A stretch of DNA of 64,000 nt from Agarophyton chilense. Taxonomy: Eukaryota; Rhodophyta; Florideophyceae; Gracilariales; Gracilariaceae. Numbering within the stretch: position 1 is the stretch's first letter; each line of letters opens with the position of its first letter. Below the pieces are notes generated by a model. The model saw nothing but the letters and a program-made list of their open reading frames with translations, made no database searches and was not told the DNA's origin. Position numbers and translations under genes: made by a program. The DNA lies in NCBI GenBank assembly GCA_030374765.1, contig JARGXX010000075.1, positions 1,116,001 through 1,180,000 on the forward strand, given 5' to 3'. Positions 1-64,000 of the stretch are shown here, one piece after another.

Positions 1-1
1 A

Positions 2-1123
2 CCAGTGGTGCTGGTTCCGAAACCTGGTGGTTCTTTACGAGTCTGCATCGATTATCGAAAACTGAACGCAGTTACAGTTCGGGATACATACCCGTTGCCT
101 CAAATGGACGAATGTATTGACAGCTTAGGAGAAGCGAACGTGTTTACCACGTTGGACGCCAACTCTGGCTATTGGCAGGTGCCTGTAGCGGAAGAAGACC
201 AAGGCCAAACCGCATTTGCGTGTCACGCCGGTCTCTACCGTTTCAAAAAGATGCCCTTTGGCTTAACGAATGAACCGGCTGTATTCCAGCGTACTCTGGA
301 CATCTTGCTCTCAAGATACAAGTGGAAGACTTGTTTAGTCTATTTGGACGATGTGATTATCTTTTCCCAGGATGTAGAAAGCCATTTACGGCATGTCGAG
401 GAGATCCTCAAAGCACTACAGAGCGCAGGTATCACCTTGAAGTTCAAGAAATGCGAATGGTTCGCTGGCACCGTCCGGTACTTAGGACACGTGATCAAAC
501 CGGGACAGCTTGCCATTCAAGAGGCACAGACAGCGGCTCTCCGCGAAGTACAACCTCCGTCGACACAGAAGCAATTCCGTTCTTTCTTCGGCTTGTGCAA
601 CTTCTATCGACGATTCGTGCCGCGATACTCGCATATAGCGGCACCGCTCAACGCAAAGCTGCCTAAAGGACAACCAGTACAGCTGGAACAAGTAAGACAA
701 GCTGAAGTGGAAGCGTTCAAAACGCTGAATACAAAGATTATTACAGTCCCAGTCTTGGCGCTGCCCATCCCCAACCTGCCATACTCAGTGGATACCGACT
801 CTAGCGAGTACCAAGTAGGGTGTGCCCTTTTTCAAACACACCCTGATGGTGAACGCAAACCCATTGGTTTCTGGTCAAGATCGCTGAACGGAGCTGAGAA
901 GAAGTATTCAGTTTCAGAAAAGGAATGCCTTGCAGTCGTTTGGGCTCCAACCACATTGCGACCGTATCTCCAAGGAGAACGTTTTACCGTCAACACGGAT
1001 CATTCGTCTCTACGATGGTTACTGTCCATTATAGACCCGTCTTGTCGTCTCACACGATGGCGCTTACGACTTTCTGAATTCGATTTCGGAGTAAAGTATA
1101 AGAAGGGATTGGCCAATTTTTAA
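2..1123 (+). pseudogene. Ty3-A pol fragment: reverse transcriptase and RNase H
   Basis: This open frame runs in from the left edge of the window. It starts inside the RT palm (CIDYRKLNAVT, then FTTLDANSGYWQV) and contains the catalytic VYLDD box near residue 115. The thumb signature SFFGLCNFYRRFVPRYS follows, then an RNase H domain starting at about residue 262 (SVDTDSSEYQVGCALFQ) with SVSEKECLAVVWA and NTDHSSLRWLL. A TAA at 1121-1123 interrupts the conserved ADALSRL motif, which continues in the same frame directly after it, so the stop is a mutation and not the natural end of pol. The enzyme would copy element RNA into DNA in the cytoplasmic particle. It is very close to the RT of Ty3-C in motif spacing. 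Confidence 0.9.
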
Positions 1124-2184
1124 GCTGACGCGCTATCGCGACTCAAATCACTGGGCGAAACCCAAGGCAAAATCGATGAAGAGATACCTTGCTTCTACAT
1201 GGAGACCCATTCACCATCTTTGAAGAAGAGGAACAAGAGACCCTTGATGATTATTTGGATGCGGACCCGTTCCTTGCATTAGCAGACACTGATTCTTCAG
1301 TTCAACTCGAGCGAATCTCGTGCACTGAGCTCCTCAATGCGTAACAGGCCGATACGTGTTGTGCGTCGATACGCTCTCGTCCTAACGGGGGGGAGGAGCT
1401 CCCCTTTGCACTCGATTCACGAGGAACACTGTTAAGACATGTCGAAAAGCATGATAAAATCGTGATTCCACACGTCTTGAAGATTCGAGTACTCTATCTG
1501 GCACACTACAGCAGGCTGTCTGGTCATCCAAGAGGAACGTTGCCGCTTCAGGCTGAACCGTCAGGTGAAGCGCCATTCGCTGTTCCGCCGATATCAGGTC
1601 CTATCCCTCGTGGGCAGGAAGAAGAAGACGTATCGCCTCATGTCGTGGTGCAAGCACCATCGTCTACCGAACAGTGGTCAGAATCCGATAAACCGAAGGA
1701 AGTTCATCCACGAATGGAATTGAGAAGTAGCAAGGAGTACGCTTCTATTGAACCTGGAAAACACGATAGCTCTTTATCTGAGAAAGGTTCTCAAGGAATG
1801 AGTACACTGCCCCTTCGGGCAGAACCACAGTTAGTCGACGAGCGAACTCTTAGCGACGCGGAGACTGCTAACACAGAGACGCTTGGGTCAGCCCTAAGGC
1901 ATTTCAAACCTGTTAACAGGAGTCTCGCGCCAACAGCGAAAGCATTGAGAAACGTCCAGGAATATGTTATGGATCGCATATGTGAACATGGCGAGCATGA
2001 AGATACCAGAGAATTACTGTATCGAGTCCGTTGGTACGTTTTTCCTCCGGAAGCGGATACGTGGGAACCTATAGCTCATATCCTCCGTTCGCAACTCGTG
2101 CGATATCATCGACGCATGCGATTACCACTCCCCAGGGAGATCGACTCCTCGATAGTCGGGCTCATGGGCACATCTCATTTCTAA
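1124..2184 (+). pseudogene. Ty3-A integrase remnant and chromodomain
   Basis: After ADALSRL the frame shifts near 1200 and an acidic linker follows. The start of the integrase zinc-binding domain is seen at about 1485-1530 (VLYLAHYSRLSGHP). The expected next block of that domain and the whole DDE catalytic core are missing: the frame runs straight into a linker rich in Glu, Pro and Ser, as if about 900 bp had been deleted. The last 90 residues (1462-2184 frame) hold a chromodomain with YRVRWYVFPPEADTWEP, a fold that in chromoviruses binds modified histones and steers integration. Comparison with Ty3-E, which retains the core, shows what is absent. This copy cannot encode a working integrase. 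Confidence 0.82.
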
Positions 2185-2455
2185 GTATGGGCTACCAAGG
2201 TAGTAAAAACTCGAAAGGGGAGAAGAATACAAGAAGTCATGTGGAAGAAAAGTGAGAACTCGCAAGCACAGGACATTTACTGATTATCACTTAGGAAGAA
2301 CTCGAGAAGCGAGAGGGAAATTATGAAACTCGAGAAGTGAGAAGAGATGAAGACTAGAAGATAAGAAGGGAACGTGAAGACACGAAGTCACCGGAGTTTT
2401 ATTGGTATCAAGATATCACCACAAGGGTGTTGACTAGGAGTCTTTTCTAGGATTA
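2185..2455 (+). other. Ty3-A non-coding spacer between pol and the antisense gene
   Basis: I find no convincing gene here. The stretch repeats variations of short purine-rich phrases such as CTCGAGAAG and GAAGTGAGAAG. It is nearly identical, inverted, to 18457-18755 in Ty3-B, so it is a genuine part of the element. It is the shared 3' side of two converging genes: pol on + ends at 2184 and the antisense gene on - ends at 2456. An AATAAA-like signal for the antisense transcript is visible in the Ty3-B copy (ccaataaaactcc near 18508). Confidence 0.7.
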
Positions 2456-4282
2456 TCAAAGAGACGTGCGAGCACGCAGGTTCGAAAGAAGCTGGGCGCG
2501 ATCACCCTCAACTTGGTCCACGGGAAAGCCCACATCTAAGAGGAACTGCCATAGCGGATCCAAGCCTGGATCTCCGACCGGCACTGCACTCGGTTGTTTG
2601 GTAAACCCATGAGAGTACTCTTGAGCAACTCCCGCCGCTGCGGATTGATCGACGGAAGTCGATACGCTTGCCAGCTCTGGCTCGTCCTCGTAGCTGAGTC
2701 CAGCCTCAGCTCCTGGCGCTTCCTCATACGGTTCCTCTCCGTTTTCGGATGGAGTAGCATCGTACACGTATCTAGTAAGCTGGTTCGGTGGCATGTCACG
2801 CGGATTCTTCCGAAGAAAGCGAGCCTGCTCGAAGGTGATCAACTGGCGCGTCCAGGGGTCGTACCAAACGAAATCTCCAGCACTTTCTGTTAGTCCAGGA
2901 GAATGGTCGTAGCGTCTTGCACGGGTTCCGCGAGCGGATTGATCAGCAGGCACTCCAGACCAGTCGACACCGTCGATTACATCCACAAGATGGAGGAAGT
3001 CGGCATGGTTCGCACGGGATCCCACGACAAGGGAAAGATCGAGTTCTCTCGCATACTTTCGCGCTGTGGGCGACATGTACCAAACTCTAAAGGTATCATA
3101 AGCATCCCACAGGCGGAAGACGGCCATCTTGGCGATAAACTCGGTGTAAACCACCGTCCAATATCCCGAGAACCGGTCGTTAACCAACGCGGACCCGATG
3201 TAGGAGATTGCCGGTGGGAGCTCCACAGGGCAACCACGATGACTCTCGATCGCCGCCCAATGCTCCGGAATACCGATGTAGCGCCCGGAGCGCGCGATCC
3301 GCCGGATGCGGTCAATCTCGATCATTTGATACCGCATCAAATAGCACAAACGTGATCGAGTACGACGTTCCCGACGCGGATAATCCTAATAGGGAATGTC
3401 ACGCTTTCGAAGGAAGCGGAACTCCGCACGGAGAAGAGGTTGCTGAAAGCAGAGAGCTGCATCACGCACACCGCACATACCCCGCCAACCGCTAACATCG
3501 ACTTCATCGAGTGTCTCGATATACGAGTGACCTTCACCGTCGGTACGGGCTTTCCAGGTATCTAGTGCCCAGTCCTGCGGGAGGAGAACCGTACTGATGA
3601 ATATGTAAAGACGCTGGTAAATCAGCTTGGTGAACCGCGTACGGGCTTCGTACAAGGTTTCCGTTAAATATCGCGCAATCGCGTTGTCTGGCAAAGCAAT
3701 ATGTCTCGCCCAGTCGTCGCTATGAATCGCGTGTTCCGGAATACCATCAGGGAAGTACCCACCGTGTACATACTGTTGTATCAACGCGTCATCGGGGATA
3801 GCAACTGGATCAAACCAGGGCGCTTGCGCGAAAAGTTCAACGTTGTCGAGAGGATCTCGTCCATAGAAATCCGCAGGGTGCGGGTAGCTCCGCTGAGCAC
3901 GACGAGAAAAAGCTCGAATCACACCCTCAGGGGCGACGTAAGCCGCGTTCGGTATCGGAGCCACGGTTGGCTGAGGTAACTGTACCGACCGGAATCCTGT
4001 GTACGGGGTGGGGAGCGAACGGTATGGACCGAGTTGAGAAGTAGGCTGCCACTCAGAACCAGCAGTGTTTGACGGAGCTCCAGAAGGCACATCCTCAGAG
4101 GAGGGCTGAAACGGGTTGGACCCGGCGTTCGGATCCATCGCGAGAGATCGAGCTGAAGAACGGTGAGGAACAGAATGCTGTTGAGAACTGTAAGAGTTGG
4201 TCGTGCGGCGAGGAATTCGTGATGACGATGAGTACCCGGAACACCGGTCCGACTGCGTATAAACGCTTCTTGCGTCCCCCAT
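2456..4282 (-). pseudogene. Antisense accessory gene of Ty3-A (aORF-A)
   Basis: A 609-codon reading frame on the strand opposite gag-pol, lying between pol and the 3' LTR. Its ATG at 4282 is 24 bp inside the LTR edge. One in-frame TAG at 3386-3388 splits it into 298 and 297 residue parts in the same frame. The N-terminal 110 residues are rich in Ser, Pro and Asn. The middle has aromatic-rich blocks (DPLDNVELFAQAPWFDPV, YVHGGYFPDGIP) and the second half has VELPPAISYIGSAL and FIAKMAVFRLWDAYD. The C-terminal 110 residues are acidic. I recognise no known domain, signal peptide or membrane segment. Two further copies (15953-18456 and about 22979-24874) show the coding frame is conserved. It may be an env-position accessory protein or a late regulatory protein; the function is unknown. 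Confidence 0.8.
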
Positions 4283-4296
4283 GGTTCGCGCTTAAC

Positions 4297-4304
4297 GAGG
4301 GGGG
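4297..4304 (+). promoter_or_regulatory. Polypurine tract of Ty3-A
   Basis: A GAGGGGGG run lies two bases before the LTR start TGTAGT at 4307. This is where LTR retroelements place the primer for plus-strand DNA synthesis. The same tract stands, inverted, beside the Ty3-B LTR at 15931-15938, and a longer one beside the Ty3-C LTR. Confidence 0.75.
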
Positions 4305-4625
4305 TATGTAGTATTCTACTATGTCGGGGAATCCGATAGGATGTTTTTTCGCGAAGACGCGGTTGGAACTCATAAGTGAGTGATGTCATCAAACTTGTGA
4401 TATGAAACGGCACACCGCGTAGGATGCCAAGAGGCAGGGTACATTAGTGGAACACGTGGTATCACCAGTGGACTGGCTTGCAACGGCGCATGTAGTGGCG
4501 ATCCACGTGGCAGGTTTTACTACCCTTTGTAGCTAGACGTCCATTAGGGACCATACCAATACAGTGGTTTGGCTAAGTGGCTGACCACTGGTTATTATTT
4601 ATATATTTATTTGGACACTCACCCT

Positions 4626-4647
4626 GGTACACAGTATATAGTGTACC
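4626..4647. promoter_or_regulatory. TATA-centred inverted repeat in the Ty3-A LTR
   Basis: The 22-base site has seven-base arms GGTACAC and GTGTACC around AGTATATA, so it reads as a TATA box on both strands. The Ty3-B LTR keeps an imperfect version around 15588-15609 (GGTGCAC, TATATACT, GTGTGCC). Its position in the LTR, between gag-pol sense transcription and the antisense gene, would suit a bidirectional core promoter. That role is inference. Confidence 0.4.
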
Positions 4648-4717
4648 AGAGGTGAGCACCGACTCCAAGTAAAGGAGACAACATGGGCCTCATGACTATT
4701 CTGTTCCTCGCTTAGGA

Positions 4718-5404
4718 TGATGGTTAGGGAAAGGTTGAAGGAAAGGTTGAAGGATGAAAGGAAAGTTCGCCAGCTCTGGCTTGGATTTACTTGGAGGCGC
4801 TCAATCTCTCACTTATATACAACTCAAAAACGTCAGCCAACTAGACGCCAACCCAGAGTAAACCCTAGACTACAAATCAGGGACACCCAATACTACCAAT
4901 CATATTCAAGCAAGACATTAACCCTAGCCAAAGTTCATTGCAGCACAAAACAAGGCAATACAACAGTGCACAGCACATCATTACACTGACGTGTGAACAA
5001 ATCCAATATGCCAGCACACGCTTCTTGCAATCCGTCTCCATACACGTTCACCTTCCAGCACAGTACACCAAGTCTTCTGTAATACACATGACACGCTCTT
5101 CTCCAAGTACATTCGTTACACCTTGTGAGACGTGTACATAGTTCACCAGCTGGACATCTTGAACAGCGTGCACAATAGTACAAGTAGACAACGTGCACAC
5201 GTGTACTCCAGAAAATCCCAATAGTGCCATACCACTTGTACACACCACATTGCAGGTGCATACTTGCAGTAGCCAACCACAGCACGAGTTCACATTGAGG
5301 TACAGCTGATACGCATATGCGCTTTTCCAGAGGCACCCTCCAAAACAGCCCATGCTCTCCTGCACATATGGTTTTCAGTGACAGCATAGGCCTTTGCACC
5401 AACA
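4718..5404 (-). repeat. Copia-type solo LTR, copy 1
   Basis: A 687-bp LTR that on the - strand begins TGTTGGTGCAAA and ends CCATCA. It is flanked by a perfect 5-bp duplication TAGGA (4713-4717 and 5405-5409). The empty site is preserved in Ty3-B at about 15515-15530 (AAGGAATCCTAAGCG), which proves insertion into the Ty3 LTR. The family is tied to Ty1/copia because copy 2 is followed by a primer site and a copia gag-pol. Confidence 0.92.
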
Positions 5405-5665
5405 TAGGATTCCTTAACCGGAGATCTGGACGAGGTATAATAGATAGTCAGCCCCCAACCACTTCACGAACCGTCTCGGACCTACGTTCCATCAATGTTT
5501 TACAGTTGCACTGTTCACCCTCGCTGGCGAGTAGTGGCCTTACACCCCACTCCCAGCTCGCTGGTGTTGTAGCTTTACCCCCCCTTTTCCTTCGCCGCAA
5601 ACGACCCATCGGCAGTCCGAACGCTTTGGCAGGTGTCTGCTCTCTCCGTTAGAGCGGATACTACA

Positions 5666-6042
5666 TTCAGGTACTCTCGCTCTTTCGCCGATTGTCGGTC
5701 TCGGGAGCGGAGTTCGGCAAGGAAGGCGCCCTGAGACGCCTTGAAGTATCCCATTTGTGTGATGGGCACATGAGGACCTCGCTCAAAGACACTGCCTTCT
5801 CAAACCAACGTAGCAGAGTTAAGCTCGGTAACCACTCTGGCATACTCGCGCCGCTTGGGCTCTGCAGTCGCCCAAGCGGCACGCACAGCGACAGAAAGAT
5901 CTGGGCCTGCCGCGCCAGCAGCACTCGATACGATGTTTCCGTTACGATTCATTTCCGCCTTAGCACTCTGAGTGTGCTATTCAGAACCTGCCACCTCCTC
6001 TTGCGTTGAAGGGGATTTCTCAGTGATCAGAGAATTGGACAT
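5666..6042 (-). pseudogene. Truncated unknown gene cut by the Ty3-A LTR
   Basis: On the - strand an ATG at 6042 opens a frame (starting MSNSLITEKSPSTQEE) that runs 125 codons to the edge of the Ty3-A LTR, with two in-frame stops. The coding character is plain: Ala- and Arg-rich middle (AVRAAWATAEPKRREYARVV) and a later block ITQMGYFKASQGAFLAELRS. I do not recognise the family. A gag protein of another retroelement is one possibility, given the surroundings. Confidence 0.4.
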
Positions 6043-6689
6043 AACCTGCACATCTGGGAGACAGCTGCACAGTCGTCCCCCTCGATTAACAAGGTGACGC
6101 TCACGTGATCACGTGTCGAAATGCCCACTCGCTATTTCCAGAAGAGCTTCACTCGCATACTCTAGATACGCGCCCGGCTGATTGGGCTCACATGAGCCCA
6201 GTTCTGTTTTCCAAAAGAAATTAGTAAAAATCGCTGGTTTCTACTCTGCAGCGGCTTATTCTATTTTTTAAGTAAGTACCTAATTCTCGAACCATGTTCC
6301 TCCTGCTTTAAAGTACATTCCTTACACAGTTGTCTTCAGTTACAGCAGCTCAGTGGTTTCACGACCGCTTGGAGACTGATAAAAACAGAGTTCAGACCTC
6401 GCTGAGTTCAGTGTAACTCGAAAACTCCTACGGGAGCTCGACTAATTCTAAAAATTATTATGGTCTAAGAACGCAGTTGCGTCCACTTGAACAGCAGACA
6501 GAATAATGTGACATCTGCTAAAGGGATTGTTTCGTCAGAGACCATAATATATCTAGCAAGTTGAATAACGCGGATTGAATTAGTAGGGGGCTTAAAGTAA
6601 TTTGAATTTTGCTTTAAACTTTTAAAAGATGCCTCTAAAAAGCCTCAAAGACGCATGTTGACACACGAACGTCACTATTTTTGATTAAG
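6043..6689. other. No gene recognised
   Basis: AT-rich sequence between the truncated gene and the piggyBac remnant. I see no supported ORF or repeat. It may include the 3' end of the piggyBac element, but I could not identify a terminal repeat or a TTAA target pair with confidence. Confidence 0.5.
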
Positions 6690-8931
6690 TATTGCTCGAA
6701 ATGTGATTAATGTCACGCAGATGATCTATAAAACACTCCCGACTGGTTTTGCTGTGACATATATAGACATCCATATCATTGTACTTTTTGCATTCTGAAA
6801 AAACAAATTTGGATTAGTAAGTGGTCTTGCAGACTTTGCATCGTCCTTGGTATGTTTGAGGCGTCAAAGAACCCTCAATTTTCCTTCTTTTTCGATTGGT
6901 CTCCATTAAATGAATGTTGGTTCCAGCCATATATGGGTTTTCTATTTGATCTTCCTCTTTACATTCTATTTTCATAGTTCAAATAGCATCCCAGTTGTTA
7001 TCTATTAATCCGTCTGCGAGATTACAATAAAAATTATGCGGTGTAGGATTCAATGTCTTTCCATATGCACCCTTGTAAAGATTCAAAGCATCAACCACGC
7101 ACATTGCCAGCAAAGAAGTATTCACTCTGAAAGACCATTCTTTCACTTTAATCTTCTTTTCCATATTCAGATCATCTTGACGTGACCGATTGTGCCTATC
7201 AATTTTTGATAAACAAGAATAGTACTCCTTACAAACTTCTGGGATAGCAATGGAAAGCGGAATTTTCTTTGTTATTTCATAAGTTACCCTCCATCTTTCA
7301 CAAGAATTGGGAGTTCCTGGTTGGGTACTGCTACAAGTGCTGGTAAAATATCTCCTCTCGCGGTCCACCCAGAGCACAGAAATCATTTTTCGATCCAATT
7401 CAGGCAGTTTCGAGACCATTGACACGTGCTGGCCTCGTGCCGTCATCTTAAGTCCGGAAATATGTTTCATAGGAAACCTTCTGGTGGCTGGTTTTACGAC
7501 CCCAATAAATCGCATTTCTGCTCTTAAAAGTTCTTCAGCGGTTTCAACAGATGCAAAATATGAATCGGCACAAACGATTTGATCAGTTGTGAACCAATTT
7601 TCAACAAGCCTTATTAATACAGCTTTGCCATGTGCATGCTATGATTCAAAAGGCTGTACATCTCGTTGCGTAGCTCCCATCGTGATTTCTATTTTGAGAA
7701 TAATTTCACACCTTCCAAAACACACTGTCTTTTATTCACAACAATTTTCAGGTTTCCTATCAAGAGCAGTGTAGTGTGGAAGTCCAATTTCAATCCAGTT
7801 CCCCCCGATTCTATACCAACGTGACATACTTTCGTCCACGGACAAAGTGTGTGACGGAGTTACGAACGCTTTCCGATGGTCATTTATAGCTTTCACAAAC
7901 TCAGAAATGCATGACCATCTGCATTTTTCTGATTTTTGATCGTTTTCAGAGCCACTGAAAACGATGAATTGCCTTATATGTTCAAACCAATTTCGTGACA
8001 TGATCTTTCCGAGCTACGGAGATTCGATATATTTAGAACACGTGTCTCTAGACCAAAGTAATCTTCTATTTCAAAACTCGAAGCGTGTCATTAGCACCAT
8101 CAAACCGAAAAACTTCAAAATTTCACCTTCTGTAGTCTACTTTAAGCCTTTTTCTTCCAGCCGAGAGTTGGGACATCGAACTATATTTTCAAAATAAGCT
8201 ACAGGAAACATCCACATGAATAAATCGTATGGGGAGAGTCCCAAAGGTTCATGAATGGCGGAGATAAAAACTCCAACAGGTCCCGTAACTTTCCATTGAT
8301 GCATTTGCACTGGACCATTCAGAGTCAAGGATATACTTTCAGTTGTCCATTTCGTCGAATGAACTTCCACAAAGCTCTATTGCGTGTCACTGTTTGTCAC
8401 AGTAGAAGGGCTCAACGGATTCATTCTATGACATTGATCGCCATCCGTGACAGTAATTTGCTCTTCATTGTTGGAAGCTTCATTAGTAATAGCAGCACCA
8501 TTTATCTCCACGTTGGAATTGATGGCTTGTTGAGCAGTTTCCTGAACCGTGACATGATCGCCGGCTTTTACATTGCAAAGTTTGAGAGTGCATATTTTCT
8601 CGCGACCTGGTAGCTCGAAGTTTATCGTGACAAAAGTGTGTCTCCGATTATTTTTGACAACAACGTCCACTTTTGTAACACTTCCGCTGACCAGTTTTGT
8701 TTTCCATTGCGTGCCAAAGAAGCTTTTACAGTCGCTCTGTGATGTGGTGAGACGTGCGCGGGTACGTACTCTGTTTCCCACTACACACCGGGGATCCATA
8801 GATGAGGACATATTTGATAAATTATGAAAGAATGAAGTAAAGATTATGTGTTTACAGGTTGTGGAAGATCGTTCGTGATCTTTGAGGTCAACGCCAGAGA
8901 AGAAGAGAGCGTTGACCACGTCTAGGCACAA
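6690..8931 (-). pseudogene. piggyBac-like transposase, decayed
   Basis: Read on the - strand the pieces follow the order of a piggyBac transposase. An N-terminal segment (8931-8377) contains TQWKTKLVSGSVTKVDVVV. Next comes the catalytic entry (8370-8137). Then a segment at 8001-7732 has FEHIRQFIVFSGSENDQKSE and the first catalytic Asp in LSVDESMSRW. The RNase H-like end (7515-6979) has a YYSCLSKIDRHNRSRQDD block followed by NTSLLAMCVVDALNLYKG. Finally, 6978 to about 6700 encodes a Cys-rich tail (CKVCKTTY, then SECKKYN and ICHSKTSRECF), the domain that binds the element ends. At least four frameshifts or stops separate these pieces, so it is inactive. Confidence 0.8.
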
Positions 8932-10824
8932 AAATGTAAGGAAATTGACAAAGTTTACAAAAATAACGATGTTGTAATTTTGGTCTCATATGAGGCCAGT
9001 GGTCGTACAGACACTAGGGTATACAGACGCGAATATGACATATTCTGTCAAACACAAAACCATACAATGTGATCCGTGGTTTTGTTTTGGACGCCGCTGA
9101 CTGACGTCCGCGCTCCACTGATCCAACTCTAACGCATAGAACGCAGTAACTGGGGCGATTCTGCTCCGCGCTTCGCGCTCGCATTTTCTGCACCATCACC
9201 TGGCTCTCTTGACATATTGCAACGTCGACTCTGCAACTGTGCCAAAGACAAATCCTCATCATATACCGCCACGAACCCCAAAGACCTTTGCGCTTAACTC
9301 CGCGACGCCATGCCACACTTCTGCTTGAGACATGGAAATATTTAAACCACTCAAACTTTCTCACTTCCACAGATGCGTCCTTTTTTTCTTTCGCGAAATG
9401 CACATCACCGCTAACAACACCTACATTTTTCAACCAGAGCGCAGGAGTACCACCGAGACCATCTGTACTTTTCTTCATTGTGCGTACGCATATCCTGGCG
9501 AATACAGTCATTACAAAAGTGAAGTTTGTGCATGGTTCTCGTGTCTGTTCTTCGGAGAGAGAGGGCAAGACTTTTTCGTAACCCTTGTCTTATGTATTGC
9601 GCGTACTCTAGTTTTTTAAGTGTCAAAAATTTTTTTAAAGCAGTTGTGTTGTTTAAAACCGAACAAATACTGCGTAAAACTTGACGAAAACTAAGTAGAA
9701 CTGTAGATATGTAGACAAGATTAACCAAGCTAAGATATGTAAGGTCTTGTGTTGCTACTACATTACACTTGTTCTATCAAAGAAGAATAGAAAAAAGAGA
9801 GGCCGTCCATCTTTAGCTAGGGAGTCCGGGTCGGCTCGGCTTTTACAGTTCTTACAAGCGATAATTGCTGTAGTGCGACACTGCCTGAAGCTTGTGGCTC
9901 TAGACTAGCGCTTGGCGTGTTATGGCTTGTATAGCTTTTCCATGCAATGCCATACGTCGCCAGGGCTTAAAAAAGCGACGACGTGGGGCGTCGAGGCTTA
10001 GCGAGGCGGTAACGTGCAGCTTCGTGGCTTAATGAAGCAAAAAACGTGCGGCGTTGTGATCAAGGGAAGAAACGCCGCGCGGCGCCGTGCAAATACAGTT
10101 AGCACTTCAATGCTATATGCCAAATATTTGAATAATATGTTCAAATTGAAGGGTATATTTATCTACCTCCCATTAGCATTCCGAGCTGGAGCTGTCCCAC
10201 CAAGGCGTATGAAGTGGAGTAAAACACCCCTGAAGTTTGAAAGGGCTGTATGTGAGAGCAATAAGGCGTCGTTCGTGGAGTCTTCCTGACATTGCGTTGT
10301 ATTGTGTAGACAACGGCGGAATCGACAATTAGTGAAAATCCCCGACACTTCCTGATCCGCAGCGCTGTCGTGGTTGATGATAGTATACGAAGAGCTTTCG
10401 CTCTTATCCGTACAAGAGAGGGGTTGATAGACGTGTACCGCATTTTGGGCACGGCGGAGGGAAGGAGGCAATTCGATCGGGTTCGCATCTAGTTCTGACG
10501 ATTGTAGAATACAAATCATGAAGAATGCACAGCATCTCAACAAAACATGAATGCCATTTTTAAGCAAGGTTTGAATGTTTTCGTGCGCCCCATTTATCAG
10601 CGTCGAGCATCGCCAGTCCGAAACTGCAAATGCTGGTGATATCTGTGTTTGTCGAGAAGGTGTTTTTCTCAGCACCTAAACCGAACTCGCGCTTCTGAAA
10701 AAAACTTTCAACTAAGCTCAATACGACAGTGCTACAAGCCAAATATGACACACTGTCAGTGTATCTTGCAAAAAATCGGCAAACGGGGCACAGTCCAGGA
10801 GCCTAATGACGAAATGGTTTGGAA
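8932..10824. other. No gene recognised
   Basis: Open frames on both strands (for example 9014-9568 - and 10163-10675 -) show no motif I recognise and no supporting second copy. Around 9790-9830 the + strand encodes RKKRGRPSL, an AT-hook-like phrase, in a frame that soon stops. Short repeated phrases near 9970-10060 (gcttaa followed by gaagc or gcgac) look like degraded repeat DNA. Confidence 0.4.
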
Positions 10825-11510
10825 TGTTGGTGCAAGTGCCCATGCTGTCACTGAAAACCAAATGTGCAGGAGAGCATGGACTGCTTTGGAGGGTGCCTCT
10901 AGAAAAGCGCATATGCGTATCAGCCGGACCTCAACGTGAACTCGTGCTGTGATTGGCTACTGCAAATATGCACCTTAAATGTGGTTTGTACAAGTGGTAT
11001 GGCACTATTGGGATTTTCTGGAGTACACGTGTGTACGTTGTCTATTTGTACTATTGTGCACGCTGTTCAGGATGAACAGCTGGTGTACTATGTACACGTC
11101 TCACAAGGTGTAACGAATGTACTTGGAGAAGAGCGTGTCATGTGTATTACAGAAGACTTCGTGTACTGTGCTGGAAGGTGAACGTGTATGGAGGCAGATT
11201 GCAAGAAGAGTGTGCTGGCATATTGAATTTGTGCACACGTCAGTGTAATGATGTGCTGTGCACTGTTGTATTGCCTTGTTGTGTGCTGCAATGAACTTTG
11301 GCTAGGGTTAATGTCCTGCTTGAATATGATTGGTATTATTGGGTGTTCCTGCTTTGTAGTCTAGGGTTTACTCTGGGTTGGCGTCTAGCTGGCTGACGTT
11401 TTTGAGTTGTATATAAGTGAGAGATTGAGCGCCTCCAAGTAAATCCGAGCCAGAGCTGGCGAATTTTCCTTTCATCCCTCAACCTTTCCTTCAGCCTTTC
11501 CCTAACCATC
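10825..11510 (+). repeat. Copia-type LTR, copy 2 (5' LTR)
   Basis: A 686-bp LTR starting TGTTGGTGCAAG and ending CCCTAACCATC. It is the family member that directly precedes a primer binding site and a copia gag-pol, so it fixes the identity of the other copies. It carries a TATA-like TATATAAG near 11411 and a TGTGCTGG-rich central part that also yields meaningless short open frames on both strands. Confidence 0.88.
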
Positions 11511-11526
11511 TGGATATGGGCCCAGC
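11511..11526 (+). promoter_or_regulatory. Primer binding site, initiator tRNA-Met (half-tRNA type)
   Basis: Immediately after the LTR stands TGGATATGGGCCCAGC. Apart from one mismatch it is complementary to the anticodon arm of eukaryotic initiator tRNA-Met (GCTGGGCCCATAACC), not to the tRNA 3' end. Drosophila copia is known to prime minus-strand synthesis with such an internal tRNA fragment. Confidence 0.7.
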
Positions 11527-12714
11527 CCCGCTGACCTCTGCCGTATAGTTCGTCTCTCGCCGCTCTCCCGCACCGCCGTTCACACGTTTTGCTGTTCTTT
11601 TCTCTTCTTTTCCACCGTCGTAGCCGTTGCGTCGGGTGTGTGACCGTATCGTGGGTTGGTGTTGGTATTCTTTTTCGGTCTGGCGTTCCTCCCTGAGGGC
11701 GTTGTGGTGGTAGTGGTTCGACGTTATTATCGTGATTGTGTTTGGGTGCTCTTTGTTGCCCGTGTTTGTCGATCGCTATGCGTTTCGTTTGGTCTCCCTC
11801 TGTTTCGTTGATTTGTGGATCCCCGCGTCGTGTTTGCGGGTTCTGATCCGAGAGTTTGAGGACCGTGTTTGTTGAAGTCTGGCCCTGGAGTTCTTGGCTC
11901 AGCGTTTGTGTGTGTTTGTGTGTTTGGTCCGCATCTTTTCCAGTGCGACGAGCGGTTGATCCGAGGTACTTTGGGTGATTCCTTGTACTCGGGAACGTTA
12001 GCCTGGCAGCTTGAACCAAAGCAGGTGTACTGTCAAGATGGTTCCCCACTGGTCCTTTGAGGGCGGATAACAGTGACGGTCGAAAGATCTGGTTGAACTT
12101 TGCGGGTGCATTTGTGGACAGGGTGCCGTGGCGCACTGCATTTGGCTGGTTGTTTGACTTTGTGTGTGAGCCCGACTTTTGTGGTTGGGCACTTGGACTG
12201 TTGTGAACAGCATCCATAAGGAGCTTTTGATCCGCAGTACGCGGGGAGGCGACGTTTCGAAGGCTGACCTCCTTTTCAGGATCAGGCTGCGTGCGATCTT
12301 CATTGATTGCTCGTTAGAAGCGTATCTTGGTGTTGAAGTAGCTTCGGTTTTGAGATCGCGCTAATTCCTGAAAGAGGCCAGAGAGGGCCAACTGGGTGAA
12401 GGCATATCTTCGGTCGTTAACCATCCTCTGGAATCCTCGTAAGGAGCAACGCGACTTCTCCTTTTGACGTGGGAGGAGGTAGACTGCAAAAAAACGTTAT
12501 CTACCCAGAAGAGCTCTGGGCGCCAGGGGTCCGACCTTTAGGGACGCGGGTATAGGAAGCCCTGCCAGTGCGCCCGCAGACTATTGTCTGTTCAATCTTG
12601 AAGAATTATTTGTTGTTTGTTGTTTTTTCTTTGTTGTTGTTGTCTGTTGTTGTTGTTCACTTGTCTGTTGCTGCCAAGCCATCTCTCTCGGCCTCTTGTG
12701 ACACTTTGCCCAAC
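11527..12714 (+). other. Long leader of the copia element
   Basis: There is 1.2 kb between the primer site and the gag ATG, with no convincing + strand gene. A 293-codon open frame runs antisense through the leader and into the LTR (12217-11336). It is rich in Gln, Arg, Thr and Pro and resembles nothing I know, so I treat it as a by-product of base composition. A TGTTGTTG microsatellite lies at about 12608-12660. The region may hold packaging signals. Confidence 0.5.
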
Positions 12715-15262
12715 ATGGATTCGTTCAGTGGGGTGAAAATCGAAAAGCTGATTGAGGATAACTTCCACGTATGGAAGCAGAAGATTGAGCTGCTGCTTGC
12801 ACTCAAGGACCTCGACGGTCACCTCGACTCTGTTAGACCCACTGACGAAGATGAACTGTCGACTTGGAAGAAGAAAGATGCCAAAGCCAGAGCTATTATT
12901 GGTCTCACACTCAGTGATGAGCATTTAGATCCTGTGCGGGACGCCGACAACGCTGCCGATATGTGGAAAGCCATTTGCCATGTGTTCCAACGCAAGACTC
13001 TGCTCAACAAAATCAACGCCCGACGGTCCTTCTACTCTGCCAAGATGCGTGATGATGAGAAAATGCTACAGTTCATCAACCGTGTACGTCATCTGGCATC
13101 GGACCTGAAGTGTATGGACGTTATTGTTGACGAGGAGGACATCGCTATGGCCATCCTCTGCGGACTTCCGAAAAGATTCGAGCACCTCATCGTGGCAATT
13201 GATACCACGATTGGCGATCGTCAACTCACGCTAGAGTTTGTGAACAGTCGTTTGCTGTAAGAAGAGCAGCGAATGAACGATCGTGCCAAAGAGCAGTCCG
13301 GAAGTGAGGCAACTTTTGTTGGCAGGCAGTCGCGATGGAAGAACATCGAGTGTCATTATTGTAATAAGAAAGGTCATATCCAAAGGAACCGTTTCAAAAA
13401 GCAACGTGATGAGGCTAACAACGCTTAAGAAGCTGCTGCCCCTCCAAGTGTACAACATGCTTACCGCGAAGAGCATGGTTTGGGTGACAGCGACACTGAG
13501 TACGTTTGCCTTGTTGCCAGCGGTACCTCTAAGGCCACCAACAGTGAATGGATTGTGGACTCTGGGGCTACTGTACACATGAATTATGACGACTCCATGT
13601 TCCAATCGTATGAAAGCAAGGTGTCCCTTGGTATGAGTATCGGCAACGATTCCAAGTTAGAGTCTCATGGCCAAGGTTGTGTTGAACTGGATCTGAATGT
13701 TGAGGGTTTCACGCGCAAGTGCAAGCTAAACAAGGTAGTGCACGTGCCAAGTCTGCGGTACGACCTGCTGTCTGTATCTGCAATTTGTGACTTGGATGCT
13801 ACTTTTGCTTTCGACGAGCACAAGGTGTGCGTGTAAAAGGGTTCTACTCTGATTGCCCAAGGACGCCGCGTCAAAGGCCTGTACTACCTCTGCACTGCAG
13901 TGTCACAACTTGGTGATATAAACACTGCACTTGTGTCGGACCTGTCGATATGGCATGCTCGCATGGCTCACGTGAATGTAGGTGGCATCAAGCAAATGGC
14001 TCGCAATGGCGTTGTGTCAGGGCTGAATGTGGATGTAACGCAGAAGCCGGACGTTTGTGACTCATGTGTTGGAGGCAAGTCTACCCGCGCTGCTACTCCC
14101 AATCAAGGGGGGGAGCGCGCAACCAAGCTGTTGGACCTCGTTCAATCGGACATATGGGTTCCAGTGGAGTTTGGTTCCTGGGGAGGCTCGCGCTACTTTG
14201 TCACATTCATCGACGATCACAGTCTGTACTGCTTCCTGTACATGCTCAAGACCAAGGATGAGGTGTTCCAGATGTTCGTGAAGTGGCTCAAGTTTGTTCA
14301 AAACCAAACTGGTACACAAGTCAAAACCATCGCTGCCCGTGAGTGCGTACTTCGTGCGCTACGAACGGACGATGGTGGTTAGTACCTTTCCAAGAAGTTT
14401 GCAAAAGAACTTGAGTCACACGGTATTGAAAATCAGCGAACTGTGCCTTACAATCCACCACAGAACGGGCTGGCCGAAAAATTAAACCGCACACTCATGG
14501 ATCTGGTCAGGTCAATTCTTTGTCCCAAGAAGCTTCCCAAAAGCTTCTGGGCAGAAGCACTGAATGTTGCGGCGTATGTGCGAAACCGAGTTACATGCGA
14601 GGCATTGCCAAGTACCGTGACACCATATGAATTGTGGCATGGACACAAGCCTAATGTGAGCAATATGCGTGTGTTTGGGAGCAAGTGCTGGTACAAGGTG
14701 GTAGATCATAAGCTGAAGAAGCTGGAGGACCGTGCCGTTGAGGCGATCTTCATTGGGTACACTGCCGGATCCCATGGCTACAAGCTGTGGGATGAGGAGA
14801 AGAGAAAGGTAGTAGTGTCGAGAGATGTGAATTTTGATGAACGCAATGAATTAGATGAGACTACCGATCATTGTGATGAGAACTATGCCGAGATTGAAAT
14901 TTCGGTGAAGTCGAAATCTGACCAAACCTCCACCTCTCAACCACCAGTTGAACCCAATGACGAGGATCCTGACACTGTTACACCTCGATGAGGTACCAGA
15001 AATTGGTGCTGAAGAATCCACCGATGTTCCACAAGATGCTCCTGAGGTGCCACAGCCAGTGCCATTGCGTAGGTCTACTCGTGTGCGAAAGCCGACTTCG
15101 TCCTGGTGGCGCCCAACTGCTCTACTCACGGCCAGTGATGAGACTCCTAGCTCGTACAGCGATGCAGTGTCACGTTCTGATTGCAAGTCGTGGATCAAGG
15201 CGATGGACAGCGAGTATGAGTCTTTAGTGGAGCAGGGACTTAGTGCTTATGCCAGCAGACAG
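12715..15262 (+). pseudogene. Copia gag-protease-integrase polyprotein
   Basis: ATG at 12715 (MDSFSGVKIEKLIEDNF) opens a gag of about 180 residues with the copia gag core (DMWKAICHVFQRKTLLNK). A zinc knuckle CHYCNKKGHIQRNR follows, with its last Cys changed to Arg. The same frame continues into the aspartic protease (WIVDSGATVHM, 13549). Integrase follows with its zinc domain (WHARMAHVNVGG to CDSCVGG), first Asp in LVQSDIW, second in LRTDDGG and Glu in NGLAEKLNRTL. The hydrophobic C-terminal GSKCWYKVV block comes last. In-frame stops are at 13258, about 13426, 13834 and 14380, and a frameshift lies near 14985. The frame ends at the Ty3-B junction, so RT and RNase H are absent. Confidence 0.9.
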
Positions 15263-15928
15263 TGTAGTATCCGCTCTAACGGAGAGAGCAGACACCTGCG
15301 ACAGCGTTCGGACTGCCGATGGGTCGCCTGCGGCGAAGTAAAAGTGGTGGTAGAGCTACAAAAACAGCGAGCTGGAAGTGAGGTGTAAGGCAACTACTCG
15401 CCAGCGAGGGTGAACAGTGCAACTGTAAAATGTTGAGGGAACGTAGGTACGAGACGGCTGGTGAAGTGGTTGGGGGCTGACTATCTATTATGGCTCGTCC
15501 GGATCTCCAATTAAGGAATCCTAAGCGAGGAACAGAATAGTCATGATGCCCATGTTGTCTCCTATACTTGGAGTCGGCGCTCACCCTGGTGCACTATATA
15601 CTGTGTGCCAGGGTGGGTGCCCAAATAAATATACAAATAATACCCAGTGGTCAGCCACTTAGCCAAACCACAGTATGGGTATGGTCCCTAATGGACGTCT
15701 AGCTACAAAGGGTAGTAAAACCAGCCACGTGGATCGCCACTACATTCGCCGTTGCAAGCCAGTCCACTCGTGATGCCACGTGTTCCATTAATGTACCCTG
15801 CCTCTTGGCATCCTACGCGGTGTGCCGTTTCATATCACAAGTTTGATGACATCACTCACTTATGAGTTCCAACCGCGACTTCGCGAAAAATCATCCTATC
15901 GGATTCCCCGACATAGTAGAATACTACA
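15263..15928 (-). repeat. 3' LTR of Ty3-B, uninterrupted
   Basis: A 666-bp LTR with TGTAGT/ACTACA ends. It is closely similar by eye to the Ty3-A LTR once the nested solo LTR is removed, and preserves the empty insertion site AATCCTAAGC. A polypurine tract (as CCCCCCTC) follows at 15931-15938. Confidence 0.88.
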
Positions 15929-15952
15929 TACCCCCCTCGTTAAACGCGAACC

Positions 15953-18456
15953 ATGGGGGACGCAAGAAGCGTTTATACGCAGTCGTACCGGTGTTCCGGG
16001 TACTCATCGTCATCACGAATTCCTCGCCGCAAGACCAACTCTTACAGTTCTCAACAGCATTCTGTTCCTCACCGTTCTTCAGCCCGATCTCTCGCGATGG
16101 ATCCGAACGCCGGGTCCAACCCGTTTCAGCCCTCCTCTGAGGATGTTCCTTCTGGGGATCCGTCAAACACTGCTGGTTCTGAGTGGCAGCCTACTGCTCA
16201 ACTCGGTCTATACCGTTCGCTCGGCACCCCGTACACCGGATTCCGGTCGGTACAGTTACCTCAGCCAACCGTGACTCCGATGCCGAACGCGGCTTACGTC
16301 GCCCCTGCGGGTGTGATTCGAGCTCCTTCTCGTCGTGCTCAGCGGAGTTACCCGCACCCTGCGGATTTCTATGGACGAGATCCTCTCGACAACGTTGAAC
16401 TTTTCGCGCAAGCGCCCTGGTTTGATCCAGTTTCTGTCCGCGATGACGCGTTGATACAACAGTATGTACACGGTGGGTACTTCCCTGATGGTATTCCGGA
16501 ACACGCGATTCATAACGACGACTGGGCGAGACATATTGCTTTGCCAGACAACGCCATTGCGCGATATTTAACGGAAACCTTGTACGAAGCCCGTACGCGG
16601 TTCACCAAGCTGATTTACCAGCGTCTTCACATATTCATCAGTACGGTTCTCCTCCTGCAGGACTGGGAACTAGATACCTGGAAAGCCCGTACCGACGGTG
16701 AAGATTACTCGTATATGGAGACACTCGATGAAGTCGATGTTAGCGGTTGGCGGGGTATGCGCGGTGTGCGTGATGCAGCTCTCTGCTTTCAGCAACCTCT
16801 TCTCCGTGCGGAGTTCCGCTTCCTTCGAAAGCGTGACATTCCCTAATGGGATTATCCCCGTTGGGAACGTCGTACTCGATCACGTTTGGGCTATTTGGTG
16901 CGATATCAAATGATCGAGATCGACTGCATCTGGCGGAACGCGCGCTTCGGGTGCTACATCGGTATTCCGGAGCATTGGGCGGCGATCGAGAGTCATCGTG
17001 GTTGCCCTGTGGAGCTCCCACCGGCGATCTCCTACATCGGGTCCGCGTTGGTTAACGACCCGTTCTCGGGATATTGGACGGTGGTTTACACCGAGTTTAT
17101 CGCCAAGATGGCCGTCTTCCTCCTGTGGGATGCTTATGATACCTTTAGAGTTTGGTACATGTCGCCCACAGCGCGAAAGTATGCGAGAGAACTCGATCTT
17201 TCCCTTGTCTTGGGATCCCGTGCGAACCATGCCGACTTCCTCCATCTTGTGGATGTAATCGACGGTGTCGACTGGTCTGGAGTGCCTGCTGATCAATCCG
17301 CTCGCGGAACCCGTGCAAGACGCTACGACCATTCTCCTGGACGAACAGAAAGTGCTGGAGATTTCGTTTGGTACGACCCCTGGACGCACCAGTTGATCAC
17401 CTTCGAGCAGGCTCGCTTTCTTCGGGAGAACCCGCGTGACATGCCACCGAACCAGCTTACTGGATACGTGTACGATGCTACTCCATCCGAAAACGGAGAG
17501 GAACCGTATGAGGAAGCGCCAGGAGCTGAGGCTGAACTCGGCTACGAGGACGAGCCAGAGCTGGCAAGCGTATCGACTTCCGTCGATCAATCCGCAGCGG
17601 CGGGAGTTGCTCAAGAGTACTCTCATGGGTTTACCAAACAACCGAGTGCAGTGCCGGTCGGAGATCCAGGCTTGGATCCGCTAAGGCAGTTCTGTTGAGA
17701 TTTGGTGGACTCTGCCCCCAAGCCCTTTGGAGTGTTGGAAATAGTGGAAAACAAAAAGTGGATTTAAGCATGGGCACTTTTGGGCACCCTCCACGGAAAA
17801 ACTCATATGCGCCTCATCTCAATCTCAACGTGAAACGGCCATCTGATTGGCTACTGCAAATGCCCTCATGCAACGTGGTATGGACAAGTGGTCTGGTTCT
17901 AATGGGGCGTGTTGGGGCTTCGGCCCAAGTGGAGCGATTTGATTGGACGAGAGCGCTGAATGAGCACGGGCTATGCAGTTGGAGAGAATGTGCGAATGTG
18001 GGCTGGATACGGGTTTGGCCGTAACAGCCGAATCTGGGGTGCGCGGGGTGGTTTGCACTGGCGCACCACTTTGGATGATTTTTTGAGTTTTTATTAGATA
18101 TGCTTCATGTTTGAAATTGTTTTGGCGCGCAACTCCTCGTCGCACAGTGGCAAGGTGTGAGACGTGGGTCACCCGCCGACAGTCAGCACTGGCGGCGGAA
18201 GTGCGTGCGAGGTAGATATAGTTTTCAATGAGGGTCGCCAACGATCGAAGTAAATTGTCAAGGCTGACTACCTTCCTTTGTTTCTCTTCTTTTATTTTTC
18301 TCTTCTTCTCGTCTTTTCCCCCTCTTCTTCCTTTTCCTTTACCTATCCTGCGCTCACGTTGTGAAGTTCCTCTTAGATGCGGGCTTTCCCGTGGACCAAG
18401 TTGAGGGTGATCGCGCCCAGCTTCTTTCGAACCTGCGTGCTCGCACGTCACTTTGA
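15953..18456 (+). pseudogene. Antisense accessory gene of Ty3-B (aORF-B)
   Basis: This is a close copy of the gene at 2456-4282, starting at the equivalent ATG 24 bp from the LTR. It reads through 297 codons to a TAA at 16844-16846, continues in the same frame (16847-17692) and resumes after a 672-bp insertion at 18365-18456 with the same C-terminus ending ARTSL. Shared blocks include NPFQPSSEDVPSG, DPLDNVELFAQAPWFDPV and FIAKMAVF. Differences from copy A are mostly single substitutions that keep the frame, suggesting selection before the copies died. It has no recognised domain. Confidence 0.8.
17693..18364 (+). repeat. Solo LTR-like insertion in aORF-B
   Basis: A 672-bp insertion absent from the Ty3-A copy, flanked by the 5-bp duplication AGTTC (17688-17692 and 18365-18369). 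It begins TGTTGAGATT and is a diverged relative of the copia LTR family: both share the order GCATGGGC, CCTC, AAAA(C)TCATATGCG, CAACGTGAA, GATTGGCTACTGCAAATG and a pyrimidine-rich end. Its last bases (TTGTGA) do not show the usual CA. Confidence 0.75.
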
Positions 18457-18851
18457 TAATCCTAGAAAAGACTCCTAGTCAACACCCTTGCGGTGATATC
18501 TTGATACCAATAAAACTCCGGTGACTTCGTGTCTTCACGTTCCCTTCTTATCTTCTAGTCTTCATCTCTTCTCGCTTCTCGAGTTTCATACTTTCCCTCT
18601 CGCTTCTCAAGTTCTTCCTAGGTGATAATCAGTAAATGTCCTGTGCTTGCGTGTTTTCACTTTTCTTCCACATGACTTCTTGTATTCTTCTCCCCTTTCG
18701 AGTTTTTACTACCTTAGTAGCCCATACTTAGAAATGAGATGTGCCCATGAGCCCGAATATCGAGGAGTCGATCTCCCTGGGGAGTGGTAATCGCATGCGT
18801 CGATGATATCGCACGAGTTGCAAACGGGGGATATGAGCTATAGGATCCCAC
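18457..18851 (-). other. Ty3-B spacer and end of pol
   Basis: This equals the inverted 2090-2455 region of Ty3-A. The spacer with CTCGAG/CTTCTC phrases is followed by the complement of the last chromodomain codons, up to the sequence CTATAGGATCCCAC, where the copia LTR begins. There is no other gene. Confidence 0.7.
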
Positions 18852-19193
18852 TGTTGGCTGTTGACCCTGTGCTGTCACTGAAAACCAAAAGTGCAGGGGA
18901 GCATGGGCTGTTTTGGAGGGTGCCTCTGGAAAAGCGCATATGCGTGTCAGTCGGTTCTCAACGTGAACTCGGGCTGTGCTTGGCTACTGCAAATGTGCAT
19001 ATGCAATGTGGTGTGTACAAGTGGTATGGCACTATTGGGTTTGTCAGTGGGACATGTGTGTACGTGGTCTACTTGTACTACTGTGCACGCTGTTCAACAT
19101 GTCCAGCTGGTGTACTATGAACACATCTCACAAGGTGTAACGAATGTACTTGGAGAAGAAACGTGACATGTGTATTACAGGAGACTTGGTGTA
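18852..19193 (+). repeat. Copia-type LTR, copy 3a (truncated)
   Basis: It starts exactly at an LTR edge (TGTTGGCTGTTGACCC), nearly the same as copy 5, and stops after 342 bp at GACTTGGTGTA. At that point an inverted LTR begins. The missing second half is not found on the other side. Confidence 0.85.
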
Positions 19194-19879
19194 TGTTGGT
19201 AAGGGAAATGCTGAAGGAAAGGTTGAGGGAATGAAAAGGAAGTTCGCCAGCTCTGGCTTGGATTTACTTGGAGGCGCTCAAACTTTCACTTATATACTAC
19301 TTCAAAACGTCAGCTGTCTAGAATCCAACCCAAAGTAAACCCTAGACTACAAAGCAGGGACACTCAATACTACCAATCATATTCAGGCATGACACTAACC
19401 CTAGTCAATGTTCATTGCAGCGCCCAACAAGGCAATATAACAGTGCACAGCCCATAATTACACTGACGTGTGCACAAATTCAATATGCCAGCACACACTA
19501 CTTGTAATCCGCCTCCATACACATTCACGTTCCAGCACAGTACACCAAGTCTCCTGTAATACACATGTCACGTCTCTTCTCCAAGCACATTCGTTACACC
19601 TTGTGAGATGTGTTCATAGTACACCAGCTGGACATGTTGAACAGCGTGCACAATAGTACAAGTAGACCACGTACACACGTGTCCCACAGACAAACCCAAT
19701 AGTGCCATACCACTTGTACACACCACATTGCATGTGCACATTTGCAGTAGCCAATCACAGCCCGAGTTCACGTTGAGATCCGACTGACACGCATATGCGC
19801 TTTTCCAGAGGCACCCTCTAAAGCTGCCCATGCTCTCCTGCACATTTGGTTTTCAGTGACAGCATAGCTTGCATCAACA
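19194..19879 (-). repeat. Copia-type LTR, copy 3b (inverted, full length)
   Basis: A 686-bp LTR that on the - strand begins TGTTGATGCAAG and ends CCAACA. The 5-base flanks (GTGTA and TTCGA) do not match, so it did not arise by simple insertion here. Recombination between LTRs is more likely. Confidence 0.83.
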
Positions 19880-20369
19880 TTCGAAGCCCGCCTCATCGAG
19901 TGACAGACGATTGAGATTGATGAACCATCAACCATATCAACACGCTCTAAGTGGGGCCTAAGCACATCCCCGAATATTTCACAGATGTCACAAAGCAAGA
20001 TAACTGGAGCAGCTAATGATCAGCATACAAAAAAGTTGAGCAGAACCAGAAATTCCCAAGCAGAACGACTAGGTCTACCACACCAATCGATTTTAATAGA
20101 TTGTCTATTGCATCAGTTACGTCAAATATCACGCCATGGTGGTTTTGGGCAAGCTCTTGCAGTTGTGAAAAGCCTTACAAGATGAAATTTGGACCAGAAC
20201 CGCTGTCTCGGACAGGAGGAAAGCGCACCATAAACTGGATGGAAAGGCCAAGGTCAGTGAAAACTTTATTGTTTTGTCTTTCCATGACCATGAGTCTCTT
20301 TGAGAACTTAGAACTACGAACCTGTTTCCACGGTCAACGAAAAACACCAAATTCTTTAGAGTACACTTC
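19880..20369 (-). pseudogene. Ty3-D protease remnant
   Basis: On the - strand from 20369 a frame reads FTDLGLSIQFMVRFPPVRDS and on to GSGPNFI, which aligns with the Ty3-C protease (ADFGLSHQFMVRQLSVLD, then TGAAPNLI). The catalytic Asp-Ser-Gly is present. Weaker similarity continues to about 20000, with two stops. It belongs to the same broken element as the gag remnant at 21171-21874 and ends at the copia LTR. Confidence 0.65.
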
Positions 20370-21170
20370 TATTCTGGTCTCTCTTCTGGTTAGGATGGCG
20401 ACCGGGGAGCGAAGCGGGGACGATTCGGGCGTTGAAAACCTCGACTTTTAGAACGCCTCTCTCGAAGGGGAGACTCTCTGGACCAGTTTTTTCGGTGGTT
20501 CCCCTCCTTACTACGGTCCATAGAGTACTGAAAAACCAGCAGCATCGCACAAGCAGGGTTTCTTGGTGGGGTTTAACAGAGGTCTATTGCTTGCGAAGCA
20601 GAGAAAAGAAACGCCTTAAGCGGTTTGGTACTCGGAAGATTCCTAGAAATTTCGGTCTTCGCGCAAAGTACGACGCCATAAAACCGATTCGGCTGTCTTC
20701 TTGAGTGAGGGCCTCATAATTGGAAGTGATTTTGGCCATTTACTTAAGCGTAAGGATATGGTCCGGTGATATACAATCTTGTTCATAAATCATTTTAAAG
20801 ATGAATTCTTGACATGAAATTTAAAGAGTCGGAAGTGGTTCTTTAAACTTAACCGCTGAGAGGGTATCTCTCCATCATGGACGGCTGTGCCAGACTATCG
20901 CAGTCGCGTATGGAAATCGCGGTACATTAACAAGGAGGTCTTCCGCATGAAGCGAGGAATTCTATGTACCATGTCGTAAGAGTCAACCGTCTTCGACGGG
21001 AGGTGAGTGGTTGAATCCGGACGTCATATCGCTGTGAGGGAGGTGTCAGTCGTAATACTCCCTCGAAAACTGTTACCTCGCTGCTAGTGATTAAGACAAA
21101 GATTATGCGTCCATCATCAACGCCATGGCGGAAAGAAGCATGGCCTTAGGTGTGCAAGAACTTTGTATAA
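20370..21170 (-). other. Ty3-D sequence between gag and protease, decayed
   Basis: By position this should encode the C-terminus of gag and the linker to protease. I see no open frame with recognisable motifs. Homology to Ty3-C could not be followed by eye. Confidence 0.4.
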
Positions 21171-21874
21171 TCACCGTCCACTTGCGCATCTTGTATGAAG
21201 TCCAGAGAAGTAGCCCTGCCGGTCTTTCCGGCAACGAGCTCCAAATTTACGGAGGGATGGATCCAAACCATTGATGTACATAGTGCCGTGTTGTGCTACA
21301 GAGTAGACACTACAATATCTGTTGAAAAGCCTAGCTAGGTGTGTGGAAAACTCGGATTCAGTTTCTCCAGACTTCTGAAAGGCATTGCGTGTAGCGAGAA
21401 TGGCCAATTGAATCCGGTGGTTCATCGCGTATGACCTCAGGAGATACTGCACCCCTCGGGGCAGCAGCTCAATCCTTCTTTAGAGGCACACGATAAACCT
21501 CTTACAGAGTTTTATTGATCGTTGTCGAGGCCGTGTAAAACGTATGTTACTGCACGATATGCCGAACTGGCAGCCAATCTGGTTATATAAGCTTCTGCCA
21601 CAAAGCGTGAGAGATAATATAAAACGAATATGGGGTTCTCTCCGAAAAAGTTCTTGTTCCTCAGTGAAATATGAAATCGCTTGATGCATTCTTTCAACCT
21701 ATTTGTTCTCCAAGGTGAACAATCCAAACCGAAAGCTCTCATCGATATTATAAGTAAAAGAAAAACTTCCGATACAACTAGTTGGTGTACTTGAGCGCCT
21801 TCAGTCCTGGGAGATTTGTTCCCTTTTCTCGGGTACCAATCACACATTTGGTGGCCGATCATTGTCAAGAACAA
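21171..21874 (-). pseudogene. Ty3-D gag remnant
   Basis: Three - strand pieces in different frames match the Ty3-C gag in order. They are a helix near KRFHISLRNKNFFGENPI with LSRFVAEAY (Ty3-C: KRMGLTLRSQEFSGEDFI and LARFVQEAD), then YLLRSYAMNHRIQLAILATR, then GLDPSLRKFGARCRKDRQGY (Ty3-C: GLDPSIRALVARRHDEKRRI). Several frameshifts make it nonfunctional. It starts about 330 bp downstream of the LTR at 22203-23019, the position gag would have in an element using that LTR as its 5' LTR. Confidence 0.75.
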
Positions 21875-22202
21875 GATGCGCGTCTCCTATGACCACGATG
21901 GGTCTTCTCAGACGATTAGTTAGAGAAGCCCAACTCGATATGATCCGATTGATCGAAGTAAGACCCCTGAGATGGGTCGATTGAATCAAATGTATATGAT
22001 AAGTAGTCGGTATACTTTTTGCGCCTATGACCGATTCGGTGCCTCACCTTCTCGCACTTTGGTTGATGTGAGAAAGTCGTGGGTTCGTCAAAATCTTTCC
22101 TATGAATCGCAATGGTTTACTACAACGTCTTGATACGGAAACTTACTTAATGGAATCAGGTTTCAACGATCTCCGCATAGTCGACTGTGCTATAAAAGAA
22201 TG

Positions 22203-23019
22203 TGTAGAGCAATCCCAAATGGAGAAGTACATCTCGGGTGGTCGAGTACCGCTCTCGCGAAAAGGGGTGACTCAGCGAAAGAGCCTTCGTGCCACTTATG
22301 TGTGAGTGTAAGACCACAGTGTTTCAAGAAATATCTAAGATGGTGATGAACCCAGGAAAAGGAAAAGAATCAAAGTGGGATCCAAAGACAAGAATATTCC
22401 GTGGACAACAGCAAAATGTAGGGCGAACATGTTGGGCAGAATAGGACGCACGATCAGGCGTGCAGACATATGAAAGGGGTATCCATACTGGATAAGCGAA
22501 TTAAAGACGTGTAAAAACAACCCTATACAGAGGCGGTGTACTGTCCCAAACACAGGAAAACCAAGAAAAGAAAGAAACACACCAATAACAATGGTATAGT
22601 GACGCCTGAGCTTCCCGAGGGGATAGATTAGCCAAACCGGTGGCAGTTCCTGCCGTTAAGAGACGGAGACTCGCGTAGCTGACATAATCTAGAGCCACGA
22701 ATTTGGTTCCCATTTATTTGGTGGTAGTGATGGCGGTGAAGCCATCACTTAAGTCTAAACTAGACAGTGAACTACACGTGCAAACTATAGTAGTGCAATC
22801 CAACCCTGGTCCATACACGTATCATGTGAGTATCCCCAGCCTTGCACGTCCATCCGTCCACTATGGTACTACTGTAGATACTTAAATAACATACCTTCTT
22901 AGGTGCCTAAAATACTAAAAACTAATATTACTCATAACATCGGATGACGTGATCCCCGATATATCTCATGCCTTATGAATGGGGCCCCGATCGGTCATAC
23001 GCGCACGCGTTGTTCTACA
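22203..23019 (-). repeat. 3' LTR of Ty3-C
   Basis: An 817-bp LTR that on the - strand starts TGTAGAACAACG and ends GCTCTACA, giving a perfect TGTAGA/TCTACA inverted repeat. Its 22203-22939 part matches 34022-34673 in direct orientation with one gap of about 85 bp near 22370-22460. It directly follows the tract at 23020-23032. It also precedes the Ty3-D gag remnant, so it serves two element bodies. Confidence 0.8.
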
Positions 23020-24874
23020 TCTCCCCCTCCTTAAAGTTGGAGTACGGGGGAAATATCGCAATTCGAAGCGACGTGCGAACAACGTGAAAGGCAGTCCTTC
23101 CATTTTGGATGTCACCGATGTTCCGGTTCCTCGTAAGAAACTCTCGTCTGCCTCACTCAGTCCTATTAATTCCAACATCTCCTCTTCTGCTAAATCGCAG
23201 CTGGCTCAATCTTTTCCAAACGGAATGAATCCCTTTACGGACAACAACAATCAAGTTCCTTACGGTGCGCCGAGCTCTGCAGGATCACAATACGACAGTG
23301 GTTTCCTATGAATTCCGCTCCCTCAGGTGACTTCGCAACCTTGCGTGAACAACCTCTTCGACGCTTCCGTGTGGAGTTCGTCTCAAACGATTCTCGTCTC
23401 CTCGAAAGAATCCGGTTGGATATCGCACCGTTCGCTGATGGTGCGAGATCCTCTTTAGGACAATTTCCTCTATTCCCAAGCCCCCTGGTTCCATCCCACT
23501 ATGGTTCTCAACAATCAGTTGATCGACTCCTATGTGGAGAATGAGTACCTTCCGGGTGAACTTCCGGTTCAAATTGTCCGTTCCTTCGATTGAAAGACTC
23601 GCATCGAGGTTTACCCTAGTACGCTCCTAAGTAGAAGAAATGAAAGTCTCGATGAAAAGAGGTCCGCTATGGCGCGTCTGGCCTATCAGAAACTGAACTG
23701 TACCTTCGGTGACTCTCTTGTACCGTTGGAGTACATCTTGTGTGTGACTTTCTTCCGAACTCGCGGTGAGATATCCTATGGAGATAACCTAACTGCCTAT
23801 CTCGAAACGGAGTAAAACAGTCCTGGTGTTCCCAAGCTTGTTTCACACATGAAATATTGGAGCAGACCGATCCTCCGGGCGGAATTTTGATATCTATCGA
23901 GACAATCTCAGATATTCTTTTGTCAGATGATCCGTTTCGAGCGAGAAGCTCGTTCCCAATTCGAGTCTTTCGTACTGCATCCGAACGTTGAGGTTGAACG
24001 CCTCCATCCGCGTTTTTTTCTAGGGTAGTACGTACCCTTTTCCGGATGGTGGAATCAGGTCAAAGTACCTCGTGGGTGTTACGCAGAACTTCCTCCGTAT
24101 CTTACCTACACAGGTTGAAGATTGTTAGCCGATGAGCACTCGGGATACTGAAATTTGGTCCTGGTCGAATGGGTAATCTGCGTTGCGGCATTCGTGCTTT
24201 GGGAGGCCTATGATCAAAACCGATTGTGGTATCTTCCGATGGCTCTTCGGTCAACAATTAGAGCACTTAATCTATCCCCAGCGTTTGGTTCTGACGAGAG
24301 TTGTCGTGAAACACATTACTTACTGAGTGCCATCGACAGGGTCGATTGGTATACTGTCTCTCCTTGGAATTGCGCTTGCGGACAAGCTTTTCCGTACGAC
24401 TTGTCTTCAGGATGCCGGCGCCTAGGTGCTGGTGACTCTGTGTACTACGACTCATGGGAGGGTGTGATTACGACCGGTGCCCATGCGAAATCGTTGCGTC
24501 AACTGTCTCGGGGCATCCCAGAAGGATATCCAACTGGATTTGTACACTCTGACACCGTTCCGGTTACCATCGATTCCGATGATCCAAACGTGGACAACGA
24601 GGATGTTGTCGCCTCTAGAGGGACTGTTCCTATGGTAGTAGACGGTCCGAGTGGCGATACGGACGCTCCAGCGGGCTGGAAACTTACGACGCTCGCACCG
24701 AGTCCGGTTGATCCGCAAGTTGCGGTGATGCGCCTTCATCTCGAATCCATTGGTTTGGAAGTCCCTCCCAACATAGTCGGTATGGGAGAGCTCCTAGCCC
24801 TTGCGGCGCAGAGCTATCCACCAAAGACTGGTGCCTCGCAAAGTGGTGGGGCTAGTACTCCGACTGCGGCGTAG
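22979..24874 (+). pseudogene. Antisense accessory gene of Ty3-C (aORF-C)
   Basis: A diverged homologue of aORF-A/B in the same place, lying antisense between pol and the 3' LTR. Reading across several frameshifts and stops, blocks line up in order. These are NPFTDNNNQVPYGAPS (A: NPFQPSSEDVPSGAPS), DNFLYSQAPWFHP (A: DNVELFAQAPWFDP), LIDSYVENEYLPGELP (A: LIQQYVHGGYFPDGIP) and RPILRAEF (A: QPLLRAEF). Next come CYAELPPYLTYTG (A: CPVELPPAISYIG) and the clearest part, 24155-24874, with FVLWEAYDQNRLWYL, AIDRVDWYTV, GAGDSVYYDSWEGVIT and an acidic C-terminus. The start codon is uncertain: the ATG at 22979 lies inside the LTR. This is the key evidence that the gene is conserved between lineages. Function unknown. 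Confidence 0.72.
23020..23032 (-). promoter_or_regulatory. Polypurine tract of Ty3-C
   Basis: On the - strand AAGGAGGGGGAGA abuts the LTR start TGTAGA, the standard arrangement for plus-strand priming. Confidence 0.75.
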
Positions 24875-26813
24875 TTGTCCCAAAGGGAGATAGACCTACC
24901 TTCATCTAGTGGATAGATAACTTGAGTAGTTGTGAAAATCATGTTGTCATAATAACTTCTGTGGTGCTCGACTTCTTCGACTTCTCGACTTCTTCGACTT
25001 TATAATTTCATTACTTCATTAATTCATTGCCGTTTCAGTTTACCAAGCTTGGACACAATCTAAGTTTGGAGGTAACTGTGTACCGGTTCTTCGGTGATAA
25101 GATATATATTTGGACCTCGGCAGGTGTGCAACAGGTTTTCAAGTGTTCTCTGCGGGATGGTATTCATACCGTCGAATTTGATAACTGTAATCCCCAATTG
25201 GAGTGATTTCGTGACGAACAACGTGATCCATCACAAACTCCAGTCGGTATACCTTCGGTATTTGCGTCCTCATGACGTATTACGGTATGAAGATTGTTTA
25301 TTAGAATCAAAAGAGTTTAGAAGCGACCCTCAAGTGAGAGATTCCAAATTCGGAACTTGTTCGGATCACTCGCGACTCCGTCAGGAAACGTTCTGGCGGA
25401 GTAGTTGTATCTTTAGCTATAAGCGACCAAGACAATCACCTCCTGGTTTTTCATGAAGCTCTTGTAAATCCGAGTTAATCCAGAATAGGTCTGCGAAGAT
25501 TGGAATTCAAACCGATGTACGGTGTCTTCCACAAAACAGCGAAATTCCATTTGCGATTGACAAATCCGTCATAACGGGGAATCTCGTGCTTCAAACTCCC
25601 TGCGCCGGGCGGCGGAACACCCAGGAGGTCATAGTGGCTCTCATTGGCTTGGCGTACACATGCGCTGTGCCACGGCACTGTGTATCAGCGAGGATGTAAA
25701 GTACAGTACCATCCATGGTATCTTTTCTGCACTGTCAAGTCAGAGACCCGTTTGATGACGGTTTGCGGCTTACGCGTATGTGGCATAACGTCTCGATATG
25801 GTACTGACCAGTGCGCCGTTGTTTCGCAGCGATCTGCAGTACAGTATATGTGATCTTTTCTCTGCAGAAGTACCAAACTGGTTTGATTCATGAACTTCCT
25901 TCATCTTTCTTCGAAACGGTGATCTTCTTCTCTTCTACGCTTCTGCGTTTCCTTTATCCTTCTTGTCGAGATCAACGGACATCCGAGCATCCGGATCGGC
26001 TGTTACTTCTTTTACCGTATGCGGTTCCCTGTGTTTTCGACTGCACTTGTGCATTCCCCACGGGGGAGGCTTGACCAGTATAGTCTTTTCCTGTACGGGA
26101 GGTATAGTGTCCGTAGTTACCCCTTCAGGTTTCCGTTCAGGTGCGTGTTTTCTATCTATGGAATGGTCATTCATTGTCGACTTGCGAGTAGTTTATCCCC
26201 ATTAGCGGGACTCTCGGGAATTTCCGGACAATTATTTGTAAAACCTTCATCTGTAGCCTCCCCCTCCTTTAGCAGGTTCACGGGAGTCGTGATTACCTGA
26301 GTAGGTGTGGCTAGCCTATTGAAAATTGTCGGGGATCTCTGAGATGGTTCCGTTGAGGTATAAGAGTCTGTAATGATAGTTTCCGAACGCTTTGGTAGAT
26401 CAAACAAGCCGCGGGTTAAATGCGGGAGGATCTCTGGTCACGAAGGCGAACTGTCCGTTAAAGATTGCTTAGTACCGGGAACTATAGTAGGTTGTAGTAC
26501 GACTTTCGTTGTTAACAGTGGGGCTGGGGTGATTCTATCGAGAGAAAACCGTTCGTGCTGTTGGTCAACTTCCAGTACCACTGTGGTCTCATCGATTGAG
26601 ATGACTCGGTAAAGTCCGTCAGCAATCGGTGAAAGCTTATGCAGGTTTTTTCTTTTTAGGATTGTAGTATTTCTTACGTACGAATACGAAATCGTTAACC
26701 GCTATCTGAGGTAAAGGCTTGCGGATTCGATCATCGTAATTACGCTTTTAAGCGGCTTGGGCCTTGTCCATTTCTTTCTGGGCAATTGGCACCATTGTTT
26801 TCAACCATTGCTT
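24875..26813 (-). pseudogene. Ty3-C 3' pol tail and spacer
   Basis: A 1.9-kb region between the antisense gene and integrase. On the - strand short frames at 26407-26171 and 26174-25935 (rich in Thr, Pro, Glu and Lys) look like the linker that precedes a chromodomain. A segment near 25580-25480 (VNRKWNFAVLWKTPYIG) could be the chromodomain itself, with weak support. No other gene is seen. Confidence 0.4.
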
Positions 26814-27837
26814 TCAGGATTCTCGATATAACTTCGGTGAGGGGAAAGCGGAGAGCGTCGTTTGAGCGTGAATAGCCACTGGTGGTGGGGTGGGGGATAA
26901 TAGAAACTCAAATGGTGACAGTGAGGTAACATGATGCACCTGGGTGTTATACGAAAACATTACCGTGTCAGTGTACAAATCCCATTGCTTGGGGTGATCC
27001 GCGACATGAGATCGTAACGCGTTCAACAATGTACGGTTGAACCGTTTTACCTGGCCATTCGTTTGAGGATGTTAGGTTGTAGTAAACAGGTTCCTTATTT
27101 CGAGTACTCGACACACGTCTTAAAAGAACTTTGACGTAAACTGTGAGCCATTATCTAAGATTAGATGTATGGGTGGACCGAAGACGAAGATCCGGAATTG
27201 CAAAGGTTTGTTCCACAGTATAATCTGCAATCCATTCAAGCGGTACTGTCCTGAAGAGCTTTGAAAAGCGGTCTTTCATCACCAACAGATATCGCTTTCC
27301 TCGAGGAGTCCTTATTAGTTCACCTAGAAGGTCGATAGTCACGAATTCTAAGAGCGCCCGTGCGGGAAATCGCTTCAAGATCTTCGAGTCTTTGCGTAAC
27401 TTCACGTCATTTTTCGCGCACTCCGTACTAAAACGGCGTACTGCATAACAGTCAAAAGCCATAGCAGGCCAGGAGAAATCCCTTCTAAGGTTCAAGTACA
27501 ATTTTGTTCCTCCAGAGTGGGAACTCAACTTCGAGTAGTGCGGAAGATGGAGTACTTTTTGCTGTAAGGAATGGGGAACCACAAGTTGGGGGTCAGATTC
27601 GATTTTTCGAGCCAGGTATCCCTGGTCATCTGTCCCAAAAGAAATTGTTGCTCCTCTGTTGAGGCGAGAACGGATCTGTGTACAGAAAGGATTCATTTGT
27701 TGTTCTCGGATCATCTTCTCAGAAGTTATTGGTACGAATGAACCCGTGAGGGGCTCCGAAGATTCGGCATCCAGTATATCGTCACACACGTCCTCCGATG
27801 TTATTTTGGGCGCTGCCATCAGCTTCTCCCACTTCAA
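26814..27837 (-). pseudogene. Ty3-C integrase
   Basis: Read on -: the zinc domain (VLHLPHYSKLSSHSGGTKLY, then RRFSTECAKND, where the expected Cys pair is degraded) and the first catalytic region (LLEFVTIDLLGELIRTPRGK, Asp present). The frame breaks near 27150, and a later block at 27029-26814 (LNALRSHVADHPKQWDLYTD) corresponds to the C-terminal part of the core. The intervening region around the second Asp and the Glu is frameshifted. It would have inserted element DNA into the chromosome; it is now inactive. Confidence 0.82.
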
Positions 27838-29381
27838 AGCAGGGAATATCGAGATCTTCGATAAGTTCTATCTCTGCAGAGGTTGTCAAGCGGAATAAAG
27901 CATCTGCATGCATGTTAAGAGTACTTTTCTTGTAAAAAACATCGAATTCAAACTCCGCCAATCGGAGGCGCCAACGCATGAGGCGTCCGGATGGTTCTGT
28001 TATTTCGATAAGCCAGCGGAGGGCTGAATGGTCAGTGTGTACCTTGAAATGGTTACCCATAAGATATGGCCGGAGCGTCGCTAGTGCCCAAACGACCGCG
28101 AGACACTCTTTCTCCGATACCGAGTATTTACGTTCATGAACGTCCAGACTGCGGGACCAGTAACCTATTGGATGTCGTTCACCTTTTTGTAGAGGTCTGA
28201 AATAGGGCAGAACCAACTTGCTCCTTGCTCACATCCGAAATAACTTCGAACGGAAGCCCAAGGGTGGGAAGCGCTAATATTGGCGGAGACGTCACCGCTT
28301 CCACAAGGGAATTGAAAGCGGACGTTCGAGTGTCTCGAAATGGTTCCAGTTCAACTGGTCTTCCTTTCCGAAGGAGCTCATTTAGAAGAGTCGCAATATC
28401 AGTGAAGTTCGGAACAAACCTGCGATATACATTACATAAGCCAAGAAATGATCGGAGTTCAGTTTGATTCGTCGTATATTTCGCCTCCTTCAACGACTTG
28501 ACTCGAACTTCATCGATTGATAGCCGTCTGGGTCCGATTATTTGTCCAAGATATTTGACCAAATCGGTAAAGAACTTCTACTTCTTCAGCTTCAATGAAA
28601 TTACTGCGTCGCGCAGTCTCCTCATAACATTCTTAACATGAGAGAGATGCTGGTTCATGTAGTTGGATAATACGATGATATCGTCCAAATATACTAAAGA
28701 GGTTTCCCACTTAAAGCGGGCTAATAGGATATCTATCGCACGTTGAAACATTGCAGGGGCATTCGTTAAACCAAACGGCATTCGGTTGAACCGATACAAG
28801 CCTTGATGGCAGACAAAAGCCGTTTTATCACGGACCTCCTTTCGAACAGGAACTTGCCTGTAAACCCAATTCGCATCAAGGGGGGTGAACACAGTCGCGT
28901 TTCCTCGCAAATAAATATATTCAGCCATCCGAGGGATCGGGAATACATCTTTCACTGTAACTGCGTTCAAGCGTCGACAATCAGTACCAAATCGCCACGA
29001 TCCATCCGCTCTCGGAGCTAAGACAACAGGTGACGCCAGAGGTGATTGGGTTGGTTCTGTAACGCCTGCGCTTAACATCTTCTCAACCTGAGTCTGCTCT
29101 TAAGGTTGAGCCTTCGGTCCAGCCCTGTAAGGGTGATGAGCGATCGGACGAGTATTCGTAAGCAAAACAATACAGTGTTCTGTGATTCCAAAGATTCCAA
29201 GGGAACCATCCCACATAGAAGTAAATTCTTTCGACATATCTCTTAACTTACCATGAGCTTCTCGGACATACTCCAGATCCCAATCCAACGTCTGTACCAT
29301 GCAGCAAAGCCTTCTGTTCCAACCCTTTCGGTTGTGTATTCGAATATTGGAACTTGGGCTCTACACACACAGTGTCAACAT
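27782..29381 (-). pseudogene. Ty3-C reverse transcriptase and RNase H
   Basis: On - from about 29300 (entry segment AHHPYRAGPKAQP). Then come VVLAPRADGSWRFGTDCRRL, TPLDANWVYRQVPV, MPFGLTNAPAMFQRAIDILL and the catalytic VYLDDIIVLS. A stop follows ISLKLKK at 28578. The thumb and connection (YLGQIIGPRRLS, SFLGLCNVYRRFVPNF) continue to 28179, and RNase H (SVSEKECLAVVWALATLRPY, HTDHSALRWL) follows to 27782 in a shifted frame. The domain order is typical Ty3. The catalytic Asp pair survives but the frame does not. Confidence 0.9.
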
Positions 29382-30081
29382 TGTTGGTGCAAGTTCCTAT
29401 GCTGTCACTGAAAACCAAATGTGAAGGAGAGCATGGGCTGTTTTGCAGGGTGCCTCTAGAAAAGCGCATATGCGTATCAGCCGAACCTCAACGTGAACTC
29501 GGGCTGTGATTGGCTACTGCAAATATGCACCTGCAATGTGGTGTGTATAAGTAGTGATATGGCACTATTGGGATTTTCTGGAGTACACGTGTGTACGTTG
29601 TCTACTTGTACTTTTGTGCACGCTGTTCAGGATGTCCAGCTGGTGTACTCTGTACACGTCTCACAAGGTGTAACGAATGTACTTGGAGAAGAGCGTGTCA
29701 TGTGTATTACAGAAGACTTGGTGTACTTGGTGTACTGTGCTGGAAGGTGAACGTGTATGGAGGCGGATTGCAAGAAGCGTGCGTTGGCATATTGAATTTG
29801 TGCACACGTCAGTGTATTTATGGGCTGTGCACTGTTGTATTGCCTTGTTTTGTGCTGCAATGAACTTTGGCTAGGGTTAATGTCGTGCTTGAATATGATT
29901 GGTAGTATTGGGTGTCCCTGCTTTGTAGTCTAGGGTTTACTCTGGGTTGGCGTCTAGTTGGCTGACTTTTTTTGAGTTCTATATAAGTGTGAGATGAAGC
30001 GCCTCCAAGTAAATCCGAGCCAGAGCTGGCGAACTTTCCTTTCATCCCTCAACCTTTCCTTCAGCCTTTCCCTTTCTATCA
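29382..30081 (+). repeat. Copia-type solo LTR, copy 4
   Basis: A 700-bp LTR (TGTTGGTGCAAG to TTCTATCA) flanked by a perfect 5-bp duplication AACAT (29377-29381 and 30082-30086). It sits in Ty3-C pol between protease and RT, in the opposite orientation to pol. Confidence 0.92.
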
Positions 30082-30860
30082 AACATCATCATTCTCCTCC
30101 CCCTCCCTAGGTTCGAGGACTCCGAGAACATCAGTTACCGGTATCTTCGTCGGGACGATAGCGGTTGGGTGTGCGAGTACTGAGCCCAGTGTTTGATCCT
30201 TCGTTAACCATTGATTGGTTTTACCGAATTTAGCCACGAGAACCTTGAAAGGAGTATCAGGTTCGATTAGAACCGGACCATTTTCCACAGCAAGTTGATG
30301 CTTGGTATACAAAGAGGCCAAGTGTTGCAAAATATGTAGCCCATGTTATTGGGATGTCACTGTAACCCATACTTCTGATTCCGGGGGCACCGTAATCGAG
30401 TTCGCAACCTTAAGACGCGTTTAGTTGGGATCCTTGTCAGGAGATTCCTGGTTAACCGGTAACGGAACTTTCTTTTGTGTTGCCCGCTTCAGCGGTTTCC
30501 TTACGATAGGAATCGTGGATCCGTCATCCATCAAGCGATTCTTGTTCTGGGACTAATTGCTTCAACAAATCGATCACAAAAATCACAACCCAGTATTTCG
30601 GGTGCAGCGAGGGAGTGGCAGACTATAAAGTCCAACTGAACCAAATAGGTACCCAATCGCATTGCCAGAGATATTTTTCCAATCGTGTGAAGCGGATTAT
30701 TATTCGCATCGGCGATATCCATTCCTGGACCATAGAGGATATTATTCCGAAGTGTCGACGGTATGATATCAGCATTGATCAAGTTTGGCGCGGCTCCTGT
30801 ATCCAAAACAGATAGCTGTCTAACCATGAACTGATGTGATAGGCCAAAGTCTGCATACAC
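30082..30860 (-). pseudogene. Ty3-C protease
   Basis: On - from 30860: FGLSHQFMVRQLSVLDTGAA with the catalytic Asp-Thr-Gly, then ISLAMRLGTYLVQLDFIV and the late AAPEILGCDFCDRFV typical of retroviral-type aspartic proteases. It would cleave the gag-pol precursor. A stop follows at 30531. The frame at 30330-30079 (LYTKHQLAVENGPVLIEPD) is the linker towards RT, cut by the solo LTR. Confidence 0.8.
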
Positions 30861-31076
30861 CTTTTAGTTACCCTTGGCCATCACAAGGACTCTATCCGGA
30901 GCACGAAAATTCATAAACCGTATCCACGGACGACATAAAAAACCAGATGTTCCGAGTCAACGTTAGTTTTAGCCATATTATTGTAAGTATTGTGACTGGG
31001 GATTGAGGCGGTGACGCCCCGGGCGTCTTTCACCTCAATTTCGAAGACACCCCTCCATCAGGGGAGAATACCATGT

Positions 31077-33860
31077 CTAGGTTTTCGAGTTCGAAGCTTC
31101 CGCAACAAGTGGTCGACCTGCATCCGGGGAAACTGACGGATTCCCATTGTTGGGTACGATGTTCGGGGTCTGCTGACCAGCGTTCGACGTTTCGATTACT
31201 GGACGCAGTAGGACCGTTGTCGACGGACCAAAATTAGCTTTCGCTCGAAGATAAGACCAACTCGGAACTCGAGCTTGATGGGCAGGCGATAGAAACTCGT
31301 ACTGAGTGACAGCAGATGGCATCTCCCTCAAGGTCACAGTGCAACGTGGCGCGATATGACCGAGTCGGTGGCAGAGATGAAAAATAGGGGCACTCAACGC
31401 ATTAAACGGCGGGCGAACATTCACGTCCGTTCGTGGGTGTGTTTGTGTGTCCCTCCATTCGGGACGGGATGGGTTATACGCATTGCGTTTGTCAAAAGAG
31501 CGAGATGAGCTGCGGGTAACTCTTGTGCCACCATAGAAGGCTGGATCCCCTTCATAGGTTTTAACAGAAGTAAATGGCAAGGCCATTGTGGCCATCGAAT
31601 AATTATCATTCCCAATGAAATAGACTTTATCGTGGTCCGTTCCATCGTGTCCTCTGTTTAAGAGTGAAATAAACGGTGAAGACACTTCGGCGTGAACTAT
31701 CTTGGACGGAAGACGTCCAGTTGGTTGTCGGGCACAGAGTGAATCTCGCTTAGCTTGGGCGTACTGAACTAGTTCCGAGTAGGAAATCCTCCGTTTTTCA
31801 TCATGGCGTCGCGCAACAAGCGCTCTTATGGATGGATCAAGTCCATCAACAAATATTGTACACCGCCCGGACGCGGAATACAAATTACCACATCGGTGAA
31901 ACGCCTTATTCAAACGACTTGAATAGACCATGTCGGTTTCACCAGGCTTCTGTTTCGTATCGCGGAGAGCGACGAATGCATCCTGAATCGCGGTACCAGT
32001 GGCGTATGACCTCAAAAGGTATTGAATGGCTTTGGGCCAACAGGTAATTACTCCTTCCAAGGCTCTTGACGATCCTCGAACTGAATTGTACTGATATTCA
32101 GCCATTTCTTTAACGAAATACGGTAGGCCAATGTAAGCTTGCGCCTCGTTCATTTGGAGGATGTCAGCTTCCTGAACGAATCTTGCAAGAAAGTCAAGTA
32201 TTAGAATAAAATCTTCACCACTGAATTCCTGCGAACGCAGTGTAAGACCCATTCTTTTGATACAGTCCTTGACCTTTCCAGTGCTATGGAGTGCGCGACT
32301 CGACGAGGAATCGTCCAGCCGATAGTAACGGTACGAAAGTAGCTTCCGGTATACCGGATTCGTCCGCTTCAGATCCTTCAATCTAAGGTGACGGCGACCC
32401 TTCTCGCGGGAGCGAATAACTCCTTGGCTAGTGCGAGTAGACTTGGAACGTGTTATCCGAAAATTTCGGTTGTGATTATCTTCTTCAGAGAAGTCATTGG
32501 ATGATTCCGCAGAATGATGGTTAGAATCTGAACTAGATGAACCGGAACTGTAATGCACCTCCTTTTGGAATGACGACGACTTCGTTTCTTTTCGAATCCA
32601 ATCGAACTGTTGGCTGTTGACCTTGTGCTGTCACTGAAAATCAAAAGTGCAGCGGAGCATGGGCTGTTTTGGAAGGTGCCTCTGGAAAAGCGCATATGCG
32701 TGTCAGTCGGATCTCAACGTGAACTCGGGCTGTGATTGGCTACTGCAAATGTGCACATGCAATGTGGTGTGTACAAGTGGTATGGCACTATTGGGTTTGT
32801 CTGTGGGACACGTGCGTACGTGGTCTACTTGTACCACTGTGCACGCTGTTCAACATGTCCAGCTGGTGTACTATGAACACATCTCACAAGGTGTAACGAA
32901 TGTACTTGGAGAAGAGACGTGACATGTGTATTACAGGAGACTTGGTGTACTGTGCTGGAACGTGAGTGTGTATGGAGGCGGATTGCAAGTGGTGTATGCT
33001 GGCATATTGAATTTGTGCACACGTCAGTGTAATTATGGGCTGTGCACTGTCATATTGCCTTGTTGGGCGCTGCAATGAACATTGACTAGGGTTAGTGTCA
33101 TGCTTGAATATGATTGGTAGTATTGAGTGTCCCTGCTTTGTAGTGTAGGGTTTACTTTGGGTTGGAGCCTAGACAGCTGACGTTTTGAAGTAGTATATAA
33201 GTGAAAGTTTGAGCGCCTCCAAGTAAATCCAAGCCAGAGCTGGGGAACTTCCTTTTCAATCCCTCATCCTTTCCTTCAGCATTTCCCTATCCAACACGAA
33301 TGAACTGACTCGGCAATTTCATCCGCCTTGGCGGCATCTTTTTCATCCAATCGGATTGTCGCTTCAAGCGTGTCTAAAGGACCTCGGAGTCGTTGTGTGT
33401 TAGCGCGTACGTCTTCAACGTGGTCTGCGTATTCCTTTTTAAAAGTTCCTGGAACACTCAGACATTCCAAAATGGAGTTAACATCTCTTCGAAGGACCCG
33501 AAATTCTCCTGATACATCCCGAATATGGGCATCACCCACAATACGACAGAGTTCGGTAACCTCTTGTAACAGAGAAATGTGAGCGATATTTGCAATGTGC
33601 AAACGCGAGTCCACGTTTTGGTTCTCAGCCGACTCAATGATTTGGATTACCGCTGACTGTCTTTCAACCATTGGTTGTGGTACCGCAAGGGCGACCAATT
33701 GAGGTTCATAGGCAGCTGAGGGCGCTCCACGAGCTTCAATATCAGTTTGATCAGCAATTAATTCCTCCGGGGCGGACTTCCGCGAGCGCAGTTCAGCACG
33801 TGCTGTACTCCCTGCCCCTGGTGCGGAGCCCTTTCTTGACGTGGGGGCAGGCTGTGACAT
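31077..33860 (-). pseudogene. Ty3-C gag
   Basis: ATG at 33860 (MSQPAPTSRKGSAPGAGS) starts a capsid-type protein. The N-terminal 190 residues end in a coiled-coil-like stretch (VEDVRANTQRLRGPLDTLEA). A solo LTR (32608-33296) then interrupts it. Beyond a frameshift the second part (32558-31077, 493 codons) has the capsid helices (YLLRSYATGTAIQDAFVALR, IFVDGLDPSIRALVARRHDE) and a zinc-knuckle remnant LCHRLGHIAPRC in which the first Cys is gone. Gag forms the particle that packages element RNA. Confidence 0.8.
32608..33296 (+). repeat. Copia-type solo LTR, copy 5
   Basis: A 689-bp LTR with perfect TGTTGG/CCAACA ends, flanked by CGAAC (32603-32607) and CGAAT (33297-33301), a 5-bp duplication with one change. 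It lies inside Ty3-C gag, opposite to gag orientation. Its start (TGTTGGCTGTTGACC) marks a subfamily shared with copy 3a. Confidence 0.92.
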
Positions 33861-34021
33861 ACTGTAAACAGTGAACCCACCACTTCGAAATACCAATTTA
33901 ACCAAATCGAAAGTCTCGAAGAGTAAATGCAAAGTAGCAATGAATATCCGTAGCAAACGGGATCGGATTTTCAAATCTTCAATACCTGTCAGGTTCTTCC
34001 TTTCTAAGTCTGGAGAAAAGA

Positions 34022-34673
34022 TGTAAAGCAACCCCAAATGGGGAAATACCCTTCGGGTGTTCGAGTCCCGCTCTCGCGAAGAGGGGTAACTCAGCGAATG
34101 AGCCTTCATGCCACAGATGTGTGGGTGTAAATCCACAAAGGTTCAGGCAATACCTACGAAGGTGGTGAACCCAGGTAAAGGAAAAGAATCAAAGGGGGAT
34201 CATATGAAAAGGGTATTCACACTGGATAAGCGAAATAAAGACTTGTAAAAACAACCCTATACAGGGGCGTTGTACTGTCCTAAACACAAGAAAACTAACA
34301 AAAGAAAGAAACACACCAATAACAACGGTACAGTGACGCCTGAGCTTCCTGAGGGGATTGATTAGCCAAACAGGTGGCGGTTCCTCCAGTTAAGAGACGG
34401 AGACTCGCATAGGCGACATAATCTAGAGCCTAGCACTGGGTTCCCCCTTACTTGGTGGGAGTGATGGCGGTGAAGCCATCACTTAAGTCTAAACTAGATA
34501 GTGAACTACACGCGTAGACTGTATTAGTGCAAACCGACCCTGGTCCATACACGTCTCATATGTGTAAACCCAGCCTTGCATGTCAATCCGTCCACTACGG
34601 TAATACTGTAAATACCTGAATAACATACCTTTTTAGCTGTCTAAAATACTAAAAACTAATATTACTCATAACA
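34022..34673 (-). repeat. 5' LTR of Ty3-C, truncated
   Basis: A direct repeat of 22203-22939, beginning TGTAAAGCAACCCC and ending ATTACTCATAACA. The last 80 bp of the other LTR (its U3 start) are missing and unrelated sequence follows, so the outer end of the element was lost. The 5' leader between this LTR and gag (33861-34021) shows no recognisable tRNA-complementary primer site. Confidence 0.82.
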
Positions 34674-35623
34674 TAGCATGAATCAGAAATAGCAGAGACC
34701 TAGGATAAGCGGCTCAAACCCGAATTACTCACCCGAAAGTCATGTGAACCACTTTTAGGTCAGGAACCCACTTTTTGGTGCAATGATGGGAGGTAAAGAA
34801 ACCACCAAGATGGTAAGATCTTTTTCGAAAGAGGATAGATTAGCGAACGGAGCCTCTCCAGCGTAACAGGACTAATTCAGAGTACAAAATATGAAGCTGA
34901 ACTATTTGAAGAACAAGAATAGGGAAAGGGACGGCAGAAACCTCGAAACGCGTGAATGATATCTTCTGGTGAGGTCATGAATCCACCATGATGGTAAGGG
35001 CAACTAAAAGGTGTCAGAGGGCAGATGCAACGAAAGCAACAAAACAATCACGAACGAAAAAGAGAAAAGAATGTCACGAGATTGGTATAGAATAAAGGGG
35101 AGATAGGAAAGGAGAAAGAAAAAAGGAAGAAACCCAACAATAAGTTGACAATCTTGTAACGCAATGACGGGTTAAGTCAGCGTACGGGCCTCGACCGGTG
35201 GTAGCATGGTAGAGCGGGTCCTAAGGTTCGAATCCTAGACGGCGGCACTCCCAGAGTACGTGGGGCAATGGGCTGGAGTTAACTGCGTAGTCCTACAGGT
35301 TGAAGCTACGGAAAAGATGGATTGAAGACCAAAGGGTGGAACTAATATACCAAACGGGGTTATTTAGTATCCTAACGGTGCCTCCCGTACTCTTAGGCAG
35401 AAGCGTCACTCAAGCCAAGTAAATAGTACAGGCGAGGCGCTGAGATCTCCCTGGCACTGTAGTGTTAATGTATTACGCTAAATAAAGAATAATAATAATC
35501 TACATGAGTCCACCTGAGGTCGACCCGTACACTTGTCACTTGCAAGATCCTTCAGGGTCCGGTGGCTTACCGGGTTCAACCAGTATTATCGCTCCTTCAC
35601 AAATCTTCAGACAATATGAATAA
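34674..35623. other. No gene recognised; tRNA-like fragment inside
   Basis: Non-coding, purine-rich sequence outside the Ty3-C 5' LTR. At about 35188-35247 a tRNA-like stretch is seen: TAGCATGGTAGAGC resembles a D arm (A box) and GGTTCGAATCC is a canonical T-loop B box, followed by an acceptor-like GGCGGCAC. No anticodon arm fits between them and no 5' acceptor strand pairs, so it is a tRNA relic or the head of a tRNA-derived SINE. Confidence 0.3.
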
Positions 35624-35851
35624 CCAGGAGACGACAATGTCTACGCTAAGCGTGAGAAGCGTCGCCGCCGTCCTCCATCTCGTAAAATCTCCCTGATACG
35701 ACGCGCTTATTACAAAAACACCAACTTATGGTGTCTTGTATGCGATATGAAGTTTCCCGAAGCCCAAGATCTTCGAGTTAATTATAAAAGTCGTCGTTAT
35801 CGTGCCTGCATCAGAAAAAAGAACGATATATTTTTTGAAAAACGTTTTTGA
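35624..35851 (+). other. Small Cys/Arg-rich open frame without ATG
   Basis: A 75-codon open frame bounded by a TAA and a TGA. It is strongly basic at the start (AKREKRRRRPPSRK) and has a CLVCDMKFPEAQDL block that resembles half of a C2H2 zinc finger. An AATAAA stands 6 bp after the stop (35857). It lacks a start codon in frame, so it may be the last exon of a gene or a relic. I do not recognise it. Confidence 0.25.
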
Positions 35852-37949
35852 TATATAAATAAAGTCTCGAAATCGTGGTATAGGCCTTTTTACATTCCAT
35901 TTATCACTTCACATCTTTATAAATTCTCCTCTGCCCGCCACATATATATATACAAATTGGTCATTTTATCATTCGCACTTCTTACCCACTACACCTCTAT
36001 TTTCTTTCGTCTTCTTTCGTCTTTTTTTCTTTGCTTTATCCTGGGCTCGTACTCCCGAGTTCATATTTAGTACTTGTGTCTTCTTCAGTTGTAGCTCCCC
36101 GCGTTGTGTCGCTTAAGGAAATTTGAATGGACAGGAAGTTTAAAGTATTACTCCGCCGCTGTGGGTACGGGTACTATATTTTTTCGCTGAGTTGAGCGAG
36201 CACGTAGGATGGCTCAATCTTAGCCAATAGCTCTTGGACAGAGTCCCTTGGCAAAGGTTATTGCTGCGCAAACTGATAGTCTTCAGAGGGATGAGCCGTG
36301 GCGCACGCGATGATCGCACAAACGTTCCCGGGATGTGAAGCGATGATTGGAAAAGAAACCGTGCGGAGTAATTCCTCGTGGTTTTGCCGCCAACGGGCGC
36401 GCGCTTGCGCTGGCTTCAAGTAATGTGGTGACCAACTGAAGTGGCATCGAAGAATCCGTGCGGAGGATCCGTGGCAGAAAAGTCCGGGTTTTTAATCGTC
36501 CATACCTATACGGTTATAAGCATGTAAATACGGTATCGCAATTTTGATCAGTTTTGAGACTCAAGTTAGACTCTTGAATATTTTAGGGATTTTGGAGGTA
36601 AACCTTCTAAGTCGAATGAATGAAGTGAGATAATTCCTAAAAGAGAGATTTTTTTAAGTTGGGCTTGGTCGTATTTGAATTTACCGTGTGTACAAGCGTA
36701 GTCAATGGATGGCTTTTGGAAGATTGGGCGATCTTTTTTCGGCAGGTATGGCTAGGAAAGGGCGTAAAGTGAAGAAAGCCTGAAAACCAGGTGGTAAAAC
36801 CGATCGAGATAGTAATTGGTTTGCGCAGACGACATAGACACATAGACATATTATTAGACGTACTTATTGTTGCTGTCATGGGTGTCAGCTGCGCTCGGGT
36901 GCTTAAGCGCAACGTATCTCATGCTTATTGTAACATACCCTATTCTAACTATTAAAAACGATTCTTAATGCTGGCTTAGTTGTCTCTTTACGTGTATCTG
37001 AGCGACTATCTCGACTTTTAGATTGCCATGGGGCATTCTTCTTCATTCAGCCGCCCACTTGTCCGGCTTCTGTATTTCCGTATTTTTTTGCGGCAAAGCC
37101 ACGTGATATTGTACCGGTCAATAGTCGTGTCCACACCTTATTATTCAGTATGCAGGCTTCTCTATTCTACGTGGTTTCGTCACTATACTACATTGTTTAC
37201 GAAAAGATTACGATCGAGTAATGATGACGGGAATTTGCGAGGAGTTTCTTTGGAGCTTGTGAGAAATGCGATTTCTCTTGGGAAAGTTCAAAACTACCCA
37301 ACGAGTGAAAGAAAATCACTTGTGGTGCAATTAAATTCCCGGACAGGATGTATCTAAATAAATAGACGAATGAAAGAGTTTCTAAGAACGGTAAAACGTC
37401 ACATAAATGACTGGGGGTTGACTTAGTGGTATGAAACAATATAAGAACGATGTGTTTATTGAACAAAAATGGTTTATGAGAGCCAATTCAAGAAAAGATT
37501 TAGACGATAGCAAGCTGACACATAATTAATAAACAAAATTCTTTCAATGTAGGCCCAAAGCATATACATTTGTTACTGTTTAGAACCACTGTTTCTGCAG
37601 CAGTGCATAAACCTAAGCAAGACTTCAAAACAAACGCACACTGGTGTAAGACGTACAAAAAACAGTATCTATTGTGAATGTATACTAAAGGTCATTCATC
37701 TTCGTACTGAAGACATTCTAAAAATTCTTTGAAGGTTTTAACTAATGGAAAAAGGTCAAAAACTAGTTAACATAGCAGTGGCTCAAGTATTTGCACTTCA
37801 TGAAGCCAATCTATATCTAAAAATCAAACTAACTCAGACACATAACTCTTAAACAGGCACACACCAATGTTTGAAGCGATACAGTGCAAAGGTGATGAAA
37901 AAAAGAAGTGGAAAACCGAAAAGGCTCACATACTATGATACATGCCATA
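35852..37949. other. No gene recognised
   Basis: AT-rich DNA. Open frames at 36637-36912 and 37028-37466 are composed of low-complexity or compositionally biased residues and overlap on opposite strands. I see no repeat shared with the rest of the window. Confidence 0.45.
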
Positions 37950-38890
37950 TATAAAGCGAGTGCTTTCTAAGAAATATTGCTTAGCTAAAGTTCTAAAAGA
38001 CGATCTCAATCTGGACGTTTCTATTTCTAATGTGACAAGGGCTATTCATCGTTTAAATACATTCGAGTACAAAAACAAAAAAAGGCATAGTTGATAACAA
38101 AACACCATATAATTGACCGTCTTGAATGGGCTGTGAAATACAATCGAATTTATTCTTACAAATGGAATATGGCTGTATGAAGTGACAAAAAAAACGGTAA
38201 CGGCCAGAACGGGTGCAGTTATTAATGGCGTTAATTACGTCATGATGAGCAAGCGTGCTCTAAGAGAAATAATAGAAGATTTCCAGTAATGGTTTGGGTA
38301 TAATATTTTCGTTTCGCTAAAACACTTTTTTTTTATTGATTGTTATAATAATTCGGAACAATATCTAGAAAAGCTGGAGTCAATTTTTTTCTACCCTTGA
38401 TGGACGAAGATCATGAAGAAGTAGTCATATTTCAGCAAGAACATGCCCTCATTCGTGTCTTTAATTACTTTAGAGCTTAGTTTTATGAAGAAAATATTGA
38501 GCTTGTTCAATGGTCTGCACACTCACCGGATATAAATTCTTTGGAGTATTATTGGGATATTTTTGTTTACAAGGTGTGTGATAATAATCACAAGTTCGGT
38601 TCAAATACTTTCTAGAAGCATGCCATATCATTGTATGGCTGCAATAAGAGCTATTGGGAAGAAAAAAAGTATCAAAACTCTTTTTCTGTTCTGCTGTGCG
38701 ATAAAAAAATATTATGCTTTTACTCTTGACGCGGACATCAGTTGCTAATCTGTACCTGCTATTTATTAGGTGCGCTTTTACGTAAGAAAAAGCTCATAAA
38801 ACCCAATTTAGCTCTGTTTCCGACATTTTTCCGTGTTCAAGAGTTACCAATTTACTTTGTTCTTCCTACAAATCAGGTTTGTGGTGTGTT
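37950..38890 (+). pseudogene. Tc1/mariner-like transposase remnant
   Basis: Across several frames the + strand shows a helix-turn-helix block (KVLKDDLNLDVSISNVTRAI followed by HRLNTFEYK). Next is the entry to the catalytic domain (RLEWAVKYNRIYSYKW), then FQQEHALIRV, the second catalytic position where Tc1 proteins have QQD. Last is VQWSAHSPDINSLEYYWD, the Tc1/mariner SPDLNPIE-type signature. The right end near 38880-38925 (GTGTTCTTATACTTTTGCACACAATTG) is like a Tc1 inverted repeat; I did not find its left partner. Many stops make it dead. Confidence 0.7.
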
Positions 38891-39690
38891 CTTATACTTT
38901 TGCACACAATTGTAGATGTAACAACCAAGCGGAGACGAAAATATGACTGCACAAGATAAGAACCGGCCACAAGACAGACATCAGATACAAGACATTGCGG
39001 AAATGGAGCCTATAAAGGAGAATTTAGAACCATAAGATGGCTTAAGACTTTTATATGTGCTGCAGGCTTGCCAAGAAAAAAAAAGTAGGCCTTGACGTTT
39101 TGAAGATTTCTTGCGCGGGCAGTAACAATTGTAAAATAGAGAAAAGTCCGCGAACGAAGGTCCGTGGAAATTTTGCCAACTGATGATATTTTGACCTAAA
39201 ACACGTGGCCCAATATGAGGAATAATTAATTTTTGCTTCCTACGCTAACACTATCTCTACTGTTCACACCTTTCAAGAAACGTCAGTATTGTATTACAGA
39301 AAATAGCAACAAATTGGGGCCGTAAATAACCTAAGTGATGCCTGAAGAGTCGTTTCGACTGTTTTGGCTACTAAAGATTACGATTTCTACAATAAGAATC
39401 ACTAACACACTTCAGCGTTGTATTCTAAATTTAAAGCATACAAATAGCACTGAAGCAATCAAAAAAGGTCATGTTTTTTTTTGAAATTGAAGAAAAAAGC
39501 AGTATAATAATACGTTACCTACTACATGAATTGTTTTTTTGAGATTGCCAAGTTTTATTGTCAAACGTAGACAATTCCTCCCCAGATAAACAGTTGCAGC
39601 TGATTGTACGAATGAAAATTGAATGCAATACTATCAAACGATAGAGCGAATGTTTTTTCTCTTGGAGTACATGCAGGTTCTATGCAAGAA
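38891..39690. other. No gene recognised; flank of the copia element
   Basis: AT-rich sequence. The last 60 bp continue in one frame across the copia insertion into 45186-45337, giving a 70-codon open frame (see findings). Nothing else is supported. Confidence 0.4.
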
Positions 39691-40041
39691 TGTCGATGAA
39701 CACGAAGAGAGTACAATCGTATGTGCGCTATTGAGCTCCGTCTCGGGACGAAGGTGCGTTCACAGGAACAGCGGTAGCAATTTGTTAGACAACAAACACA
39801 GTACAATTGTTTACAACTTCGATGGCTCCTCCTTCTGTGGTCCAACAGGGCGTCGTATCCTGTTAAGTAAGGTACCAACGGTCAGGAAGTAGCTCTAAAA
39901 CAACAACAGTTTGACGTAATCGTCTGTTGTTCATTTAAAAATACGTATAACAATAACGAAACATAAAATAGAGTACAGAGTAATACATAAATCATCAACG
40001 CGCATTGTCAGTCACAGTTGCTGACACTGCTCGAACGGACA
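39691..40041 (-). repeat. 3' LTR of copia-F
   Basis: 351 bp, on - starting TGTCCGTTCGAG and ending CATCGACA (TGTC/GACA ends). The last 47 bases of the pol reading frame and its stop (39995) lie inside it. Confidence 0.93.
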
Positions 40042-43000
40042 CTCGGGCATCTTCAACGTCAAACTTTGGTGAGGACTCCTTCACTTGCACTCCATCTGTG
40101 CGGATCACCCATTGTAAGACTTCAAGATCAATCGTTCCGTTATCCATAATAGCTTCAAGCGCAGTACATCTTCCGAGTTTCGTGAAACCATCAGCTGGGT
40201 TGTCTTTGCTTCTTATCCATCCAATGTTGCTGATTTCACATGCACAGTAGGCTTCACGGACTGACTCAATATCGATCATAAGTCGTCTCTCTGTAGTTGT
40301 AGAGTTTCGAGTAATTACCTTAAAGAGACTGTCGGAGTCTGTGTACATGCTAAGAGGCAATGCGTGTCCCAGGATTCGTTCTAAATCATGACGAAGTGCA
40401 TAAGAAAAATCAAATGAGTCCGCGAAAGCATACACCTCTGCACCTAGCACTGATCTCACCACTCGCTTGGACTTTTAGCTCGAATAGTGGAGGATGCTAC
40501 ATCGTCCAAAGCTGTCGCACAAGAGTACTAGATATCCCAATTGCGAGCGGCATCCATCAGCATTAGCAAAAGAGGCATCAGAAAAACCCTTCAACGAGAG
40601 AGACTTGTCGTCCAAAGACTGTTGACGAATGCCCCGACGTGCGTTCTGCTGCACGTATTTGATGACTCCATTAATCGACTTCACTGTATCACTTGACCAT
40701 GTTTTCTCCGTGACTTGAGAAAGAAGATTCACTTCTGCCGCGACATCGGGACGTGTATGGGACAGCCAGGCGAGCTCTTGCCTTCGGCAGCGAAAATCAT
40801 GGAATGTAAAATCTTTAGGAAGCACCTTGAGGCCTGAACAGTAGCGCTCCTGGTGTATAAGATAACCATTTGCCGTGCGTTCAACCTGCAGACCAGCAAA
40901 GAGAAAAGAATCGTATTCTCCGGGTTTTGCGTCAAAGCGTTGCTCGGTGGACTTCGTCTCAGAATGAAACTGTTCGTGGCCAGCGGTAATGGTGTCGTCC
41001 ACATGGGTACCCATCAGCCCAATGAGTTTTCCATGAATCGTACGAAAGAAAAACGCAAGATCGTTTGCAATAGGCCGCATCAGAAGATCGTCACGGAGAT
41101 GTCGCGCAAATGTAGCATGCCAATAATCCCCGCTATCAGAAAGGCCGTAGAGCGGCTTGAGAAGCTTCAGTAATTGGTTGTTGGAGAGGCGGAACTCCTT
41201 AGCAGGTCTCACGTAGGCGTCGCGCATAAGTTGCCCAGAAGATTGTAGATACGCCTGAGATATGTCTTGAGACCATAATCGAAACCCAAAGATTGCGGCG
41301 AGGGCTGTGAGCATCCGAATAGAACTGTGCTTCACTGTGGTGCTCTGATGGACCAAAATAGCTTTCTCCGCGTCGGTATGTCCTTGAACTACAAAACGTG
41401 CTTTGTATACCTCTTCATCAGTACCCTTGTTCTTAATGGATAGAACAAAACGCCCTCCCATTATGTTTGCTCCAGGTGGAAGGTCTTCCTTACAGACGAT
41501 TTCAAAAACACCACGTTGAGCCAGACCAGCGAGCTCCTTGGCCTTTGCAGCATCAAACTGAGGTAAAGAAGAACGACGGTCACCCGGGGAGAGGACATCG
41601 GTGATGTAAACGCGATGTGGCGACGACGGGTCAGAGCGGAAAGCATCGAGTGCAACCTTAAGGCGTTCCAATTCGCGATCGGCGGCGGTATCGGGGGAGG
41701 GCAGGACTTGAGATATGTTGAAGTGTTTGATTGTGCCTTCGTAGTCAACATAAATTTCCTTTTCATGAATGCGTTTCACTGTAAAAGGGCCTTCCCAAGA
41801 ACCACGGTCGAGAGCATCTCGTTTCCGAAAGATATAAACTTCGTCCCCAGGGCGAATGTGAAAATGTGTTGCAGGTGGTAGGCGAGACTGAAGTGCTTCG
41901 GTGATTCGGAGACGTGCGGTGATTGAGGCCATTTCGTTACGGGCAGTCTGAAGAGCGGCCATACGTTCTTTCTGTTGAGGAAGTGTGGCATTGAGTACAG
42001 GGAAAGAAGGTAACGCACCATATACGAGTAGAGTTGGAACATACCCTTCGGGTCCCATTGTGTCATTCATTCCTTTCACTGCCAGACGTAGTGCAATTTC
42101 AGGGTCAACGGAAGGGTGGTCGGTTCGGATAACTTTGAAGATGCGTCGTAAAGGCGCATGGTGTCGTTCCCCTATGCTAATAGAATTATGACTCTCGATC
42201 CCCGATATCTGTACGTTGATACCGTGTAGTGATGTGACATCGTGCCAAAACTTGGACGTGAAAACTTTGGCAGCGTCAGTGCGAATACGATTCGGGTAGC
42301 CAACATAGACAGAAGCCCAGCCTTCGACGAATGCATCCCAGATATCCTTGGCAGATTCTCCTTTTAGAAGGATGGCGTTTTGGTAACGCGTATGGGTGTC
42401 CACAATATGTAGAACAGGATGTCCTTCTATCCACATCAGGTCAATGGCCACTTCATGATTGAAAATCAGCTGATCGGGAGGAATGGAAACTCCAAAACGG
42501 TAAGGTCGAGGGGATGACGTTTTGCAAGTTCAGCACTGTTCGGCAATCTCTTGGAGAACCTTCCATGTTTCGCGGTTGACTTCTTCTGGACGTGCTCTTC
42601 GTAGCAGGTTGTAGAGACGCTTTACATTCGGGTGGAAGAAATGAAGATGTAATTTCTTCAGTTCAGTGCGTGTATAAAGGATCCTACTTGTGTTCCATTC
42701 GATAAAGAGGTGACCGTGTTTACGAGTAATGGGTAATTTCCATCCCGTTCGACGATTGTCCAATAGATTGTCAACATTGTCGGCAACTAAAGATTCTCTG
42801 TCCATTATGTCCAAACCAATGAGTAGGGGAACGTCAGCAGAGACTACGTCCACTACGATAGGGAGAAAACCTCCGTCTGGAATGGGTATGCGGATGGCAA
42901 TCTTTCCGAGACTATTTCGAATATCATTGCCAAAGCGAAAGGAGTACCATGAGCGAGTCAACTTCATTCTCGTATTATGCTGCCGATGGTAAGCTTGTGC

Positions 43001-43096
43001 TTGACGTAAACCGATCACTGACTTCTGTGCTCCACTATCAAGGAATGCACCCTCAAAATGGTTGTTGGTGTATTTTGGTGACGACGTCAGACGCAT
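39995..43096 (-). pseudogene. Copia-F protease, integrase, RT and RNase H
   Basis: One frame on - with two stops (TGA at 42530-42532, TAA at about 40475). The protease has FLDSGAQKSVIG. The integrase zinc domain has HLHFFHP and a CxxC in which the first stop falls. The core shows Asp in VAIDLMWIEG, Asp in RIRTDAAKVF and Glu in GERHHAPLRR. Next is a basic C-terminal domain with GDEVYIFRKRDAL. RT shows FVVQGHTDAEK, LWSQDISQAYLQS, LLKPLYGLSDSGDYW and the catalytic THVDDTI box. RNase H has LKGFSDASFANADGCRSQLG, AEVYAFADSF and DNPADGFTK. All catalytic residues I can check are present; only the stops and the gag frameshift make it defective. Confidence 0.93.
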
Positions 43097-43557
43097 ATTG
43101 TAGACATGTATCAGACGGCGTTTAGGTAGTCGCTTGCGGTGGGAGCGTGTAGTATGTCGTCGAGAACTAACGAGGTGTGAGCAACGTGCGTCATGAATCT
43201 TGTCCGGGGGTTTCTTTTGCCTGATGTGCAGAACCTGGCGGCTAGATAGGCTCTGCTTTAAAAAGGCTCATCTTCGATGTCCACGGCGTGCACATCGTTG
43301 AGAACTGCGTTCGAAGTGGCGGCAAGTTGGGACTTGGTTGTCATTGCGTCGAAATTGGACAAGAAGTTCGTATCAAATGATTCTGCTTCTGGTCGTTCTG
43401 CCTCGTCATTAGAAATTTCCTCATGGTTTTAATCAAGTGCCTCCTGTAAATCGCGAGCAAATTCGACAAGTACTTCACTGACGTTGACGGACTTGTTCTT
43501 CGACTCGTAGTATGCTGCTTTATTCGGTGCGATACGTTCGAAATTGAGTTGTTCTTT

Positions 43558-44796
43558 TCACCGAGAGACACGACAGTCCTCCTTTCCGCAGTTGAAGCAC
43601 ATGCAGTTTGAAGAACACGAGGGAGGAGACTCGGACTTTCTCTGGCGAGCGGTATGAGGATGACGACCGTAACGTCCATGATTATTGTAGTTCACGTTCC
43701 ACCTGGATTTGCGGAAATCAGAACGTCCTGTAGAAGGCGAAGGGTCGTGCTCCTCCCATTGCGTTTGAGCTTGTTCCAGCAAGGACAAATATTTTAAATA
43801 GCTCAATTCTTCCATGTGAGACGTGGCAGCAACATTTCGAGCCCATTCGCGACCTTTGACTACGTTTTGTAGGAATACACGCATGCTACGGTCAGATCGG
43901 TTCTCATGGTGGGCCATAGGGACGAGACGTTCTACATCACGTGCCAGGTCATACAGAGCTTGGGCTTCTGTGCGGCTCTTCGTTTCGAATTGCGAAATGT
44001 GCAACCCTTGAAGCTTCTGAGACGTGCGTTCCATCTTGGCAGGAGAGGCAAAAACTTCTCGGAACATCGCTACAACTGCTCCCCAGTTATTCTCTTTACC
44101 GTCAATATTACGGTAATAGAATTGGAGGGCCTGTCCTTGAAGCATATGATGGAGGTACATAACACGGTCCCCCGCTTTCACTCGATTCTCTACGCATAAT
44201 TTCTGGTATTGTGCCAGATAGTATTCCCAATCCTCATCCGATGTGCCAGAAAACTTATTGTCCTTGCTTCGGAACTTCATGGTGAAAATTCTGGTCGACT
44301 TGTTCTCATACTGTTCATCAGTGCGGGTGTGATTACCATTTTGCCTACCTTGATTGAAAGGCTGCTGTGCACTTTCAGTGGCCCTCGGTGACTAAACTAC
44401 GTCTTCACCACGACGTATGGCGTCGTACATAGCCATAGCACGCTTGAATTCTTCTGTTTCATCCGTACCGTAGATATACCAAAGTACTTGTCGAGGAATT
44501 AGTCTGCCGGATTCCTCAGTTGGAGAGCATTGAACGCCTTTGATTTCCAAGAAGCGGCGTAGGCATTTATAAATCTCTGGATTGCAAGCAATATCGGGGT
44601 GGACCATCTGAATGGCAGTTATGTCGTCCCTGATAGTGGCGGTCAAAGCGTTACCGGCAAGATGCGGATTCGTATCATCAGCATAAGCAGCAAATGCGGT
44701 ACGTATACCATACTGTCGATCATTGGTAGACTGAAGTAGACCAAACATTTCATAACCTGAAGTCGGTTTTACTTGATTGATTACGCTGTCAGACAT
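43558..44796 (-). pseudogene. Copia-F gag
   Basis: ATG at 44796 (MSDSVINQVKPTSGYEMFGL), only 38 bp from the 5' LTR. A TAG at 44392 interrupts it and the same frame goes on (KFRSKDNKFSGTSDEDWEYY) to 43558. The middle has the copia gag core (LHHMLQGQALQFYYRN, VVAMFREVFASPAKMERTSQ). It ends at a zinc-knuckle start, CMCFNCGKEDC, after which a frameshift or stops separate it from protease at 43096. Gag would form the particle. Confidence 0.82.
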
Positions 44797-44834
44797 TTTA
44801 AATGTGTACTCACGTAGTTACCGTTATTCCGGAA

Positions 44835-45185
44835 TGTCGATGAACACGGAGAGAGTACAATCGTATGTGCGCTATTGAGCTCCGTCTCGGGACGAAGGTG
44901 CATTCACAGGAACAGCGGTAGCAATTTGTTAGACGACAAACACAGTACAATTGTTTACATATTCGATGGCTCTTCCTTCTGTGGTCCAACAGGGCGTCGT
45001 ATCCTGTTAAGTAAGGTACCAACGGTCAGGAAGTAGCTCTGAAACAACAACAGTTTGACGTAATCGTCTGTTGTTCATTTACAAATACGTATAACAATAA
45101 CGAAACATAAAATAGAGTACAGAGTAATACATAAGACATCAACGCGCATTGTCAGTCACAGTTGCTGACACTGCTCGAACGGACA
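44835..45185 (-). repeat. 5' LTR of copia-F
   Basis: 351 bp, the direct repeat of 39691-40041, about 97 percent identical by eye. It is followed by AAGAA, the target duplication. Confidence 0.93.
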
Positions 45186-47215
45186 AAGAAATAAAGTTTG
45201 GCGATATTTTTTTTCTGAAATGTATTGAAAACACTCTTGGTTATGAACGAGCTATATTGTATCGTTTATCTTTTATTGTAGAAACCCCGGTTTGTTCGAG
45301 GCAGTTTAATTTTTTGAAGGGAATTAGAAAGCATTAAACGTGTGTACTGCTTTCAAGACACGTTCTTGCTTAGCTTTACGGTGAACAAATTCGGCCGCGG
45401 CACGTGGCGCCGTTGATGGGATGGTCGAAGGTCATTAGTTCCTGTTGTCGTTCGAAGGGTTGCTTGTCTTGGGCTCACATCTTTGTTTTAGACGGAGAAG
45501 GTTGCTCTGGGAGATTCTGAGTGGAATTCTACCTATATGTTACCGTTACTTGCCGTACGCCTTTTCTGGCTTGTGATCCTGTCTGAACTGCTCACAGCTC
45601 TGTATTTGAGGTGTGCGAAATACGGACACGTGTATTGTACTAAACTGAACTTCTCGATAAACTGAACTTCTTGACCTTTGTGAGCCGCCACAAACAGGTT
45701 CAGCTTATCGAAAATTTACCCTGTTCATTTGAAGCGTTTGAGGTATGCACTCAAACATCTGCTTTCATAATGGATTCGCAGTGGATCCACGCATGGCAAG
45801 AACGGGCCTGAGCACTACCGGATGAATGAGAGCAATGAAAGCGGGTAAACGTCGATACATTGGTCATGGACATGGCAGTGGTCGAGAAACAGTTTTGCAT
45901 GACATGGCTCGCGACGCTAAAGCACCCCTCTCTGAAACAGACCTGAGATTATAACGTCACATTTTCAGAGAAGTACAAAACATGCAGCAGTATTATGCTC
46001 ATTCGATGACGTTCAGAGCAGGTAGATAAATGCTTTCACAGTGCAACGAGGAACGCGGGAGTCATGATCGAGTTAAACGATATTGGTAGTTTGACACTGG
46101 TAAAGGAGCAATCCATGATGCTAAGGAGGGGTAGGTCTCGACAGTATTTTGCCACGAGTGCATTTATGGGTGCGTTTAGTTTGCAGTGCTTGTAGACAGC
46201 AAGTTTCTGCGGAGCACATAAACCGAACAACAGAGGAGTGCTGTCATTGTACAGCAATATTGATTTCAGAACTGCTTCCGTGTTTTACTCAGTGCAGCGT
46301 GCCTGAAACAAGACACATTAGCTCTTTTTGCAAACGCATCAGTGAATCGAAGCATTAAGACTGTGTACAGGTGGCGAACTGGCATTGAAACGCTTCCCAC
46401 TGCACGCTACGCGTTGCCTCAGGCAGGGTGCAGTCACACAGAGACAACAGTTAAGAACAGAAAGCCAGAAAACGCAAGAAGGGCCGGTATGATGGGCCAG
46501 CGAAAAGCCGAACGCGGAGTGCGAAGAGCAGACAGAGCTGTGAGAGAAGGCTCATTCACAATCATCCCGCAGATGAAGTGCAACAAGCGCAACCGCTGTT
46601 CAAAATGAAAAGAAAAGGGGGAAGATGAGTTGGGTGGTTTACTCCAATGATCTAATACCTAATATGAAAAACTGCTTCTGCGAAACAAAACTTTCCAAGT
46701 CACGATGTGATGAGCCTCCTTTCCCGACAGGCAGAGGGGGAGCGAGAGGGATGGCGGTGGCCAACTTCCAAAGAGCGGTGCGCCCGGGCGCAATTTGTGT
46801 GTGCAACAAAGAACAAACTACAACGGCAGACTTGAGTTTGAACACAAGAGCGGGCGTAGAGGGTGGGTCAGACGCTTGCGCAGAAACGGCGTACACGCGC
46901 AAAAAAAAAAGAAAAAGGGGTAGGGCGATTTGGTGGGTGGCCGGGGAGAAAGAAGGAACAAGAAAACAAAAAGGCGCAAGCGAAAACGAAGAGCGACAAA
47001 ACAAATGTGTGACGATAGGTTCGAGTCGAAGCTGCATTACTGCGCTAAGTGTATTGCGAGAAAACAGATGTACACAAAGTTAAGGCTGGTGTGCTTGTGT
47101 TATTGCGAAGGAGAAAAAGCCAGAGATAAGTTGGGCGTACAATGTAAGGCAGGGTATAAAGAGGGAGAAGAGATTTGAAGGTAACCAGCAGATGACGCAC
47201 GGATTGAGCAGTGGG
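45186..47215. other. Intergenic DNA between copia-F and the CK2 beta gene
   Basis: I find no supported gene here. Near 45640-45675 the phrase AACTGAACTTCTCGATAA occurs twice in imperfect form, which recalls the ends of pogo-type DNA transposons, but no transposase was recognised. Open frames at 46342-46608 and 46625-47083 (+) are basic, low-complexity and overlap others on the opposite strand. The last few hundred bases before 47216 probably form the 3' untranslated region of the CK2 beta gene. Confidence 0.45.
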
Positions 47216-47998
47216 TCATGAGGCCGCTCGGCGATTGGACTGGGTGGGCAGCGAAAGCGTTCTTGAGCTGTTTCGGTAGTGTCTCGAATGGGACTCGTTC
47301 CTAAACTTGCGGTCGTCAATGTGGCTGTCCTCATCGCTGCGATTGCGGCGCACTTGAACGGCGGAGCGATGGATCTTGAAGCCGTATATTCTAGGGACGT
47401 AGTGTTCGGGGTTGCGTTTGGGCACCAAGGTAGTATAAGAGTGCAAAAACATGTGCGGAAAGGTGGTGCCCCAAAAGGCACCGTCCAAGTTGTTATGATT
47501 GCGCGATCGAGGAAAGTAAAGATCCCAACAGCGCGGACAGAAGGTTTTGACGGTGGAGTTTCGCGGCACGTCACTGAGCCCGACGGGCAGCACCTGCTGG
47601 CCATGACAGAAGACGCGCGGACAGCGACCAAAGGCGCCGTTGAGAAACTTGGAGCGCATGGAGTTCATGCCATGCGCAGTGAGGATGTAGCGCGCATGGA
47701 TGAGGCCGTAGAGCGTTTCGGCGGAGACCTCGACCAGCTCTTGCTGGCGCTCGTCGAGCTCGCCGTCGGGGATGTCGACGTCGAGGATGGTGTCCAGCGC
47801 ATAGTTGTAGTAGGTGACCTGGGCGGACAGGCCTGTGAGATTAAAATCGTCGTTGATGAAGTCCTCCTCGACCTCACAGAAGAACTCGTTGCCCTTGAGC
47901 TGCGAGAACCACGAAATCCAAGTGGTGTCCTCGGACGCGCCCGAGTCGATGGAGTCACCGGAGGTGAAGCCGTCGGCGTTGGCGGTGGTCTTGGACAT
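47216..47998 (-). CDS. CKB: Casein kinase II regulatory subunit beta
   Basis: Encodes 260 residues with the full CK2 beta fold. A short Ser/Thr/Asp N-terminus is followed by [20 protein letters not shown] (residues 27-46), the FNLTGLSA block, and an acidic loop (residues 73-90, [17 protein letters not shown]). The zinc-binding dimer interface has Cys 126, 131, 154 and 157 (CPRVFC and CPRC) around [10 protein letters not shown]. Next come [15 protein letters not shown] and [10 protein letters not shown], which bind the catalytic subunit. The subunit tethers two catalytic alpha subunits into the CK2 tetramer that phosphorylates acidic Ser/Thr sites in nucleus and cytoplasm. I chose the ATG at 47998 ([10 protein letters not shown]) because the upstream open frame is low-complexity Arg/Pro sequence. 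No intron is seen and the gene looks intact. Confidence 0.95.
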
Positions 47999-48445
47999 GG
48001 CGCGGGGGAGGGGGCGTGAGGCGCGGGGCGGAGGGAGCAGAAAGGGGAGGGGGAGGAGGTGAAGCGATGAGGAGGAGAGGAGGGGAAGAGGGAGTGGGAA
48101 AGACGGGGCGCTTTCTCTACGAGGAGGCTGCGCGAAACATTCACTGCGCGCGCGGCGGCGCCGCAGCGCGCGGCAACGCGTCAGGGCGCGCGAGGGCTGC
48201 GGGGAGGACAGCGGCGCTTCCGCGCCGCTTGTGGCACTCACGCGCGCGCGCCCGTGATTCGCCGCGCGTGGAAGGCCAGCCACTTATTCAACGCTGCCAC
48301 GTCATAGTCGTGTACACGTACGCACCGCCCATGGTTGGCAGCGCGCACGCCACCTGGGGCGCGCTTATTAAGTGCCAAGGAATTGTTGGTGAGTATCTAG
48401 CTAGAGCTAAGTACGAAGGTACCTTCGTAGATATAGGTAGTGCTG
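47999..48445. other. CK2 beta promoter region and SEC63 3' region
   Basis: 447 bp of GC-rich spacer between two genes on the same strand. It must contain the CK2 beta promoter (upstream of 47998) and the SEC63 3' end (48445 downward). An exact 18-bp palindrome TACGAAGGTACCTTCGTA is at 48412-48429, 17 bp past the SEC63 stop. No TATA box is obvious. Confidence 0.5.
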
Positions 48446-50560
48446 TCAACTGTGTGCGGTGGCGTCACCGTGTGGCGCCGTGCTCACACCGTGTTCGTCG
48501 TCGTCAAAGTCGCCAGCCTCAGACGCCTCGTCGTCCGTCACTTCGATATACTCGTAGTCGTCGTCCGAGTCCTGTTCGCCCTCGTCCGAGCTATCTCCCC
48601 CCCCCTCCTCGTCCTCCTCGTCCTCCTCGTCCTCCTCCTCTGACGACTCGTCGTCGGTGTCAAAGTACTTGACGCTGTCCACTGACGGCGGCTCCACCTC
48701 CTTCTCCACCTTCATCTTGACCAGCTTGCTCTTCGTCGCGCCGCTGTAGCAGTCGCACACCGCCTTCACCTCCAGGCTGTACTGCCCGGCGCGCGGCGCC
48801 GCAAATCTGAATTTCACATGGAAGCGCGTCACGCGCGGGTCCTGCAGCAGCTGCTCAACCAGCTGCCTCTTCTCCGCGCGCTTGTCGTTGTGCTCTTCCG
48901 CGCCGTGCTCGTCCGCGCCGTGCTTGTGCCGCCTCTTGGGTGCGTAGCCCACGGCCATTTGCGGCGTCAGCCGCTTCACGTCGATGGGGCACTGCAGCCG
49001 TTCGTCCGCTAACCACAGCCACCACGCTTCTTCCTTCCGCGCTGTCAAGTTGGGTGTGTGCGGCGAGAACACCGAGCCGCTTCTTCTCATGACGGTTAGT
49101 TGTGCGCGAATGGTGACCGTGTCGCCTGCGTGCACAGTGCCGTCCTCCTCACCCTCCACCACCGGCTCGGTGACGTCCAGATTGGCCGACGGGAAGCGGT
49201 CGCAAAATGCCTTCACGTCCAGAAACTCATCATCACTGAACGCGCGCAGCAGGCTGCGCTGTTCGGCCATGTCCAGTTTCATAAAGTCGTAGATGGTCTT
49301 GATGTGCGGCGTGCGCGAACTGAGACAGTACCTCACCTCCTTGTCCGTGAAATGCGGAATCTGCAGGAATGGGGAGCTTTTCTCGTCCAGCGCCTGGATG
49401 AGGCTCTGTGTGAGCGTAATGGCGTTGGACATGAACAGCGTATTGCCGCGCATATGGTGCTTGTTCCACGCGGCTTGACAGTCTGGGCGCGGAAAGGCGC
49501 CGACGGTGTCGGTTAGAGCGGTGGTGAGCGGCTCCACTCTTTGTAGCATGGTGTCCCTGACGGTATGCAAGGCGGCGGGGATGGGCAGGCGCGCCAGGTA
49601 AGCAGTCATAACGATGAGGTTTTGGTAGTGGGCCGGCGTGGGCTGCACGACGGTTTTTGTCTTCCTCATGTCCGTGCAGCCCGCTCGTTTGAGGGTGTCG
49701 GTAAGCTCCTTGATAGCCGTGTCGTTTTGAGAGTTGTACATGTGGGCAAACTCCAAACTGCCGCAAAACGCGCCCAACAAGTCACGAAAGCGAGAGGTGA
49801 GCTGGAGGGTTTGGGCGTAGAGATTGATGGTTTCGGTGAGAATGTGAGGCGTGAACTGCTTGCAGCGTCGGCGCCACCACGTGCCGACGACGAGCGGGAA
49901 GACAAAGAGCAGAGCGATTAGGTAGGACAAGAGAATGAAATGGCGGCTGTGGGCAATCCATTGTGGCAGGCCGATTTCGATGATGGTGGTGAGGCGGCCG
50001 TCCGGATTGCCATACTTTTGAAAGTTTTCCTTGGCGACAGGGTCGGTAAGGGCGGCATAGGCCTTGGTGATTTTGATGAAACGCTCAGCGGCGTGAGGGT
50101 CGTTGCGATTCTTGTCTGGGTGATGCAGAACGGAGAGGCGACGGTAGGCGCGCTTGATTTGGCGCAGCGGGGTGGCGTGTTGCACGCCGAGGATTTGAAA
50201 GGGGTCAAAGGGCGGCTCAACGTGGCGATTGGCGCGGTACACATTAACGGCTGTATATACAAGTAAGAGGGTGCAGGCAAACAGAAACAAGTCGTGCAGC
50301 GAAATGCGGGAGCGACGCGGCTCAAGACGGGAGCGGTTGCGCTGGCACAGCGAACACACGCACAACTGGGTGCGGGCGCGTTGCACGGGGGTGGGGACGT
50401 GAGTTAGTCGGCGCAGCAGTTTGACGGAGCGGAAGATAAGGACGGGCAGACAGTAGAGCGCTAGCAGTGTGAGCAGGAATGATTGGAAAGCGGCGTCATC
50501 GTAGTTGAGGTTTGAGTTGTCTTTGGCGTTGTTGTTACGGTCGTTGTCGAAGGCGCCCAT
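48446..50560 (-). CDS. SEC63: Translocation protein SEC63 homologue
   Basis: 704 residues, close to yeast (663) and human (760) Sec63. Three membrane segments are visible: about 25-45 (FQSFLLTLLALYCLPVLIF), 90-108 (LFLFACTLLLVYTAVNVY) and 206-228 (FILLSYLIALLFVFPLVVGT). Between the second and third lies a lumenal J domain (117-184, FDPFQILGV to FQKYGNPDG) with the essential HPD at 147-149 that recruits BiP. The C-terminal half matches the Sec63/Brr2-type cytosolic domain, and the last 60 residues are highly acidic with a DEED-rich run, as known for the tail that binds Sec62. It drives protein translocation into the ER with Sec61 and BiP. The ATG at 50560 (MGAFDNDRNNN) is preferred over an upstream extension of Ala/Pro/Arg low complexity. 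No intron is seen. Confidence 0.93.
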   Translation of the reverse strand: MGAFDNDRNNNAKDNSNLNYDDAAFQSFLLTLLALYCLPVLIFRSVKLLRRLTHVPTPVQRARTQLCVCSLCQRNRSRLEPRRSRISLHDLFLFACTLLLVYTAVNVYRANRHVEPPFDPFQILGVQHATPLRQIKRAYRRLSVLHHPDKNRNDPHAAERFIKITKAYAALTDPVAKENFQKYGNPDGRLTTIIEIGLPQWIAHSRHFILLSYLIALLFVFPLVVGTWWRRRCKQFTPHILTETINLYAQTLQLTSRFRDLLGAFCGSLEFAHMYNSQNDTAIKELTDTLKRAGCTDMRKTKTVVQPTPAHYQNLIVMTAYLARLPIPAALHTVRDTMLQRVEPLTTALTDTVGAFPRPDCQAAWNKHHMRGNTLFMSNAITLTQSLIQALDEKSSPFLQIPHFTDKEVRYCLSSRTPHIKTIYDFMKLDMAEQRSLLRAFSDDEFLDVKAFCDRFPSANLDVTEPVVEGEEDGTVHAGDTVTIRAQLTVMRRSGSVFSPHTPNLTARKEEAWWLWLADERLQCPIDVKRLTPQMAVGYAPKRRHKHGADEHGAEEHNDKRAEKRQLVEQLLQDPRVTRFHVKFRFAAPRAGQYSLEVKAVCDCYSGATKSKLVKMKVEKEVEPPSVDSVKYFDTDDESSEEEDEEDEEDEEGGGDSSDEGEQDSDDDYEYIEVTDDEASEAGDFDDDEHGVSTAPHGDATAHS

Positions 50561-51074
50561 GGCGCGACGCAGGGGAGTTGTTGGGGAAAGGGGATGGAAG
50601 GAAGGATGAAGGATGAAGGATGAAGGAGGAAGGAGGAAGAGCGTGGGGTGGGGGGCGCGCGCGCGCGCACTTGCTATATGAGCGTTGGCGGGCAACGGAG
50701 CTTGCTGACGGGGCGCGGCGTCTGTAGGCAGATGGGCAGATTGGTGCGGTGGGCGGCGCCACCGATGCGCGATACGCGGGCGGGGTGCAAGTGCAAGTTG
50801 ACTGCTGTGTAAGCGGCATGACTGCAGTGTAAGCGGCAGCCACCGCCACGTGTGCGCGCGGTCCACGACACACAAGTGGGGGTGGTGTACGCGTATGCGA
50901 CGTGGCGATGGCTGGGGAGGGTTGGGGGGGGGGGGTGGGCATGCTGCGGGTGACGGGGTGGAGGGTGTGGGCGGCGGCGGCGGCGGTGGCGGCGGTGGCG
51001 GCGGCGGGGAGAAGAAGAAGCGCGACGCGGCGGGGGAGGTGGTGGCGCGGACGCGCGCAGAGGAGGAGGGCGCA
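50561..51074. promoter_or_regulatory. Divergent promoter region of SEC63 and CSN3
   Basis: 514 bp between two divergent start codons. It is GC-rich with a GGAAGGATGAAGGATGAAGGA direct repeat near 50600-50640, an alternating GCGCGCGCGC run at about 50657-50670, and G- and GGC-triplet runs at 50920-51010. No TATA box is evident, consistent with housekeeping promoters. The exact start sites cannot be told. Confidence 0.55.
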
Positions 51075-52712
51075 ATGGAGGCAGCCATGCACGCGGCGCT
51101 GCTTGCGCCCGCGCGGCGCGCCGCGCCCAACGACAGCCACCCGCAGCGCATCTCGTCGCTGCCGGACGCCGTCGCCGCGCTCAAGGCGCACGCGCTGCCG
51201 TCGTCGCCGTCGCCGTCGCCGCACGCCGCCGACCAAGACGCCGACGCCCAAGACGCCGACGCCCAAGACGCCGCCGCCGCGCGGCTGACGCACGTACGCG
51301 CGTCGCACGAGCTGCTGGCGCGCACGGCCGACGCCGTGGACGCGGCCGACGCGGCCAGTCTGCACGCGGCGCGCGCGCAGCTGCATCCGCGCCGCCACAC
51401 GCTGGCCTACGTCGCCACCCTACACGCGTCGTTGGCGCGATTGCGCGCGGATTCTCCCAACGTGGACGCGCTGCTCGCCGAGTTGCGCGCGTTGGTGGCC
51501 AATGCGCCGCGCGGCGCCGCGCTGCACGCCGCCCCGCGTTGGGTCGGTGCCTGTCGTCACGCCGCGCGCGTCGTGCTGCAGGCGCGTCATGCCGCCCGCG
51601 CGCTGGCGTTGGTGCGAACGTTGCGCGCCGCCGCCGACCACCTGGCCACTGCGCCCGATGTCATCGTGCCGTTGCACGTAGACTTTTTGGCCGTGTGCTT
51701 GCAGGCAAAGTGCTATGCGCTGGCTGCGCGTTGGTTGCGACGTTGCTCGCGCCTACGTCCCGATGGTGCCACCGCCGTTAGCGCCACCGACGTTCACCTG
51801 CTCTTTCACTACGCCGCCGTCGTGTTTGTGGGCGTCAAGGACTACCCCGCCGCCCTGCACAGCTGTCGTCTAGCGCTGGCCGTGCCTGCGCCGGCCCCCG
51901 GCCCCTTTCTTCGCGTCGCCGTGGCCACCTTTCGCTACTACGTGCTGTTGCATCTTCTGGTGGCCGCCCGATCGCCGCCGCCCTTCAACTTTTGTTCGTA
52001 TGCGCTGCCGCTTCTGCGCAACCGCGCCTCCGAGTATGTGCAACTGGCCACCGCGTTTGAGCGCATGGACGCCGCCCACATGCGCACCGTCTTTGAATCG
52101 CATCGCGCGGCGTTTGAGGCACACGCCACGTTGGGTGTGGTCAAACAGGTCATGCAAACGTTCACCGACGCTTTGGTGCATCGTCTTACCAATTCTTACG
52201 TCACCATTAAGCTACAGCACGTGGCCGCGCGCGTGGCCGCGTGCCACGACCAGCCCGACGCGCACGACGTGCTTCTGCGCATGATTCAGCGTGGCACCTT
52301 GTGTGCACGTATTGACGATCGCAAACGCGTGCTACGTCTGTTGCATGAGGTAATCACGCATGCATCGTGCTGGCAACAGCAACAGCTACTACAACTTCAT
52401 CCACAGCATCATCATCATCATCATCTTGTTGTTCTTCAAGTGCAACAGCAACAGCTGCAACAGAGCGTACAGGTTTTGCAACGCGTGGAGATGTTTCGCC
52501 AACATGTACGCACTGACCCTGCGTACGTGGGCAAGATGCTTGGCGGAAGCAGCAGCCGCAATGCTGGCGGTGGGAGCAGCGCGCGCGCGACTCGACGTAC
52601 GGCGGGTGCTTCCGGTTCATCGTCGTCGTCGTCTTCGGCAGCCACAGCGGCTGCAGCGGCGGCTCGTCGCGCTTCCGACGTTGACATGTTGAGGTTGAGT
52701 GGTAGAGCTTGA
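51075..52712 (+). CDS. CSN3: COP9 signalosome subunit 3
   Basis: 545 residues from ATG 51075 (MEAAMHAALLAPARR). The N-terminus is Ala-rich with a DADAQDADAQD repeat. A helical-repeat region follows, and residues 239-300 (DVHLLFHYAAVVFVGVKDYP, then AALHSCRLALAVPAP) match the CSN3 signature LLYYYYGG..GLKNFERAL..A...PA. The PCI domain spans about 320-430 (YVQLATAFERMDAAHMRTVF, LGVVKQVMQTFTDALVHRLT, ending LLRMIQRGTLCARIDDRKR). A His/Gln-rich insert (433-470) precedes the conserved tail motif DPAYVGKML. CSN3 is part of the eight-subunit complex that removes Nedd8 from cullin ubiquitin ligases. The related proteasome subunit Rpn3 fits less well in the region before the PCI domain. No intron is seen. 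It converges on eL42 with a 90-bp gap. Confidence 0.78.
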   Translation: MEAAMHAALLAPARRAAPNDSHPQRISSLPDAVAALKAHALPSSPSPSPHAADQDADAQDADAQDAAAARLTHVRASHELLARTADAVDAADAASLHAARAQLHPRRHTLAYVATLHASLARLRADSPNVDALLAELRALVANAPRGAALHAAPRWVGACRHAARVVLQARHAARALALVRTLRAAADHLATAPDVIVPLHVDFLAVCLQAKCYALAARWLRRCSRLRPDGATAVSATDVHLLFHYAAVVFVGVKDYPAALHSCRLALAVPAPAPGPFLRVAVATFRYYVLLHLLVAARSPPPFNFCSYALPLLRNRASEYVQLATAFERMDAAHMRTVFESHRAAFEAHATLGVVKQVMQTFTDALVHRLTNSYVTIKLQHVAARVAACHDQPDAHDVLLRMIQRGTLCARIDDRKRVLRLLHEVITHASCWQQQQLLQLHPQHHHHHHLVVLQVQQQQLQQSVQVLQRVEMFRQHVRTDPAYVGKMLGGSSSRNAGGGSSARATRRTAGASGSSSSSSSAATAAAAAARRASDVDMLRLSGRA

Positions 52713-52730
52713 AAAGTATAGCACAAGAGT

Positions 52731-52736
52731 AATAAA
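52731..52736 (+). terminator. Polyadenylation signal of CSN3
   Basis: AATAAA stands 19 bp after the CSN3 stop, in a run of A. It is the only such signal in the 90-bp space between the convergent genes. Confidence 0.5.
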
Positions 52737-52761
52737 AAAAAAAGGCCTAAGCATAGTGGGG

Positions 52762-52794
52762 AAACAAACAAACAAACAAACAAACAAACAAAAA
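52762..52794. repeat. AAAC microsatellite
   Basis: About eight tandem AAAC units between the 3' ends of CSN3 and the eL42 gene. Confidence 0.9.
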
Positions 52795-52802
52795 GTTGTG
52801 TT

Positions 52803-53245
52803 TTAGTAGGTGGCTACGCCCTTGGTCTTCTTCTGATCGCCCAACTCAAAGTGCTTGCAGCGCTTGATGACGCGCTGTTGCTTGAAGCCGCACTGCGTGC
52901 ACTCGAGGCGCAGCACGATCTTCTTGGTGGTCTTGGCCTTCTTGTGGAACACGGGCTTGGTCTGTCCGCCAAATCCGGCCTGCTTGCGGTCGTAGCGACG
53001 CTTTCCCTGCGCGTAGAGCGAGTCTTTTCCTTTCTTGTATTGCGTCACCTTGTGCAGCGTGTGCTTCTTGCAGGACGCGCCGATGCACAGCGTCTTGCGC
53101 GACTTGGGGACGACCACCTGCGAAGCGCGCGTTTAATGTGCAACACACGGACACGGGAGCGGTTAGCGCGCGTGGCGGCGCGAGCGTGGATGGGGACGGG
53201 GACGGGGACGGGGACGGGAACGGGGACGAGAGCGTGGCGTACCAT
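52803..53245 (-). CDS. RPL44: 60S ribosomal protein eL42 (L36a/L44), two exons
   Basis: Exon 2 (53117-52803) encodes all but the first Met. It shows [40 protein letters not shown] and [20 protein letters not shown], then [14 protein letters not shown], the typical eL42 sequence with the four zinc-binding Cys. The start is supplied by a three-base coding exon: ATG at 53245-53243, directly followed by GTACGC (5' splice site at 53242). The 3' site is CGCAG at 53118, giving [10 protein letters not shown], which matches the universal MV.VPK start. The product has 105 residues, the family's usual length. It sits at the E site of the large ribosomal subunit. The sequence resembles plant eL42 more than animal. 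The gene is divergent from the unknown gene at 53624 and looks intact. Confidence 0.95.
53118..53242 (-). other. Intron of the eL42 gene
   Basis: 125 nt with GT at the 5' end and CAG at the 3' end, placed exactly after the initiator ATG. It contains five or six tandem GTCCCC units (about 53190-53230). It is the only intron I can support in the gene island. Confidence 0.85.
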
Positions 53246-53623
53246 TTTGAGTTTTGTGCGAGGCTCACTGAGACGGCGGCGACGATATGTAGTGGACGGC
53301 GACGGCGATTGGCGGCGCGGTGCGCGATTGTGTCCCACAGACCAGCTCCTTTCGGTACCTCAATGTCTCGACGAAGGCTGTGACGCGGAGAGCAATCGCA
53401 CCGCCGCGGCCGAAACGATACGACGGTACCTTTGGTACATCGCCGCCGCTGGTCAACTCACGAAACCATCCACGCGGTGCACGCACTCCACGCGTCCACG
53501 CATTCCCCGAATTCCACGTGATACAGAATGTCCACGTTGTACAGACGATATACGGTGAACACGCATTACACGCGGCACAAAATGGCTTGCTGTGTTGCTC
53601 GCCTCATATCATTGTGGTAGACC
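53246..53623. promoter_or_regulatory. Divergent promoter region of eL42 and the unknown gene
   Basis: 378 bp between divergent starts. It includes ribosomal-protein-gene-like pyrimidine/purine alternation and several ACGCG/CACGCG boxes (for example CCACGCGGTGCACGCACTCCACGCGTCCACG near 53472-53500). It has no TATA box and no convincing ORF. Confidence 0.45.
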
Positions 53624-54817
53624 ATGAGATTGATGACGGCCCCCCCGCGCCAACGCTCGCCGGTTCGCGTCCCGTCGCGTGCGCCGTCGCTCATGGCCGT
53701 GCCGCCGTCGTCGTCGTCGCCGTCGCCGCCGCCGCCGCCGCCGCAGCGCCACTTCTACCGCGCCACCACCGCGTCGGCGCGCGCCGCGCAGCACGCCGCC
53801 GTCGCCGCCGACACCGCCGCCGCCGCTGCCGCCGCTGCCGCCGCCGCTGCCGCCGCCGACGCCTCCGCTGCCGACGCTCACGCGCACCGCGCCCCGCCCA
53901 AGAAGCGCGTGCGACTCGTGTTGGAACGACGTCTCATCCGCGGCAGCGCCGTGTTCCGCACGCCCACCGAGCGCGACCTCGAGCGCTTTCTGCGCGAGGA
54001 GCGTGCCCGTCAATTACACACCTGCGTCGCCGCCGCCATCGACGTGCCGCCGGCTGCTCACCGTCGCGCCTCGCACTCGCTCGATCTCGCCCAGCTGGCC
54101 GCTCTCGACGAGCCTGTCGCCGTTGCCATATTTGTGCGTCGCCTACGCGCCCGTCGCGCCCTTCTTGATCCCCGTTCCCCATCCCCATCCTCATTTCCCT
54201 CCCCGTCGCCCTCTGCCCCGTCGCCCTCTGCCCCGCCGCGCGCCCACAGCGCTCACCACCCTGCTGCGCTTTCCGCGCATGCGTCCGGCCTGCCGCCATC
54301 GCCATCGCCGCAGCCGCAGCCGCAGCCTGCCGCGCGCGCGCGTTCCGAGCTACTTTTTGCGCGCCCACGCGTCACGCCTCAATCATCGTCGTGGTCGCCG
54401 TCGCCGCTTTCACCGCTGTCGCCGTTGCCGCCGCTGTCGCCGTCGCCGCTGTCGCCGTCGCCTCTGCGTCGCCGCCGTCGCTCAGCGTCGTCGTCGACCA
54501 CGTCGTCGGCCACCACTGCCACTGCTGCGCCGTTGCGCATTCTCACCGCCATCGAACCCGTCGATCCGGCCGGCGTTCTCGCCGACGCTGAGCTTTGTCG
54601 CCGCTCTAGCTGTCATGGCGCCGCCGCAACTCATGATGCTGCCGCCCGCATTGATCTCGCCTTGTTTCGCCCCCGCCGTCGCAACACCGCTGCCGATCAC
54701 CCCGACAGTCGCTTTCGTCACAAGCTCCATCGACTGCGCTCCTTTCGCACCCGCCCGCATTCGTGGTCTTCGATTGTGCGTCGTCTCTCCAACCAGCGCC
54801 ACGTCAACCCTCCCTAG
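53624..54817 (+). CDS. Unknown Ala/Ser/Pro-rich protein
   Basis: A 397-residue open frame from ATG 53624 (MRLMTAPPRQRSPVRVPSR); an internal ATG at 53693 (MAVPPSSSS) is an alternative. It has a Pro run, an Ala run of about 25 residues (GCC repeats), a basic nuclear-signal-like PPKKRVRL, and a more ordinary stretch (RGSAVFRTPTERDLERFLRE followed by ERARQLHTCVAAAI) that could fold as helices. Long Ser-Pro repeats follow, then a basic C-terminus (FRHKLHRLRSFRTRPHSW). I do not recognise a family. The GC-rich frame is long partly because of composition, but the helical part and the position in the gene island argue for a real gene. It could be a nuclear regulatory protein. Confidence 0.5.
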   Translation: MRLMTAPPRQRSPVRVPSRAPSLMAVPPSSSSPSPPPPPPQRHFYRATTASARAAQHAAVAADTAAAAAAAAAAAAAADASAADAHAHRAPPKKRVRLVLERRLIRGSAVFRTPTERDLERFLREERARQLHTCVAAAIDVPPAAHRRASHSLDLAQLAALDEPVAVAIFVRRLRARRALLDPRSPSPSSFPSPSPSAPSPSAPPRAHSAHHPAALSAHASGLPPSPSPQPQPQPAARARSELLFARPRVTPQSSSWSPSPLSPLSPLPPLSPSPLSPSPLRRRRRSASSSTTSSATTATAAPLRILTAIEPVDPAGVLADAELCRRSSCHGAAATHDAAARIDLALFRPRRRNTAADHPDSRFRHKLHRLRSFRTRPHSWSSIVRRLSNQRHVNPP

Positions 54818-55237
54818 CTCCCCGTTCATATGTCTACCTACGCTACGATACTACCCTTTTCCACACCATTCCCAACCTCTTGCCCAATCGCACCCGCTCA
54901 GCTCGTTCTTGTCGAGCTTCACCGCGCCACCAACGCACACGTTACGTTGCATATAAACAACACCCAATTGCTTCTGTACACTTGTCCCTCTCCTACCCCA
55001 TCCCACCGACGCATCCAATCAACCTCTGTAATTCAAGTTCTTTGCTTCAAGGGAGAAGGTATCTCAAGCACCAAGGTATGTACTGCTACCGTCTCAACAC
55101 CTCAGCTGAGATGTCAGCCCTCGTACCTTGACTGTCAAACATCACAGTAGAAATGGTGCACATAAAAACCGGACGACGAGACAAACGAAGAAAACGACAG
55201 CCAGTGTCTTCCTCTCACAGGTTATGGCCCACTCTAG
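54818..55237. other. 3' flank of the unknown gene; no further gene
   Basis: The composition falls from GC-rich to AT-rich here, marking the end of the gene island. Short open frames on + (54763-55150) look like composition effects. No repeat is recognised. Confidence 0.45.
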
Positions 55238-55847
55238 CTAAACCAAGACGTCAGATACGATCAGCAAATCACAATTTCTTTCCCACAGCACCCCATCACG
55301 AATAACCGAAATCCCCGCACAATCCCTTTCCAACGACCTCAACACATAAGTGAAATAAACCAAATCGAATTCCCACCCCAAATACTCGAACTCGACTGTC
55401 GCAACAACGCACCATGGTACTTGGCTCTCAGCACATACGCTCCTACCATCAGCGATTCTTTCCGTCTTTCTGCGAAACCCATTATCACCCACCAAAGCAA
55501 CAAAACAATCAAAAATATTCTCACCCATCCTAGCTGGCATTCCGTCCAAAGCACTCGGACTCATCCTCGTTCCAGAAAATCGTCCAACTCATTACAAACT
55601 AGTTTCCAAAACAATTGCTCAAATCAACAACACCACTAAGAAAGATCATAATTTTCTTAACACATAAAACGAAAGAATCAACTTCGAAAACGACCACAAG
55701 ATCGATCAACATATTCACACGCACCTCGAGAAAGGCCAGTAAGTGATAATCGCAAAGTATCCTATCATAGCCAATGAATATATCACACTTGATTTCACGA
55801 TCACAGGACTGCGCAGACTCTACGCTCGCATACCCATTCTCGGACAA
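55238..55847 (-). pseudogene. Possible GT17-type glycosyltransferase pseudogene
   Basis: On - two frames follow each other. The first (55847-55599) reads CDIFIGYDRILCDYHLLAFL followed by EVRVNMLIDLVVVFEVDSF. This resembles the start of glycosyltransferase family 17, where a Phe/Asn-rich opening, an LEIR helix and a VD.FV..ES strand appear in the same order. The second (55564-55238) ends WERNCDLLIVSDV, like the DDLLI.SDVDEIP metal-binding motif, but the Asp-Glu after SDV is lost and a stop follows. GT17 enzymes add bisecting GlcNAc in the Golgi. Frame breaks and the missing active-site residues make it a pseudogene. The family call rests on motif order read by eye. Confidence 0.35.
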
Positions 55848-56330
55848 GCTCTTGTTTTTAAATACAAATCCATTATCTATTGTACGAGGGCATTTGAAGA
55901 ACTACATGCAAGATATTAACCACTTTGTGGACCCACTCTAGCAGCCATTTCTAGCTCCAGTTTCATCGGAGACTACTTTTATAAAGAAAACTCAGTTCGG
56001 TCCCGCCACATGGTTCCGACACGGATACCATGTTAATTCCGAACATCACTGGGAATCCCGCCGCTCTCCTAAGATCAAGAATGCCATGATCATCATCATC
56101 CAAACCACCAGAACACAAACCTCTCGCGCATTACGCGTAGACACCACCGTCAACACTAACAATATACGCCACACATGATGCCCGTACCACCTCCGCCTTA
56201 CCAGTTCACATAAAACACAGCTCAGCCACACCTCCCTTCACCTCTACCACCCGCAGACTTGGTATTTGAAATAGATAAAGACATAAATGGTACGTTCATA
56301 TTGGTAAGCGGCGCTCATCCCTCACACATA
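55848..56330. other. No gene recognised
   Basis: AT-rich flank between the glycosyltransferase-like remnant and the Tc1 element. The last two bases (TA) are the Tc1 target site. Confidence 0.45.
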
Positions 56331-57681
56331 CAGTGCGCGTCAAAATTATAAGACCACGTACCTTTCTGTGTTCCACATTCAAACAGAACGAGTAGAGGAG
56401 CCGAAAACAGATATAAAACATTCAATAAAAAGAACCCCTCTAGTTAAAACCCCCCCTGAGTTCTCGAGATATGCTCAAAACAATGTTTTTTTGGTTTTAA
56501 AACTATAGGACCAAAACGGAAACACTTCTTTTCGCGCCAAACTTCAATTCCAAACAGTATCAAAACCCATACAGAGTAATGATAACACGTAGACACAGCC
56601 CAAACGCAGTGTAGAATCGTGGTGTATGCATGAAAAATGCTTAGAGGGACCCCCCTTTCCGCCGAATAAGGAGCCATTCTTGCTCATTTTCAAAACAATT
56701 TGAACCACAGTGATATTGCAAAAGCAATTTGTAGATCTAAAAAACTAGTCACCAACTTTTTAAAAGTTACAGCAGCCTATGAAACAAACAAAAAATGTGG
56801 CAAGCCCAACAAATTGCCTGCTGCCGACAAAAGACGTTTATTTTGAGAATCTTCACGCCTTGGAGAAGCTGCTTTTCAGGTAAAATTTTCTCTTCAACTA
56901 AACGGTTTGACGTCTACTATTCGTCGCACTCTTCATGCCAACAAAAATTTTAGTGCAGTAAAAGAAGGCATTTTTCTTGATTCCGATTAATAAAACTTTA
57001 CGTGTTGAATGGGTGATAAAAAGTTGTACATGGACAGAAGCCGAATCGTAAAAAGTTATCGATAATGATTAGAAAAGCTTAAATTGGATGTTCCAGATGA
57101 TCTTGTATGTTAATGGCACAAATTGGGTTCAGATGATAGAATGTTTTAAAAAAGGCAAGTAAAGGAGAAGAACCACGGCTTTTGGGTTCATTTTCTTTTG
57201 ATGGTTTGGTTCTTTGGCTTTTATTAAAAGAAAAACTAATAATAAGAAGTAATCCAAGATTCTAGAAGAGTATTCACTGTTTAGGGCGGAGATATTCTTT
57301 GGTAAAAAATGGATCCTACAACAGGACAACTGTTCAATACATGCTTCTCATCATACAAAGAGATGGTTTGCTGCATTAATGTGTCTGTGATAGACTGAAA
57401 GAGTCGCTCATCCGATTTAAGCTCCAAAGAGAATGTCTGGGGTTGATTTGCGAGAGTTTTCTACCACAATGCACGACAGGTTTCCACAAAACAGGATTTG
57501 AAAGAGTTCAATGCGGAAGATTCAACTGAGCTGTCAGAAAGTGTTTTTAAAAACACTTTTTCATGGTATGCAGCGTCTTTTTATTGCTTTATTAGCTACA
57601 AAAAGGCATAAATAGAGTACTGATGCCTTTAAAGGCATTGGAGTAATGTTTGAATGTATGGTCTTATAATTTCGGCTACAG
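56331..57681 (+). mobile_element. Tc1-like transposon, full length but degenerate
   Basis: 1351 bp bounded by TA on both sides (56329-56330, 57682-57683). The ends form inverted repeats: left CAGTGCGCGTCAAAATTATA AGACCA, right (complement) CTGTAGCCGAAATTATAAGACCA. Inside, the + strand shows a helix-turn-helix part (FSLQLNGLTSTIRRTLHANK), a GSFSFDGLVLWLLLKEKL block, and LQQDNCSIHASHHTKRWFAA with the second catalytic Asp. It ends with SSDLSSKENVWG and FARVFYHNARQVSTKQDLKE, the Tc1 C-terminal signature. Many stops and frameshifts are present, so no active transposase is made. Confidence 0.85.
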
Positions 57682-57839
57682 TATAATGATTGCTTTTTGT
57701 GTTGTTTTTGTTAGTGGTAGGCACTGACTTTCAACTTTACTTAGTCGTCGTCTTCGCTTCACTATAGTACTGTTCTTTCACTATAATGCTGTTTGACTGT
57801 GCAAAATGTGACGTGGCAATGACTCAGGATGTTGTTTGA
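57682..57839. other. Spacer between Tc1 and copia remnants
   Basis: Short AT-rich stretch. It is probably the decayed 3' end of the copia remnant that follows on the - strand. No gene. Confidence 0.4.
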
Positions 57840-58192
57840 CAGTCCCCGGTTGGCACGTCACGTTTTTGCGAGGGTCGCGGTAGTATTTGCAGGTCGTCGC
57901 AAATTTGTTGGAAGCGGTCGCGGAGTAGCGATTTGGTGAATATATCTGCTTTCATTGTGGTTGTCGGGATGCGATGGAAATGGATACTTTTTTCGAGACG
58001 TGATGCTGAAGGTAGTGATGGCAGATGTCTGTGTACTTGCGCTGCTTTGTCGGAGCTTGATTTTGCGCAATGCGAACGGCGGAGCGATTGTCCATATAGT
58101 GCGGCATGGGGTCGCATGATGCCGCTTCAGCATTGCGTAGCATCTTTTCTAACCATGTGTCGTATAATCACCTCTGGGATATGCTACTGTCT
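57840..58192 (-). pseudogene. Ty1/copia RNase H remnant
   Basis: On - the typical copia pol C-terminus is seen over two frames. DTWLEKMLRNAEAASCDP leads to YMDNRSAVRIAQNQAPTKQR (the DN.SA motif) and KYTDICHHYLQHHVSKKVSI. After a shift comes MKADIFTKSLLRDRFQQICD (the ADIFTK motif). It is cut at 58192 by the LTR of Ty3-E. It is not the same copia family as the other two elements as far as the eye can tell. Confidence 0.75.
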
Positions 58193-58673
58193 TGTCTCGG
58201 CAGCGTAGTGACGCTCAACCGTAGGAAGCGTGTTGACGCTCAACCTTAGAAGGTGGACGTAGTAAACCTCGATGGTAACAAGGCACCGTGAAAACCCGCA
58301 GGGGCAAACGGCGGGGCAACTAGCCTATACAGTGTAGGTGAACGATGGTAGCCGTCGACGCGTGGGAAAGCCTGTGTGGTAGTTGAGAAACGATGATCCA
58401 AAAGGTATAGTCGTGACCCAAGTGGTGCCTATCTTTATCAGATTAGGATGGGGGAGGTGCAGTTTCCTATATGCAGTGGACTGCACTCTCCAGATCACCC
58501 GGGAGGTGCCAGCAAGGCAAGGTCTCTGACCTAGTGTCAGAGACTTGGCCAGCACAGGCTACAGTGCCAGGTGGCCACTCCACTTCTGTACTAAAATACA
58601 TATAATTACAATTACAATTACTTACAATTACTCAACCAGAAGGTACATATAACACTACACGTGGCTGACAACA
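58193..58673 (-). repeat. Candidate 3' LTR of Ty3-E
   Basis: 481 bp which on - start TGTTGTCAGCCACG and end GCCGAGACA. The edges are inferred from TG/CA ends and from the break in the copia remnant at 58192. No second copy is in the window and I see no clear polypurine tract next to it. A tandem ATTACA microsatellite lies near 58600-58630. Confidence 0.4.
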
Positions 58674-58700
58674 CCTAGAGGGTAGCTCGCCCGGAGTTGC

Positions 58701-59421
58701 ATGGCCGATGATCCCTCGCATCCATCTCCTACAGGGTCAGTGTATTATATTGACAACCTCGAAGGTCGGACCTTCTGCCACTATACGACAGACCCCTTCC
58801 TACCCGTGCGGCACGCCCCGTGTCTCCTTCCGTCAACCCATAGAGGGGTAGCGAGTGACAGCGGCGCGGGCATCGGAGTGGTTTCTGCGCGCGGCGCGCG
58901 ATCTCTTGAGGTTCAGAAATCGGCGCCAGTATCGGTTGGGGAGGGCACGCGGAGACGTCGGCGCACAAATTGAGCGACAACCATTCAGGTAGGGACTGTT
59001 ATGAGGGCGATGCAGTGTAACTAGCGCGCTCGCGGACACCGTTTCGGTTGTGGCTCTGCTTGCTTGCGATTCTGCTTCCGCATAGCCCCCCTGTCTAACC
59101 AAGTTGGTATGTCACCCTTCCCGGATACTCAAACTTCAGATCCCTCCTAGGTCTTTGCGCGCGCCGTCCCGCCTGGTCGTTCCAACGGCTCGACAACCCT
59201 TCAGGTATCGCTGCCCTTAATTGGTGGTGTCGCGACCGTGATCGTGCTTTTCGGCTTTCCCTGAAGGTTTCCTGGCTCTTCGACCCCAGTGGCGGGGCTA
59301 CCGCTCCTTCGCTACCTCTTAGGTCGATGGCTCCTAGCATTTCCGCAGGTTTTCCTCCGTGGGTAGTCAATAACACGGGTCCTCCTGATTCCATTGCTCC
59401 TAAACCGACAGGTCCTTTTTA
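58701..59421 (+). pseudogene. Possible antisense open frames in Ty3-E
   Basis: An ATG at 58701 opens a 90-codon frame (MADDPSHPSPTGSVYYIDNL), 27 bp from the presumed LTR edge. This is the same spacing and orientation as the antisense gene in Ty3-A/B. Farther on, a + frame to 59421 reads ARRPAWSFQRLDNPSGIAAL, with NWWCRDRDRAFRLSLKVSWL, and looks coding. I see no clear sequence match to aORF-A or aORF-C, so homology is unproven; the position alone is suggestive. Confidence 0.35.
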
Positions 59422-59559
59422 AAGTAAATTGTTGTCTCTTCTTGTCTCCTCTACTGTTACATTTGGTTGTTCTTTCGTGTCCTCCCTTGAAGGTAGTCTG
59501 ACACACATATGCGTCCACCTTCTGCCGAAAACGATGTCTTTTTTTCCCTTCCTTAGGCC

Positions 59560-60246
59560 TCAGTACCACGAAGGTCTTAGGTTACCCGTCTGCAGGCATC
59601 GGCTCCTTGCGACAGCGCCAATACCTGATACAGAAGTGTGGGGGTATTGCGGCTGCGGGTTCGAGGGTGTCTCCTTCTGGGCCCAGCCGTACCACCTGAC
59701 GGTGTACTTCAGACCATTGTAGGCTCGCGTGTGGCCTACAAGACGGTCTACGGGAAATTCTTCTGAGGTTTGGTCCTGGTCTTTCGGGGGAACGCCACCT
59801 CGAGGCTTCATATGTTCCGAGTTGGGAGCTTCATTTGTGGGAGCCGAATCGGGAGCTCCCGCTGCTACCGTGTGAGGTTCCATTTCCGTCCCTGTTAGAG
59901 GGTTTTAATCCGGATCATCCCGATGTAGTTCATCATTCACCTCAATTGGGGTGGGGTCCTCCGAGGGTCGAGTGCGCAGAGCTACCGCTCTGGGCTCTCG
60001 GACTGAGGTGCCCACCTCCATGCGATGTTGAACTGTTTCAGGTGCTACCGTAATACGGTCAATTGATATCGTATTCGGTATTCCATCTTGGTCAACTGTA
60101 ACGGTGTGGTCTGATGCGTTCAATACCTTATAAGGTCCCACTGATTCGGGTAGAAGCTTCGAATTGATATCTCTTTCAATAGCTTCATCGTCTGCTTCAT
60201 CACCCGGTCGTGGTCTTTTACCTGAAGGTGGGTTGTCTATGTAGAC
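59560..60246 (-). pseudogene. Ty3-E integrase C-terminal region and chromodomain
   Basis: Continuing from the integrase after a stop, a GPY/F-type block is seen (SVGPYKVLNASDHTVTVDQD, 60141-59905). After a linker comes a chromodomain (RAYNGLKYTVRWYGWAQKE near 59700) that shifts frame in the middle of its last part. It would target integration to chromatin marks. Confidence 0.75.
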
Positions 60247-61206
60247 CTATTGTCCCGAAGATACAGAGACCACTTTGGTTACCCTACGGTCGTAGTCGGC
60301 CTTGTACCGCTTCTGGGCTGCTGTGAGGCGGCTCTCTGCATGTTTGAGAGCCCTCCTCAACCTCACAAGGGTATTCCGCTTGACCTGGGCAGAGGTCAGT
60401 GCGCCAGCTGCAGTGCTGGTGGTATGATCTCCCTGCACTACAATACCTGGGGGGTGTCGCGAAAGAACCAAATCAAAGGGAATGGTCTGCGTTAACCGGT
60501 GCACCTGAAGGTGATAGGAGTAGGTGAGCGGTTGCACCAGCTCATCCCACCCAGTTTGGTGCTCTTCCGTATAGTGTCGTAGCCTTGATACCAATGTGTG
60601 GTTAAAGCGCTCGACCTGTCCGTTCGTCTGCGGGTGGTAGGCAGTCGTGAAATAGTGCTTGATACCCAAGAGGTTACAGACTGCTTCGAAGAATTTCGAT
60701 GCCAGGTTTGAACCAGTATCGGTGAGTAGGTACAGTGGTGCACCATACGGGTAGACCCAATTGTTGAGGAACGCCATCGTCAGCATTGTTGACTTCGTCT
60801 CCCTTAAAGGTATCGCTCTCGTGAGCTTCGAGAACTTGTCGGTGATCACTAGAATGTGCTGATACCCGTTCTTAGTCTTGGAGAGTGGTCCTAGAAGATC
60901 TATCGCAACAAACTCCAGCAGACCCGCTGCTGGAAACAGCTTGAGGTACTTTCGATGCTTTCGAATACCACTGCGGGTACGAACACAAGATTCGCATTGA
61001 CCTACAAAGGTATAGACATCATGGGCCATATGAGGCCAATTGAACCGTTGCCTCAAGGTGTAATATATCCTGGTGGCACCGGGGTGTCCCGATAGTCGCG
61101 GGTAGTGCGCGAGATACAAGACTCTCGGGCGCAGTGCATTCGGAACCTCCTTTTGAAGGCTACCATCTAAGGTTGACCTTCTCACGATGTACCCCTTTTG
61201 GTCCAC
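60247..61206 (-). pseudogene. Ty3-E integrase
   Basis: 319 residues in one frame. The zinc domain HHCC is intact (LAHYPRLSGHPGATRIYYTL, QCESCVRTRSG). The core has Asp in LLEFVAIDLLGPLSKTKNGY, Asp in YLLTDTGSNLASKFFEA and Glu in YHPQTNGQVERFNHTLVS, so the DDE triad is complete. This is the best preserved Ty3 integrase in the window. The neighbouring pol parts are broken, so it is probably not expressed as a working enzyme. Confidence 0.9.
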
Positions 61207-61275
61207 ATCGAATGGTTATCCTTTAAAACCAATTTGGTCAGCCAGGGTTCTGCAGTACGCATCCTGGGCCTTTTC

Positions 61276-61887
61276 TCATAAAAATTCCTCTCGGGTTACG
61301 GGCATGACGTTCGTTTCCTCTATGGTCAGTATCTTCGTTGCCATGTCGGTGTTCCGCAAGGCACCTTCTTCAGGTAAGTCCCAACATCCTTCTAGGTGTT
61401 CGCCGGTACCATTTTGGTTTGATGACACCAAAAACCAAGGTATATCATCGTCCACAGGTTCTGTCTCTAGCCCTGAGGTGTTTAAGCGTGACATAGCGTC
61501 AGCTATGTTGTGCTTGATACCTCGACGGTACTGTACGTCGTATTCAAACTCCGACAGTCTCAACCTCCAACGGGCAAGTCTACCAGACGCATTTGCGAGT
61601 CCGAGGATCCACCTCAAGGCGTCGTGGTCGGTGCGCAACGTAAAGGGCTCACCATACAGGTATGGACGGAGCATCAACATGCTCCACACTACTGCTAGAC
61701 ATTCCTTCTCGGTTACCGTGTAGTTCTGCTCCGCCTCATTCATAGCGCGGCTCCAGTATCCTATAGGTAATTTGTCTCCGTTGTGCTGCTCCTGCATGAG
61801 ACAAAAACCAATGTGGGCATGGGATGCATCTGTATCCAGCGTGTACGGTAGACCTTTTTTCGGTAGCGCTAAGATTGGAGGCGACAT
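61276..61887 (-). pseudogene. Ty3-E RNase H
   Basis: Frame starting PPILALPKKGLPYTLDTDAS (first catalytic Asp) with YTVTEKECLAVVWSMLMLRP, RTDHDALRWILG and NIADAMSRL. It degrades the RNA strand during reverse transcription. It is separated from RT by frameshifts at about 61890-62070 and from integrase by a stop near 61207-61276. Confidence 0.87.
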
Positions 61888-62814
61888 CAGCGCTCGTTTG
61901 AATCCTCAAAGGTATCCATTTCGTCGTTCGATAGATTCTCAAACCGTTCAGGTTCACCTTTCTGGAGCTTCTTGTTGAGGGGAGCCGCTATTTTCGCGAA
62001 TCCCTTCACGAAGCGACGATAGACGTTCCATAAACCTATAAAGGATCGTACGTCTGTCTGGGATCGTGGCAACTTGACCTCCTGTATGGCTCTAATGTTG
62101 CTAGGCGCAACCGCTACGGTACCAGGGCCTATGATGTGGTCCAGGTATTCAACCGTTCTGGTAAAAAAAGTCGCATTTGCGTAGCTTCAGCGTCACCCCC
62201 GCCTCAGCTAGGGGGGTTAATACGGTGCGTACGTGAGCAAAATGCTCTTCTACCCATCTGGAGTAGATCATTACACCATCGATGTATACCAAGGCGGTTG
62301 TCTATTTAGCCTTCGAAAGGATGATGTCCAGCGCCCTTTGAAATGTGTCTGGAGCATTGCACAACCCCAAAGGCATCTGCACGAAGCGAAACAAACCTGT
62401 ATGGCACGTGAAGGTCGTTTTGTCTCGATCTTTCTCACCTACAGGTACCTGCCAATAACCACATTTGGCATCCAACGTGGTAAATATCTGCGTATCTCCC
62501 AAGGAGTCGGTGCACTAATCCATCCTAGGTATAGGGTACGAATCTCTGATGGTCACGCTATTGAGCCTCCTGTAGTCCCCACAGACCCTCATACGGTTAT
62601 CCCCTTTCTTCTGAACCAGAACCACGGGACTAGCCCAGTCCGAGTTGGCTGGTTCAATTACACCTTCTTGGAGCATTCGCTTCACTTCTTTGAGTTCTAC
62701 CTCTCTCGCCTCCGGACCTGTACGGTATGGTTGCTGATAAATCGGCTTCGAGTCAGGGAGGAGCTCGATGCGATGCTTTGTGGCCTTAATTTGGCCCAGA
62801 TGGCCTGACCACAT
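61888..62814 (-). pseudogene. Ty3-E reverse transcriptase
   Basis: Entry segment QQPYRTGPEAREVELKEVKR, then DWASPVVLVQKKGDNRMRVC and FTTLDAKCGYWQVPVGEKDR, then MPLGLCNAPDTFQRALDIIL. A stop follows at about 62302. The catalytic box reads VYIDGVMIYS: the second Asp of the usual D-D pair is Gly, which would inactivate it. The thumb (SFIGLWNVYRRFVKGFAKIA) is in another frame at 62072-61887. Confidence 0.87.
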
Positions 62815-62949
62815 GATTTCGAACTCCTCCAGGAGGTCGATAATACGGCCCCGCAGTTGGCCGTTATCTTCACCGATCTGGACTGTATCTTTCCATTGCC
62901 TCTCAGGGTCAGGTTCCTCTTCTTTGTCTACCGATGCCTTATCGGTTAG

Positions 62950-63870
62950 CTATGATTCCAAGTTGGTATTTATCGATACCTTTGTGGTTGTGGACGCATT
63001 TGCGCACCCCCCTTCCTTACCGAAGGCGACCTCGCCGAGATCAGTGTGAGCTACGGTGAAGACACCTTGTGGTGCCGGTATTGCGATGCCAACATTGGTA
63101 TTTTTCGGCAACTTCACGTCATGACTGCTGAAGTTGCTGAGACACACCTTAAAGGGTTGATTTGGGATGTTTTCGACAATCCCGTTGGCCATCAAGGTGA
63201 GGTGTCGGTGTGCTAACCTCGGATGGTTTTGTATTATGACCAGCTCGGGGGTCGCACACGACACCAGTACCAATATTTGGTGCATTGGCGGGATAACAAC
63301 CTGTTTGGTAATGCGCACTTTGTTGGAGACCGTTTTGGTGGATATCGTCTTCTTCGGTTTGACGAACCATCCCCGTTTTGTTTCCGTATTACCTAAAATG
63401 GCAATTCGTCCCCCGTGACGTAGGGCGACGGTACGGGAACCTGGAAGGATTGCTTTGACATGTCTGTCAATGAAGTTCGTACCTAGTAGGAAGTCTATCG
63501 TTAAACGGTCGACAACAAATAATTTCAGTCTTACCTTGAGGTGTCCGAGCTGCATCACAGTGGTGAGCATACCTCGAAGGTTTAATGGGCGCTTATTTGC
63601 ATCCACCAGCGGGTTGTTATCGGGAGGTCGGCTCAAGTTCCGAAGTACCGCCTCAGGTATGACGCAGGAGTTCAGGACGTTTGAACCGGCCCCCGTACCC
63701 CACACGCAGGTGACCGGAACCGCAAGGCGATCGGAGAAACACATTGAAGCACGTACTTTATAGTTTTTGTACTTCATATGACAAACCGGAACTGGTTGTG
63801 ACGTGTTGTCTTCCACCTTCAAGGTTCTGGGTATCGATTGGCCTTCCAATTGCAGATGGGGTTCGGCCAT
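62950..63870 (-). pseudogene. Ty3-E protease region
   Basis: 306 residues in one frame. After an N-terminal linker comes VTCVWGTGAGSNVLNSC, in which the catalytic Asp of the D-T-G triad appears as Gly. RLTIDFLLGTNFIDRHVKAI, the second protease signature, follows, and then a long linker towards RT (PPMHQILVLVSCATPELVII). The lost Asp would disable it. Confidence 0.75.
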
Positions 63871-64000
63871 TACGCCAAGTATTCGGTGTTTCCCTCCTGT
63901 ACGGGAGAGGTTGAGTCCAAGTTTGGTGTTTCCTCGATGGTATTGACCTGTACCGGTGTGTGGGGTTGGAACCTATTTGGTGCTTGCGTTTAAGAGCCAT
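63758..64000 (-). pseudogene. End of Ty3-E gag, partial
   Basis: The frame entering from the right edge (KRKHQIGSNPTHRYRSIPSR) is basic and Pro/Thr-rich, as expected near the end of gag, and overlaps the start of the protease frame. Too little is visible to identify a zinc knuckle. Confidence 0.4.

Follow-up and report, generated by a model that had tools for sequence, protein, structure and literature searches.

The antisense gene in three Ty3 elements

The window is a 64,000-nucleotide stretch of the Agarophyton chilense genome (G000:C75:1116001-1180000); the whole assembly surveyed comprises 79.76 Mb in 135 contigs. Three Ty3 elements in the window, A, B and C, each carry a copy of one gene on the strand opposite pol, and each copy adjoins a 3' LTR, as the original prediction had placed them. 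The features of these elements, and of a fourth Ty3 element, are as follows.

2..1123, plus strand: element A pol, reverse transcriptase and RNase H (Pfam RVT_1 4.5e-34, RT_RNaseH 6e-33)
1462..2184, plus strand: 3' end of element A pol, with chromodomain (Pfam Chromo 8e-7)
2456..4282, minus strand: element A antisense gene, 609 codons with one in-frame stop at codon 299 (ORFs 3386-4282 and 2456-3349)
4294..4304, plus strand: element A polypurine tract, AACGAGGGGGG, between the antisense start and the 3' LTR
4307..5665, plus strand: element A 3' LTR, with ends TGTAGTAT...ATACTACA (repeats and junctions)
15263..15928, minus strand: element B 3' LTR, inner edge at 15928
15953..18456, plus strand: element B antisense gene, stop at codon 298, last 30 codons at 18364-18453
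22203..23019, minus strand: element C 3' LTR (repeat of 34022-34681, and junctions)
23216..24874, plus strand: element C antisense gene, homology from about 23216, open frame only at 24155-24874 (3' part)
27151..29099, minus strand: element C pol remnants, reverse transcriptase at 28578-29099 and integrase zinc domain at 27151-27867 (Pfam)
34022..34681, minus strand: element C 5' LTR, aligned part
59560..63972, minus strand: fourth Ty3 element, RNase H and integrase (Pfam)

The 609-codon frame predicted in element A exists, but it is not one open frame. The in-frame stop at codon 299 splits it into halves of 298 and 297 amino acids in the ORF listing. Element B holds the expected close copy, in inverted orientation and 96% alike in DNA across 2,120 bp, but this copy is broken by its stop at codon 298 and by an insertion of ~660 bp (17702-18363) that has no counterpart in A and lies ahead of the last 30 codons. 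The pol of element B is reduced to the last ~120 bp matching the A pol frame, and another repeat starts near 18.85 kb. The diverged, collinear homologue in element C is also present: residues 40-534 of the database protein P0007 align with 23318-24802 at 32% identity (tblastn, E 6e-57). Its frame is open only from 24155, however, and the start earlier assigned to it, 22979, falls within the 3' LTR, which extends to 23019 on its inner side. The antisense gene is real, but its copies in A, B and C are all damaged and are pseudogenes. A chance origin of the frame is excluded, because 611 consecutive sense codons have a chance probability of ~4e-12 at 53% G+C and the frame is common to many copies.

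An LTR-like repeat of 670-690 bp has five copies in the window (4719-5405, 10824-11510, 19197-19880, 29382-30073 and 32626-33296). The first, a 687-bp repeat of another family, is nested in the 3' LTR of element A and interrupts it; another lies upstream of the reverse transcriptase in element C. Elsewhere, two host ORFs, one Sec63/DnaJ-like (48449-51400, minus strand) and one COP9 signalosome subunit 3-like (50850-52709, plus strand), overlap over ~550 bp at the 5' ends, going by automatic ORF calling.

Position between pol and the 3' LTR

The antisense gene fills nearly all of the DNA from pol to the polypurine tract. Its stop stands tail to tail with the pol frame, across a gap of 271 bp in A and ~140-310 bp in the loci of a further subfamily, D. 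The pol chromodomain scores 29.3 bits in A, above the Pfam cut-off of 25.1, and 23.3 bits in D, just below it. At the other end, the antisense start is adjoined by the polypurine tract and the LTR in A, B, D and a subfamily E; C, D and E have AGGAGGGGG as their tract. From the antisense ATG to the LTR the distance is 24 bp in A and B and 35 bp in D; in E it is ~80 bp if translation begins at the first ATG. Among A copies the first ATG is not constant: it is replaced by I in L008 and by L in L018.

Tandem repeats occur at some of these loci. At L010:5407-5672, 8.6 copies of a 31-bp pyrimidine-rich repeat stand in the gap separating the pol and antisense stops, with shorter arrays at the matching place in other A copies, and a 49-bp repeat is present in 4.2 copies within a D-type pol region (L043:6242-6448).

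Copies and subfamilies in the genome

The G. chilensis genome is reported to consist of 66.2% repeats (PMC10388701). Among the matches listed there are more than 300 copies of the antisense gene, and many hold an unbroken frame of ~606-652 codons. The search with the A type began with 1,328 first-look candidates, of which 150 were scored; none of these 150 had an E value above 2.2e-135. Subfamily D comprises at least eight copies with frames near 652 amino acids, found among the 83 matches listed for P0008. Subfamily C has at least 30 members at 63-74% identity besides the window copy; many are partial, and 22 of the 30 contain stops. Subfamily E, seen in the same set of 150 matches as C, is large and has frames of 640-650 amino acids. 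A further subfamily is of the P0006 type; residues 1-406 of P0006, an Agarophyton chilense entry, are 100% identical to G000:C25:465587-466804. The antisense proteins of A, C, D and E share 35-41% identity (36-41% among A, C and D).

Many copies outside the window are intact. The frame reaches at least 606 codons in 13 of 14 A-type loci of ~8 kb (L009-L020, L049 and L050) and 651-681 codons in seven of eight D-type loci; these loci were picked partly for open frames, and two of them, L011 and L012, are near-identical. For the E type, a hand count found no stop across 400 codons in 66 of the 104 best-scoring copies (of 1,792 candidates). The intact count leaves out L014 (frame of 479), L048 (517) and the C-type copies.

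A protein family without a recognised domain

A search of 5.8 billion proteins yielded 20 members of the family, P0001-P0020. Six are A. chilense entries annotated as "unnamed protein product", and 14 come from other sources without an organism label. Homologues beyond the window copies, which the original prediction called for, are thus found both in P0007-P0020, whose hosts are not named, and in the further copies in the genome. Our alignment of 21 rows (A7) combines 18 of the 20 database proteins with three pieces from the window. The alignment, and the Pfam, PHROGs and fold work based on it, did not include P0003 and P0004, for which the precomputed Pfam field is blank, just as for the other 18. 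The 17 other aligned members are 34-88% identical to P0002, those from other sources 34-52%.

The conserved core contains the motifs APWF, RT.GE, RPLLRAEFR, WERR.RSR.GYLVPYQ..E, LW..YD..R.W and D.SPGR...GDFV.Y.PW. It is followed by an acidic tail, with a net charge of -13 to -16 over the most acidic 50-residue stretch (A and D), and most full-length members end in a C-terminal R.FL...G hairpin. Two AlphaFold models (mean pLDDT 68.3 and pTM 0.64; 63.0 and 0.55) are both mainly helical, and their predicted secondary structures agree by eye.

In line with the original prediction, no domain was recognised: searches of Pfam, PHROGs, PDB sequences and folds gave no usable match. A Pfam scan of the 21 alignment rows at E 1 found neither PF04195 (Transposase_28) nor bZIP, and no known capsid or envelope domain was matched. 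Sub-threshold hits in the Pfam, PHROGs and PDB searches, to E3_binding (best 0.029, in 5 of 21 rows) and Ish1 (0.092), were taken as chance. Foldseek gave no usable match in the PDB for either model, or in BFVD for the first. VIA-align returned nothing usable, but this says little because only 14 and 7 chains were compared, mainly over the C-terminal hairpin. Scans of GTDB genomes and IMG/VR contigs confirmed no relative. Hydropathy revealed no general transmembrane helix, and no signal peptide was seen by eye, which would speak against an Env protein. Two of the 20 members do have a 19-residue hydropathy window above 1.6: in P0011 (1.86) it falls in the core helix, and in P0019 (1.78) within an extension at the N terminus. 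The gene is also antisense to pol, in contrast to the sense orientation of an Env-like gene. No description of this antisense gene was found in the openly accessible journal literature.

Selection on the antisense frame

The antisense protein is under purifying selection between subfamilies. Four pairs of A and P0006-type sequences gave dN/dS of 0.12-0.16 (NG86), with dN of 0.24-0.32 and a dS of 1.90-2.15 that is near saturation. In the first of these pairs, 88, 76 and 214 differences fall at codon positions 1, 2 and 3 (P 7e-21). For D versus E, dN/dS is 0.32, with dS near 2. Between A and C, the comparison first proposed, the ratio is 0.34 and not near 1 (dN 0.67, dS 1.98, 133 codons); the A and P0006-type pairs are the better ones because synonymous sites between A and C are close to saturated. 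NG86 values alone are given for diverged pairs, and four further pairs had no dS estimate. In a six-frame test, the antisense frame alone was free of stops and alone showed a low dN/dS. The sense frames of the A and P0006-type pairs have dN/dS of 0.29-1.96 and stops in both sequences; after the antisense frame, the lowest values in the A pairs (0.29-0.30) belong to the wobble-aligned sense frame, which carries 10-19 stops in each sequence. The conservation earlier noticed at the protein level is therefore borne out between subfamilies, and in the antisense frame only.

Within subfamilies, pairwise dN/dS is 0.61-0.83 (NG86) or 0.73-1.24 (YN00), and the codon positions are alike in the three pairs tested. 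In the antisense frame, pN/pS among 38 distinct A-type sequences is 1.02 when singletons are counted and 0.88 for variants that are shared; the latter value does not stand out from the 0.79-1.50 of the five other frames. The corresponding D-type values (8 sequences) are 1.13 and 1.41, the second based on 26 variants. Integrase is more constrained than the antisense gene, with pN/pS of 0.71 for singletons and 0.43 for shared variants (11 sequences) against 1.03 and 0.74 for the antisense gene of the loci compared (13 sequences). We rejected the A-type polymorphism as proof of selection; it is mostly post-insertion decay, and the frame is unremarkable among the six. Near-neutral decay within subfamilies would follow if copies are free to decay once inserted and only source copies are under selection. 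Since no signal was seen within subfamilies, the claim of selection rests on the comparisons between them.

Association with integrase and the element clade

Matches to the integrase of A (114 scored of 3,927 candidates) were compared with the antisense matches. At least 65 of the 114 have an antisense match within 6 kb, among the matches listed, and 74 do after 15 matches from the P0008- and P0006-type searches were added by hand. In all 74 pairs the antisense gene lies downstream on the opposite strand, at a median offset of 3.0 kb; ~3 pairs are expected by chance. The remaining 40 are not absences, because the antisense matches are only those listed. Four of the 40 were spot-checked; three carry the antisense gene, and in one, L057, it was not found. 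By eye, a D integrase sits at the corresponding position for six of the eight D antisense copies. Long pol-strand frames are present at the other two, with traces of integrase and chromodomain in L046. Comparison by eye of D-like integrase coordinates with the E-type antisense copies showed no link.

The fourth Ty3 element of the window also contains, by eye, protease-, reverse transcriptase- and chromodomain-like stretches. A search with P0001-P0008 found no antisense homologue in it, nor could its 3' LTR be placed. The integrase of this element shares 45-46% identity with A, C and D, against 54-65% among those three (over only 93-134 residues wherever C is compared). Its reverse transcriptase is 67% identical to A over 36 residues and 52% to C over 58, stretches too short to weigh. 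Since this element showed no homologue, the antisense gene was either gained or lost among these elements; a single gain in the ancestor of the A/C/D/E clade is the simplest history, and a loss in the fourth element is possible. A Copia element (RVT_2) at 40478-42451 on the minus strand likewise has no homologue of the antisense family nearby.

Discussion

The constant position, the conservation of the protein and the purifying selection between subfamilies support the original view that the antisense genes encode a distinct accessory protein family without a recognised domain. Reports of such antisense genes in plant retrotransposons go back to the late 1990s but give them no function (citations in PMC7264820). 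Those called aORF-3R in plant Ty3 elements (Grande gene23, RIRE2, Retand ORF4 with Transposase_28/TRP28, and PvRetro13) are likewise antisense, lie between pol and the 3' LTR, occur in most copies and are of unknown function. The algal gene has this position: it is on the strand opposite gag-pol, between pol and the 3' LTR, in most copies. It differs from Retand and TRP28 in that the algal family has no PF04195 match and element A has a chromodomain, whereas Retand belongs to a non-chromovirus lineage. The host here is a red alga; the proteins of Grande, RIRE2 and PvRetro13 were compared by description only. Boty of Botrytis cinerea is also among the closest known systems and was set beside the algal elements by description, not by protein comparison. 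Because it shares the aORF-3R position, has no Pfam link to TRP28 and occurs with a chromodomain unlike Retand, we filed the gene as a new protein family. The family is new, but genes of this kind are known from plant and fungal elements, in which an antisense ORF likewise separates pol from the 3' LTR.

The HBZ protein of HTLV-1 has a bZIP domain. HBZ is encoded by an antisense gene with negative-sense promoters in the 3' LTR (PMC10186651), a layout that appears to be the same as that of the algal gene. HTLV-1 is a retrovirus and the algal elements are retrotransposons, the algal protein has no match to bZIP or another domain, and an antisense promoter in the algal LTR is suggested by the spacing of 24-80 bp. 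In the LTR retrotransposon MchSLE-1 of Mytilus chilensis, both sense and antisense transcripts are described, and cultured cells can express its antisense ORF as part of a fusion (PMC10974842). That ORF is 67 amino acids long, compared with 606-652 codons in the algal gene.

Taken together, the anatomy, the copy number and the conservation between subfamilies show a genuine protein-coding accessory gene of one chromodomain-bearing Ty3 clade in Gracilaria/Agarophyton chilensis; we propose, at a probability of roughly 0.45, that it encodes an LTR-driven trans-regulator. An antisense promoter in the 3' LTR would drive the gene, since the leader must cross the polypurine tract into the LTR and there is almost no other upstream DNA within the element. 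The product, with a mostly helical predicted core, a putatively disordered acidic tail and a C-terminal helical hairpin, would regulate the element in trans from within the nucleus. It may tune LTR transcription or shield it against host silencing, in the way that HBZ acts on the HTLV-1 provirus. This role is suggested by the analogy with HBZ and with the GENE23 protein of Grande, which is reported to be nuclear (PMC7264820); the proposed mechanism is built on the gene's position and on these parallels, and no recognised domain points to it. Several considerations count against the model: selection is not visible within subfamilies, integrase is the more constrained of the two genes, the first ATG varies among A copies, and no DNA-binding domain was recognised. 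In addition, the antisense RNA could pair with genomic RNA and may invite RNA silencing.

The main rival is a role of the protein in the retrotransposition machinery rather than in transcription, for instance in the particle, in nuclear entry of the pre-integration complex or in target choice. The constant association with pol would fit such a role, as would the divergence of both proteins among A, C and D (integrase 54-65% and antisense 36-41% identical). However, Gag and pol are described as normally sufficient (PMC7264820), a structural protein would not usually be expected to come from an antisense transcript of its own, and no known capsid or envelope domain was matched. We regard it as a rather unlikely explanation. 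The protein could instead derive from a captured host gene, or from a gene of another mobile element or virus, and be cargo that is useful to the host or to nothing. The lack of a confirmed relative in GTDB or IMG/VR and of a matching fold agrees with capture, as does the fourth Ty3 element without a homologue to P0001-P0008. Yet A, C, D and E all retain the gene at 35-41% protein identity and under purifying selection between subfamilies, and the slot it occupies is constant across A, B, D and E. Among the matches listed, none was recognised as a free-standing copy, although a single host copy may have escaped such a listing; nor was a captured host gene restricted to these copies seen, which had been named as an outcome contrary to the prediction. 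Capture is less probable still.

Two further explanations do without the antisense protein. Non-coding antisense LTR transcripts are known in retroelements (PMC10186651; PMC7264820), so the RNA might be the functional product and the reading frame a by-product. This is very improbable: the codon-position pattern and the six-frame control speak for a protein, which can still be recognised, at 34-52% identity, among sequences from other sources, and the dN/dS of 0.12-0.16 between subfamilies refutes RNA as the sole explanation. An additional role of the RNA beside the protein is possible. Least probable of all is a gene on the sense strand of the same DNA with the antisense frame as its shadow. 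A sense frame of 271-298 codons is open in many copies, but the six-frame test refuted this idea: the sense frames between A and the P0006 type contain stops in both sequences, and the lowest of their dN/dS values (0.29-1.96) is that of the wobble-aligned frame, as a shadow would show.

The trans-regulator remains our preferred reading, and these elements probably make a helper protein of an unrecognised kind. A bolder version, which we offer tentatively and think somewhat doubtful, is that one red-algal clade of chromoviruses encodes, on the minus strand and from the 3' LTR, a trans-regulator or anti-silencing factor of undescribed fold that is needed for their success and is independent of HBZ and TRP28. 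Another protein family in the slot between pol and the 3' LTR, in a red alga and in chromoviruses, would suggest that this slot has been used repeatedly for antisense accessory proteins.
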